Shown: piece by piece, positions 1 to 39,790 of the stretch
Layout: each line of letters opens with the position of its first letter
Position numbering within the stretch: position 1 is the first letter of the stretch
Source of the DNA: a virus
Direction: 5' to 3' (one strand)
Virus record (IMG/VR): IMGVR_UViG_3300042691_014559
Location: 1 to 39,790 of that record
DNA: 39,790 nucleotides
Translations under genes and position numbers: made by a program
Notes under the pieces: model-generated
Told to the model about the DNA's origin: nothing
Databases searched by the model: none
Seen by the model: the letters and a program-made list of their open reading frames with translations, nothing else

Positions 1-354
1 TCCAACATCAACAAATCTAAATCCATCACCAGTGCTTATTCCCGATCCTGCAGGTAAAGTGATCGTTATTGAACTTCCTGTTGATACTGGAACTAATGAG
101 TTTTTATCTGATGCAGATAATACAGTATTAGAAGTAACAATACCAACAGAATAAAACCTTTCTCCCTGAACAGGTCCACTAAATGAAGTTGCAGTTAAAA
201 TTCCAGTTACGACAGCACCACCACCAACACTTAAATTGGTACTTATAGCAACATTATTTGCATTAATGTTCAGATTATTGGGACTGGTAATTGTTGGAGT
301 TCCAGATCCACTAATAATGTTTATCTGTTTTACTCCAAAGTTTTTATCTGGCAT
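1..354 (-). CDS. Tail fibre-like structural protein, C-terminus cut off by window edge
   Basis: This is an open frame of 118 residues from ATG at 354 to the window edge, so only the N-terminal part is present. It begins MPDKNFGVKQINIISG and contains the phrases NLSVGGG, GILTATSFSG and ITLPAGSG. These phrases are also typical of the neighbouring 512-residue fibre-like protein and of cyanophage tail fibre or tail appendage proteins in general. A CTAAATA late promoter motif lies 14 bases upstream. The role in the virion is inferred from position in the structural cluster and from composition (rich in S, T, G and V). No enzymatic motif is visible. Confidence 0.7.
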   Translation of the reverse strand, partial: MPDKNFGVKQINIISGSGTPTITSPNNLNINANNVAISTNLSVGGGAVVTGILTATSFSGPVQGERFYSVGIVTSNTVLSASDKNSLVPVSTGSSITITLPAGSGISTGDGFRFVDVG

Positions 355-367
355 TGCTTTTTTTAAT

Positions 368-374
368 TATTTAG
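368..374 (-). promoter_or_regulatory. T4-type late promoter motif CTAAATA
   Basis: The minus strand reads CTAAATAATT 14 bases before the ATG at 354. CTAAATA is the usual cyanophage form of the T4 late promoter TATAAATA, recognised by gp55-like sigma. It overlaps the stop codon of the LamG-like gene, so it would serve the tail gene starting at 354. Confidence 0.6.
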
Positions 375-1090
375 GATTGAGTGATTGAAATTCCAGAAAG
401 AGTCATATTACTTTGACCAAAAAATCTTCCTTTTTGGTTATCATAATTTTGTTGAATTTCTGATTCGGTGAGTGCTCTGTTGTATGCCATGAAGTTTGAT
501 ACTCTTCCAGGATATGAATAAATGAGCTCACCTGCCGTTCCAAAGGAAAATGTCGCATTTGTAGTGAAATTTGTAAAATTCAAATTTTCTTCTTTTACTT
601 TAATTCCATTGTGGTAAATAGCACCCTTAGCAGTAGTTTTATTTAAAGTAAATGCAACTTGCTGCCAAACTCCATATGTAACTGTGTTGCTTGCACTAGT
701 AATAAGTTGTCCCGAAGACCCATTTCCAAGTTCTATATGAAGAGTTCTAGTATTTGAATTCTCAAAGTTAATAAAGAGTCTTATTCCGTTAGTAAAAGCA
801 CCAGATCCACTATTTGCAAAAAGTCCAGATATGGTATTTTTACTTGTTGGATTTATAAAAGCAACAAAGGTAAATTCATTTCCAAAATTATACTGAGAAA
901 AATTAACATAACCAGGATTAAAAAATAAACTACCATCTAAATAAGATCCGTCATATATAGTTCCATTTATATTATTTCCACTTAAATCAGTCCAAGTAGT
1001 TCCAGACCCAGAATAAGAATTTCTATTTTTAGTGTCTACGTGAACAACTAAATTATTAGTAACTATTGTTTCCTTAGTTGCTATTTCCAT
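371..1090 (-). CDS. LamG/concanavalin A-like lectin domain structural protein
   Basis: This 239-residue protein has the layout of a LamG_3-type jelly-roll domain. Residues 13-45 (LVVHVDTKNRNSY, then WTDLSGNNINGT) form the entry strand. They are followed by FTFVAFINP, a central WQQVAFTLNK strand and the closing FMAYNRALTESEIQQNYDNQKGRF segment (shown here in part only as ALTESEIQQNYDNQ). In cyanophages such proteins are virion or tail proteins thought to bind surface polysaccharide. The ATG at 1090 sits directly behind the stop of the upstream 512-residue gene, so the two are probably co-transcribed from the late promoter at 2653. Ligand and exact virion location are unknown. Confidence 0.75.
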   Translation of the reverse strand: MEIATKETIVTNNLVVHVDTKNRNSYSGSGTTWTDLSGNNINGTIYDGSYLDGSLFFNPGYVNFSQYNFGNEFTFVAFINPTSKNTISGLFANSGSGAFTNGIRLFINFENSNTRTLHIELGNGSSGQLITSASNTVTYGVWQQVAFTLNKTTAKGAIYHNGIKVKEENLNFTNFTTNATFSFGTAGELIYSYPGRVSNFMAYNRALTESEIQQNYDNQKGRFFGQSNMTLSGISITQS

Positions 1091-1091
1091 A

Positions 1092-2630
1092 TCAGAGCAT
1101 CGATTGTCTTGTAAGTCTATAAGTAGTCAAACCATTTACTCCTACTTCTGGAATAATGTGTAATCTAAATTCTCCTGAAGTAATTGTTGTCGCAACAGAA
1201 ACAATAGCACTTGGTTCGTACATAATTGCATATTCTTGTGAGTATGCATTAGTTCCATTTTGCATTGCAAGAACTTTTTGTGCTTGGATTGTCACTCCAT
1301 ATCCAACATGAAGAGTATATTCAACTGTTTTGAAGTCGGTTGAAGAAATAGTGAAAGAATCTGCAGTGTATGCAATGCCTGCAGATGCTGTGAATGTTCC
1401 AAATCCAGTTTTTATACCATAAACATTCTCAACTTGTAATGGAGTCCTTGGATTTGTGGTTCCCACTCCAACATTAGAAAGAGTATGAATTCCTGCTGCT
1501 GTTGTCACCCACTGTGAAGAACTCCCACCACCAGAAGCGGTTACAGTAACGACTCCTGCAGAGACCGCAGATACAGTAAGATTATCGCCAAAGTCAATGG
1601 TTCCTGCTGTTCCTACTGTTGATCCAGAGTCTTTTATTACAACTCCAGAACCAGACCCAACAACACCAGTAAGTCCAGAACCGTCTCCAACAAATGACGT
1701 TGCTGTTACAACACCAGAAACACGTAACTGATTTGTAAAGGTAGTTCCAGTGACTGTTAACCCAATGCCAGTAAACCTTGCAAACTCTGAAGAAGCATCT
1801 CCATTTGTAATTCTGACAGTGCCCGCACCTAATACAAGAGGCGCAACTCCTCCAGGTGTTCTTATATGAAATGAATTGTCACCAGATAAGAATGCAATAT
1901 ATCCATCAGAAGTATTTCCAAAATAAGCAGGGATGTTAGCAGCAACATTAATTCCCGAAGTATTAACATTTATAGTTTGTGCGTTTATAGTTGCAAAAGT
2001 AGAAACGCCAACAAAAGTGGAAACGCCAGTTACGTAAAGTTGAGATAGTGATGCTCCACTACCAATAACTGTAAGAGCTCTTAGTGAATTTGTGGTTCCT
2101 ATTCCAACATTAGAAAGTGTGTGAATACCCGATGCTGCCTGTTGCCAAGTATTATATAATGTACCACCTTGATAAACTATAGTGGTTGCAGATATAACGC
2201 CAACTCTTAACCCATTCGCATAAAAATCGGTTGCACTTATAATACCAGTATTGCCATAGATTGTAACTCCAGAACCAACATTAATTGTATTTGAGGAACC
2301 ATTAAGTGTAATACTTGATGAACCAATAGTTAAAATTCCAGTAATTCTCGCGGAACCATTAACCCATAAAGAAGTTCCCGCTGCACCAATAGAACCAACT
2401 TCTAAAGAAAAACGCGGATTTGTGGTTGCAATACCAACATTTGATAATGTATTGATACCGGAACCAGTTCTGTTCCAAACATCAACATTACTAAAATTTA
2501 AATTAGTACCATCTCCAAAATAATTATAAATTTCATTAAAGTTGCTATTGATTTTAATAGCACCAATTAGTAAACTATCACCATTTCCATCATTAGGTAC
2601 TGTTCCTGTACTTATCCCTAACTTTGCCAT
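1092..2630 (-). CDS. Repetitive tail fibre-like structural protein
   Basis: This 512-residue protein starts MAKLGISTGTVPNDGNGDSL and continues with INSNFNEIYNYFGDGTNL, an N-terminal signature seen in cyanophage tail appendage proteins. Three copies of a unit containing (H/N)TLSNVG(I/V)(A/G)TTN follow at about residues 60, 169 and 384. GDGSGLTGV occurs near residue 314. Such units are common in trimeric, beta-rich fibre shafts. The C-terminal 120 residues lack the repeat and may form the tip. A CTAAATA motif 23 bases upstream marks it as late. Receptor binding is an inference. Confidence 0.75.
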   Translation of the reverse strand: MAKLGISTGTVPNDGNGDSLLIGAIKINSNFNEIYNYFGDGTNLNFSNVDVWNRTGSGINTLSNVGIATTNPRFSLEVGSIGAAGTSLWVNGSARITGILTIGSSSITLNGSSNTINVGSGVTIYGNTGIISATDFYANGLRVGVISATTIVYQGGTLYNTWQQAASGIHTLSNVGIGTTNSLRALTVIGSGASLSQLYVTGVSTFVGVSTFATINAQTINVNTSGINVAANIPAYFGNTSDGYIAFLSGDNSFHIRTPGGVAPLVLGAGTVRITNGDASSEFARFTGIGLTVTGTTFTNQLRVSGVVTATSFVGDGSGLTGVVGSGSGVVIKDSGSTVGTAGTIDFGDNLTVSAVSAGVVTVTASGGGSSSQWVTTAAGIHTLSNVGVGTTNPRTPLQVENVYGIKTGFGTFTASAGIAYTADSFTISSTDFKTVEYTLHVGYGVTIQAQKVLAMQNGTNAYSQEYAIMYEPSAIVSVATTITSGEFRLHIIPEVGVNGLTTYRLTRQSML

Positions 2631-2652
2631 TATGGTTCAGTATCTTTAAAAA

Positions 2653-2659
2653 TATTTAG
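2653..2659 (-). promoter_or_regulatory. T4-type late promoter motif CTAAATA
   Basis: The minus strand reads CTAAATATTTTT 23 bases before the ATG at 2630. It overlaps the last codon of the giant tail gene, so the fibre-like gene can be transcribed independently in late infection. Confidence 0.65.
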
Positions 2660-5600
2660 ACCACATAATTCTTATACTTTAATGGAGCAAATCGTTTGAC
2701 AATTGCTGAAGTTGTAATCCCAACAGACCCATTGTTTCCATAGTAATTAAACTGAAGATTTTTATTTCTTGATTCTAATTGGATTTTGCCCCAACTATAA
2801 TTTCCAAAATAATTGGAAGTGGACATATATCCAGAATATGAAGTAGCAAATCCAATAAAATTATCGAAAGTATAAGCAGTAGAGTCAAACGTAATTAGAT
2901 TAGAAGCAAAGTTTATAGTTCCAACACCAGTAGTAGAAATTCTTGCAAGAACTCTTCTAACATGAGTAGAACCAATGCCAGCAATATTGGATAGTAAAGT
3001 TTGGGCAGATCCAACTTGATATACTGTATCTATAAATGAAGTTGAAATTCCAATTACAGATCCGCTTGTTGAAACTGAAGAAATTGATGTCGTTGCAATT
3101 CCTACATTCGAATTTCTAACTATGAAAAAGTCACCTGAAGAAATAGAACTAATCGTTACTGCAGTTCCGACTAGAGAAGTATTTCTCATTTCCGAGTCAT
3201 TTGGAATAAGTAAATCAAAAACAGCATAATCAAATGCCCCAATTGCCGTTGTTCCATATCCAACAATAACTCCAGAGTCTCCAGTATAAGAAACAACATT
3301 ACTATGTTCAGTTTTTAATGTTGGAGGTTCAATTAGAATATACGGTGGATTTGTTTGAGAATAACCAGTTACAACACCAGTTAATGTAATAGATGTTACG
3401 ATTCCGGAATTTATTGAAGAAACTGCTGTAGATGTTGTAGTTGCAATTCCAACTGGATTTTGAATTGTAATTATTGGTGCGCTTTCATATCCAAAACCAC
3501 CATTATTAATTACAATAGACGAAATAGTACCAGCTGCTGATACTACTGCAGTTGCAGACGCAGAAACCTTCGAATCCTGAGATACAAAAGTAATTTTCTT
3601 TTGGAAATCCAAAGCACCGTCGTTTTCATTGACTGAATCGAACAGAGGTCTTAATTGATCAACATAAACAATGGTTTGTCCAATGCTAACTGGTTGAATT
3701 AAATATGAAGTTGGATAGATAATCGGTTCATATAATTCTCTATCTTTTCCAACACCTATTCCATTAATAATCCTATCCTCAGATTGTCTACACCAAGTCA
3801 CTGGTCTTGATAGTGTTTCATCAAGTGAAAGACCTGGACCAAGATAAGGATTTGTTTCAATAGTATCTGATGATATAATTTCAGTAACCAATCTCTCATC
3901 TTCTGATAAGATATAGTTGTCACTATTAATGGTAATATTATCTCCGATTTTTACAGTTTCTAGAATATCTACAAAAGTGACATCGACAGGATCAGTTCCT
4001 TTATAGAAAATTATTTTACAAGTGTCATCTTCTCTTGGTGGTTCTGTGAAAGTAATTATACTTCCACCCTTGAAAATGTATCCAGATCCAGGAACTTGAA
4101 GAACATCATTAATAAAAATTAGTAGTACTGATTGAACATCAATATTAGATCCAGCTCTTGCTCTAATTGAACTTTGTACTCCATTTATTTTTATTGGGAA
4201 AGTTCTTCTGGTTCCATTGAAAAGACTTTCAATACTATCAATGACCTGCATATTGCCAATAGACCATCCAGAGAATAAATCTGAGAATACTTGATCAATG
4301 GTCAAGTCAAAGCTTCTAAATGGTTTTGTTGGATCTGTAGGTATTCCAGTCAATCCTCCAGTTGGAACAGTTAAAACTTCTGAAGTTTTATACGCATATC
4401 CAAGATTCTTGATTTCAAAATCAATAACACTAGATCCCTGACCAACAACAACATCAATTGTTGCAGATGTTCCAATTCCAGAATATCCAGAAGAATATAC
4501 AAGTGGTATATTGGAATAACTTAATGGGGAATCAAATACAACTATCGGTGGATTTGAAGTTGTATATCCAGATCCTGGATTTGTAATAATAACATTATTT
4601 GAAATATGTCCCGAAGAGATTGTGGAGAATCCAATAAATTCATAATTTAGAATTCCAGTACTCGATGTTTTAACTCCAACATCGACAAAACCAAATTGGG
4701 GAGAATTGATAGAAATCAATGCAGATGTATTTGCTGGAATTGTTTGACTGGTAGTACTACCAGAACCAATCAATACGTAAGTATTTCCTACGGAAACAAT
4801 AGGTACGTTTACTAATGCAGAACCAATTCCAATTGTATTTGATGTTGATAATCCTAGTTTAGCAAAGACGCCACTTGCATTGTTAATTGGAATAATAGTC
4901 GATCCAGCACTAATTGAAGAAGAAACTTGTGTAATGATTTCGTAACTAGATTGACCTCTATAACCAGAACCACTATAACCAATGCTGATTGAGGAAATAG
5001 TTCCCGCAATAGAAACTATAGAAGTTCCTCCAGCTGAAATGAGTGGTTGATATCCAAATCCTTCAGTTGAAGCCACCGAAATAATAACTCCACCTCTGGG
5101 TATACTTGAAGTGTTAACGTCATATGAAGTAGAGGCAATATTTCCAGTAAAACTTAATGTTGTTATTCCAATGTTTTCGTGGAGTTTGTAGTTTCCTCCA
5201 ATATTAATAGCACCAAGTCTTTGTGGTTGTTGGAAGAGACCATTTATCAGTAAGACTATTGATCCTGTAGATATTCCGGTGACATTTGATCCCGAAGATT
5301 TCAATATAAATTCAGTTGTTATTCCAGTGAATTGCTCAGATAATCCATCGAAAATATAGTTTTTGCTATAAGTTTCATCTGCTGAATTTTCTGGGGCGGA
5401 TCTTAAGAAGACTCTTCCGCTGAAACTTGATCTTGTTGTAATTCCAGTGTAGTCTCTATCATCTGGTCTATTTGTAATAGTTCCTATTGGCGAATTACCG
5501 TATGGAGCCTCTACAAAATTGATTGTATTGCCAACAATATTGTAGTTTCCGGAAATTTTAGTAACCAAAGCACCACTAGAATGTGCCTCTGGATCTGTTC

Positions 5601-8600
5601 CCATCCATGCGCGGTCAACCAAAATAATATTTGTTCCACCATAACCTACAGAATTAACTTTAACAATTTCATTGTCAATTTTTAGCAAATCGCCACCAAA
5701 GATAGAACTTATACCGGTGAGAGAAATGCTAATTTCACTAAGTGGCAGAGATAATGCTAAAGAAGAAGTTGTTGATGTTGAAACAATTGGAGATTGTATG
5801 TAATTGTCAATAGAAATCAGGCACTTAGCGTTTTGTTTTTTGGATGTAAATGAATGAGTTGTTCCAATTCCAACAGAAGTTATTTGTAGAGGAACAGGAA
5901 TTGATTTGAGAGCATTTTCTGCAGAATCTGCCAGTTTGATAAACAATTCACTAACTTTAATTGCAAAGACTGAAGAAGGAAGTTTATTTGTTACTCCGAT
6001 TCCACTGATAGTGGTCGTAGCAATTCCTATTGGACTTCCATTTCCTGGACTGTAAACTAATTCTTCACCAGTAACAAAGAAGTGTTTTGGTACACGTATT
6101 AAATTATCAGTGGCATTAACTACAAAATTATCAGAAGCATCAAATACTCTCTTGAATATTGGATGCTGTTTGTGCTTCAATTCAAATGATTTTTTAATAT
6201 TGTTTAGAGTTCCTTGATAACTGGTATAACTTGATTCAATATTTGCATTATTCAAATCATAGAAATTAAGAGTATTGAAAGTATCAGTTACACGCATTGA
6301 ATGCTGGTAAACTTTTACTTCAACAGATATTCCTGGATTTGGTGTAAAATACAGGTTTGTTCCGTAGGAATCTACTCCAGCACCAAAAGTACCTAGTCCA
6401 GAAACAGATTCTAAAACACCAAATTCAACAATACTAGCTTCAGTATCATCATCAACAACTACAACCTCTGAGCATTGATATGAATTGTTTACTATATCTT
6501 CAACTAGTACAATATAATACGCGCAAGAATGATCTAATGCGTAAGTAGAAATTGTATTTTCTGCTGGAATTGGTGAAGAAGAGATTGAAACGTAACTGGA
6601 CTTTATTTCTCCAGCGTCAAAATTAAGAGCTGCTGTGCTTATTCCAGAAGTTGCTTCAGTTAGGGAAACAGAAAGGGTATTGATAATATATGTTGTCCCT
6701 AGACCTACATTTGGAGTAAGATCCAAATTAATAGTTGATCCAGAAATATAAGCAGAGAAAGTTCCTATTCCTTGTCCAACTTCATCAGCTCTTGTTGAAT
6801 TTGAAAGATTTCCATAATCAGAAAAATAAATATCTGTTCCGTCATTAAGTATTGTAATTTCATTCGATTCATAGTGTGTTCCATCGGTTGTTGATAGTTG
6901 TACTAAAATCTTAGAAGTTCTATAAGTAGAAGCAATTCCTACAATAGTAGTCTGGGAAGAAGTTCCGCTTGGAAGAGTTACTGTAGAAGATTTAATAGAA
7001 GCAACATTACCAATAGAAGTATTTCCAACTCCTGATGTTAGATCAGTTATTCCATATGACATTACATTAATGTCATAATCATTAACCAAAAAGTTAACTG
7101 GATAGAATCTTAATGTACCTTCTGATCCAAAAATAGAAAAATCAAAAGATCCAAGTTCTATACTAGTTTCTACTCTTGCATATTGAGTTAGATATCCTTC
7201 CAAACCATCGTGTAAGAGATTTACAAGATAAATTTGTCTAAGACCAGTAAATCTTTTATCTCTAACGTATGTAATGTACTTTTTAAATCTATAATCAGAT
7301 AATCTGAATGTATCAACGTTTGCATAGTTATTTGGTGATGGAACATTAGAAAATTGTCCACTTATATCATCGATAACTAAAACCCGGTTTCCAATGGATT
7401 GGAATTCATCTTGAAGTGAAACGTTGTCAAATATAATTTCTTTGGAAACGTAATTAGAATCAATCTGAATAACTTTTTCTCTAGCAAGATCAAAATCATT
7501 TACGCAATTTAAATCCATTTCGGAAACTAAATCTGCTATTCCAATAAAGTTTCCTTCATCCTGGAAAGTAGATATTCCAATTGAAGTGAAATCTGTAGAT
7601 TCTATAGAAACATCGCCAAACTTCTTGAATCCTACCGTATGATTTAAGTTTCCAATGGATTCACTCCAAGTTTCATAATCTACTTTTGATTTTATAGAGT
7701 ATGAGAAATATTGATAATAATCATTATCTGAGGTTACTTGGAACTTATTGTTTAAAAATCCAGTTTCTTTATTCCATCCTTTTCTAACAATTGATGAAGG
7801 TCCTAAATCATAAATTGCAGTAAAATCTTCTACTTGAGTTACAAAACCTCTTGAGTTTGAGGTTTCACCGACAACCAAAGAATCTACAACAAAAGAATCT
7901 GTAGTAGAAATCTTCAACTCCTCTAGATTTTTATCCCATCCCAATACATATCCAAACTTAGAATCACTTGTAACTTTTTCTCCTACAAAAAACTGTCCCT
8001 TTTCCAGTATTGGGTTAAAAATTGGGAAATATTTTTGTGGAATAACAACACCAGCAGAGCTTTCTTCGTCAAAAGTTCCTGGAGTTTCTCCAGAACTTAG
8101 ATATTCAGAAATATTGTATACAATATTCGCTCCAGATCCTCCATATTGAGGATCTACGCTTGTTAAAGTAAACAAGGCATAATTATAATTTTTGGAATTA
8201 AATCCTTTTGCAGATGTGCTTAATCCTACACTAACATTCTCAACTAATACTTTATCGCCAACATTGAATGGGAAATTATCACCTAAACTGTAATTTACTC
8301 CCAAAAATACAGTGACATTTTTTGTTGTGCCATTATAAGTTATGTTATTAATCGAAACTCCATTAGAGTTATTGACAGGTATAATAGTTGGTTTGCTGTC
8401 ATAAATTCCCTTGGTATTTTTTATAATATCAACTGAATTTGTTTTGACATTAAATCTTAAATCAACATCATCGACAATCTTATCAGTGTATGTGTCAATA
8501 ACTATTAAATCTGGAGACAATGTGTAGTTTATTCCTACAGAAGAAACACCCACAGATTTAAAGACAGATAAGGGATTGATACTTAATATCTGCGGTAACT

Positions 8601-11600
8601 TTGCAGTTGGTCTTAACGTAGTATCTGCTGGATAATTAAATCCAATGTCTTCAATAGTTACACTCTTAATTTTACCTATTTTTGAGTTCAGTGGTTCAAT
8701 GATAGCTCCACTTCCGTTAGAAGAAATGATAGTAGAAATTCCGGGAGAAGAGGTGTAATTTGATCCACCAGATCTTAGATCAATTTCTCTAATTTCTCCA
8801 GTTACATTTTTGGAGTCTGTATAATATTCAAATTTTCCGTCAGATTCTTGATATTGAAGTGCCTCTGGATAACTTAAAATGTTATAAGTAAATGTTGTTT
8901 GTCCAACTCCAGAAATATTATAACTTCCAGAATAAGAACTACTAGTTAGGATAAGTTTATTGTTATCTTCTACGTTTTCTTTATCTACGATTATTTGTTT
9001 TTTTGAATCAACGTTATTAACGAAATCAACTGGTACTAAAGTATAATATAAGTCGTTAGCAATATTAACTGTGTTCAGTTGAATGTTGCAATTAGAATCT
9101 ATGCCAATTCTGCCGGTTTTTGTTACGTCAAACTTAGAAGATTCCTCAGTTTTTTTGAATTGATCAGTAAATTCGGGATTATAGTAAATTCTAAAATCAA
9201 ATGCAGAATATAAATTAGAGTCTTTATTGAAAGATAGAGAAGAATCTGACAAATCAAATTTAATTATTTGATTCGGTATAATATTAATAGGAGGATTTAC
9301 TAATGATAATGTTCCAGAAGTAGCGTCAACAAAATTGATAATTTCTGGGTTATCTTTTACAGCATTGTAATATGTCGTTGCTAATTTAAATTTATCCTTA
9401 TTAAACCTAACAATATAATAAATTTCATCATTAGATAACCCAGAAAGGGGAGTAATTGCAGTGTAAATTACCTTCTGACCTGTTAGGTATCCATGATTTT
9501 GTATTGTAATTGTATTATTAATAACGTCTACGTCAGTAGATTCAAAAGATTTTGGATTAACTACAATTCTTCTATTTTTATCATTATACTTAATGACTAC
9601 TGTTGTTGTTATTCCTGGTAGAGCGTTTACAAAAACCTTATCACCCCTTAGTAATCCGTGAGTTGAAGCAGTAGATACTGTAACTATATTTTTGGTAAAC
9701 TCTCCTACAAGAACGTTTTCATAATTAGTTTTAAAACTGTGATTATTTCCTGATCCTACATTCGTAAAATAAAGAGTTGATGTAGTCACGCTACTATCAA
9801 TGCCAACAAAAGATCCAGTTGATCCCAATCCAACTCTTTGAGTAGAAATTCCAATCAAATCATTAGATACTTTAGCAACATAAACTGATTGATTGTCAAT
9901 TAGTTGATAACTAGTGACTCCATCATCAGATACGAAGAAAGCAGATCCTCCATTTGTCGAATAAACTAATTCTGTTCCAGTTTCTAATGAGTGATTTGGT
10001 AAATAAATTGTTTTCGTTGGTATGAAAATGTTAGTTATTCCTGCACCTGGATTTGGGAATTGTAATGTTGATCCAATACCAACTCCGGAAGAAGATCCAA
10101 TAGCCAAAGACTCTCTAGGATCAAAATAAATTTGCTTATTTAATGAAAAATTATTATTTTGATTTTTATCGAGATTTAATGTAAATTTCCTTGTTTGTTC
10201 ATATAATACTGTAGAGGCTGTATGTGCTGCCCCAGTTGTTGAGTCATACTCTCTGAGAACTTTGATTCTTGATGATAAAGTATCAATCTGTAGAACTTTT
10301 ACTTTCTCGTTTTCAATTTTATAGATATCATTTTCTCTAATTCTAGAAGAATCTAAAGATCCATTTACATTAAAGTAAGTAATAATCCCCGTAGTTGCAG
10401 AAGAATTTACAGAAGAAGAAAGTGTAAGAGTATCTGATCTTACCCCAACTTCAAAGAATTTATCAAAAACTTTAATATCTGTACTTAGTCCAGATATTGA
10501 AACAATATCTCCATTAGATAAACTATGAGGAATTGTGCAGAAACCAACAAATTTTCCTGTATTATTTGATGGATAAAATTCTATATTTTGAGCAAAAGTT
10601 GAAGCAAAACTTACTGTCTTTACTGGTTTTCCATTCAAATATGATACTTGAGCATATGCGTTTGATCCGCCAGTAGATTTGTTGTCAAAAACAACAGTAT
10701 CTCCAACTTTATAACCAGTTCCGCCAGTAACTATCCCTACACTATCTAAAGATCCTTTGTAAATAGATTTTACTGTTGTTATTGGTTCTTTTATTTTTAT
10801 TGGATTGTAAAGAAAATCATATCCAGAGTTATCGCTTACTAAATTGTATGGAGTGGTATTTCTTATTAAACCTTCTCCCAAGAAGTCAAATCTACTTTGA
10901 GCAACTTGATCACTATAGTTAAACTCTATTGGTTTTGATTTAAAGGTATCACCTATAATATAGGGAAATGTTGGTTTTTTATAGTTCTTAAATACACCAT
11001 CAGTTTCAGTTGATCCATTATTAATGGTAGCAAAATACGCATAAACTCCATTCGGATACTCTGGAGTTACACTAAATCTTCCATTATGTTCGTCAAGGTC
11101 TCCAGTATTATTGAATACGTAATCTTCAACGAAAAATCCTTCTGGGAAAATAGTTTCTCCGGTTGAAGAAACTGGATTTGGTCTATCTGCAGATGGTTGC
11201 AATACATATCCAGAAACCAATTCTCTTATGTTTGCTAAACCAGATTCATCGCCATATCCATAAGGACCATAAATTGGATTTCCATCATATGCCCAACCGA
11301 TTATTGGCGAGTGTACTGTAGAAACTACCTCTCTATTTCCTGATATTCTTAGATCCGGATTGTATACTTTTCTGCCATTTACATAGTCTATACCAAAAAC
11401 ACTCCTTCTTAATTTTCTTGGAGCATACAAGTGGCAGTATTGTAATCCAACTGCAGTATAGTTACTATTATCGATTACACCGTCATCATCTTGAATTTGC
11501 TTTGAACTTAAATATTTTTCAACATTGTTAATAGTCCATGATTTAATTTTACATTCATACTTAAAGTTTCTTCCCGCAGGAATAACCTGTAAAGAAGTTC

Positions 11601-14600
11601 CTACCGTGTTAAATCCCACACCACCAGAAATAATTTTAACTTCAGATATTCTTCCATTATCTACAATAGGGGTTAGAATTGCACCAGTTCCAATTCCTAA
11701 AGTATTCACTGTTGGAACAGAAGTATAATTGTTTCCCCCATTCAAAACTAGTATATCAGTAATTCTTCCATTATTAATGATTGGAGTGAGTTGAGCTCCA
11801 GAACCAATTCCTAAGTTTACCTGTGGTTGTCTTTCATAATTAATAATTTCAGAAGATCCATACCCAACACCAGAATCAAGTATAAAGATATCACTAATTG
11901 ATCCTCTGAATATTGGTTGTATTTGTGCATTAAAGTTTTGATTTGTTAGAGTTGAAACTCCTATCTTTCCAGAAATACTTACATTTATATTCGGATAATT
12001 AAAAATATGCGTTGAAGATCCAATGGAAGTTAAATTTATAAATTGACCTGTTCTGTAGTAAAAATCTCTATTTGTACTAGCAATTCCAACCAAAGAAAGT
12101 TTAAATTCGTTTTCATTTTCTTTGGTAACATAATATGAATCATTGATAGTTAAACCTCCAGCAGGAGTTCCTAAACTTGTATATACAACAATTTCTCCAC
12201 TTTCATATCCATGGTTTAGTATTCTTACATTATTAGAATATGTATTAATTCCTACAGGAGAACAACGAACCTCTTTATTTTGATACCCAGATCCAGAATT
12301 TAATACACTAATATTAGATACTTTTCTTTTTGGAGTATATGATTGAAACTCATGAACACCAGATCCATATGAAGTTAGATTTACAGTATTAACTCCTGCA
12401 ATTGCATCGTCTACTGTTCTATGAATTTTAACATTATATGCATCTTGAACAGAAACATAATATTGAGCATTTGTGGATAATCCACCCACTGCAGTTTGTC
12501 CATTAGTTGAATAAACAACTTTTTCATAATCTCTGAATTTGTGATAGGATGAAAATCCAATGACGTTGCTGGTTAAATTGACCAACCTGGATACTTCAGT
12601 AGCACTAAAAGAAGCAGTATGTTTTACTGTAGTAAGGTTAGCTTTTGCGTAAGCACCCTTTCCATTACCACCTGTTATTGTTATGATAGGATCTTCAACA
12701 TAATCAAATCCACCATCAATTACATCAATTCTTTCTAAAAATCCATCTACATGAGCAACTGCAGATACTCCGTAACCAACAGAGTCTCTAACAAAAATAA
12801 CAGGAGGATTTATAACATCGATATCTTCTCCACCGTCTAAAACTTCAATAGATTCTATTCCGCCATAATATACTTTATCACTTGACTTATAATTGTAAGC
12901 CTCAACCCCATTGACAAATATACCGACAGGTCCAATTGGAGTCTCTAAATTTTCTCCGGTGTTAATTGGTTTTGATATATTTTTAATATATGATTGTGGA
13001 GATAATCTAGATTGTCTAAATTTTATTTTTCTAAAAATATTATTCGTTACATTTCCAGAAACGTTTACGAATTTATTTGCAAATAGATCAGATCTACTTT
13101 CGGAAAGTTTTATCTTCGTATTATCTATTTTTTTAACAAAATATGTTTTACCTAAAATATTCAAACTATTTGAATCTTCATCTTCTAGAGCATTCTTCTC
13201 ATAAGAAATTGCATCACCAGTATAAAGTCCATGAAGATTATTTGGATTTCCCGAACTAAGATCTAAAGTTTCTCCAGAAAAAGATCCAGAGAAAACAATA
13301 TCAGTATCTTTAATAGATATATTTTCATTTAAATAATTTGGAATAGAATTTGAAGTAACATAAATGTTATCCTCAGATTTCAAATAAACATTTTGTACAT
13401 TTGGAGCATATAAACTTAAATCACTATAATTTAAAAACTTTGATTTTTTTAGTTTTCTCTTTATATTATACCTCAAATTTCTGTTAAGAATTTGTGGGCC
13501 TTCAATATCAACAGAATATTCATTATCAATACTAATTACATTATAAGTATTGATAATTTCTCCACCAACAAATAAATCTACAGAATCCCCCAAAGAAAGT
13601 GTGTGGGGATCATATGTTGAAATCTTATAAGAAAAAACATTTAGGGTTAAGTTTGACGAATTTGGACCAGATATGTCCTTAATATCGTAGTTGTTTGCAA
13701 TATTAAATAACCAATTATTGCTTAGAAGATTATCTGACTTATATCCAAGCGATACTGTTTTTATTGGATCTCCTTCTTTCATTGAAGAAGTTAGAGAATC
13801 GTATACAATATCAGATAAAACGTTTTTAATTCTAACCTTTACTATAGAGTCTCCAACATAAGCATATGCATATTGATTAAGAGTAAAAGTCGTTCCTTCT
13901 GGTATAGTGGTAGAAAAAGATCTTCCAATAAAAAATTGAGTTGTATTTTTATTATTATAATCAATAGTGTAAATTTCACCATTTAAAGTAAACTCTAGTT
14001 TTCCTATTGGTGGAAATCCTATAGTAGAATCTACGTTTATTACAAAATCAGTAGTTAAAAGTTTGTCTGTAGATTTTGTTGATGGGTGAACTAGGAAATC
14101 TCCGTACAGAGTTCCACTAACATTAATGTCTTTGTTATAATCATAGTCTAAACTTAGAACATAATAAGTTTCATTTTGACGTAGTATCTTTTCTACTTTA
14201 GTAATAGTTCCATATGCTTTCTTATAGAAATCTGTATCGTCAGGATCTTGATACAACGTTCTATTTTCAAGATCTAACGGATTACCTGATAAAGATTCTA
14301 CTACAAGATCTTTTACAATTCTATATTGGGCATCGGACGGTTTTAGTAAATAATCTCTAGGTTTAATAACCGATACTTCTTCACCAAAAAGTGCTTTAAA
14401 TAATACCTTATATGAATCGTCTGTTCCTTTAGACCTGTAAAAGTCTTTTGCTTGCTTAATAAAGTTTCTTTCGTTGATTCCATCTGCAAAAGTTCTATTT
14501 TCAAATCCAGGTATAAGTTGTTTTTTAACTTTTTTAAGAAACTCTTGTAAAAATAGTGAACTTAAATTTATAACTTCTGTATTTCTTGTATGAGTAGAAA

Positions 14601-15228
14601 TTCCAGATGTTGAAAATACTAATTGATCGGTCGAATCGTTACCACTATATGAAGTTATTCCACTATATCCCCTAATACAATCAACGAATGCTGTAGATGT
14701 TTTGTTTTTATAGAGAAGTATTTCTGAATCAATTTGTACGATTCCATTATTTTCTGGGAAACCATACGTAGATGAAACATTAATCGTTGTGCTTGTAAAC
14801 CCAACGTTTGAAGTTAAAAAGGTAGAAGAGGGAGATTCTACGACAAATTCTACAGTATCACCAACTGTTGCTGCTAGAGTTAGAGATACTGTTCGTCCGT
14901 CGAAAGCAGAATAATCAGTATCTTTAGTTAATCTTTCTCCGTTCTTAAAAACAATAAGATTTTGTACTGAATACCCACCTTGGACTACAAAAAAAGTTTG
15001 AGGTTCTGTTGGAGTTACTGAAAAAGTTCTACTAAACGTAGATTTACACAGTTCATCAAGTTTTAAATATTGATCAATATTCTGAAGAATATCTAAAGTT
15101 CCACCTTGGTTTTCTATAGAAGCATAATACTCCTTTAAGAATTCTCCAAATAATGGATACTCTTCCTTAACAAAATCTGGAAGTTGATTTTGTACAATTG
15201 AACTAATTTTAACTCTTGATTCTGCCAT
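2656..15228 (-). CDS. Giant baseplate/tail protein (4190 aa) with YHYH-like segment
   Basis: This 12.6-kb gene starts 5 bases after gp6, the position gene 7 occupies in T4. The first 350 residues (MAESRVKISSIVQNQLPDF, YPLFGEFLKEYY, later LFKALFGEEVSVIKPRDYLL) resemble the N-terminal part of proteins annotated in cyanophages as baseplate wedge initiators. The rest is mostly beta-rich repeats. Many units are built around a (S/G)GxGY or GGNNY turn followed by a PxV/PxI strand, clearest at about residues 830-1210 and 3340-3560. Near residues 1305-1325 the segment GWAYDGNPIYGPYGYG matches the core of the YHYH domain. T4 gp7 is only about 1030 residues, so most of this protein is an extension. It probably links the baseplate wedge to fibres. 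No frameshift is seen in this read. Confidence 0.8.
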   Translation of the reverse strand: MAESRVKISSIVQNQLPDFVKEEYPLFGEFLKEYYASIENQGGTLDILQNIDQYLKLDELCKSTFSRTFSVTPTEPQTFFVVQGGYSVQNLIVFKNGERLTKDTDYSAFDGRTVSLTLAATVGDTVEFVVESPSSTFLTSNVGFTSTTINVSSTYGFPENNGIVQIDSEILLYKNKTSTAFVDCIRGYSGITSYSGNDSTDQLVFSTSGISTHTRNTEVINLSSLFLQEFLKKVKKQLIPGFENRTFADGINERNFIKQAKDFYRSKGTDDSYKVLFKALFGEEVSVIKPRDYLLKPSDAQYRIVKDLVVESLSGNPLDLENRTLYQDPDDTDFYKKAYGTITKVEKILRQNETYYVLSLDYDYNKDINVSGTLYGDFLVHPSTKSTDKLLTTDFVINVDSTIGFPPIGKLEFTLNGEIYTIDYNNKNTTQFFIGRSFSTTIPEGTTFTLNQYAYAYVGDSIVKVRIKNVLSDIVYDSLTSSMKEGDPIKTVSLGYKSDNLLSNNWLFNIANNYDIKDISGPNSSNLTLNVFSYKISTYDPHTLSLGDSVDLFVGGEIINTYNVISIDNEYSVDIEGPQILNRNLRYNIKRKLKKSKFLNYSDLSLYAPNVQNVYLKSEDNIYVTSNSIPNYLNENISIKDTDIVFSGSFSGETLDLSSGNPNNLHGLYTGDAISYEKNALEDEDSNSLNILGKTYFVKKIDNTKIKLSESRSDLFANKFVNVSGNVTNNIFRKIKFRQSRLSPQSYIKNISKPINTGENLETPIGPVGIFVNGVEAYNYKSSDKVYYGGIESIEVLDGGEDIDVINPPVIFVRDSVGYGVSAVAHVDGFLERIDVIDGGFDYVEDPIITITGGNGKGAYAKANLTTVKHTASFSATEVSRLVNLTSNVIGFSSYHKFRDYEKVVYSTNGQTAVGGLSTNAQYYVSVQDAYNVKIHRTVDDAIAGVNTVNLTSYGSGVHEFQSYTPKRKVSNISVLNSGSGYQNKEVRCSPVGINTYSNNVRILNHGYESGEIVVYTSLGTPAGGLTINDSYYVTKENENEFKLSLVGIASTNRDFYYRTGQFINLTSIGSSTHIFNYPNINVSISGKIGVSTLTNQNFNAQIQPIFRGSISDIFILDSGVGYGSSEIINYERQPQVNLGIGSGAQLTPIINNGRITDILVLNGGNNYTSVPTVNTLGIGTGAILTPIVDNGRISEVKIISGGVGFNTVGTSLQVIPAGRNFKYECKIKSWTINNVEKYLSSKQIQDDDGVIDNSNYTAVGLQYCHLYAPRKLRRSVFGIDYVNGRKVYNPDLRISGNREVVSTVHSPIIGWAYDGNPIYGPYGYGDESGLANIRELVSGYVLQPSADRPNPVSSTGETIFPEGFFVEDYVFNNTGDLDEHNGRFSVTPEYPNGVYAYFATINNGSTETDGVFKNYKKPTFPYIIGDTFKSKPIEFNYSDQVAQSRFDFLGEGLIRNTTPYNLVSDNSGYDFLYNPIKIKEPITTVKSIYKGSLDSVGIVTGGTGYKVGDTVVFDNKSTGGSNAYAQVSYLNGKPVKTVSFASTFAQNIEFYPSNNTGKFVGFCTIPHSLSNGDIVSISGLSTDIKVFDKFFEVGVRSDTLTLSSSVNSSATTGIITYFNVNGSLDSSRIRENDIYKIENEKVKVLQIDTLSSRIKVLREYDSTTGAAHTASTVLYEQTRKFTLNLDKNQNNNFSLNKQIYFDPRESLAIGSSSGVGIGSTLQFPNPGAGITNIFIPTKTIYLPNHSLETGTELVYSTNGGSAFFVSDDGVTSYQLIDNQSVYVAKVSNDLIGISTQRVGLGSTGSFVGIDSSVTTSTLYFTNVGSGNNHSFKTNYENVLVGEFTKNIVTVSTASTHGLLRGDKVFVNALPGITTTVVIKYNDKNRRIVVNPKSFESTDVDVINNTITIQNHGYLTGQKVIYTAITPLSGLSNDEIYYIVRFNKDKFKLATTYYNAVKDNPEIINFVDATSGTLSLVNPPINIIPNQIIKFDLSDSSLSFNKDSNLYSAFDFRIYYNPEFTDQFKKTEESSKFDVTKTGRIGIDSNCNIQLNTVNIANDLYYTLVPVDFVNNVDSKKQIIVDKENVEDNNKLILTSSSYSGSYNISGVGQTTFTYNILSYPEALQYQESDGKFEYYTDSKNVTGEIREIDLRSGGSNYTSSPGISTIISSNGSGAIIEPLNSKIGKIKSVTIEDIGFNYPADTTLRPTAKLPQILSINPLSVFKSVGVSSVGINYTLSPDLIVIDTYTDKIVDDVDLRFNVKTNSVDIIKNTKGIYDSKPTIIPVNNSNGVSINNITYNGTTKNVTVFLGVNYSLGDNFPFNVGDKVLVENVSVGLSTSAKGFNSKNYNYALFTLTSVDPQYGGSGANIVYNISEYLSSGETPGTFDEESSAGVVIPQKYFPIFNPILEKGQFFVGEKVTSDSKFGYVLGWDKNLEELKISTTDSFVVDSLVVGETSNSRGFVTQVEDFTAIYDLGPSSIVRKGWNKETGFLNNKFQVTSDNDYYQYFSYSIKSKVDYETWSESIGNLNHTVGFKKFGDVSIESTDFTSIGISTFQDEGNFIGIADLVSEMDLNCVNDFDLAREKVIQIDSNYVSKEIIFDNVSLQDEFQSIGNRVLVIDDISGQFSNVPSPNNYANVDTFRLSDYRFKKYITYVRDKRFTGLRQIYLVNLLHDGLEGYLTQYARVETSIELGSFDFSIFGSEGTLRFYPVNFLVNDYDINVMSYGITDLTSGVGNTSIGNVASIKSSTVTLPSGTSSQTTIVGIASTYRTSKILVQLSTTDGTHYESNEITILNDGTDIYFSDYGNLSNSTRADEVGQGIGTFSAYISGSTINLDLTPNVGLGTTYIINTLSVSLTEATSGISTAALNFDAGEIKSSYVSISSSPIPAENTISTYALDHSCAYYIVLVEDIVNNSYQCSEVVVVDDDTEASIVEFGVLESVSGLGTFGAGVDSYGTNLYFTPNPGISVEVKVYQHSMRVTDTFNTLNFYDLNNANIESSYTSYQGTLNNIKKSFELKHKQHPIFKRVFDASDNFVVNATDNLIRVPKHFFVTGEELVYSPGNGSPIGIATTTISGIGVTNKLPSSVFAIKVSELFIKLADSAENALKSIPVPLQITSVGIGTTHSFTSKKQNAKCLISIDNYIQSPIVSTSTTSSLALSLPLSEISISLTGISSIFGGDLLKIDNEIVKVNSVGYGGTNIILVDRAWMGTDPEAHSSGALVTKISGNYNIVGNTINFVEAPYGNSPIGTITNRPDDRDYTGITTRSSFSGRVFLRSAPENSADETYSKNYIFDGLSEQFTGITTEFILKSSGSNVTGISTGSIVLLINGLFQQPQRLGAINIGGNYKLHENIGITTLSFTGNIASTSYDVNTSSIPRGGVIISVASTEGFGYQPLISAGGTSIVSIAGTISSISIGYSGSGYRGQSSYEIITQVSSSISAGSTIIPINNASGVFAKLGLSTSNTIGIGSALVNVPIVSVGNTYVLIGSGSTTSQTIPANTSALISINSPQFGFVDVGVKTSSTGILNYEFIGFSTISSGHISNNVIITNPGSGYTTSNPPIVVFDSPLSYSNIPLVYSSGYSGIGTSATIDVVVGQGSSVIDFEIKNLGYAYKTSEVLTVPTGGLTGIPTDPTKPFRSFDLTIDQVFSDLFSGWSIGNMQVIDSIESLFNGTRRTFPIKINGVQSSIRARAGSNIDVQSVLLIFINDVLQVPGSGYIFKGGSIITFTEPPREDDTCKIIFYKGTDPVDVTFVDILETVKIGDNITINSDNYILSEDERLVTEIISSDTIETNPYLGPGLSLDETLSRPVTWCRQSEDRIINGIGVGKDRELYEPIIYPTSYLIQPVSIGQTIVYVDQLRPLFDSVNENDGALDFQKKITFVSQDSKVSASATAVVSAAGTISSIVINNGGFGYESAPIITIQNPVGIATTTSTAVSSINSGIVTSITLTGVVTGYSQTNPPYILIEPPTLKTEHSNVVSYTGDSGVIVGYGTTAIGAFDYAVFDLLIPNDSEMRNTSLVGTAVTISSISSGDFFIVRNSNVGIATTSISSVSTSGSVIGISTSFIDTVYQVGSAQTLLSNIAGIGSTHVRRVLARISTTGVGTINFASNLITFDSTAYTFDNFIGFATSYSGYMSTSNYFGNYSWGKIQLESRNKNLQFNYYGNNGSVGITTSAIVKRFAPLKYKNYVV

Positions 15229-15233
15229 ATTAA

Positions 15234-17147
15234 TTACGCTCTTACAATAGATTCGTTGACATAACTAGTTGTTTTTGTGTAACTGGAACCAGATAAATCC
15301 TCTCCAGAAGAAATTTTATCGGATACCATAGAAATATTAACGTTGTTGATATTTAAATTTAAATACAAATCTTGAAGTCCGATAACATCATTTGATTCTG
15401 GAATTGCCGATATTTCTATAATTGATTCACCTTCAGTATTCTTTGTTGTGGACAGAACCTTTATAGCGTTCAAATTAATCTCTCCCTTTAAGTAATCTAT
15501 AGTTCCCGCATTAGAATCTACGACTCTAAAACCACCACCAGAATCTAATCTAAACAGAAATATTTTTCCACTCGATCCAATTGGATCTGGAATATCACTA
15601 AGGTATACATTATCTTGAACACCTGATATTTTAAATCCGGATGATCTAATGTTAAATCCACTCATGTTTTCAATGTGAAACTCATTACCAAAACATATTT
15701 CATATGTCGCTAAACTATTTAACACTGGTCTGAGATCACGTCTCATTTGAACTTTTGTTATATTTGACGTGATAGATTCGTGACTGTCATCAATTATTTT
15801 CAAAAATTTGCTATATTTAAATCTTGCACCATACCTATTTAATTCGGTAGAATTTGCATATTTGTTTATGTTTGTGGAAACTGTGTTGATAATATATTCT
15901 TGAGAAGGAGCAAGATTTGCATTGTAATATACTGAAGAATTTATCTCCAAAAAGAGATATTTCAGATCCATTATTTCGGGAATAATTCCAGCAACAGAAT
16001 ATTTCTTTAATTTTTCTTTTATATTATCCTTTACTGAATTTGGAACGAAGAATCCATTTTCTGGTTTAATTGTAATAAAAACTTTTCCATACTGAGGAGG
16101 AGTTAAATCTTCCCCTCCAAACGCAGATACTGATTCTGCCTCAGGATAAATTTTTGGAATAATCACTTCATAATCACCAGCAGTAACTGCTCTATTTTGA
16201 GAAGCATATACTCTAGTTGCATATTTTTTGATAGACTCAACAGATTCTATTTCTTTTCCACCATTTGCAGAAATATTAGTGCTGATAAGTGAAATTCCAC
16301 TAGTAACATTCAATCCATTATTGTCTACAATAGTTCCATTAAAAGCAAAAGAAGATACTCCGTTCGCAACAGGTCCTCTTGTAACAATATACGAAATTTC
16401 TATAACATTTCCTGTAATCAGTTTCTTACCAAAAGTTCCATCTCCAAATAAAATTTCATATCTTTGATCTTCTATTTCTTGAATAAAGAATACTCTAGAA
16501 TCAGAGTTAATACTCAAAATATCATTTGCTTGTAAATATTTTCTTTTCTGCCCTACTTGACTATCTTTTACTTCAACTCTAATCAAAGAGGTATCAATAT
16601 TTTCGTTATTTAAGATATATCTTTGATTTGGGTCAAGTGAATTTACAGTGTAAGTCTCTGTAATATAAGTTCCCTCATAGATCTGAAAGTCATTAAATTC
16701 AGCAATTCCATTCACTACTGGAACTGTTATATCATCAGGAATTGAATAGACATAATTTTCTGCACCAAATGTGCTAGCAGACGTTGCAATGATTCCTTTT
16801 TTGAGAGTTAATGTTAGTGGTTTTTGTGGAGAAGTAACCGCAATTGTGTCTACAAAGAGAGAAACACTAGCTTTTGAAGCAATTACAGATCTTGGAACGT
16901 AACCAATGCTTCTTGCAATAGATACTACATTTTCTCTTAGTGTCGCACTATCAATAAAAACCTCATTGCTAATCATATTAGCATTATATGAGGAGATATA
17001 TGTGTTGTACGCAAGAATATCTAAGATTATTGAAAGGTTGGACCCTTCAAAATCGTAATCCGTGAAATTTGAGTTCGATCTAAGATAATCTTTGATCGAA
17101 GTTTTGATTTGATCGAAATCTAGATTCGTGAAATTAACTAGTGCCAT
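15234..17147 (-). CDS. gp6: Baseplate wedge protein gp6
   Basis: This 637-residue protein is close in length to T4 gp6 (660). The N-terminus (MALVNFTNLDFDQIKTSIKD, then DFEGSNLSIILDILAYNTY and NANMISNEVFIDSATLREN) carries the characteristic gp6/gpJ-like signature. The segment at about residues 240-300 (FGDGTFGKKL, then VTRGPVANG) matches the gpJ-type baseplate core seen across contractile tails. gp6 dimers join wedges into the baseplate ring. The gene starts one base after the stop of gp25, so the pair is translationally coupled, as in T4-like phages. Confidence 0.93.
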   Translation of the reverse strand: MALVNFTNLDFDQIKTSIKDYLRSNSNFTDYDFEGSNLSIILDILAYNTYISSYNANMISNEVFIDSATLRENVVSIARSIGYVPRSVIASKASVSLFVDTIAVTSPQKPLTLTLKKGIIATSASTFGAENYVYSIPDDITVPVVNGIAEFNDFQIYEGTYITETYTVNSLDPNQRYILNNENIDTSLIRVEVKDSQVGQKRKYLQANDILSINSDSRVFFIQEIEDQRYEILFGDGTFGKKLITGNVIEISYIVTRGPVANGVSSFAFNGTIVDNNGLNVTSGISLISTNISANGGKEIESVESIKKYATRVYASQNRAVTAGDYEVIIPKIYPEAESVSAFGGEDLTPPQYGKVFITIKPENGFFVPNSVKDNIKEKLKKYSVAGIIPEIMDLKYLFLEINSSVYYNANLAPSQEYIINTVSTNINKYANSTELNRYGARFKYSKFLKIIDDSHESITSNITKVQMRRDLRPVLNSLATYEICFGNEFHIENMSGFNIRSSGFKISGVQDNVYLSDIPDPIGSSGKIFLFRLDSGGGFRVVDSNAGTIDYLKGEINLNAIKVLSTTKNTEGESIIEISAIPESNDVIGLQDLYLNLNINNVNISMVSDKISSGEDLSGSSYTKTTSYVNESIVRA

Positions 17148-17549
17148 TTATCGTGTTGGTTGTAATGCAAATGATAACTGTTGGGGTGATACATCAACAC
17201 CAACTATGTAATAACTAACGTTAACGCTAAATTCATAATCGTCATAATTTGGAGTAACCACGACATCGATTAATTCAACTCTTGGTTCATAATTTTGGAT
17301 AGTGTTCCTAATTTCATCACGAAGTATAGAAGCACTAATATCATCAATATTTTCAAAAAGAGACTGATTTACTTTAGAACCAAGATTTTGGTTAAAAAAT
17401 CTTTCTCCTGGTTGTGTTAAAACCAGATTGCGAATTGAACGAGCAATTGCAGTCTCATTTTTAATCGCGATCAAATCATAATTCAGGGGATTAACCTGAA
17501 AGGATAAACTAATGTCTTTAAATGCTTTGCTTATCCTTTCAGAAGGCAT
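17148..17549 (-). CDS. gp25: Baseplate wedge protein gp25 (lysozyme-like fold family)
   Basis: This 133-residue protein matches the length of T4 gp25 (132). It has the family order FQVNPLNYDLIAIKNETAIARS, with the conserved QPGERFFNQNLGS turn at about residues 48-60 and a C-terminal beta segment ending VSPQQLSFALQP. gp25 forms part of the inner wedge beside gp6 and gp53 and helps start sheath assembly. The next gene, gp6, follows directly. An A+T-rich stretch with AATAAATA at 17581-17588 lies about 30 bases upstream and may be its late promoter. Confidence 0.93.
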   Translation of the reverse strand: MPSERISKAFKDISLSFQVNPLNYDLIAIKNETAIARSIRNLVLTQPGERFFNQNLGSKVNQSLFENIDDISASILRDEIRNTIQNYEPRVELIDVVVTPNYDDYEFSVNVSYYIVGVDVSPQQLSFALQPTR

Positions 17550-17580
17550 AAGAAATGATAATAATTTTAATAATCTATCT

Positions 17581-17588
17581 TATTTATT
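17581..17588 (-). promoter_or_regulatory. Possible late promoter (AATAAATA) for gp25
   Basis: The minus strand reads GTAATAAATAAGATAG about 32 bases before gp25. It differs from the T4 late consensus TATAAATA by one base and overlaps the stop of the 53-residue gene upstream. No better candidate lies between the two genes. Confidence 0.4.
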
Positions 17589-17748
17589 ACCGATTTTTTG
17601 ATTCATAGATGGGTTCAGTTCCATATGTCCAGTCATCATAGTCCTCATCATTGCGAATTTTTTCATGAATTTCATTTTGATGATGAAAATCATGTTTTTT
17701 GGGATTTAAATCGTCATTTGCGATCTCTCTAAGCATTTTTTGATCCAT
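17587..17748 (-). CDS. Small acidic/histidine-rich conserved phage protein (53 aa)
   Basis: The frame runs from ATG at 17748 to TAA at 17587. AGGAG five bases before the ATG supports the start. It begins MDQKMLREIANDDLNPKKHD and has a HHQNEIHEKIRND stretch and an acidic DEDYDDW patch. It lies just upstream of gp25 and ends within the possible gp25 late promoter. No function is recognised. Short proteins at this position are usual in cyanophages and may be structural or assembly related. Confidence 0.6.
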   Translation of the reverse strand: MDQKMLREIANDDLNPKKHDFHHQNEIHEKIRNDEDYDDWTYGTEPIYESKNR

Positions 17749-17760
17749 TTTTGCTCCTGA

Positions 17761-18423
17761 TTATTGAAAATCAGAACTTTTTACGGGGTTGCTATCCCGA
17801 ATATTTGTAATTTCGTACATGAAATCGTCAGATGTCTCAATTTTACGACGATTTTCAACGGAATATTCGGTCAAATCAATTTCATAACCTGGATTTTTGG
17901 TAATTCTATTCTTTGTCCATGCATCATCGTACCACAAAATCTTATTATTGGGGTATGCATAGAAGTTTCCATTATCCATCTTGAAAAAATGAGCACATTT
18001 GTGCTCTGGAGTCTCACTAAAGTTAGTATTCAGAGTAGATTTTGACTCCCAAGACCAATCAAGAGTGAATAGATAAGTTCCTTCATTCTTTTCTCCACGA
18101 TAATTGATTAGTTCAGCACGTAAGTTAGCAAGTCTTGAACGTACTTGAACGTCAATATAAGGAGAAAAACAATCCCACCACATACACTCTTCTAATTCTG
18201 GTGTAGGTGCATCTGGTTTCCAACAAAATGCATGAATAGGTCTACGTGTCCAGTTCACCCCGTTCTCTAGAAACGCCTCAAAGAGGGGTACGTGCTTCTC
18301 TAAGGACGCTACGGAGTGTACGTCGCATAAAGTTACCTCACCGTGACCTTTTTTGTGATTGTAAAGAAACTCATTTCGAATGTAGCAAGTAATTGTTGGG
18401 AGGTTATGATTAAGATATGCCAT
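17761..18423 (-). CDS. Conserved cyanophage protein of unknown function (220 aa)
   Basis: I chose ATG at 18423 (MAYLNHNLPTITCYIRNEFL) over an upstream TTG because the TTG lies at the base of a terminator. The protein has many aromatic residues, including WTRRPIHAFCWKPD and EECMWWDCFSPY at about residues 60-95 and LFTLDWSW near residue 120. No catalytic motif is recognised and no signal peptide or membrane segment is seen. It follows a strong terminator, has no clear Shine-Dalgarno, and ends 13 bases before the 53-residue gene. I recall similar proteins from T4-like cyanophages, always without an assigned role. Confidence 0.75.
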   Translation of the reverse strand: MAYLNHNLPTITCYIRNEFLYNHKKGHGEVTLCDVHSVASLEKHVPLFEAFLENGVNWTRRPIHAFCWKPDAPTPELEECMWWDCFSPYIDVQVRSRLANLRAELINYRGEKNEGTYLFTLDWSWESKSTLNTNFSETPEHKCAHFFKMDNGNFYAYPNNKILWYDDAWTKNRITKNPGYEIDLTEYSVENRRKIETSDDFMYEITNIRDSNPVKSSDFQ

Positions 18424-18433
18424 AGTAAGATAC

Positions 18434-18460
18434 AAAAAAAGCAGGAGTAAATCCTGCTTT
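18434..18460 (-). terminator. Rho-independent terminator, minus strand
   Basis: On the minus strand a 9-bp stem, AAAGCAGGA with TCCTGCTTT and a 5-base loop, is followed by a run of seven T. It lies directly behind the 46-residue gene ending at 18468 and separates the glycosyltransferase operon from the baseplate-side genes. Confidence 0.9.
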
Positions 18461-18467
18461 ATCTATA

Positions 18468-18608
18468 TTATTTTCCTTGACCGCGATATCTTTTCTTACG
18501 ACCATTACGAGAGGTCGCACTTAGCAATGTACGTGCCGAACGACCTTGACGAGTTTTCTTAGGTGCTCCTGGTTGAAACACAGTCTTATTGCCACCACTT
18601 TTAGCCAT
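18468..18608 (-). CDS. Small basic protein (46 aa), conserved in cyanophages
   Basis: Begins MAKSGGNKTVFQPGAPKKTR and ends RNGRKKRYRGQGK. Thirteen of 46 residues are K or R, so it is strongly basic and probably binds nucleic acid or acidic protein partners. GGAGG lies 9 bases before the ATG at 18608. The start overlaps the end of the 53-residue gene by 8 bases, and a terminator follows. The function is not known. The composition recalls small histone-like or ribosomal-protein-like peptides, but no family can be named. Confidence 0.75.
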   Translation of the reverse strand: MAKSGGNKTVFQPGAPKKTRQGRSARTLLSATSRNGRKKRYRGQGK

Positions 18609-18762
18609 TTGTAGTCTCCTCCATTTCAATTAAATTAGGATCAATGTCTTCTCCCGAGTAAAAACGCTCTGAGAGTTCTTGAAGAATCTCAGCACAATCT
18701 TCTGCACTGAGATTCTTATAAATTGTACGACCTTTATATAAAAGATTGTAGAATTTTTCCAT
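18601..18762 (-). CDS. Conserved small protein (53 aa)
   Basis: The start at 18762 (MEKFYNLLYKGRTIYKNLSA) is chosen because the ATG overlaps the TGA of the glycosyltransferase gene by one base (TGATG), a coupling arrangement. An open frame continues upstream only as a shadow of that gene. The protein is acidic and probably helical, with AEDCAEILQELSERFYSGED in its middle. No function is recognised. It sits between the glycosyltransferase and the 46-residue basic protein in one operon. Confidence 0.7.
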   Translation of the reverse strand: MEKFYNLLYKGRTIYKNLSAEDCAEILQELSERFYSGEDIDPNLIEMEETTNG

Positions 18763-19529
18763 CAGATAATACGAGTCTTTTCGTGTCCAACGCGAATACG
18801 AGGATCGCACCAGATACTATAACCTTTTTCAATTGCATCAAGACAGAATGATACGTCTTCACCACACATATCTTGTACTGCACCAGATTCAAAAACTTGC
18901 ATCTTAGGAGCAAACCAAGGATATTCGAGATTTTCGAAGACTCCATTCTTAATCAGAACCCAACCAAAACCTGTATAATCTACAGTGAATGGCTTACGAC
19001 GCTTGCTGATCGATTCTACAGTTTCGTGGTTCATGACTCCACCATTCTTACGGAAATCATCTTCTTCCAACCAGTGTGCGACAGAAGTTGTGTGACCATC
19101 CTCAGTTGCGTACCAACCTGCGACAATTTCCTTCTCCTCACCTTCCTCATTGAGAGCAAGATCACAGAGTTGCCAGAACTTGTTAGTGTCAAAAACAATA
19201 TCACTATCAATCCAGAGTTGATAATCATACTGTAGTTTTCCATCCCAAGGAATTTGCTTAGGTCCACGAAGAACATTTGCACCTAGTACTTTACAACGTG
19301 CAAAGTTTACCATGGAACTATAATCCTGAGAAATCTGAATACTCATACCATTCTGTACCATATCAAAGCACAGTTGTACAAAGTTCTTCAGAAAAATAAA
19401 AGAACAACCTCGACCAGGAAGACAGAATACGATACTCTTACCTCGCATTCTTTCTTTAATTGAATCAATATCCCATTCTTGTTCTTTGGGTTTTGGTGTA
19501 GCAGCTTTAACAGTAAATCCTTTTGCCAT
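18762..19529 (-). CDS. GT-A type glycosyltransferase-like protein
   Basis: This 255-residue protein has the marks of a GT-A nucleotide-sugar transferase: a first strand SIVFCLPGR at 32-40, the metal-binding DxD motif as WIDSD (D108, D110) after a run of beta strands, a GFGWVLIKNGVFENL acceptor-side segment, a C-terminal GED at 223-225 and a histidine at 249 (VGHEK). It probably transfers a sugar to phage DNA, a virion protein or a host surface glycan; the substrate cannot be told. A TTGACA-N17-TAAAAT promoter lies 25 bases upstream. It heads an operon with the 53- and 46-residue genes, closed by the terminator at 18434. Confidence 0.75.
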   Translation of the reverse strand: MAKGFTVKAATPKPKEQEWDIDSIKERMRGKSIVFCLPGRGCSFIFLKNFVQLCFDMVQNGMSIQISQDYSSMVNFARCKVLGANVLRGPKQIPWDGKLQYDYQLWIDSDIVFDTNKFWQLCDLALNEEGEEKEIVAGWYATEDGHTTSVAHWLEEDDFRKNGGVMNHETVESISKRRKPFTVDYTGFGWVLIKNGVFENLEYPWFAPKMQVFESGAVQDMCGEDVSFCLDAIEKGYSIWCDPRIRVGHEKTRII

Positions 19530-19553
19530 AAGTTAAATTAACCTTCAATGTCA

Positions 19554-19582
19554 ATTTTATCAGTCTATATATGACTTGTCAA
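19554..19582 (-). promoter_or_regulatory. Host sigma70-type promoter for the glycosyltransferase operon
   Basis: The minus strand has TTGACA (19582-19577), a 17-base spacer and TAAAAT (19559-19554). The expected start of transcription is near 19547, about 18 bases before the ATG. The -35 overlaps the last codon of the 66-residue gene. The perfect -35 and spacing suggest early transcription by host RNA polymerase. Confidence 0.75.
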
Positions 19583-19779
19583 TGGGAGGAATCTAATACC
19601 ACCCTCTTGTTAATTGTGAGTTCCTCATACGTTAAATCACTCTCTTGATAACCTGTATCTAATACATTCACAAGTTTCTTTAGTGTGTCCCAAGTATTAA
19701 AAAATTCCTCCTCCCTCAGTGAGTGAAATAAACACCTGTTCTTTGCATATATGTGATATATTTTTTCATATGCAGTCAT
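19579..19779 (-). CDS. Hypothetical protein (66 aa)
   Basis: Starts MTAYEKIYHIYAKNRCLFHS with GGAG 9 bases before the ATG. It looks soluble and helical: LREEEFFNTWDTLKKLVNVL at 21-40, then an acidic YQESDLTYEEL segment. No family is recognised. It is followed by the glycosyltransferase gene, whose promoter overlaps its 3' end. Confidence 0.65.
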   Translation of the reverse strand: MTAYEKIYHIYAKNRCLFHSLREEEFFNTWDTLKKLVNVLDTGYQESDLTYEELTINKRVVLDSSH

Positions 19780-19810
19780 AAAAATATCTCCGGAATTTTT
19801 TCTTTCAATC

Positions 19811-19957
19811 TTATTTTGTTACTGCATTATATATCACAACCACACAAAAACCCAGTGTGACAAAAAATGGGCGTGGATAACGAATCATCCAGCCCGCCAA
19901 TACAACCTTCCAAAATGACCAATACGGAGTTCTTCTGCGAACCTTATATGTTCTCAT
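19811..19957 (-). CDS. Small basic membrane protein (48 aa)
   Basis: The frame from ATG at 19957 to TAA at 19811 has GGAGG five bases before the start, the best ribosome binding site in this area. The N-terminus is basic (MRTYKVRRRTPYWSFWK). It is followed by a hydrophobic stretch VVLAGWMI and a second one, FFVTLGFCVVVIYN, at 31-44, so it probably sits in the inner membrane with the basic end in the cytoplasm. A promoter at 20132 would give it an unusually long leader of about 165 bases. Confidence 0.6.
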   Translation of the reverse strand: MRTYKVRRRTPYWSFWKVVLAGWMIRYPRPFFVTLGFCVVVIYNAVTK

Positions 19958-20131
19958 TGTACCTCCGGAAATTTTTTATGGGATTGATAGATAGGTCGCG
20001 TTTTGTCACCTCTGTAGGTTAGGGTAGTTTGGGTTTTTTAATAAGGGGGGCGACGGGGCGGGATTATAACAACGCCGCGCGGCGGGTATAACGATCGGGC
20101 ATAATTAACTGCCAGATCACTATACTAACCA
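19958..20131 (-). promoter_or_regulatory. Gene-free GC-rich leader with 12-bp palindrome
   Basis: No credible gene lies here. The minus-strand transcript from the promoter at 20132 would carry it as a leader for the 48-residue membrane protein. It contains a perfect 12-bp palindrome, CGCCGCGCGGCG, at 20073-20084, flanked on the plus strand by TATAAC on each side. A run of G and C at 20045-20062 follows. This GC-rich patch stands out in an AT-rich genome. It could act as an attenuator, an operator or a small structured RNA. Confidence 0.4.
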
Positions 20132-20160
20132 ACTATAACACTGCTGCCCCTCAGTGTCAA
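20132..20160 (-). promoter_or_regulatory. Host sigma70-type promoter, minus strand, within an inverted repeat
   Basis: The minus strand has TTGACA (20160-20155), a 17-base spacer and TATAGT (20137-20132). The -35 and part of the spacer lie between the arms of an inverted repeat (TGCCCCT at 20145-20151, AGGGGCA at 20164-20170), which could be an operator. It points to the leader and the 48-residue membrane protein gene. Confidence 0.65.
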
Positions 20161-20185
20161 CCAAGGGGCATACAGTTAGTTACAC

Positions 20186-20356
20186 TCAGAAGGCAATCTC
20201 TTCCAGAGTAGGAATACCCAGAGACTGCTCAATCACGGGCGACTCGATATACTCATAACCGCTCACATTGTCACTGGCGATTGCATCCAGAATGGACATA
20301 ATCTCACTGCCAGTGTTACCTTGTGCCAGCATAGAAAGCATTACGGTCTTGGACAT
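20186..20356 (-). CDS. Hypothetical acidic protein (56 aa)
   Basis: Open from ATG at 20356 (MSKTVMLSMLAQGNTGSEIM) to TGA at 20186. A helical segment MSILDAIASDN is followed by the acidic C-terminus SLGIPTLEEIAF. There is no Shine-Dalgarno; the leader is rich in A, C and T, a feature shared by the genes of this block. No family is recognised, but codon use and the clean frame support a real gene. Confidence 0.55.
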   Translation of the reverse strand: MSKTVMLSMLAQGNTGSEIMSILDAIASDNVSGYEYIESPVIEQSLGIPTLEEIAF

Positions 20357-20441
20357 AATGAAGAAGAAAAGTGTTGTGAACTGTGTGGTGCCTAGTTTAT
20401 ACTCATGCGACAGGAGTGAGTGTTACTTAAGGCAGTAACAG

Positions 20442-20645
20442 TTAGTTATCGTCAGCGAGTGCATTAGATAAACCTTCTGCCATACCTGCAACGAACGCTA
20501 TAAACATATCGTGCCAGAATTGTGGGTCGTTAACAACATCTTGCACTGCCTTAATCCACTCCGGAGCAGTTGCATCTTTCAGTGCTTGACGTTCCTCAGG
20601 TGTGAGGTCGTTAACTATCTTTTGGAAGGTAGTTTGCGTTGCCAT
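20442..20645 (-). CDS. Hypothetical small protein (67 aa)
   Basis: Begins MATQTTFQKIVNDLTPEERQ and is predicted to be mostly helical. The C-terminal third (FWHDMFIAFVAGMAEGLSNA) is amphipathic to hydrophobic and may lie along a membrane. No Shine-Dalgarno precedes the start. It is 33 bases downstream of the 82-residue gene and 85 bases upstream of the 56-residue gene. The function is unknown. Confidence 0.65.
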   Translation of the reverse strand: MATQTTFQKIVNDLTPEERQALKDATAPEWIKAVQDVVNDPQFWHDMFIAFVAGMAEGLSNALADDN

Positions 20646-20678
20646 ACTGTTAGTAACTGTGTGTGTCTTAAGTGTTAC

Positions 20679-20927
20679 TTAGTAGTCGAACACGTCACTA
20701 TCAATCTGAATGACATTTACAGCAGGGTCGTTCCACTCAACACCGTCAGGAGTTTGTGTCATGAACTCACTGATATATGCAACGAACTGCTTATAGTCAA
20801 CACAACGACGGGCGATGTCATAAAGACCCTCATCATTGTTGATCCAGAGTGCAACATTCCAGGTCTCATAATTCTCCCAACCGTTATAGGAAATGTCGAG
20901 AACATTGGACTGATAAGTAACTGTCAT
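20679..20927 (-). CDS. Hypothetical protein (82 aa)
   Basis: Starts MTVTYQSNVLDISYNGWENY and continues ETWNVALWINNDEGLYDIAR. The YNGWENYETWNVALWI pattern is familiar from small proteins of cyanobacteria and their phages (DUF7249-like), with no assigned role that I can vouch for. A 49-base leader separates its ATG from repeat copy 1. The leader can form a GGGGC/GCCCC hairpin (20950-20954 with 20968-20972). Confidence 0.7.
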   Translation of the reverse strand: MTVTYQSNVLDISYNGWENYETWNVALWINNDEGLYDIARRCVDYKQFVAYISEFMTQTPDGVEWNDPAVNVIQIDSDVFDY

Positions 20928-20975
20928 TGTGTGTTTGGTAAGTGTTAGCGGGGCGGTGAACTTGTCTGCCCCTCA

Positions 20976-21012
20976 TACTACTAGGACACTTTAGAGGTGA
21001 GCAACTTTATTT
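20976..21012 (-). repeat. Intergenic junction element, copy 1
   Basis: This is a variant copy: plus strand TACTACTAGGACACTTT, then AGAGGTGAGCAACTTTATTT. The TAA stop of the 58-residue gene lies inside it. The ATG of the next gene is 49 bases beyond, so here the element cannot supply the start codon and must act, if at all, at the DNA or RNA level. Confidence 0.85.
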
Positions 21013-21183
21013 GATACGTTCCCCGATATCACTGAGGACCTGTAAGATCACCTCACGACTATCCTCACCGTTCTCCTCTAACTGTTGCATAACGTCTTGC
21101 AGTTGTGGTAGGATAGCAGAGGTAATCTGCGGCACCCTGATGATACTCATTTCGCCCAGATTCTTGTATTTTAGTGGTCTCAT
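21007..21183 (-). CDS. Hypothetical protein (58 aa)
   Basis: The frame runs from ATG at 21183 (MRPLKYKNLGEMSIIRVPQI) to TAA at 21007, inside repeat copy 1. An internal ATG at 21150 is the alternative start. The C-terminal half is an acidic helix (DVMQQLEENGEDSREVILQV). The ATG at 21183 lies on the foot of a perfect 17-bp hairpin, so initiation there would depend on that structure. No family is recognised. Confidence 0.55.
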   Translation of the reverse strand: MRPLKYKNLGEMSIIRVPQITSAILPQLQDVMQQLEENGEDSREVILQVLSDIGERIK

Positions 21184-21235
21184 AGTTTTGTTAACATAAC
21201 CCCCCGTTATTTAGCGCATTATGTTAACAAAACTA
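21183..21235. promoter_or_regulatory. Perfect 17-bp inverted repeat with late-promoter motif in the loop
   Basis: The arms TAGTTTTGTTAACATAA (21183-21199) and TTATGTTAACAAAACTA (21219-21235) are perfectly complementary and separated by 19 bases. The loop on the minus strand contains CTAAATAA (21214-21208), the cyanophage late promoter motif. The start codon of the 58-residue gene begins at the foot of the stem. It could be an operator for a dimeric protein, an RNA hairpin blocking translation, or an overlapping late promoter. Confidence 0.7.
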
Positions 21236-21267
21236 AAACACCTTATTTGGTATAAATTGCTACGAAA

Positions 21268-21441
21268 TTACCAACGATCAGGTGTACTTAGGTCCTCAAC
21301 ATATGCCTCACAGTTTTCTGCAGGTTCTAACTTAAATAACTTCTCCCAGTCAATCTGATGGGGGTCGAAGTCACCGAACACTGATAGATCTAGAGTGATC
21401 CTATAACGCTGCTTCTGTGCCTGCTGATATGCAACTGACAT
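21268..21441 (-). CDS. Hypothetical protein (57 aa), first gene behind a strong promoter
   Basis: ATG at 21441 is preceded by AGGAG at 8 bases and, 28 bases upstream, by a TTGACA-N17-TACAAT promoter. It starts MSVAYQQAQKQRYRITLDLS and contains DFDPHQIDWEKLFKL and an acidic AENCEAYVEDL end. The proximity to a near-consensus host promoter suggests early, strong expression. No family is recognised, although similar short proteins are frequent in cyanophages. Confidence 0.7.
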   Translation of the reverse strand: MSVAYQQAQKQRYRITLDLSVFGDFDPHQIDWEKLFKLEPAENCEAYVEDLSTPDRW

Positions 21442-21468
21442 AAGTTCGCTCCTTTGTGTTATGGGACT

Positions 21469-21497
21469 ATTGTAAGATACCTGGGCGTGATTGTCAA
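21469..21497 (-). promoter_or_regulatory. Host sigma70-type promoter, minus strand
   Basis: The minus strand has TTGACA (21497-21492), exactly 17 bases, then TACAAT (21474-21469). It serves the 57-residue gene starting at 21441. It is back to back with a plus-strand promoter of the same hexamers at 21570. Confidence 0.8.
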
Positions 21498-21569
21498 TGG
21501 TCTGGGGGTATTTATGAGCGGGTGGTGGATTTTATGAGGGGATCTGTGGGGATTTGATAACGCGGGGTC

Positions 21570-21598
21570 TTGACATTTTGGCGGAGTGCTGATACAAT
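21570..21598 (+). promoter_or_regulatory. Host sigma70-type promoter, plus strand, facing no gene
   Basis: The plus strand has TTGACA (21570-21575), exactly 17 bases and TACAAT (21593-21598), the same hexamers as the divergent minus-strand promoter. The predicted start is near 21605. Downstream there is no plus-strand gene: only frames of 8 and 15 codons. The transcript would be non-coding, or antisense to the genes that begin at 22093. Confidence 0.65.
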
Positions 21599-21820
21599 GC
21601 ACGCAAAGATCACAAGGTCCTGAGACATTTAAATGACTATAAATGCAAGACCTCAGCACATTTAAAAGGTATAATAAGGTCTTTAATTGATACTAATTCG
21701 TATCATTATCACACATTGATAACAATAATTATCAAACGATTTACAACGCTCTATTATATTTTTTAATACATTTTTAATTGATTTTATTGTTTTTTTAACC
21801 TTATTTTACCACAAAAGCAT
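21599..21820 (+). other. Gene-free AT-rich region, possible non-coding RNA or control region
   Basis: No gene is supported on either strand; a 66-codon minus frame across 21459-21659 has a composition unlike the neighbouring proteins. The region has two imperfectly repeated segments (CCTGAGACATTTAAA at 21620 and CCTCAGCACATTTAAA at 21652) and two small palindromes, TGATAC/GTATCA (21688-21705) and TTGATAA/TTATCAA (21716-21735). A strongly AT-rich tail follows. These could be operators, part of an origin, or structure in an RNA from the promoter at 21570. Confidence 0.45.
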
Positions 21821-21847
21821 AAAAAAAGGCACCTTATGTGGTGCCTC
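21821..21847 (-). terminator. Rho-independent terminator, minus strand
   Basis: On the minus strand the stem AGGCACC with GGTGCCT and a short loop is followed by a run of T (21828-21821). It closes the operon ending with the 78-residue gene at 21857. Confidence 0.9.
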
Positions 21848-21856
21848 TATGTATTA

Positions 21857-22093
21857 TCAATCAAGTGCTAATCTGTACCTTGCATAATCCTCTGCCTCAG
21901 ATCTTTTACGGAAACGTGCTTCTTCTCCTTCAAATCGTAGAGGCAAATACCTATACTTCTTGCCTTCCTTAGTCATTACAATTCGGGAGAATAGGTGCAG
22001 TGAGTAACTACCTTCTTCAGTATATTCATTCTCTTTCTTTACAATGAAAGGGAGAACTTGTTGATCGTTAAATGACTGTTTGGAGAGTAACAT
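21857..22093 (-). CDS. Hypothetical basic protein (78 aa)
   Basis: Begins MLLSKQSFNDQQVLPFIVKK and ends RKRSEAEDYARYRLALD. The centre (SYSLHLFSRIVMTKEGKKYRY) looks like a short beta hairpin and the C-terminal part (RFEGEEARFRKRSEAEDYAR) a helix with mixed charge. Last gene before a terminator. It follows the 26-residue membrane peptide gene by two bases. The function is unknown. Confidence 0.65.
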   Translation of the reverse strand: MLLSKQSFNDQQVLPFIVKKENEYTEEGSYSLHLFSRIVMTKEGKKYRYLPLRFEGEEARFRKRSEAEDYARYRLALD

Positions 22094-22095
22094 TG

Positions 22096-22176
22096 TCAGT
22101 TGAGAATACGTTTGATAATCACGCTGTTAATAAGTCCAGCGGAGAATGTGATCATAAAAACTATAAACAATTCCAT
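22096..22176 (-). CDS. Very small membrane peptide (26 aa)
   Basis: ATG at 22176 to TGA at 22096. The peptide is almost a single membrane helix (MELFIVFMITFSAGLINSVI) with a basic end, IKRILN. It fills the space between two well-supported genes with tight spacing on both sides (5 and 2 bases), which is the main reason to call it. Single-helix peptides of this size are common in phage early regions. Confidence 0.45.
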   Translation of the reverse strand: MELFIVFMITFSAGLINSVIIKRILN

Positions 22177-22181
22177 GAGTT

Positions 22182-22313
22182 TCAGTTGACTAATTCAGCA
22201 GGACTTCCACATGATTTGTAAAACTCAATCATACGATTTGCTTCCTCTAATGTAGAGAATGATTGCGTTCTCCATTGTTGTTGATAAGGAGTAAAGTAGC
22301 GAATCGTGAACAT
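22182..22313 (-). CDS. Hypothetical protein (43 aa)
   Basis: Begins MFTIRYFTPYQQQWRTQSFS and has a helix TLEEANRMIEFYKS. The pattern of two beta strands then a helix is common in small phage proteins. The ATG at 22313 overlaps the TAA of the upstream 45-residue gene by one base (TAATG), which supports both genes. No function is recognised. Confidence 0.55.
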   Translation of the reverse strand: MFTIRYFTPYQQQWRTQSFSTLEEANRMIEFYKSCGSPAELVN

Positions 22314-22450
22314 TACTTTCCGTTGATAAGATTCCAGAATTGATTGTTATTCAGTCCAGGAATGTGTGGGTAGTTTGTTTCATAATACCCTGTCACATGT
22401 CGCTTCCAGGACTTAATTGTAAAAGACAAATGTTGGAGATAAAACTTCAC
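22313..22450 (-). CDS. Hypothetical basic protein (45 aa), GTG start
   Basis: This frame opens with GTG at 22450, which overlaps the TGA of the 105-residue gene by four bases (GTGA). It runs to TAA at 22313. Reading from the GTG gives MKFYLQHLSFTIKSWKRHVT, and it ends NNNQFWNLINGK. No ATG lies near, so the coupled GTG is the likely start. Its length is complete for the gap between neighbours. The function is unknown. Confidence 0.5.
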   Translation of the reverse strand: MKFYLQHLSFTIKSWKRHVTGYYETNYPHIPGLNNNQFWNLINGK

Positions 22451-22764
22451 TTAAGCACCATACCTTCAGTGAAAGGAACTTTGTTGCCGTTATCAATCAC
22501 AAACCATTCGAAGTCACGTTGAAAGATACGGGCGTCATTTCCGTGAACTTTCAGAATAGCATTGAGACGTGATTTGGTGGTAGGAGTCTTATACCCACAA
22601 GTGTAAAGTTCAAGGAAGGTATCACCAATCGTTGCAATATGATTGCCATGAAGCATTACATAAGAAGCATCTCTTTCAGGCGAATAAGTTACTTCAGTGT
22701 TCTCAGATTTCCAGTCAGTGCAATCACAGATTGCTTTGTTCATTTGGAGTTCAATCTTTCGCAT
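22447..22764 (-). CDS. Hypothetical protein (105 aa)
   Basis: The start is ATG at 22764 (MRKIELQMNKAICDCTDWKS), 21 bases beyond repeat copy 2; M8 is an alternative. The protein looks beta-rich in the first half (VTYSPERDASYVMLHGNHIA) and ends with FQRDFEWFVIDNGNKVPFTE. Two cysteines sit close together at 14 and 16. It may be a small ParB-like or DNA-mimic protein, but nothing decides this. Confidence 0.7.
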   Translation of the reverse strand: MRKIELQMNKAICDCTDWKSENTEVTYSPERDASYVMLHGNHIATIGDTFLELYTCGYKTPTTKSRLNAILKVHGNDARIFQRDFEWFVIDNGNKVPFTEGMVLK

Positions 22765-22784
22765 GGTTGGAAGTTCAGTGGTTA

Positions 22785-22821
22785 TACTACTAGGACGCTT
22801 TGAAGGTGAGTAACTTTAATT
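22785..22821 (-). repeat. Intergenic junction element, copy 2
   Basis: TACTACTAGGACGCTTT, then GAAGGTGAGTAACTTTAATT on the plus strand. The minus strand continues TATAAC, so the ATG found in other copies is absent and the downstream gene starts 21 bases further on. The stop of the upstream gene is 6 bases outside. Confidence 0.9.
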
Positions 22822-22826
22822 GCGAC

Positions 22827-23009
22827 TTACAGAGAGAATACTTTATATGTCACAAGTTGGGAATCTTGATCATACTTTTCATAGGACCAAGTACCTTCGG
22901 TTTGTTCAACATAAGAGTGAACATTGTCATTGGAATCTTCTTTCCAAAAGGCACCAGTTTCGGGTTGGAAGAAATAACCAGAAGCGATAAGTGCGTCAGT
23001 GAATGTCAT
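22827..23009 (-). CDS. Hypothetical acidic protein (60 aa)
   Basis: I use ATG at 23009 (MTFTDALIASGYFFQPETGA); the frame extends upstream to a TTG with no support. The order helix, YFFQPETGAFWKED, then WSYEKYDQDSQLVTYKVFSL suggests a small beta-sheet protein. No family is recognised. It lies between the 66-residue gene (27 bases upstream) and repeat copy 2. Confidence 0.65.
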   Translation of the reverse strand: MTFTDALIASGYFFQPETGAFWKEDSNDNVHSYVEQTEGTWSYEKYDQDSQLVTYKVFSL

Positions 23010-23036
23010 TGTGATTTCAGTGTTAAGTAACAATAA

Positions 23037-23237
23037 TCAGGCAGCGATTGCGGACTCTAGACATACCTCACGAGTATCCAGAATAGCATAATCAAAACCC
23101 TCAACTTCTTCCAAGTGTTTTTGATAAGCAACAGCAGCAGAGAAACAATCAAACAAGCGGAGAGATTTGAAGTCTTCACCTTCATAATCAATTCCACCGA
23201 TAACAGCGTAGACTTTAGACATTTGGGAAGTGCTCAT
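23037..23237 (-). CDS. Hypothetical protein (66 aa)
   Basis: The first ATG (23237) lies inside repeat copy 3; a second in-frame ATG at codon 6 (23222) gives MSKVYAVIGGIDYEGEDFKS and may be the true start. The sequence has a beta strand, a charged turn and then CFSAAVAYQKHLEEV, a common alpha/beta layout of small regulatory phage proteins. The function is unknown. Confidence 0.7.
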   Translation of the reverse strand: MSTSQMSKVYAVIGGIDYEGEDFKSLRLFDCFSAAVAYQKHLEEVEGFDYAILDTREVCLESAIAA

Positions 23238-23273
23238 ACTACTAGGACACTTTCAAGGTGAGTAACTTTAATC
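23237..23273 (-). repeat. Intergenic junction element, copy 3
   Basis: TACTACTAGGACACTTT, then CAAGGTGAGTAACTTTAATC on the plus strand. It holds the TAA stop of the 46-residue gene and an ATG for the 66-residue gene. Confidence 0.92.
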
Positions 23274-23408
23274 GGTCGTTACATATGGACCTTGAATATC
23301 ACACCACTCCAAAAGAAAGTGATCTAATGTAACACCTAAACTCTGTGCTTCAGTGTTATATTGATCGTGTTGTTCTTGCGAAAGAATATAGAAATCAGTC
23401 TCAATCAT
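23268..23408 (-). CDS. Hypothetical acidic protein (46 aa)
   Basis: ATG at 23408 to TAA at 23268 inside repeat copy 3. Sequence MIETDFYILSQEQHDQYNTE, then LGVTLDHFLLEWCDIQG. It follows the 50-residue membrane protein gene by two bases and is mostly helical and acidic. No function is recognised; tight spacing on both sides supports it. Confidence 0.6.
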   Translation of the reverse strand: MIETDFYILSQEQHDQYNTEAQSLGVTLDHFLLEWCDIQGPYVTTD

Positions 23409-23553
23409 TGGTGGAAATAATGTCTGCTACAGTGTGCAATGCGCTTGAAGTTGTGTTGCGAACTCCAGGAGAAAGTATAAATGCAACAGCAAAGATCAGA
23501 AGAATTGTCTTCACTTTGTCAGGTGATTTGAATGTTAATCGTTTGCTTGCCAT
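23401..23553 (-). CDS. Small membrane protein (50 aa)
   Basis: ATG at 23553 to TGA at 23401. The N-terminus is basic (MASKRLTFKSPDKVK), followed by one hydrophobic segment TILLIFAVAFILSPG at 16-30 and a polar tail, so it is a single-pass membrane protein or carries an uncleaved signal. It overlaps the start of the 46-residue gene. The function is unknown. Confidence 0.6.
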   Translation of the reverse strand: MASKRLTFKSPDKVKTILLIFAVAFILSPGVRNTTSSALHTVADIISTND

Positions 23554-23558
23554 TCAAA

Positions 23559-23774
23559 CTAACTTCCACCGTAGACATAATCAACAATACCTGACTCGTC
23601 AAGTCCTACGCTCTCGATAACAGTGAAAGTTGCACACTTATCAAACTCATCTACATAATAATCTCCAAACTCTTTGATAAACAATTCGCGGCACTGGTCT
23701 TTAGACTCTGCAGCAATAACTGCCATTCCAGAGGTATAATCAGAGAGAACGTCGTTGATGATAAACAGTTTCAT
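23559..23774 (-). CDS. Hypothetical protein (71 aa)
   Basis: MKLFIINDVLSDYTSGMAVI opens a short alpha/beta protein. It continues AAESKDQCRELFIKEFGDYY and closes with an acidic segment, ESVGLDESGIVDYVY. The layout (strand, Asp/Ser loop, AAES then helix) is common in small phage proteins. It sits 9 bases after the 72-residue gene and 5 bases before the 50-residue gene. No function is recognised. Confidence 0.7.
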   Translation of the reverse strand: MKLFIINDVLSDYTSGMAVIAAESKDQCRELFIKEFGDYYVDEFDKCATFTVIESVGLDESGIVDYVYGGS

Positions 23775-23783
23775 AATTTCAGA

Positions 23784-24002
23784 TCAGTTGATGATATCAT
23801 AGCGCAGGGATTTAATACACCAACCAGTGTTGTTAGTGATAACATCGGCAAGATATTCCTCGCCATTAGGTGAATCCCACAGACAATTCTTTGCGTCTTG
23901 AATGATTTCGTTTTGCTCCTCTTCTGTGAGGTCTTCGTAATCGAAATCAAACTCAATTTCAGTGATTTTATAGTAATTCATGATCTTAGTGGTTGTGCTC
24001 AT
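23784..24002 (-). CDS. Hypothetical acidic protein (72 aa)
   Basis: The first ATG (24002) lies in repeat copy 4. A second in-frame Met at codon 8 (MNYYKITEIEFDFDYEDLTE) looks like the natural start of the fold. It is strongly acidic in the middle (FDFDYEDLTEEEQNEIIQD), as seen in DNA-mimic or inhibitor proteins. The C-terminus reads NTGWCIKSLRYDIIN. No family is recognised. Confidence 0.7.
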   Translation of the reverse strand: MSTTTKIMNYYKITEIEFDFDYEDLTEEEQNEIIQDAKNCLWDSPNGEEYLADVITNNTGWCIKSLRYDIIN

Positions 24003-24038
24003 ACTACTAGGACGCTTTCGAGGTGAGTAACTTTAATT
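24002..24038 (-). repeat. Intergenic junction element, copy 4
   Basis: TACTACTAGGACGCTTT, then CGAGGTGAGTAACTTTAATT. It carries an ATG of the 72-residue gene and touches the stop of the 62-residue gene (24037). Confidence 0.92.
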
Positions 24039-24225
24039 AGTTACCAAAGAAAGAATCAAACTCGTCTGCAATCTGATCAATCAATTCGTCAGTTGCGTTA
24101 ATGTCAAAGACACTACAAACCCAATCTACACAGTCATTCAAATCGGTGTGATTGTCACACATAAAAGAACGCAGACAGGGCGCAATGTTGGTTTCAAAGA
24201 AAGAAGGCATTTGATCAGTGTTCAT
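24037..24225 (-). CDS. Hypothetical acidic protein (62 aa)
   Basis: Starts in repeat copy 5; codon 6 is a second Met (MPSFFETNIAPCLRSFMCDN). The protein is acidic and helical, ending ATDELIDQIADEFDSFFGN, with three cysteines at about residues 17, 23 and 32. No zinc-binding spacing is clear. Flanked on both sides by copies of the junction element. Confidence 0.7.
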   Translation of the reverse strand: MNTDQMPSFFETNIAPCLRSFMCDNHTDLNDCVDWVCSVFDINATDELIDQIADEFDSFFGN

Positions 24226-24261
24226 ACTACTAGGACGCTTTGGAGGTGAGTAACTTTAATT
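24225..24261 (-). repeat. Intergenic junction element, copy 5
   Basis: TACTACTAGGACGCTTT, then GGAGGTGAGTAACTTTAATT. It holds the stop of the 102-residue gene and an ATG of the 62-residue gene. Confidence 0.92.
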
Positions 24262-24564
24262 GCCTGCTTTTTCTTGCAGTCGATCTAATGCAGCAGCGCG
24301 GCGATCTGCTTTATATTGTGCATTTGCTCGCTTTACAGTTGCAGACAAATCGCTGACCATTGCTTTGCCAATGCCGCCAACTTTTGTAAGAGTCACACCC
24401 TTACCCATACCAGCGCAAGTGTCACCCGTGGTGCGATCCGATTCTTTAACATTACCAAGCGCAGATCCAGTGCCATGTTGTGATTGACGCTGCCACAGTT
24501 CGCCTCTGCGAGGACCGCGAGTAGGCAGTTTCTTAACAGTGAATTGCATTTGATTAGTGCTCAT
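24256..24564 (-). CDS. Hypothetical basic protein (102 aa)
   Basis: First ATG in repeat copy 6, second Met at codon 6 (MQFTVKKLPTRGPRRGELWQ). The protein is basic and low in aromatic residues, with a glycine-rich centre (CAGMGKGVTLTKVGGIGKAM) and a K/R-rich C-terminal helix (KRANAQYKADRRAAALDRLQ). Nucleic acid binding is plausible from charge alone. Composition differs sharply from the acidic neighbours. Confidence 0.7.
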   Translation of the reverse strand: MSTNQMQFTVKKLPTRGPRRGELWQRQSQHGTGSALGNVKESDRTTGDTCAGMGKGVTLTKVGGIGKAMVSDLSATVKRANAQYKADRRAAALDRLQEKAGN

Positions 24565-24600
24565 ACTACTAGGACGCTTTCGAGGTGAGTAACTTTAATC
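24564..24600 (-). repeat. Intergenic junction element, copy 6
   Basis: TACTACTAGGACGCTTT, then CGAGGTGAGTAACTTTAATC. It carries an ATG of the 102-residue gene. The stop of the upstream 108-residue gene is 12 bases outside. Confidence 0.92.
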
Positions 24601-24611
24601 GGCAGAGAGTT

Positions 24612-24938
24612 TCAGTTCCTCATGAGGGCAAGTGCAGAATCTTCGCTAATGCTATCCTCAGGCAGTTGGACATTGCGAGCACAGGAGATTGCATCAGCAA
24701 AGTTATTGAAACTACCGAAGGATTTCTGACTACCAGACCAGCAACCTTTGTATTCGTAGATCATTGCTTCCACAGAGAATACATCACCTTTAGTATCACA
24801 ATCGACACTGTGCTTGATATAAACTTTCCCGTCATTTCGGGTGTACTTATCAAACGTATTGCTCTTGAAAGTACGGGAGAAGTCAGTTACAAACTCAGCA
24901 GCGAGATTGATGCTTTTGTGGAAGAGAGTTTCAGTCAT
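24612..24938 (-). CDS. Hypothetical protein (108 aa)
   Basis: Starts MTETLFHKSINLAAEFVTDF, 27 bases beyond repeat copy 7. The central part (KVYIKHSVDCDTKGDVFSVE, then YEYKGCWSGSQKSFGSF) looks like an antiparallel sheet, and a helix NFADAISCARN follows. No family is recognised. A clear single-gene unit between two junction elements. Confidence 0.7.
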   Translation of the reverse strand: MTETLFHKSINLAAEFVTDFSRTFKSNTFDKYTRNDGKVYIKHSVDCDTKGDVFSVEAMIYEYKGCWSGSQKSFGSFNNFADAISCARNVQLPEDSISEDSALALMRN

Positions 24939-24964
24939 TTAGTGGTTTTTCGTTTGAGTCCTTA

Positions 24965-25001
24965 TACTACTAGGACGCTTTGGAGGTGAGTAACTTTAAT
25001 T
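24965..25001 (-). repeat. Intergenic junction element, copy 7
   Basis: TACTACTAGGACGCTTT, then GGAGGTGAGTAACTTTAATT. The minus strand continues TATAAGGAC, so the ATG is absent and the downstream gene begins 27 bases further. It holds the stop of the 79-residue gene. Confidence 0.92.
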
Positions 25002-25235
25002 CCCCAGAAGATCGTTGGCAACTTCCTCATCATACTGGTCACGGATCTCTTCAATTAACTCCTCCACAGTTTCATAGTCTTTTGTCAGATCATGCACTAG
25101 AGTATCAAATGCAAACTGTTCAAGAGTTTTGTAATCCATGCCGTCGATAATGTGACGGGCATAATTCTCAACAACGGTGGAGAAGTCAGGAGTCATTTCA
25201 GTCATTTTGTTTGTAGGATTGGGAAGGGAGATCAT
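24996..25235 (-). CDS. Hypothetical acidic protein (79 aa)
   Basis: ATG at 25235 follows the stop of the 59-residue gene by three bases; an internal Met at 25205 (MTEMTPDFSTVVENYARHII) is an alternative. The protein is acidic and helical throughout, ending ELIEEIRDQYDEEVANDLLGN (the last 20 residues). No function is recognised. Confidence 0.65.
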   Translation of the reverse strand: MISLPNPTNKMTEMTPDFSTVVENYARHIIDGMDYKTLEQFAFDTLVHDLTKDYETVEELIEEIRDQYDEEVANDLLGN

Positions 25236-25238
25236 TAG

Positions 25239-25418
25239 TTACTGAACTTTGAGTTGATGAACTTGAACGTCGCAATACTGAGAGTCTTTATACTCTTCAT
25301 TGTATTCTTGTTTCATTTCTTCTGCGCGACGATATGCGTCTTCTTCATTATGATACAAACCATAAAGTTCGTCGGGTTCGTATTCATCAAGACGGGCATA
25401 AACTCCGTAGACAATCAT
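25239..25418 (-). CDS. Hypothetical acidic protein (59 aa)
   Basis: ATG at 25418 to TAA at 25239. Sequence MIVYGVYARLDEYEPDELYG, then YHNEEDAYRRAEEMKQEYNE, giving a strand, an acidic loop and a long charged helix. Its ATG overlaps the TGA of the signal-peptide gene (ATGA), so the two are coupled. The function is unknown. Confidence 0.65.
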   Translation of the reverse strand: MIVYGVYARLDEYEPDELYGLYHNEEDAYRRAEEMKQEYNEEYKDSQYCDVQVHQLKVQ

Positions 25419-25555
25419 TTTGCGTTGCAGTAGTTTGGATTAACTTCGCAGAAGCGATCTGCTTGACGTTCTTGATACTCACTCACGGTTGCGATAGCAT
25501 TAGAACCGATCTGAATAGCAAAGAAAAGTGTAGAAAACAGAAGTGCGATTCGCAT
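25415..25555 (-). CDS. Small secreted or membrane-anchored protein (46 aa)
   Basis: ATG at 25555 to TGA at 25415. The first 22 residues (MRIALLFSTLFFAIQIGSNA) have the form of a signal peptide: one basic residue, a hydrophobic core and small residues near a possible cut after SNA or IA. The mature part is about 24 residues with two cysteines (FCEVNPNYCNAK), which could form a disulfide in the periplasm. Such a peptide could act at the host envelope, for example in superinfection exclusion. Confidence 0.6.
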   Translation of the reverse strand: MRIALLFSTLFFAIQIGSNAIATVSEYQERQADRFCEVNPNYCNAK

Positions 25556-25561
25556 TACTAA

Positions 25562-25732
25562 TCAGTCAACAACAGAGTAACAAGCAACCCAGGAAGGAAT
25601 CCCACCTAACTGAAGCGAATCGTTACGGGAATCGCAATAGTTTTGTGCCTCCTTTTCAGAGTAGAAAGGTCCAATATACTCAGGAGAATTGAGAGAATTG
25701 GAATCGAAACGGACGGTGAAAGTGTTGCTCAT
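25562..25732 (-). CDS. Hypothetical protein (56 aa) starting in the junction element
   Basis: ATG at 25732 lies in repeat copy 8. There is no other in-frame Met nearby, so this start in the element must be the one used. Sequence MSNTFTVRFDSNSLNSPEYI, then GPFYSEKEAQNYCDSRN. It has the strand-turn-helix layout (TVRF, GPFYSEKEAQ) of small phage proteins. The stop lies 6 bases before the signal-peptide gene. Confidence 0.65.
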   Translation of the reverse strand: MSNTFTVRFDSNSLNSPEYIGPFYSEKEAQNYCDSRNDSLQLGGIPSWVACYSVVD

Positions 25733-25768
25733 ACTACTAGGACACTTTGGAGGTGAGTAACTTTAATT
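25732..25768 (-). repeat. Intergenic junction element, copy 8
   Basis: TACTACTAGGACACTTT, then GGAGGTGAGTAACTTTAATT. It supplies the only possible ATG of the 56-residue gene and overlaps the stop of the 47-residue gene. Confidence 0.92.
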
Positions 25769-25910
25769 ACTTGAAACTTACGTTCACTCCAACTACCTTT
25801 GCTTTAGGATTGCGAGCAAGTGCAGTTTCGCGGGCGTCTTTTGGTGACGTTGCTTGTACTTCTTCCTTGAAGACTTTGCCGCCAACATATAACTCAACAA
25901 TGTACTTCAT
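25767..25910 (-). CDS. Hypothetical basic protein (47 aa)
   Basis: ATG at 25910 to TAA at 25767. Sequence MKYIVELYVGGKVFKEEVQA, then SPKDARETALARNPKAKVVG: a beta hairpin followed by a helix and a third strand, a compact ferredoxin-half-like layout. The start overlaps the end of the 66-residue gene by 4 bases (ATGA). The function is unknown. Confidence 0.65.
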   Translation of the reverse strand: MKYIVELYVGGKVFKEEVQATSPKDARETALARNPKAKVVGVNVSFK

Positions 25911-26107
25911 AGTGTTTGAAACTCTTGTGCTTCTTTAATGTTAGAATTGAAAAACTTTTGGAAGATAGAATCAATCACAGGATACCATTCTTCGTTAGCA
26001 CTGGGATACCCACATTCTCGTGCTTGATTGAGAAACTTAAGAATACAACTTTCCTCATTAGGAGTGAAATTAACGCGATTGAAAGTGTAACCGTCAGTCA
26101 TAATCAA
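25907..26107 (-). CDS. Hypothetical protein (66 aa)
   Basis: Starts MIMTDGYTFNRVNFTPNEES; M3 is an alternative. A helical centre (CILKFLNQARECGYPSANEE) is followed by WYPVIDSIFQKFF. The start overlaps the stop of the 55-residue gene. No family is recognised. Confidence 0.65.
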   Translation of the reverse strand: MIMTDGYTFNRVNFTPNEESCILKFLNQARECGYPSANEEWYPVIDSIFQKFFNSNIKEAQEFQTL

Positions 26108-26271
26108 ACAGGGGTAACTTCAACAGAACGGATAAGATTTGTGCGATCTTGTGCTAGGTAATCATCAGCAATTTTACCACAAGATGAACGAGACTTGATG
26201 AACCTTTCTTCATAGTAAGTCTCTGCAGTGTTGGGAACTTTGTACTCAATCAGCATACGATAGGTTTTCAT
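26104..26271 (-). CDS. Hypothetical protein (55 aa)
   Basis: ATG at 26271 to TGA at 26104, overlapping both neighbours by 1-4 bases. Sequence MKTYRMLIEYKVPNTAETYY, then EERFIKSRSSCGKIADDYLA. It is strand, helix and strand, ending SVEVTPV. The function is unknown; the coupling at both ends makes it a credible gene. Confidence 0.6.
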   Translation of the reverse strand: MKTYRMLIEYKVPNTAETYYEERFIKSRSSCGKIADDYLAQDRTNLIRSVEVTPV

Positions 26272-26456
26272 TATTTGAAAAAGAATGAGTGAATGTCAGT
26301 CTCTTCGTCATACTGAATGACGAAATCTCCAATCTCTACATTATCACTTTCTTCAACAAGTTGTGCGAACTCAGTGACATTTGAGAAAGGAAGTTGGGGA
26401 ATGATACAATCCCCAAACTCATCAAAAGAATTGACGCAGTTACCAACAAACTTCAT
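26271..26456 (-). CDS. Hypothetical acidic protein (61 aa)
   Basis: MKFVGNCVNSFDEFGDCIIP opens an acidic protein ending IQYDEETDIHSFFFK, with a helix VTEFAQLVEESDNV in the middle. Its TAA overlaps the next ATG (TAATG) and it follows the 82-residue gene by two bases. No family is recognised. Confidence 0.65.
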   Translation of the reverse strand: MKFVGNCVNSFDEFGDCIIPQLPFSNVTEFAQLVEESDNVEIGDFVIQYDEETDIHSFFFK

Positions 26457-26458
26457 AA

Positions 26459-26707
26459 TCAGTAGTGTGCCTCAGAGGTGTCAAGAACTTCGCTGTACTT
26501 AGCGATACCGTCATAGCAACGCTTTGCCATTTCAGAATCACCCTCAGCAACGTAACCTTTCAGAAACTCAAAGCAGTATTTGATACGCTGCTCAGGAGTA
26601 ACTTTAGCGAGTTGCTGTTGCTTACGCTCATAGGCAGCGTTGTATGCAAACATTTCACGATCTTCGAGGGAAATGTTGTGAAACTTGCGGTCAGTAGTGT
26701 TGCTCAT
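26459..26707 (-). CDS. Hypothetical helical protein (82 aa) starting in the junction element
   Basis: ATG at 26707 lies in repeat copy 9. The next in-frame Met is codon 19, so the element ATG is the likely start (MSNTTDRKFHNISLEDREMF). The rest is helical: NAAYERKQQQLAKVTPEQRI, then EFLKGYVAEGDSEMAKRCYD. The pattern is similar to tetratricopeptide-like helix pairs but too short to assign. Confidence 0.65.
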   Translation of the reverse strand: MSNTTDRKFHNISLEDREMFAYNAAYERKQQQLAKVTPEQRIKYCFEFLKGYVAEGDSEMAKRCYDGIAKYSEVLDTSEAHY

Positions 26708-26743
26708 ACTACTAGGACACTTTGGAGGTGAGTAACTTTAATT
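26707..26743 (-). repeat. Intergenic junction element, copy 9
   Basis: TACTACTAGGACACTTT, then GGAGGTGAGTAACTTTAATT. It supplies the ATG of the 82-residue gene and overlaps the stop of the 102-residue membrane protein gene (26742). Confidence 0.92.
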
Positions 26744-27050
26744 ACTTGAACTGTTTGTATAACCAAGCAATCAAACAAATCACTGCAATCGGAACAACAA
26801 TCCACCAGTATTCTACGATCAACCAGATACCAAATAAAATGGCACCTAATATCAAATAACCACCAACATCTCCGTCAGAAGATGTTGAAGAACCACCAGA
26901 ACTTACCTGGCGAAGATTAACAATTTGCTGAACGTCTCCGTGCTTTGCATAGATTTGCTCTTTTGCACCAGAAAATGTTGCTGCCTCCACTTCTGTGTTA
27001 ATCCTACCGACGCGGGAATTAACAAATACTTCTGCTCTCCAAGTTGCCAT
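26742..27050 (-). CDS. Two-segment membrane protein (102 aa)
   Basis: ATG at 27050 overlaps the upstream TAA (TAATG), and AGAGG lies 10 bases before. A soluble N-terminal domain (MATWRAEVFVNSRVGRINTE, then AATFSGAKEQIYAKHGDVQQ) is followed by a Gly/Ser-rich linker near residue 54 and two adjacent membrane helices: YLILGAILFGIWLIV and WWIVVPIAVICLIAWLY. The C-terminus is short and basic. A small membrane-tethered domain acting at the host membrane is likely; the function is unknown. Confidence 0.7.
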   Translation of the reverse strand: MATWRAEVFVNSRVGRINTEVEAATFSGAKEQIYAKHGDVQQIVNLRQVSSGGSSTSSDGDVGGYLILGAILFGIWLIVEYWWIVVPIAVICLIAWLYKQFK

Positions 27051-27313
27051 TACCAAGTACCTCTTTGGACGTGGATTTTGCGAATCTCTTGATAAATGAA
27101 CTGACGAAGTTTAGGTTCGGTAGTGTTATCAAAAGCATAATAAAGACGATTCAAATACTCATCTTGTGTTGCACATTTGATTGTTTCCTTGGTACTCATT
27201 CCAATCTCATTGAGTGTAGAACCTGCCTTAACTTTTTGTTTTCCAAAGTTACCAGTAATGTTACCAGTTGTCCTCAGTTTGGGACGAATCTTTGAGAGGT
27301 TAGAGTAAGTCAT
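27050..27313 (-). CDS. Hypothetical basic protein (87 aa)
   Basis: Begins MTYSNLSKIRPKLRTTGNIT. The N-terminal third is basic and probably extended; the C-terminal half is helical (DEYLNRLYYAFDNTTEPKLR, then IYQEIRKIHVQRG). The ATG overlaps the stop of the TTG-started 58-residue gene (ATGA). The function is unknown. Confidence 0.65.
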   Translation of the reverse strand: MTYSNLSKIRPKLRTTGNITGNFGKQKVKAGSTLNEIGMSTKETIKCATQDEYLNRLYYAFDNTTEPKLRQFIYQEIRKIHVQRGTW

Positions 27314-27486
27314 TCTTCATCTTCCTCATAAGGGAACATTTCGTCATACTCTTCGTCTGTGAGAGTAAGATACTGAACGTTAGCATTTTTGTGCTCTTCA
27401 GCATACACTAACTGGTAGTGTGCAAAGGAAGAAAGATCACTGCTAGCAAACTCTAGCAAACCGTCAACAAAACAAAGATAGTTCAA
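27310..27486 (-). CDS. Hypothetical acidic protein (58 aa), TTG start
   Basis: This frame opens with TTG at 27486, overlapping the TGA of the 86-residue gene by four bases (TTGA), and runs to TGA at 27310. From the TTG it reads MNYLCFVDGLLEFASSDLSS and ends DEEYDEMFPYEEDEE. No ATG occurs before codon 50, so a non-ATG start is needed. The complete fill between coupled neighbours supports it. Confidence 0.5.
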   Translation of the reverse strand: MNYLCFVDGLLEFASSDLSSFAHYQLVYAEEHKNANVQYLTLTDEEYDEMFPYEEDEE

Positions 27487-27743
27487 CGTGCAACAATGTC
27501 AAGAGATTCTAGAAGCATGAACGCAAGTTCTACTTGATTTTGGTCGTCAACCACGGGAATGTTTGAATCAACGAACTCGCTTGCAAGTTCATGCAAAAGT
27601 TCAGTCATTCGCAGGTCAGCATAAGCAAACGTGGCAAACTCATTCTTGAAACCGTCACGCAGAAGTTTGAGAGACTTTGTGACAGTCAGTTCTTTAATTT
27701 CTTCTTGGTATGTCATTTCAGTGTCAGGGGTTGTGCTACTCAT
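27483..27743 (-). CDS. Hypothetical acidic protein (86 aa)
   Basis: ATG at 27743 overlaps the TGA of the 143-residue gene (ATGA); M10 is an alternative. Sequence MSSTTPDTEMTYQEEIKELT, then a helical core (SLKLLRDGFKNEFATFAYAD, LHELASEFVD) and VELAFMLLESLDIVAR. Acidic and probably all-helical. No family is recognised. Confidence 0.65.
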   Translation of the reverse strand: MSSTTPDTEMTYQEEIKELTVTKSLKLLRDGFKNEFATFAYADLRMTELLHELASEFVDSNIPVVDDQNQVELAFMLLESLDIVAR

Positions 27744-28171
27744 TTTGCGTAAAGATAACCACCGCTCCAGTCTGCATTTTCCAGAAGATACTCACGATCT
27801 TTAATCAATCGCAGGTCATAACGAACACCTTTAGCAGGAGATTTCCAAGTGGCAGACTTATATACTTCGCCAGTGTTCTTGTCAATGAAGCAATGAACAC
27901 TGCGGGAACCGCCACCATTAACCAGAATCACTTTGTGATACTTTTTACCAGTCTCAACAGTATAATCAATGTCACACTTGCCAGACTTGAGTTCATCAAT
28001 CTTGCGCTGATGATACTCTTGAGTATCAGGATCATTCACGAACTTTTGGTGCCCGCGAATAGAATACTGACGATAGTTGTCTTTCAGTGCTTCAATCAGC
28101 AGCAGAGTATTCTTGAGAACATTCTCTGCAATCGTTTGTTGTGCTTGTGCTTGCATGGTAAGAGTGCTCAT
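27740..28171 (-). CDS. Conserved hypothetical protein (143 aa)
   Basis: The first ATG (28171) lies in repeat copy 10; codon 6 is a second Met. An N-terminal helix pair (TIAENVLKNTLLLIEALKDN) is followed by a beta-rich domain, KKYHKVILVNGGGSRSVHCF, then IDKNTGEVYKSATWKSPAKG and VRYDLRLIKDREYLLENADW. The phrase KSPAKGVRYDLR is one I associate with T4-like cyanophage proteins of unknown function, possibly related to DNA-binding or nuclease-like small domains. No catalytic motif stands out. Confidence 0.7.
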   Translation of the reverse strand: MSTLTMQAQAQQTIAENVLKNTLLLIEALKDNYRQYSIRGHQKFVNDPDTQEYHQRKIDELKSGKCDIDYTVETGKKYHKVILVNGGGSRSVHCFIDKNTGEVYKSATWKSPAKGVRYDLRLIKDREYLLENADWSGGYLYAK

Positions 28172-28207
28172 ACTACTAGGACACTTTCGAGGTGAGTAAC
28201 TTTAATC
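28171..28207 (-). repeat. Intergenic junction element, copy 10
   Basis: TACTACTAGGACACTTT, then CGAGGTGAGTAACTTTAATC. It carries an ATG of the 143-residue gene and overlaps the stop of the ligase-fold gene (28206). Confidence 0.92.
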
Positions 28208-29126
28208 AACCCCAATTCTTAGCAGCGGTGAAGTTTGCATGAGAGAATACTTCACGATCAACTACCTTAAACATTCCATGTTGATTATGAATGACATAAC
28301 CCTCGTGGAAACTTGCAACGTCCCAAATGAAACATTCAATGTCGTCTTCTTCATGAATGAACAGGAACAGATCTTCTTTGATAGACTTAACCAGTTTCCA
28401 CAAACGGATCAGGTTGATGTCACAATTTGTTTTTTCTGCAATTTCACTTTCATTCACGACCTTTTGCTCACGAATGCAAGCATTGATCTCTTTTTTGATT
28501 TGTGTTGCTTTGTTCGCGCTCACAAACTCACATAGAGTGCTCATTTGCTTGGCAAACTTACACACATCCTCCAAATCTTCACGATAAGGATTCAGCGACA
28601 CGGCAGGTTGCACAAACAAACATTTCTTTGTGCTTGCAAACTTGTTGGTGATAGGGTGTGCTACCATTTCAGGCAGACGATCACCAGTGTAGTAAGTGTG
28701 AGGGCAAATGATAATCTCCTGACGCACAACCTCAGGAAACTTGTAGGTAATGGTATTGGGTTTGAATGTATCAAGACCCTTACCGAAACCAATCCAATCT
28801 CCCTGATACACATTCTTAGTGCGTGGCAGGAAATCCAGGCAGAAAATAAGGATTTGCGTTACGCGAGGTTGACCACCAAAGTGCTCAAATACATCATCCT
28901 CGTTATAGCAGAGGCGAATCTTTTGCTTGTTAAATGCTGCTTTGGTGCAGACAAAAAACTTACCATTCTCAGGATTAGTGCCCCAAACAATAGCAGGAGC
29001 ACCGTCCATCTTGACACTGATAAAACTTTCAGGTTCATAGAACCAATCCAGAACAGAAAGATCACCCGTAAGGATAGAATCTTCAGGGTGTTCAATGTGT
29101 TTGTTTTGCATTGGTTGGTTGCTCAT
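28206..29126 (-). CDS. KxDG nucleotidyltransferase / ligase-fold protein
   Basis: This 306-residue protein has the ordered motifs of the covalent nucleotidyltransferase superfamily (DNA and RNA ligases, capping enzymes): motif I as K39-M-D-G42 in SVKMDGAPAIVWG, a middle segment LIFCLDFLP in the motif III position, motif IV as E275-G-Y-V-I and motif V with K287 in MFKVVD. The N-terminus (HPEDSILTGDLSVLDWF) matches a family of T4-like phage proteins of unknown function (DUF6267-like). Lysine 39 would carry AMP or GMP. There is no OB-fold C-terminal domain, so substrate and even activity are uncertain. It starts in repeat copy 11, with a second Met at codon 6. Confidence 0.7.
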   Translation of the reverse strand: MSNQPMQNKHIEHPEDSILTGDLSVLDWFYEPESFISVKMDGAPAIVWGTNPENGKFFVCTKAAFNKQKIRLCYNEDDVFEHFGGQPRVTQILIFCLDFLPRTKNVYQGDWIGFGKGLDTFKPNTITYKFPEVVRQEIIICPHTYYTGDRLPEMVAHPITNKFASTKKCLFVQPAVSLNPYREDLEDVCKFAKQMSTLCEFVSANKATQIKKEINACIREQKVVNESEIAEKTNCDINLIRLWKLVKSIKEDLFLFIHEEDDIECFIWDVASFHEGYVIHNQHGMFKVVDREVFSHANFTAAKNWG

Positions 29127-29162
29127 ACTACTAGGACGCTTTGGAGGTGAGTAACTTTAATT
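29126..29162 (-). repeat. Intergenic junction element, copy 11
   Basis: TACTACTAGGACGCTTT, then GGAGGTGAGTAACTTTAATT. It carries an ATG of the ligase-fold gene. The stop of the upstream gene lies 4 bases outside. Confidence 0.92.
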
Positions 29163-29165
29163 AGA

Positions 29166-29369
29166 TCAAACTTCCACCAGTTTCCGTAGACGATTGCGAA
29201 TATCAAAGAGTTCCATTTCGTCCATATCTGCAGAATCAAGGTCTACAGGAGCAAACTCTTCAAGATTTACATTGCCATTAGCATAAATGGGAGCATAGTA
29301 CAACTCGTCTCCATCTTCTTGCGACAGAGTATAAACACAACCGTGAGCAGGAACAGTGAGGAAAATCAT
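29166..29369 (-). CDS. Hypothetical acidic protein (67 aa)
   Basis: I prefer ATG at 29369 (MIFLTVPAHGCVYTLSQEDG); the open frame upstream runs through a terminator hairpin. A beta-rich first half is followed by a very acidic stretch (FAPVDLDSADMDEMELFD) and a basic end, RNRLRKLVEV. The function is unknown. Confidence 0.65.
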   Translation of the reverse strand: MIFLTVPAHGCVYTLSQEDGDELYYAPIYANGNVNLEEFAPVDLDSADMDEMELFDIRNRLRKLVEV

Positions 29370-29393
29370 TGAAGTTTTAAGAACAAAGGTACA

Positions 29394-29426
29394 ATAAAGG
29401 AGCACAAGCATAAAAGCAAGTGCTCC
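29394..29426 (-). terminator. Probable terminator, minus strand
   Basis: On the minus strand GGAGCAC and GTGCTCC form a 7-bp stem extended by two inner GC pairs, followed by TTTATTGT. The T run is short, so termination may be partial. It follows the 88-residue membrane gene. Confidence 0.55.
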
Positions 29427-29438
29427 CGTGCCAGTTTA

Positions 29439-29705
29439 TCAAGCAGCAACGCGCTTGCGAGTTTTGGTCACTTTTACCACTTGAGTGGTAGCGGCAGGCA
29501 AAACATTTGCATTGACCACTTCATAAACAAAAGCAGTGAAACGATTCACAATGAAGAGAGTTTGATTAACAAACTTACGAACTTTATTTGCACCATCGTT
29601 TTCATTAAATGCGCGAATCAGAAACTGACTCACAGCAACAATAACAGCAGCGATAGTAGCAAGGTTCTTAACAAGAGTGTCAACAAACTTCCAGTAAAAA
29701 GTCAT
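29439..29705 (-). CDS. Small membrane protein (88 aa) with basic tail
   Basis: MTFYWKFVDTLVKNLATIAA leads into a hydrophobic segment (ATIAAVIVAVSQFLI, about 16-30). A charged loop follows, then a second weakly hydrophobic stretch (LFIVNRFTAFVYEVV), and the end is strongly basic (VKVTKTRKRVAA). It probably inserts in the host inner membrane with the basic tail in the cytoplasm. Its ATG is 38 bases beyond repeat copy 12, leaving a real leader. Confidence 0.65.
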   Translation of the reverse strand: MTFYWKFVDTLVKNLATIAAVIVAVSQFLIRAFNENDGANKVRKFVNQTLFIVNRFTAFVYEVVNANVLPAATTQVVKVTKTRKRVAA

Positions 29706-29742
29706 AGTTTGTGGTAAAAACTGCTGTGAGGAAGAATCCCCA

Positions 29743-29779
29743 CACTACTAGGACACTTTGAAGGTGAGTAATTTTAATT
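29743..29779 (-). repeat. Intergenic junction element, copy 12
   Basis: A diverged copy: CACTACTAGGACACTTT, then GAAGGTGAGTAATTTTAATT. The ATG is changed to GTG and the next gene starts 38 bases away. It holds the TAA of the 53-residue gene. Confidence 0.88.
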
Positions 29780-29935
29780 GACGGGAAGTTTTGCCATTGA
29801 TTTACCCTTCTTGTGATCTGTGATATACTTTCGCGCAGAACTTTCAGTCCTACACAGTTTCTCAAGTTGCTGACCATTGTGGATAATGAGATACTGATTC
29901 CCGTAAGGAATCGCAGCATATGTATCCTTGAACAT
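29774..29935 (-). CDS. Hypothetical basic protein (53 aa)
   Basis: ATG at 29935 with GGAAGGA about 7 bases upstream. Sequence MFKDTYAAIPYGNQYLIIHN, then RTESSARKYITDHKKGKSMA. A beta hairpin is followed by a basic helix. The pattern NQYLIIHNGQQLEKLCRTESSA, here quoted in part only as QYLIIHN, recalls small cyanobacterial proteins, but no family can be named. First gene after the terminator behind the helicase. Confidence 0.6.
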   Translation of the reverse strand: MFKDTYAAIPYGNQYLIIHNGQQLEKLCRTESSARKYITDHKKGKSMAKLPVN

Positions 29936-30025
29936 TGTAAATCCTTCCTTCATACTCTATACTTTCCAATAAATCGTAATTTTGATTGCAGCAGAGGACT
30001 CATAGCACCCTTGCAGTAGAATTGC

Positions 30026-30050
30026 AAAAAAATCAGGGTTTGACCCCTGA
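30026..30050 (-). terminator. Rho-independent terminator behind the helicase
   Basis: On the minus strand TCAGGG and CCCTGA form a stem with a 6-base loop, followed by seven T (30032-30026). It lies 26 bases beyond the helicase stop codon. Confidence 0.88.
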
Positions 30051-30075
30051 CCAGCATATGAGTCTTAGGTGAGAC

Positions 30076-31323
30076 TCACCGCCTCACCACCGATACAGCA
30101 GGTTCGCCCTTCTCGAAGATCGTATCAACAACCGACTGCACAGCGCGAGCGGTAGCAATACCAACCTTGGAGTACACTGGGATACACACAAGACCGAACG
30201 ATTTGCTATACTGACTCAGGTTGCCAGGTTCGATACGTCCATCGCGCATACCTTTGGCGTCGTCATGGTGCAAACGAATACAACGTCCGATCGTCTGACT
30301 GATACCAATAAAGTCCATATTACGCAGGAACAGCACTGCTTCCAGACCGCTCACGTTGATACCCTCAGCAAGGATACTATGGTGTAGAACAACGAACTTC
30401 TTGTCGTTGTCTTTGCCCCAGGCAGATAGCGTGTCAAAGAATACTTCGCGGTTCACTTTCTTGCCGTCGATAACAGCACCAGTCTTGGCAGTAATATACA
30501 TCCAAGAGTAACCACGGCACTCTAACTGGAAACAGAAATCAGTTTCAGTTACCAGCGATACGATTTGCTTGGTTGCCTTAGCACAAATCAGAATCTTGCC
30601 AACCTTGTTGTCGTCAATCGTTTCCAGCAGATTCTCAGAATCACGGTCGAAGTTGGTCTGCTTACCAGTTACCATAGCAAGTTGCTTGACGATAACTTTA
30701 GGTGGCACAATATAACCACCCTCAACCAACTCAGGAGCAGGAACTTTGCAGATTACCTGACCATAAACAGCAGCATCATTCATGCCAGGTTTGCCAACTG
30801 CCAGAGAATGTTTGGGAGTTGCAGTGAAGAAATAGCAGCGACGTGCGTTAGCAGCAAAGTGCTCAGTTGCAGGGAAAAAGTGACGCTGAACACTGTTATG
30901 TGCCTCGTCAAAGTAAATGGTATCAACCTCAATCTCTGCTGCTTGCAGACGATTAAGAGAGTTGTAGGTAGTGAAGATCAGTTGATGACGATTAGCAGCA
31001 GCACACATACCAGCGTGAGCAACAATGTCAGCAGGTTTGGTAGTGCTGCAGTGGTGCGTTTCGCCACTATGAACGTGCAGAACTTCGGCGTCAGTGATAA
31101 ACTCCAGAAACTCAGCAGAGAGTTGCTCTGCCAGAAGAATACGCGGAGCAACAACTACAATCGTCTGGGGAGTTTGTGACTGCAACTCGCGCAGACAATC
31201 ATAGATCATCTTAAGAGTCTTACCGCCACCAGTAGGAACAATGATCTGACCTTTAGCGTGCTTTTGCATAGCAGCAACGCCACGTTCTTGGTGAGGACGG
31301 AGTTGGATTTGCATTGGAATCAT
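30076..31323 (-). CDS. DEAH-type superfamily 2 helicase (UvsW-like)
   Basis: A 415-residue helicase with the motifs in order: RPHQ (9-12), Walker A PTGGGKT (30-36), motif Ia VVAPRILLAEQL, DEAH at 139-142, motif III TAT at 167-169, then a C-terminal domain with VLHHSILAEGINVSGLEAVL and motif VI QTIGRCIRLH. It unwinds or remodels branched DNA using ATP. T4 UvsW (503 residues) has the same core and acts in recombination-dependent replication and in ending origin-dependent initiation. This one lacks the extra N-terminal domain, so it may be a shortened UvsW or a related RAD25/type III restriction-like helicase. ATG at 31323 is 5 bases beyond repeat copy 13. Confidence 0.88.
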   Translation of the reverse strand: MIPMQIQLRPHQERGVAAMQKHAKGQIIVPTGGGKTLKMIYDCLRELQSQTPQTIVVVAPRILLAEQLSAEFLEFITDAEVLHVHSGETHHCSTTKPADIVAHAGMCAAANRHQLIFTTYNSLNRLQAAEIEVDTIYFDEAHNSVQRHFFPATEHFAANARRCYFFTATPKHSLAVGKPGMNDAAVYGQVICKVPAPELVEGGYIVPPKVIVKQLAMVTGKQTNFDRDSENLLETIDDNKVGKILICAKATKQIVSLVTETDFCFQLECRGYSWMYITAKTGAVIDGKKVNREVFFDTLSAWGKDNDKKFVVLHHSILAEGINVSGLEAVLFLRNMDFIGISQTIGRCIRLHHDDAKGMRDGRIEPGNLSQYSKSFGLVCIPVYSKVGIATARAVQSVVDTIFEKGEPAVSVVRR

Positions 31324-31327
31324 TATC

Positions 31328-31364
31328 TAATACTAGGACGCTTTCGAGGTGAGTAACTTTAATT
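31328..31364 (-). repeat. Intergenic junction element, copy 13
   Basis: TAATACTAGGACGCTTT, then CGAGGTGAGTAACTTTAATT. It lies between the 65-residue gene and the helicase and overlaps the stop of the former. The helicase ATG is 5 bases outside. Confidence 0.9.
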
Positions 31365-31556
31365 GCCTGCCTCTTTGTATCGGTTAAGGTCTCGAATCAC
31401 ATCTTTCATTGTAGCACGACTGTATCCATTTGCATAGTATGGAGACTTTTCAGTTTCATCAGAACTGCCGTCAACATTGTCACATATGTCAACACCTTGC
31501 TGAAGTGTCTTGAGGATACGCTCATAGACATAAACAGGGATTTGAATGTAATTCAT
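31359..31556 (-). CDS. Hypothetical protein (65 aa)
   Basis: The start at 31556 (MNYIQIPVYVYERILKTLQQ) is chosen because the open frame upstream runs into a terminator at 31584. A helical N-terminal part is followed by GVDICDNVDGSSDETEKSPY and a basic helix, ATMKDVIRDLNRYKEAGN. No family is recognised. Confidence 0.65.
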   Translation of the reverse strand: MNYIQIPVYVYERILKTLQQGVDICDNVDGSSDETEKSPYYANGYSRATMKDVIRDLNRYKEAGN

Positions 31557-31583
31557 TGTTCTCAGTGGTTTGGTATCTAAAGA

Positions 31584-31620
31584 CAAAAATAGCACGCTTA
31601 GAAGTCAATCTGAGCGTGCT
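31584..31620 (-). terminator. Rho-independent terminator, minus strand
   Basis: On the minus strand AGCACGCT pairs with AGCGTGCT, with a further inner AGA/TCT pairing, followed by ATTTTTG. It lies just behind the 51-residue gene ending at 31633, so the genes from 31556 on need their own promoter. Confidence 0.88.
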
Positions 31621-31632
31621 GGTGGGGTTTAA

Positions 31633-31788
31633 TTAACCTCCGAACATTTCGTCAAACAACCAATCACCAGAACGCTCCTTTTCTTCCCAGACTTTATTAG
31701 CGTTCTCAGCAATCATTGCTTGCTCAATCTTCATATCAAGGGCAGATTTGGTCATGAACCAGTTGCCGTTGCGATCTTGCCAGAGCAT
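31633..31788 (-). CDS. Hypothetical acidic protein (51 aa)
   Basis: ATG at 31788 to TAA at 31633, 21 bases beyond repeat copy 14. Sequence MLWQDRNGNWFMTKSALDMK, then IEQAMIAENANKVWEEKERS, ending WLFDEMFGG. Mostly one long amphipathic helix. The function is unknown. Confidence 0.6.
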   Translation of the reverse strand: MLWQDRNGNWFMTKSALDMKIEQAMIAENANKVWEEKERSGDWLFDEMFGG

Positions 31789-31808
31789 TGTGTTGAGTGT
31801 TGTCCTTA

Positions 31809-31845
31809 TACTACTAGGACACTTTCAAGGTGAGTAACTTTAATT
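31809..31845 (-). repeat. Intergenic junction element, copy 14
   Basis: TACTACTAGGACACTTT, then CAAGGTGAGTAACTTTAATT. The minus strand continues TATAAGGAC with no ATG; the next gene starts 21 bases on. The stop of the upstream head-protein-like gene lies 5 bases outside. Confidence 0.92.
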
Positions 31846-31849
31846 GGAC

Positions 31850-32530
31850 TCAACTTCCAGATGCTTGTGCTGCTGCTTTTGCTTTTGCTCTCATTTGAAC
31901 AGCAACTTTACTGTTCCACTTTCCACCTTTCTCTTCGTATTCTTTACGCATTTGTGAAAGAATCTCAGTAGCAGATTTCTTAGTCTTTTGTGCTGCTTGT
32001 GTTTTCTCTTTGTTTCTAGCAGCATCTCTCTCTTGACGTGTCATAGGAGCACCAGTTTCAGTTTTCCACTGTCTGCGTGGTTTTGCTGCTGCTGGTTTTT
32101 CTGCTGCTTTTGGTTTTGCTTGAGATATTGCTTGCGATGCGGTCTTTGGTTGCTCTTTACCGCTTTCTTTTGCTTTACGCTCAAGATATGCTTTACGCTG
32201 TCTTTCTTTAGGGGTCATTGCAGCACTTCCTTGAGTTCCTGCAGTTCCTGGTTTCAATTCTGTTGCACCTTTACCTCTTCCAGGTGCGGGTGCTGAAGAC
32301 CCTCTTTGCTGACCAACATCTTTGCGTGTTTTATACTGAACAGGTTCAGTTTTTCCACCACCGACTGCTTTGGTTCTTCTAATTTCAGGAGCAGTCTTTT
32401 TGCGTTCTCTTCCTATTCTGCCACCAGCACCAGTTTTGGTGATGGAAACACCACCACCCCAACCAAGTTTACTAGCAGCATCACCGTCAGATGCTTCACA
32501 AAGCGACATAAACTCCTTAAAGGTCTTCAT
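31850..32530 (-). CDS. Putative packaged internal head protein, Ala/Lys-rich (226 aa)
   Basis: The N-terminus MKTFKEFMSLCEASDGDAAS closely resembles the capsid-targeting sequence of T4 internal proteins (MKTYQEFIAEA), which the prohead protease gp21 cuts after (L/I)-x-E. Here L10-C-E12 fits that rule. The rest is extremely basic and low in complexity: Ala, Lys, Gly, Gln and Arg dominate, with KKSATEILSQMRKEYEEKGG near the C-terminus. A CTAAATA late promoter lies 26 bases upstream. Known internal proteins are packaged with the DNA and injected to counter host defences. Packaging is an inference from the motif, charge and late promoter. Confidence 0.6.
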   Translation of the reverse strand: MKTFKEFMSLCEASDGDAASKLGWGGGVSITKTGAGGRIGRERKKTAPEIRRTKAVGGGKTEPVQYKTRKDVGQQRGSSAPAPGRGKGATELKPGTAGTQGSAAMTPKERQRKAYLERKAKESGKEQPKTASQAISQAKPKAAEKPAAAKPRRQWKTETGAPMTRQERDAARNKEKTQAAQKTKKSATEILSQMRKEYEEKGGKWNSKVAVQMRAKAKAAAQASGS

Positions 32531-32555
32531 TTTAGTATCTAAACACTCTTTTTAG

Positions 32556-32562
32556 TATTTAG
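32556..32562 (-). promoter_or_regulatory. T4-type late promoter motif CTAAATA
   Basis: The minus strand reads CTAAATACT 26 bases before the ATG of the head-protein-like gene at 32530. It overlaps the stop of the 66-residue gene. It is one of the clearest late motifs in the right half of the window. Confidence 0.65.
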
Positions 32563-32759
32563 ATTTCCTCTTCCTTTGCTTTGTACGCACCCTTGAAGAC
32601 ACGACCTTCGGCATAAAATTGTTTCACACGCTCACGACGAGTAGCAATCAAAAGATCATATTCTTCTTGCTGTTGTTTGGTGAAATTGAAATCTTGACGC
32701 CTCCAAGTTTCCTTAAGTTCTTGAATGTGAGGAAGCACGTTAGGGATTTGTTCAGTCAT
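32559..32759 (-). CDS. Hypothetical helical protein (66 aa)
   Basis: MTEQIPNVLPHIQELKETWR opens a charged, all-helical protein that continues RQDFNFTKQQQEEYDLLIAT and ends FKGAYKAKEEEI. Coiled-coil character is likely. It ends within the late promoter of the next gene. The function is unknown. Confidence 0.65.
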   Translation of the reverse strand: MTEQIPNVLPHIQELKETWRRQDFNFTKQQQEEYDLLIATRRERVKQFYAEGRVFKGAYKAKEEEI

Positions 32760-32803
32760 TTGAATAGAATAAAGGATTAGGAGTCAGTGTGGGGGATTTA
32801 GTG

Positions 32804-32821
32804 GACAGTTTAGAAACTGTC
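32804..32821 (-). promoter_or_regulatory. Perfect 8-bp hairpin overlapping a stop codon
   Basis: GACAGTTT (32804-32811) and AAACTGTC (32814-32821) form a perfect stem with a 2-base loop. It overlaps the TGA of the 44-residue gene. No T run follows, so it is more likely an RNA-stability or operator structure than a terminator. Confidence 0.5.
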
Positions 32822-32954
32822 AGTAGTCAATGTTAGAATTAAGATAATTCTTGAGATTGAAGTGATTTTCTTCTTCAATCAGATCAGAAAGATCTTCTCC
32901 CACAAAATCAAAGTTTTCAATTTCTTCAATTTGAATGTCGTCGAAGCAGTCCAT
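32820..32954 (-). CDS. Very acidic small protein (44 aa)
   Basis: ATG at 32954 to TGA at 32820, 18 bases beyond repeat copy 15. Sequence MDCFDDIQIEEIENFDFVGE, then DLSDLIEEENHFNLKNYLNS. About a third of the residues are D or E and there is a single K, a composition seen in DNA-mimic and anti-restriction proteins. The role is not established. Confidence 0.6.
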   Translation of the reverse strand: MDCFDDIQIEEIENFDFVGEDLSDLIEEENHFNLKNYLNSNIDY

Positions 32955-32971
32955 AAAAAGTGAGTCGCTTA

Positions 32972-33008
32972 CATTATTAGGACACTTTGGAGGTGAGTAA
33001 CTTTAATT
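32972..33008 (-). repeat. Intergenic junction element, copy 15
   Basis: CATTATTAGGACACTTT, then GGAGGTGAGTAACTTTAATT. The TAGTATG core is changed to TAATAATG on the minus strand. It overlaps the stop of the second head-protein-like gene (33007); the next ATG is 18 bases on. Confidence 0.9.
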
Positions 33009-33420
33009 AGCGACTCATAATTGCTTTCATTCTTGCTCTTTTTGCTGTTTCTTGTGCTCTTGCTTCTGCCCCAATCTCTTGGTGAACGTGTCTTCTATGT
33101 TGTATTCCACCTTTTACCTGTTCTCTTGCTTTCATTATATTAAAAGGTGTGGGATTCATATGAGGATCTTGCTCATGAATCTTTTGAACTGATTTTGCTA
33201 ACTTCTTCAGTCTCTTTGCTACTTCTTTTCCACCACTACGTTTTACAACTAACTTATCAACTTCTTTCTTTGTTGGTTTACCTTGTGGACCTTCATAACG
33301 CTGAAGAGTGTAAGAGATAGTTCCTTCACTATCTCTCTTGTAAGTTCCAGGAACTGCATGAGGTGGCATGTCAGGTTTCTTACCTTCGCAGATTTGATAG
33401 AACTCTCTAAATGTCAGCAT
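33007..33420 (-). CDS. Putative packaged internal head protein, basic (137 aa)
   Basis: The N-terminus MLTFREFYQICEGKKPDMPP has the same layout as the 226-residue protein: (K/L)TF(K/R)EF at 2-7 and a gp21-like cleavage triplet, I10-C-E12, before G13. The mature part is strongly basic with histidines: YKRDSEGTISYTLQRYEGPQ, KKEVDKLVVKRSGGKEVAKR, then a helical tail AEARAQETAKRARMKAIMSR. The segment SGGKEVAKRLKKLAKS suggests DNA binding. AATAAATA lies 20 bases upstream as a possible late promoter. Same inference as for the 226-residue gene: virion-packaged and injected. Confidence 0.6.
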   Translation of the reverse strand: MLTFREFYQICEGKKPDMPPHAVPGTYKRDSEGTISYTLQRYEGPQGKPTKKEVDKLVVKRSGGKEVAKRLKKLAKSVQKIHEQDPHMNPTPFNIMKAREQVKGGIQHRRHVHQEIGAEARAQETAKRARMKAIMSR

Positions 33421-33439
33421 TTTACTTATACTTTTTGAT

Positions 33440-33447
33440 TATTTATT
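33440..33447 (-). promoter_or_regulatory. Possible late promoter (AATAAATA)
   Basis: The minus strand reads AATAAATAATC 20 bases before the ATG at 33420, one base from the T4 late consensus. The spacing to the start codon is similar to that of the CTAAATA at 32556. Confidence 0.45.
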
Positions 33448-33738
33448 TTACTCAAACTCAAGAGTTCTATTTGATACTTTCATAGGTGAAGTTTGATACT
33501 CTGGGACGGTAGAAGTTTCAACATATACTTCTATCTTAGTTTCGTCATTCCAGTGACGAATCACACCAGCAACAATAAAAGCATTGGTAATCAAATAAGT
33601 TGCAAAAATAAAAGTTCGGATAAGTGCTACCTTATCCGATTCACGATCACATTTACTTGCTTTTTCTCCCAATGCTTTAGCCCACCAGCGCCAAGCAGTC
33701 TTGTTCTTCTTCATATCTTGATTTTCTTGATTTAACAT
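33448..33738 (-). CDS. Single-pass membrane protein (96 aa)
   Basis: ATG at 33738, or M9 at 33714 (MKKNKTAWRWWAKALGEKAS). A basic N-terminal part is followed by a membrane helix (LIRTFIFATYLITNAFIVAG, about 39-58) and an acidic tail that would lie outside the cytoplasm (IEVYVETSTVPEYQT). It overlaps the end of the 87-residue gene by at least 38 bases. The function is unknown. Confidence 0.65.
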   Translation of the reverse strand: MLNQENQDMKKNKTAWRWWAKALGEKASKCDRESDKVALIRTFIFATYLITNAFIVAGVIRHWNDETKIEVYVETSTVPEYQTSPMKVSNRTLEFE

Positions 33739-33940
33739 ACTCCAACTGATTCCATTGATTATTGTAGCAAATTACAAGAACTCTTTCGTTCCTATGAATA
33801 GAACAAGCAAGATAATTTTCTTCATCTTTTGGGCGGACTGCTGCTTCTATTGTAATATACTCTTTATCCTTAAAATAAACCCAACCTTCAACACCTTTAG
33901 TCCATTTTACATAATCATTGACTTTTGGTTCGTAGGTCAT
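33677..33940 (-). CDS. Hypothetical protein with SH3-like layout (87 aa)
   Basis: MTYEPKVNDYVKWTKGVEGW, then VYFKDKEYITIEAAVRPKDE and ERVLVICYNNQWNQLEYVKS. The order of short strands with VKW, GWVYF and VLVICYN resembles a small SH3-like barrel. This fold is often used by phage proteins for nucleic acid or protein contacts. This is a fold guess only. It follows the 97-residue gene by two bases. Confidence 0.65.
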   Translation of the reverse strand: MTYEPKVNDYVKWTKGVEGWVYFKDKEYITIEAAVRPKDEENYLACSIHRNERVLVICYNNQWNQLEYVKSRKSRYEEEQDCLALVG

Positions 33941-33942
33941 AT

Positions 33943-34233
33943 CTAAACAAAAAACGCATCTAGTGGAGATTGTTTAATAGGCATTGCGGTGTAATTCCGC
34001 GTATCCTTGATATTTACACAAGCACCGATGGTCTTACTATTGATTGGGGCGAAGTATTCTCTGGTTTTGGTGTTGTAGAAGGAGTGAATAGTTCTAGTAG
34101 GAGCACCACCATTATAGACAAACTTGCGAGTGTTGCATAACCAAATACTGACCACATTTCGTTTGAACTCTTCGCATTCATAATAGTATCCTTCAGGAGC
34201 AGAATAAGGCAGAGGTGGAAGTTCAGCAGTCAT
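33943..34233 (-). CDS. Hypothetical protein (97 aa)
   Basis: I prefer ATG at 34233 (MTAELPPLPYSAPEGYYYEC), because the frame upstream is occupied by the coiled-coil gene, with an 11-base overlap. The core has KRNVVSIWLCNTRKFVYNGG, then TIHSFYNTKTREYFAPINSK, a beta-rich pattern. It ends with a short hydrophobic AFFV tail. The function is unknown. Confidence 0.65.
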   Translation of the reverse strand: MTAELPPLPYSAPEGYYYECEEFKRNVVSIWLCNTRKFVYNGGAPTRTIHSFYNTKTREYFAPINSKTIGACVNIKDTRNYTAMPIKQSPLDAFFV

Positions 34234-34390
34234 AGAACTTGTCTCGCGACATATACTCAATTTGCTTCTGCAGTTGTGAGATTTCGTGTTCTTGTTCTGC
34301 AATTTTACTTTGCAGTTGTTCAATACGCTCTTGATACTGTTTCTTCAAATCAAACACCATTTTATTGGTGTGAGCAACGTGGTGAGTCAT
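34223..34390 (-). CDS. Small coiled-coil protein (55 aa)
   Basis: ATG at 34390 to TGA at 34223. MTHHVAHTNKMVFDLKKQYQ leads into heptads ERIEQLQSKIAEQEHEISQL and QKQIEYMSRDKF, with Ile/Leu at a and d positions over about four heptads. A dimeric or trimeric coiled coil is likely. It is placed 2 bases after the 80-residue gene. Homologous short coiled coils in phages are often unassigned. Confidence 0.6.
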   Translation of the reverse strand: MTHHVAHTNKMVFDLKKQYQERIEQLQSKIAEQEHEISQLQKQIEYMSRDKFYDC

Positions 34391-34392
34391 AA

Positions 34393-34635
34393 TCAAGTTG
34401 TAAAGGATTCAATTACTGCAGATTCTACATCTTCAGCGAGGGCATAAGTTCTTGCATTTAACACATTTTCACGAAGAGTTGTGTAATGTTGCTCATAGAA
34501 GTTACCATTATCTTCTGCTGCAATCAGATCAAAACATTCGTTATCGTCTTCAGCAATTACATTCCAGAGTCCACCATATTCACTAGAAGGAAAAGGAATG
34601 TAGTGATCGACGATATAAAGAAACTTTTGTGCCAT
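34393..34635 (-). CDS. Hypothetical protein (80 aa)
   Basis: MAQKFLYIVDHYIPFPSSEY, then GGLWNVIAEDDNECFDLIAA. A strand, an aromatic loop (FPSSEYGGLW) and a strand-turn-helix (VIAEDDNECFDLIAAED) precede an acidic C-terminal helix. The (V/A)IAEDDNEC pattern resembles that of the 71-residue protein at 23559 (VIAAESKDQCREL), so the two may be distant relatives. The function is unknown. Confidence 0.65.
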   Translation of the reverse strand: MAQKFLYIVDHYIPFPSSEYGGLWNVIAEDDNECFDLIAAEDNGNFYEQHYTTLRENVLNARTYALAEDVESAVIESFTT

Positions 34636-34661
34636 TTGTCTTTGTAAATTACCTCTTAAGT

Positions 34662-34760
34662 TTAGGATTGATTGTTGTCTTTGTCAATGTCTGCAGCAAC
34701 TATAAGTGCAGTTCCTATAGTCAAAAGCATACCGACACCCATACCAAGAATAAAAGTCAT
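34662..34760 (-). CDS. Very small membrane peptide (32 aa)
   Basis: ATG at 34760 to TAA at 34662, one base after the stop of the 55-residue gene. One membrane helix (MTFILGMGVGMLLTIGTALI, VAA) is followed by the polar tail DIDKDNNQS. It has glycine zipper-like spacing (GMGVG). A single-helix host-membrane modulator is possible; nothing specific is recognised. Confidence 0.5.
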   Translation of the reverse strand: MTFILGMGVGMLLTIGTALIVAADIDKDNNQS

Positions 34761-34761
34761 T

Positions 34762-34929
34762 TCAAATGTCAGAAGATTTTACATTCAAAACTTTTTCAAG
34801 TTCATCAACAATTTCATTGACATTATGCCAATCATTGTGAATTGGTTCTCCATTAAGATATCTAAACAAGGACTTCAACAAAAATTTTGCCTCCTCTCTA
34901 TCAAGGGACAGATTGACTTTGACTTCCAT
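34762..34929 (-). CDS. Hypothetical protein (55 aa)
   Basis: ATG at 34929 to TGA at 34762. Sequence MEVKVNLSLDREEAKFLLKS, then LFRYLNGEPIHNDWHNVNEI and VDELEKVLNVKSSDI. It is a strand followed by two helices and resembles a small helical adaptor. It lies directly behind the homing endonuclease gene (23-base gap). No family is recognised. Confidence 0.6.
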   Translation of the reverse strand: MEVKVNLSLDREEAKFLLKSLFRYLNGEPIHNDWHNVNEIVDELEKVLNVKSSDI

Positions 34930-34952
34930 CGGTTTGATTGCTTACAAAGTCA

Positions 34953-35657
34953 TTATAAGGCACCACGAGAGCATTTGGAGCATCCTTGTGCCAGTTCTTG
35001 GACTGACACGATATTCTTATATTTCTTAACTCCTCTCCCATTATAAAGATTTCTCACAGAAGTTGGTTTATATCCATTTTCTTTTGCCCAAGTGTTTAAT
35101 GATTTTATGATTTCATATTTACCATCATCAAATACTATTTTCCAAGTTTTTGCTCTTGGATTTTTCTCTCCAACACAATCTCCTTTCATCTTTTTAGTGT
35201 GTTTCATTTTTTCCACAGATTCTATTGGAACATTTCTTCCCCTTAAACAAGAAACTTTGCCACTATTTGATTTGCTTATTTTTCTTTTAGTTTCTTCTGT
35301 GTGCAAAACTCCTTTATTTGGAGCAACTCTTCCCTTATTAGATTGACTGATTTTTTTCCTAGTTTCTCCACTATGAATCAATCCACTATTCCCTTCTCCG
35401 CCATCAGTTTTATTTCTTAATATTCCAGTTCCCAAATCTTTTCTGCCAAACACAGAAATCATATAGATTTCGTGCTTAAATGCTTCTTCTTCAGTTAGAT
35501 TTTGCTTCAGTTTAATTATTCTTGATTTATCTTTTGGAACTCCACAAGGTTTTCCACCTTGCTGATACATTCTTTGTGTTTGTCCTTTACCTATGTAATA
35601 AGGAGTTTTATCCTCACGCAAATAGGCATAAGTGTAAAATCTGTTAGGATTTAACAT
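34953..35657 (-). CDS. Free-standing GIY-YIG homing endonuclease
   Basis: A 234-residue protein. The GIY-YIG core is seen as YTYAYL (8-13) and YYIGKG (20-25) with R29, catalytic E63 (HEIYMI) and N82 (LRNKTDGGEG). It is followed by three NUMOD3-like DNA-binding repeats (HSGETRKKISQSNKGR at about 95, HTEETKRKISKSNSGK at about 118, then SVEKMKHTKKMKG). A C-terminal helix-turn-helix (LNTWAKENGYKPTSVRNLYN) completes it. Such enzymes cut a related phage lacking the gene and spread by repair, as T4 Seg proteins do. No intron is visible. A TATAAATA late promoter is 28 bases upstream. Confidence 0.9.
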   Translation of the reverse strand: MLNPNRFYTYAYLREDKTPYYIGKGQTQRMYQQGGKPCGVPKDKSRIIKLKQNLTEEEAFKHEIYMISVFGRKDLGTGILRNKTDGGEGNSGLIHSGETRKKISQSNKGRVAPNKGVLHTEETKRKISKSNSGKVSCLRGRNVPIESVEKMKHTKKMKGDCVGEKNPRAKTWKIVFDDGKYEIIKSLNTWAKENGYKPTSVRNLYNGRGVKKYKNIVSVQELAQGCSKCSRGAL

Positions 35658-35684
35658 AACTGCTCTTAAAATTGTCCGCAGTAT

Positions 35685-35692
35685 TATTTATA
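35685..35692 (-). promoter_or_regulatory. T4 late promoter TATAAATA
   Basis: An exact match to the T4 late promoter octamer on the minus strand, 28 bases before the homing endonuclease ATG and directly behind a terminator. It allows the endonuclease to be expressed late, apart from the genes upstream. Confidence 0.7.
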
Positions 35693-35694
35693 CT

Positions 35695-35719
35695 AAAAAG
35701 GAGGAGATTTCTCTCCTCC
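35695..35719 (-). terminator. Rho-independent terminator, minus strand
   Basis: On the minus strand GGAGGAG and CTCCTCC form a stem with a 6-base loop, followed by five T. A second hairpin (CCTTAAA at 35722-35728 with TTTAAGG at 35740-35746) precedes it. Together they insulate the homing endonuclease from the upstream operon. Confidence 0.88.
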
Positions 35720-35748
35720 ACCCTTAAAGTTTGCGGACATTTAAGGCA

Positions 35749-35901
35749 TTAGTATTTATCATCGACATAAAACTCTTGGAGAATGTAGTCGCAGGTTACT
35801 TCATACTTTTCCGCAAGTCGTTCAACTTCTTTCCAGAAATCTTCTGCTACTTTGTCCATTTCTGCTCGTTTGATAAGGTCTCGGATACTTTTCGGAATCA
35901 T
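35749..35901 (-). CDS. Hypothetical charged protein (50 aa)
   Basis: ATG at 35901 to TAA at 35749. MIPKSIRDLIKRAEMDKVAE, then DFWKEVERLAEKYEVTCDYI, ending LQEFYVDDKY: helices with mixed charge, possibly a small helix-turn-helix. It overlaps the upstream TGA (ATGA) and is the last gene of the membrane operon before the terminator. The function is unknown. Confidence 0.6.
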   Translation of the reverse strand: MIPKSIRDLIKRAEMDKVAEDFWKEVERLAEKYEVTCDYILQEFYVDDKY

Positions 35902-36023
35902 TTGGATTTCTCCTTAAGTTGTGCTTCTTCAGTAGGATACATTACCTTATAGTAATATATCATAATCGACGATACAAATGCAACCAGACCAGTATAGATT
36001 GCAAAAGCAAATCCAATACTCAT
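35898..36023 (-). CDS. Small membrane protein (41 aa)
   Basis: ATG at 36023 to TGA at 35898. One membrane helix (MSIGFAFAIYTGLVAFVSSI, MIYYY) is followed by a charged tail, PTEEAQLKEKSK. It overlaps both neighbours by 4 bases (ATGA) within an operon of membrane proteins. The function is unknown. Confidence 0.6.
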   Translation of the reverse strand: MSIGFAFAIYTGLVAFVSSIMIYYYKVMYPTEEAQLKEKSK

Positions 36024-36154
36024 TTCATTTGTTGAATTGCTTGTTGGCGATAATATGCTTTATGGAGAGCACTATCACGTTGAATTAGAAAGACATTCCA
36101 ACCAAGAATGACTGCAAAACCAATCAATCCAGTGACAATGTACTTTTTGCTCAT
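36020..36154 (-). CDS. Small membrane protein (44 aa)
   Basis: ATG at 36154 to TGA at 36020. A short basic start (MSKKY) precedes a membrane helix (IVTGLIGFAVILGWNVFLI) and a basic helical tail (QRDSALHKAYYRQQAIQQMK). It is coupled to the prohibitin-like gene upstream and the 41-residue gene downstream by ATGA overlaps. Confidence 0.6.
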   Translation of the reverse strand: MSKKYIVTGLIGFAVILGWNVFLIQRDSALHKAYYRQQAIQQMK

Positions 36155-36558
36155 TTGTTAAGTTGGAGAGTGGGGACGGGCATACCACCTTCGGTGGGAA
36201 CATAAATGGTCACGTTACCATTCTTGGCACCATCTTCAATACCAGTGATATACAGATACTGAAGATACTCGCGGTTATCCTTCAGGCTATCACCAATGAT
36301 TTGGTTTGCTTTTGCAACACCAGTAGCACGAATGATTTCAGCATCAGCAAGTTGTTGAGCAGAATCTTTCTTTGCTTGTGCTTCAAGAACTGCTACCTGG
36401 CGAGTATATTCTGCCTTTTGTAGTTCTGCTTTACCAGCAAGAGATTGTTGCCACACATTGTATTGTGGACCACCAATAAAGATGAGACCACCAATCAAAA
36501 CCACACCGCCAACAAGCAGAATAGCAGAGGGGTCAATAAATCCGTTTTGTTGTTTCAT
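36151..36558 (-). CDS. Prohibitin/stomatin-like membrane protein, short (135 aa)
   Basis: After MKQQNGFIDPSA comes a membrane helix (ILLVGGVVLIGGLIFIGGP). A long alanine-rich helix follows (KAELQKAEYTRQVAVLEAQA, KKDSAQQLADAEIIRATGVA, KANQIIGDSL), ending in LQYLYITGIEDG and VTIYVPTEGGMPVP. This is the layout of the C-terminal half of SPFH (prohibitin/stomatin) proteins: the EAQAKKD...A.G.A.A coil and the closing strand. The SPFH barrel itself is missing. SPFH proteins form ring-shaped membrane scaffolds that bind proteases such as FtsH. The phage version might modulate host FtsH or stabilise membranes during infection. Confidence 0.65.
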   Translation of the reverse strand: MKQQNGFIDPSAILLVGGVVLIGGLIFIGGPQYNVWQQSLAGKAELQKAEYTRQVAVLEAQAKKDSAQQLADAEIIRATGVAKANQIIGDSLKDNREYLQYLYITGIEDGAKNGNVTIYVPTEGGMPVPTLQLNK

Positions 36559-36746
36559 TTAGAAGAACCTCCAGAGTTGTAAGTAATCATATTAGCAAGC
36601 AGAACAATCAGAAAGTTCTGCCAAATTGACAGTGAAACACTAAACCAAGACAGAATGATTCCAAGAATCCATGCTTGGAAGAACAGTCCTGCCGTAGCAA
36701 GGACAATTACTCCAAAAGCAACACCGAGAGCAGTAGAAGTTTTCAT
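36555..36746 (-). CDS. Small membrane protein (63 aa), two helices
   Basis: MKTSTALGVAFGVIVLATAG, LFFQAW, then ILGIILSWFSVSLSIWQNFL and IVLLANMITYN. Nearly the whole protein is hydrophobic, with two or three membrane segments and a short polar end (SGGSSK). It starts the membrane gene run and overlaps the prohibitin-like gene by 4 bases. Holin-like activity is possible but there is no direct evidence. Confidence 0.6.
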   Translation of the reverse strand: MKTSTALGVAFGVIVLATAGLFFQAWILGIILSWFSVSLSIWQNFLIVLLANMITYNSGGSSK

Positions 36747-36749
36747 AGA

Positions 36750-37190
36750 TCAAACAGCAAGAGCAGCAGAGGGGATTTCAACGACTTCGGGAAGTTTTTG
36801 TTCATAACAATTCATATTATAGCACACCCATTCACCGTTGCGGAAGACATAGTGGTACTCTTCACCATTATCGGGAAGAAGATACTCTGCAAGGTCAGCA
36901 TCAAGGCGAGGAGGAGTATCTTCACCACGCTCAGAGTAGTATTGGGGACCGTATTCTTGCACTTTGTTGGAATATGAACCCCCAAACTCATTGGGACGAT
37001 CAACCCAGCGTTCTTCAGACCAGCAAGAACTCATGTCACCACCGTCAATCAGTTCGGCAACTTTTTGACGAGTGTTGTAATGAGTCTTCAGGATACGACC
37101 CAACCACTCAGGATAACCATCCCAGTGATGATACACAGAAAGTACAGAACCATTCTTAAGTTCGATACCAATTCGTGCTCGGGTTGCCAT
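36750..37190 (-). CDS. Conserved phage hypothetical protein (146 aa)
   Basis: MATRARIGIELKNGSVLSVY, then HHWDGYPEWLGRILKTHYNT and RQKVAELIDGGDMSSCW. The HHWDGYPEWLG phrase with a downstream GGDMS and YHYVFRNGEWVCYN is familiar from a family found in many phages and some bacteria, with no assigned role. The fold is alpha/beta. It starts 18 bases beyond repeat copy 16, which itself follows a terminator, so this gene is the first in a new transcription unit reaching to 35749. Confidence 0.75.
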   Translation of the reverse strand: MATRARIGIELKNGSVLSVYHHWDGYPEWLGRILKTHYNTRQKVAELIDGGDMSSCWSEERWVDRPNEFGGSYSNKVQEYGPQYYSERGEDTPPRLDADLAEYLLPDNGEEYHYVFRNGEWVCYNMNCYEQKLPEVVEIPSAALAV

Positions 37191-37207
37191 TTCAAGTTCG
37201 TTGCTTA

Positions 37208-37244
37208 CATTACTAGGACACTTTAGAGGTGAGTAATTTTAATT
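37208..37244 (-). repeat. Intergenic junction element, copy 16
   Basis: CATTACTAGGACACTTT, then AGAGGTGAGTAATTTTAATT. This copy lies 4 kb from the others and directly downstream of a terminator. It is the only candidate promoter region for the 146-residue gene, which begins 18 bases on. Confidence 0.88.
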
Positions 37245-37248
37245 CCAA

Positions 37249-37274
37249 GAAAAAAGGTGCCCTTTTGGACACCT
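37249..37274 (-). terminator. Rho-independent terminator, minus strand
   Basis: On the minus strand AGGTG and CACCT, with an inner CC/GG pairing, are followed by a run of six T. It is five bases behind the stop of the 54-residue gene and five bases ahead of repeat copy 16. Confidence 0.88.
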
Positions 37275-37278
37275 CAGA

Positions 37279-37443
37279 TCAACCACCCTTTTCTCTTAAG
37301 CTACGCACAAGATATTCAGTAAACTCTTCCATTTTTTCTGGAACTACAGCAGCGGGACGTTGATTGATTACATTTTTAAGTGCAGTCATTTCTTTAAACT
37401 CTTCGTCTGTCAAATTTGCGTTTCCTTTTGAAGGAAGGGTCAT
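37279..37443 (-). CDS. Hypothetical protein (54 aa)
   Basis: I chose ATG at 37443 (MTLPSKGNANLTDEEFKEMT) because GGGAG lies 7 bases upstream; the frame extends to 37479 without support. The C-terminal half is helical and charged (VPEKMEEFTEYLVRSLREKG). Minus-strand TTAAATAAT near 37480 is a weak late-type motif. The function is unknown. Confidence 0.6.
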   Translation of the reverse strand: MTLPSKGNANLTDEEFKEMTALKNVINQRPAAVVPEKMEEFTEYLVRSLREKGG

Positions 37444-37535
37444 ACTCTTGCTCCCGTGATTATTCTCATATCCTAACATTATTTAAGGGAGATGTTATGT
37501 TTCTTAATATTCTCTTTGGGATTGATTAACAGTTC

Positions 37536-37766
37536 TTAACTAAAGAAAGTCCCAAATGATCCTTTATCTTCCCCAAAACCCTTCATTCTATCCTCCAGTT
37601 TATCTAGAAGTTGATCAGTCTTAATTAGACTATCAATGCGACAAATCATTTCAGAAATCTCACGCGAAACAAAAGGTTTTTCTTGGCGTGCAGCATATGC
37701 TAAAGCATTGCGGAGATTTGCTTCTGCTTCCTTTAAACTTTGCTCTACTGAGTCACTTAGTGCCAT
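37536..37766 (-). CDS. Hypothetical helical protein (76 aa)
   Basis: MALSDSVEQSLKEAEANLRN, then ALAYAARQEKPFVSREISEM and ICRIDSLIKTDQLLDKLEDR. All-helical with an Ala/Glu-rich start and a Gly/Phe-rich tail (GFGEDKGSFGTFFS). It overlaps the AbrB-like gene by 14 bases. The function is unknown. Confidence 0.65.
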   Translation of the reverse strand: MALSDSVEQSLKEAEANLRNALAYAARQEKPFVSREISEMICRIDSLIKTDQLLDKLEDRMKGFGEDKGSFGTFFS

Positions 37767-38313
37767 TTACTTTCCTCAATTCAAAACTACCGTCATTACG
37801 ATCAATCCATTCTACAGTATCACCTTCTTTAAGTCCAGCACGTTCAAGTAAATCATCAGGAAAATTTACATAACATTCTCCAGTCAATCCGTCAACTTGA
37901 ACAGGAAGTTGCCACTTTACAACTTTATCTTTAGTGGGATAAATGTCTCCATCTTCACTCACAAATACCTCTTTATTGTAATACTCCGCTTCCCTCAATT
38001 CATACTCAACTGTATTATTACTTTCCCAAAAATCATTCCAAGCACCCTGACACTCTGGTGAAGAATCATTTTTATCACAACTTAAAATTTTATCTACGCT
38101 ATCATCATACTTCTTAACTTTTCCCTCACCATTACCATTCAGCAATGCAAGAAGTTCATATGCTTCGGATGTTTTTTGTTTATAAGTGTAATAGTTCTCC
38201 TTAACTACGCCAACAATCAAATCATAAATCTCATGCGGTGTTGCTTCACCTGCAGACATTGCATCATGCAACCAATTCTCAAGATTTTCAAGAGAATACT
38301 TTTTATAATCCAT
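37753..38313 (-). CDS. AbrB/SpoVT-like C-terminal domain protein (186 aa)
   Basis: Start ATG at 38313 (MDYKKYSLENLENWLHDAMS). The N-terminal 120 residues are helical and acidic. The C-terminal part, VNFPDDLLERAGLKEGDTVE then WIDRNDGSFELRKV, has the swapped-hairpin pattern of AbrB, MazE and SpoVT domains, including the (P/L)xDLLxxxGLKxGDxVE core. Such domains bind DNA as dimers, so this may be a transcription factor or antitoxin-like protein. No toxin partner is seen next to it. Confidence 0.65.
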   Translation of the reverse strand: MDYKKYSLENLENWLHDAMSAGEATPHEIYDLIVGVVKENYYTYKQKTSEAYELLALLNGNGEGKVKKYDDSVDKILSCDKNDSSPECQGAWNDFWESNNTVEYELREAEYYNKEVFVSEDGDIYPTKDKVVKWQLPVQVDGLTGECYVNFPDDLLERAGLKEGDTVEWIDRNDGSFELRKVNGTK

Positions 38314-38315
38314 AA

Positions 38316-38519
38316 TCAATCTTTGGGTTTAGGTTTAGAGCAATCGTGACAATAGTAAGAGAAACCATCGCGAAAGTATTTTACTACCTGATAGTGATCT
38401 TTGTCAAGTGGTTTTTCCACTCCACATTTATCACAGATCCTTGTCTTTCTTGATGGACTTTCGGATTCTTTTGAGTTCTTTGAGTTCGTATTTAATATTT
38501 TTATAAGCCGTGTCAGCAT
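38316..38519 (-). CDS. Zinc-ribbon protein (67 aa)
   Basis: I chose ATG at 38519 because GGAGG lies 8 bases upstream. It reads MLTRLIKILNTNSKNSKESE and then a CDKCG, 17-residue loop, CHDC ribbon, a Cys4 zinc-binding pair (CxxC-CxxC). The end is SKPKPKD. The first 30 codons overlap the 59-residue gene in another frame by 89 bases, so either the overlap is real or translation begins later at a non-ATG codon. A DNA- or RNA-binding role is plausible. Confidence 0.6.
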   Translation of the reverse strand: MLTRLIKILNTNSKNSKESESPSRKTRICDKCGVEKPLDKDHYQVVKYFRDGFSYYCHDCSKPKPKD

Positions 38520-38610
38520 CAAATTTACCTCCAATTTCCATTGCAATAATAATGTCTACTCTCGTACCAAAATGAGCTAGTGCTTTTTCAAAGTCGTCAA
38601 GTTCATACAT
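38431..38610 (-). CDS. Hypothetical charged protein (59 aa)
   Basis: ATG at 38610 (MYELDDFEKALAHFGTRVDI), overlapping the stop of the coiled-coil gene upstream. It contains IIAMEIGGKFDADTAYKNIK and a basic C-terminal helix, ELKELKRIRKSIKKDKDL. Mostly helical. It shares 89 bases with the zinc-ribbon gene in another frame. The function is unknown. Confidence 0.6.
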   Translation of the reverse strand: MYELDDFEKALAHFGTRVDIIIAMEIGGKFDADTAYKNIKYELKELKRIRKSIKKDKDL

Positions 38611-38830
38611 TTTTTTTATTCCAATTTTCAAGAGTTAGTATATCTATACGGGCATCAACTGCGTCAATTGAATTTGAAAGTTCATAAAAGCAATTACTAT
38701 TTTCCACATTTTCTGCTTCAAGAACTTCAATACGTTCTTGCAACTCTATCAGTTTGGAATACACGTCAACTTCTTCCACAATCGGTTTTTCATTTGGTGA
38801 CACAAACCATTTAATAAACTTTCTAATCAT
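38603..38830 (-). CDS. Coiled-coil protein with amphipathic N-terminus (75 aa)
   Basis: Start ATG at 38830 (MIRKFIKWFVSPNEKPIVEE), overlapping the end of the 59-residue CxxC gene. The first ten residues are amphipathic and basic and could lie on a membrane. Heptads follow: KLIELQERIEVLEAENVENS, then LSNSIDAVDARIDILTLEN. A membrane-tethered coiled coil is likely. Confidence 0.6.
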   Translation of the reverse strand: MIRKFIKWFVSPNEKPIVEEVDVYSKLIELQERIEVLEAENVENSNCFYELSNSIDAVDARIDILTLENWNKKNV

Positions 38831-39002
38831 TATCAAGAAGTCCAACAGATTTCAAATAACGTCTATATGCCATAAAACGCCCCAAAGATGGTTGTCCTGG
38901 GGCATCTAATTGGTGACAAATCTCACAATAACATAACCACTCGTACCAAGGAGTAGTTTTATCAAGAACGTGATAAGGATATTCTACAGTAGTTCCTTCC
39001 AA
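38823..39002 (-). CDS. Hypothetical CxxC protein (59 aa), TTG start
   Basis: TTG at 39002 is preceded by AGGAG at 7 bases; no ATG lies nearby. From the TTG it reads MEGTTVEYPYHVLDKTTPWY, then EWLCYCEICHQLDAPGQPSL and GRFMAYRRYLKSVGLLDND. The CYCEIC segment with CxxC could bind zinc or a metal cluster together with H36, or be a redox motif. It overlaps neighbours at both ends (18 bases upstream, 8 downstream). Confidence 0.55.
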   Translation of the reverse strand: MEGTTVEYPYHVLDKTTPWYEWLCYCEICHQLDAPGQPSLGRFMAYRRYLKSVGLLDND

Positions 39003-39157
39003 AATTGCTCTCCTTTTTGCAATGCTAATACAACAGTTGTATGTTCTCGTGCGTGTCTATCAAGGTCTTTTTCTTGGAAGTAAATGTTAGACCTTTCTAC
39101 AGCACAGCGAAAGATATTTGCCCAGAATTGTTGATTAGGTGTTAGACGCATTTTCAT
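38984..39157 (-). CDS. Hypothetical basic helical protein (57 aa)
   Basis: ATG at 39157 to TAG at 38984. MKMRLTPNQQFWANIFRCAV, then ERSNIYFQEKDLDRHAREHT and VLALQKGEQFWKELL. Helical with mixed charge; an N-terminal membrane signal is absent. It overlaps the 55-residue gene by 23 bases and the TTG-started gene by 19. The function is unknown. Confidence 0.6.
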   Translation of the reverse strand: MKMRLTPNQQFWANIFRCAVERSNIYFQEKDLDRHAREHTTVVLALQKGEQFWKELL

Positions 39158-39302
39158 TTTTCAAATCTGGGTGCGGAGCATAAAGAGGTCCAGGGTAGTT
39201 ACCAGAAAAATTTGCAAGTTCTTGAACTGCTTTTACAGTTTCTTCAGTCTCTTCCCACTCCCAAGAGTTTCCATTTTTATCTACAAAATTGCGTGTTGTC
39301 AT
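39135..39302 (-). CDS. Hypothetical acidic protein (55 aa)
   Basis: ATG at 39302 overlaps the TGA of the 72-residue gene by 4 bases (ATGA). MTTRNFVDKNGNSWEWEETE, then ETVKAVQELANFSGNYPGPL and YAPHPDLKNENASNT. The phrase DKNGNSWEWEETEET resembles the start of other short phage proteins that bind or mimic nucleic acid, but no family can be named. Confidence 0.6.
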   Translation of the reverse strand: MTTRNFVDKNGNSWEWEETEETVKAVQELANFSGNYPGPLYAPHPDLKNENASNT

Positions 39303-39517
39303 AGTTTTCCTCCAACTTCTCCAGAATAACTCTTCTCAGCTGATTTGTCAAATTCACCTTCTTGTTTTGCTTTCAAATACCAACGTGTTGCCCCGACACA
39401 TTCTTTTTCAGTTAGTGAAGTGATAATTCCACTACCATCAGGATAATGTGATTGCCATAGTCCATACTTTTTCTGCTCCACATAGAAAGCATCGTCGTCA
39501 TAAAACTGTTTACTCAT
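39299..39517 (-). CDS. Hypothetical protein (72 aa)
   Basis: MSKQFYDDDAFYVEQKKYGL, then WQSHYPDGSGIITSLTEKEC and VGATRWYLKAKQEGEF. The YGLWQSHYPDGSGIITSLTE segment, quoted here only in part, forms a likely beta hairpin. The C-terminal region is a helix (ECVGATRWYLKAKQEG) with a glycine-rich end. It overlaps the stop of the 49-residue gene. The function is unknown. Confidence 0.65.
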   Translation of the reverse strand: MSKQFYDDDAFYVEQKKYGLWQSHYPDGSGIITSLTEKECVGATRWYLKAKQEGEFDKSAEKSYSGEVGGKL

Positions 39518-39659
39518 AATGACTTAGTTGCCTCTGTAGTTCTACTTGTGTTGAAATCAGTTTACTGTATAAAAACTCTTGATATTCATTACCTTCCAAT
39601 AGTTTTGTAAGGTTATCAATCTGCATTAAAGCAAGAATGAGTTTAGTTTTATCATTCAT
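39510..39659 (-). CDS. Hypothetical helical protein (49 aa)
   Basis: ATG at 39659 to TAA at 39510. MNDKTKLILALMQIDNLTKL, then LEGNEYQEFLYSKLISTQVE and LQRQLSHYE. It is predicted to form two helices with coiled-coil character and resembles small phage proteins of the same size and pattern. It overlaps both neighbours by 4-8 bases. Confidence 0.6.
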   Translation of the reverse strand: MNDKTKLILALMQIDNLTKLLEGNEYQEFLYSKLISTQVELQRQLSHYE

Positions 39660-39790
39660 TGTCTTTCAGTTTCTGAAGATGTTCCATAATGACTTTGATG
39701 AAGTCGTCTTCAGTCCAGGTGTTGAGAATACTTTCAGTAGGAGAAGTTTCATCCCAGGAGATAGTGAACGATCCGTCTTCATTTTCAGTT
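39652..39790 (-). CDS. Acidic hypothetical protein, N-terminus outside the window
   Basis: The frame is open from the right edge to TGA at 39652, giving the last 45 residues. These read TENEDGSFTISWDETSPTES, then ILNTWTEDDFIKVIMEHLQK. The pattern (acidic, one strand, a C-terminal helix) is shared with other small proteins here. The stop overlaps the next ATG. Start and function cannot be told. Confidence 0.55.
   Translation of the reverse strand, partial: TENEDGSFTISWDETSPTESILNTWTEDDFIKVIMEHLQKLKDNE

Follow-up and report, generated by a model that had tools for sequence, protein, structure and literature searches.

Two putative head cargo proteins of a T4-like cyanophage and a capsid-targeting tag shared with virion enzymes of other marine T4-like viruses

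Two basic proteins, IP-A and IP-B, encoded by a viral genome fragment are probably capsid cargo that is expressed late, targeted by an N-terminal tag, processed by the prohead protease and injected with the DNA, a reading to which we assign a probability of about 0.85. The fragment (hereafter the window) is the whole viral record, 39,790 bases, and lacks head genes; its nucleotide matches among deposited phages are to Synechococcus myoviruses only, and its source is, judged by sequence, a T4-like cyanophage. A first-pass annotation had interpreted the two proteins as injected internal head proteins of the T4 type. That interpretation is supported by the comparisons reported here, and it was right to a greater extent than the evidence then allowed. 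Those features that are open to a test by sequence support placing IP-A and IP-B among the tag-bearing internal proteins of the T4 class; that the two are targeted, cleaved and injected, and how they function, we infer. Across marine T4-like viruses the tag itself emerges as a general label of cargo, enzymes already detected in particles among it.

Both open reading frames proposed by the annotation are present, on the minus strand. The IP-A gene (31850-32530, minus) encodes a basic protein of 226 amino acids with the start MKTFKEFMSLCEAS... (also given as MKTFKEFMSLCEA), and the IP-B gene (33007-33420, minus) a basic protein of 137 amino acids with the start MLTFREFYQICEGK... (also given as MLTFREFYQICEG), in which N- and C-terminal cargo modules are fused. 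The claimed common N-terminal layout with a gp21-type cut-site motif was confirmed in the sequence. The predicted capsid-targeting sequence occupies residues 1-12 in both proteins: MKTFKEFMSLCE/ASDG... in IP-A (32495-32530, minus), with a predicted cut after LCE12, and MLTFREFYQICE/G in IP-B (33385-33420, minus), with a predicted cut after ICE12. LCE12 is the only [ILVM]xE in the whole of IP-A, and IP-B has two such sites, ICE12 and IHE83. A departure from the T4 tag, and a point against the cargo reading, is that IP-B has L at residue 2, not K/R.

The tag is T4-like, as the annotation held, but its closest T4 counterpart is not the start that was cited, MKTYQEFIAE. T4 IPI starts MKTFKEF, identical to IP-A residues 1-7 at all seven positions, and the match to T4 is thus closer than had been proposed; IPII and IPIII, so named in their records, start MKTYQEFIAEA. 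Also a point against is that the predicted cuts of IP-A and IP-B lie two residues further in than those of IPII and IPIII, though the first ITE of IPI ends at residue 19. Mutational work on T4 by Mullaney and Black, reviewed in PMC9026906, assigns targeting to residues 4 and 7 and processing to residues 8 and 10. An alignment of 37 IP-A relatives shows F4 and F7 without exception (37/37), and the cut-site glutamate is present in all, at residue 10 in eight and at residue 12 in 29. One relative (L212) starts MKTFQEFIAEA, a single residue off T4's MKTYQEFIAEA. In IP-B relatives M1, T3, F4 and F7 are invariant.

Like IP-A and IP-B, the T4 proteins IPI, IPII and IPIII have aromatic residues at positions 4 and 7, an (L/I)xE cut site, mutually unrelated basic bodies and a scattered accessory location. 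Unlike them, IP-A and IP-B are preceded by the heptamers CTAAATA and ATAAATA, presumably belong to a phage of a marine or estuarine cyanobacterium, include a multi-module fusion (IP-B) and have no detected body homology to solved internal-protein sequences (profiles against PDB sequences), the last being expected if the bodies are interchangeable cargo. T4 Alt, an injected ADP-ribosyltransferase, is likewise virion cargo with a short propeptide, and gp21 cuts it at both ends, so that cargo can be cut beyond an N-terminal site (PMC5694885); it differs in that its enzymatic activity is known and its propeptide has 6 residues, whereas IP-A and IP-B carry no enzyme signature. Ejection proteins of phiKZ and SPN3US are also propeptide-bearing cargo with a related prohead protease, but they use an S/A-x-E motif and belong to another phage group.

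The mature proteins are predicted to be highly basic, in line with the annotation (pI 10.6 for IP-A and 10.4 for IP-B), though a pI of 10.5 is reached by two other small open reading frames of the window. Basic charge alone was dropped as a mark of the two proteins, since other open reading frames of the window are equally basic. Their bodies, described earlier as unrelated, indeed share no relatives: the two sets do not overlap. The IP-A family has at least 54 members in the loci collected, nearly all of them tagged and the majority preceded by [CA]TAAATA at about 30-33 nt. Cultured phages with an IP-A relative include S-SM2 (SSM2_065, MKTLGQFLAE/AYDKD, with a predicted cut before A11), P-TIM68, S-B05 and SynMITS9220M01; a tblastn search of annotated phages for IP-B relatives found none. 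Neither body has a convincing match in Pfam or PHROGs, and the two family profiles matched no PDB sequence at E values up to 1. AlphaFold2 models of the two (mean pLDDT 69 and 66, pTM 0.25 and 0.30) were too poor for a fold search and show, at low confidence, long helices and no compact fold.

High basicity, long helices without a compact fold in low-confidence models, the lack of matches to solved structures or known families, and a family that is widespread rather than strain-specific would also suit non-injected proteins of the head core, or ones that condense DNA, which undergo targeting and cleavage, contribute to assembling the head or packing the DNA, and stay idle in the next host. We consider this less likely, as architectures differ among close relatives (N, N-C, N-M-C and M-C, in the segment notation used below), IP-A relatives occur in few annotated cyanophages (nine records), unlike essential core proteins, and cargo with the same tag elsewhere consists of enzymes (SAM lyase, cytidylyltransferase), which points to action in a cell. 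T4 Ip1, Ip2 and Ip3 are inhibitors of restriction enzymes of the GmrSD type (PMC12373910), and by analogy IP-A and IP-B, read as injected cargo, may have a role in the host, for example against restriction.

The start codon of IP-A is preceded at 32 nt by the late-promoter heptamer CTAAATA (32556-32562, minus), and that of IP-B at 26 nt by ATAAATA (AATAAATA; 33440-33446, minus); by sequence, both heptamers are conserved in relatives. A different element marks many other genes of this region. The window's right half contains 14-16 copies of the intergenic repeat GTTACTCACCTNNAAAGYGTCCTAGTAGTATGAGC (20965-37251, minus); the repeat is 35-55 nt long, usually lies 28-77 nt ahead of the start codons of small genes, and is absent from shuffles. 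Scanning the region for sigma-70 promoters produced no signal above that of shuffles. The repeat probably serves this phage as its early promoter, though it matches sigma-70 poorly. It stands before the neighbouring genes at 27740, 28206, 30076, 31633 and 32820, the copy of the next downstream gene (31633-31788) being at 31804-31838 (minus). IP-A and IP-B are without it, and the small gene between them (32820-32954) has one. With heptamers upstream, no repeat of their own and a repeat on the gene in between, IP-A and IP-B look late inside an early-looking block, and the proposal of late promoters amid early-type small genes thus holds at the level of sequence. Another late-looking gene in this early-looking block (34953-35657, minus) encodes a 234-aa protein with the start MLNPNRFYTYAYLREDKTPYYIGKG, GIY-YIG endonuclease-like by eye, and has ATAAATA 34 nt upstream. 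A 58-aa open reading frame, MRPLKYKNLGEMSI (21007-21183, minus), is preceded at 31 nt by CTAAATA and shows no obvious tag.

We scanned IMG/VR with two codon patterns for MKTF[K/Q][E/Q]F; the counts, taken among the matches listed, are samples and not random draws. Among these matches the tag heads an open reading frame in 119 of 126 and 121 of 123 cases for the two patterns, and [ACT]TAAATA lies within 60 nt in 87/120 MKTFQ[EQ]F genes and in 31/123 genes of the other pattern. Glutamate is concentrated at residues 9 and 10 of the listed tagged open reading frames. Across the whole collection, a control with the same codons scrambled matched no more than 49 stretches; a late heptamer accompanied 0/48, and glutamate was almost absent at residues 9 and 10. 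The listed tagged proteins fall into 98 unrelated body clusters and are mostly basic, with a median net charge of +0.1 per residue versus -0.03 in the control. Recognised bodies include S-adenosylmethionine lyase (PF23780), a cytidylyltransferase-like protein, a DPBB lytic transglycosylase and DUF6321. Relatives of the SAM hydrolase found in virions of cyanophage S-CREM2 are tagged in 20 of 21 cases in the loci collected, a figure that expresses co-occurrence and not frequency, because most loci were collected by the tag. In one locus of another virus (L161:6505-9422, minus), four adjoining genes start MKTFKQFI(T/S/L)E and have bodies that BLAST did not group; from its sequence this would be a cargo island. 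Two tagged proteins (L109:3736-4149, plus; L161:8949-9422, minus) appear ADP-ribosyltransferase-like by eye, as T4 Alt is; Pfam searches gave this no support.

The tag co-occurs with detection in virions by mass spectrometry. As a test set we used S-CREM2, with 219 coding sequences, 52 of them in the virion list (PMC10665884 Table 3), and a strict form of the tag, M-x(1-3)-[FY]-x-x-[FY]-hydrophobic-x-E. All four strict-tag coding sequences are in the virion list, compared with 52/219 overall (Fisher P 0.003): the SAM hydrolase gp6 (MKDFDSFLEE), the kinase gp14 (MKRFDAFLTE), the cytidylyltransferase gp154 (MKNFSSFLTEA) and gp136 (MQTFSMFFSE). When L and W are also allowed, five of seven are in the virion (P 0.009); gp13 (MKDLHSFLTE) is an L variant, and the core [FYL]xx[FYLW]hxE is seen at seven S-CREM2 protein starts where about 0.5 are expected. 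A loose regular expression was dropped as a classifier, as 8 of its 15 S-CREM2 matches were outside the virion list; it catches ordinary proteins, and our claim therefore uses only the F/Y-F/Y form with E. In other cyanophages, the NMNAT of S-SCSM1, annotated as a virion protein, starts MKSFLQFLKEA, and T4-GC190 of S-SM1, an NMNAT homologue detected in virions (PMC3037559), starts MKKFSAFLNEA. Against the tag as a mark of virion proteins stands S-SCSM1 gp30 (MKTFKQFMSES, 106 aa), which is clearly tagged and is not marked as detected. The near-complete relative G001 (222,563 bases) has seven tag-type starts, including those of IP-A, IP-B and an NMNAT homologue.

These virion enzymes (SAM hydrolase, APH/ChoK-like kinase and cytidylyltransferase of S-CREM2, NMNAT/T4-GC190 of S-SCSM1 and S-SM1) resemble IP-A and IP-B in the type of tag, and several have a late heptamer as well; they were found by mass spectrometry and are folded enzymes, whereas IP-A and IP-B are basic and probably disordered. 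The authors of the S-CREM2 study considered that the enzymes were possibly encapsulated and that carry-over or contaminants could not be excluded (PMC10665884). The papers on these enzymes leave packaging open, and we came across no mention of a shared tag in them. A Cas9-like nuclease in S-CREM2 virions, gp12 (OR473000 7704-10313, minus), carries a tag-like LRFASFMAEA roughly 16 residues from its annotated start, which implies either a misplaced start codon or a tag that can lie internally. In a set comprising L073:15478-16770, S-CREM2 gp12 and gp14, and S-SCSM1 gp91, a second shared segment (~GDGHGGWYDRxGEFVAKT) lies behind the tag of the NMNAT homologues, and the S-CREM2 Cas9-like protein and kinase weakly match NMNAT homologues (E 1e-5 to 1e-8).

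The best argument from sequence that tagged proteins meet the prohead protease is avoidance of its sites, for which there would otherwise be no reason. Bodies of the 98 tagged clusters, among the matches listed, contain 57 [LI]xE versus 83.0 in shuffles (z -3.1); no such shortage affects the counterparts with K, D, Q, R or N in place of E. Small proteins of four cyanophage genomes, called as longest open reading frames with a few tagged proteins among them, have 925 [LI]xE versus 766 expected, and the basic ones 81 versus 55. The S-CREM2 scaffold gp22, destined for digestion by the protease, has 15 versus 5.2 expected, and the protease itself 8 versus 2.1. Internal [LI]xE is absent from all 37 IP-A relatives, and 15 divergent IP-A representatives have none versus 15.7 expected; the window's IP-A alone (0 versus 0.67) is not significant. 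A Peptidase_S77 gene (PF03420, E 1.5e-37) is present, with gp20-gp23, in the near-complete relative; the window, a fragment, does not contain one.

Mass spectrometry of same-tag virion proteins concerns proteins of other phages, not IP-A and IP-B themselves; neither these two nor any relative of theirs appears in the virion proteomes consulted, which counts against the cargo reading, and one might suppose that the two are late cytoplasmic proteins whose N-terminus reflects common descent or a translation-initiation signal rather than targeting. This appears very improbable in view of the 98 unrelated bodies behind the tag among the matches listed, the rarity and different behaviour of the scrambled codons in the whole collection, the avoidance of protease sites and the co-occurrence of the tag with detection in virions.

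According to the cargo reading, IP-A and IP-B would be expressed late from gp55-type promoters. The N-terminal 7-12 residues, with the aromatics at 4 and 7, would bind the prohead core, so that the proteins become enclosed in the prohead, where a gp21-type S77 protease would cut behind LCE12 or ICE12 to release the tag, and would probably split IP-B at IHE83 into two modules as well. The basic mature proteins would remain with the DNA in the capsid, reach the cyanobacterium together with it and most likely protect the genome or help it during the first minutes, for example against restriction. Metabolic and anti-restriction enzymes have repeatedly been found in cyanophage particles, in a setting where cargo and contamination could not be told apart (PMC10665884). 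The shared tag offers a rule for calling cargo from sequence and would account for these enzymes; it also leads one to expect that marine T4-like viruses encode many cargo proteins that have no annotation and that would act before any phage gene expression. A literature search combining cyanophages, capsid targeting and virion returned only a T4 review; subscription journals lay largely outside its scope, and we make no claim of priority.

As judged by sequence comparison, IP-B is a fusion of two modules that are separately encoded, and tagged, in other phages, a feature that is new here. The N-module (residues 13-83; 33172-33384, minus) is a stand-alone tagged gene in loci L010, L022, L045 and L046, and the C-module (residues 84-137, after IHE83; 33010-33171, minus) corresponds to a stand-alone gene, MKTF(K/Q)QFMEQ(T/H)P..., found in L013, L014, L015, L268, L037, L311 and L035. 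Profiles of three segments (N, M and C) revealed the architectures N, C, N-C, N-M-C, M-C and M, and stand-alone genes of all three segments have their own tag and late heptamer (C: MKTFQQFMEQTPTMEP...; M-C: MKTFQQFSEDIESRR...). In the fusions the inner tag is lost and the glutamate kept: FME/QTP becomes IEE/QTP, and FSE/DIESRR corresponds to IDE/DLEQRR. On fusion, the second gene would have lost its own start and tag and kept the cut-site glutamate, which with the isoleucine ending the first module would rebuild an I-x-E. IP-B may thus be a cargo polyprotein that is cut inside the head.

In all 13 listed fusions [LIVM]xE is confined to residue 12, in the tag, and to the point where the N segment ends, L004 having two junction sites there that bracket a remnant; two further fusions, 15 in all, also have [IV]xE at the junction. 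The junction site is kept although its middle residue varies and the modules that follow it differ, which argues against IP-B being a single functional protein with an incidental, uncut I-x-E. One [LI]xE in such a body is nevertheless unremarkable (0.7 expected), and isoleucine also ends the stand-alone N-module (KKI), another possible cause of its conservation; we regard the single protein as a serious, if somewhat less than even, prospect. As the fusions share kinship, the 15 cases are not independent events, and together with the isoleucine of the stand-alone module this makes cutting at the junction a good hypothesis rather than a result. We would put at even odds the fuller scheme, in which a common tag loads diverse head cargo, some cargo genes have fused with a rebuilt junction I-x-E, and the prohead protease frees the effectors. 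Module fusion shows how cargo sets may evolve and yields an inexpensive, specific prediction for mass spectrometry. Directly downstream of IP-B relatives, two loci (L010:975-2582 and L028:2430-4517) encode large proteins without the tag (MNSREYRELIQACQNV..., 535-695 aa); they have a late heptamer and contain, close to the C-terminus, the IP-B family's M segment.
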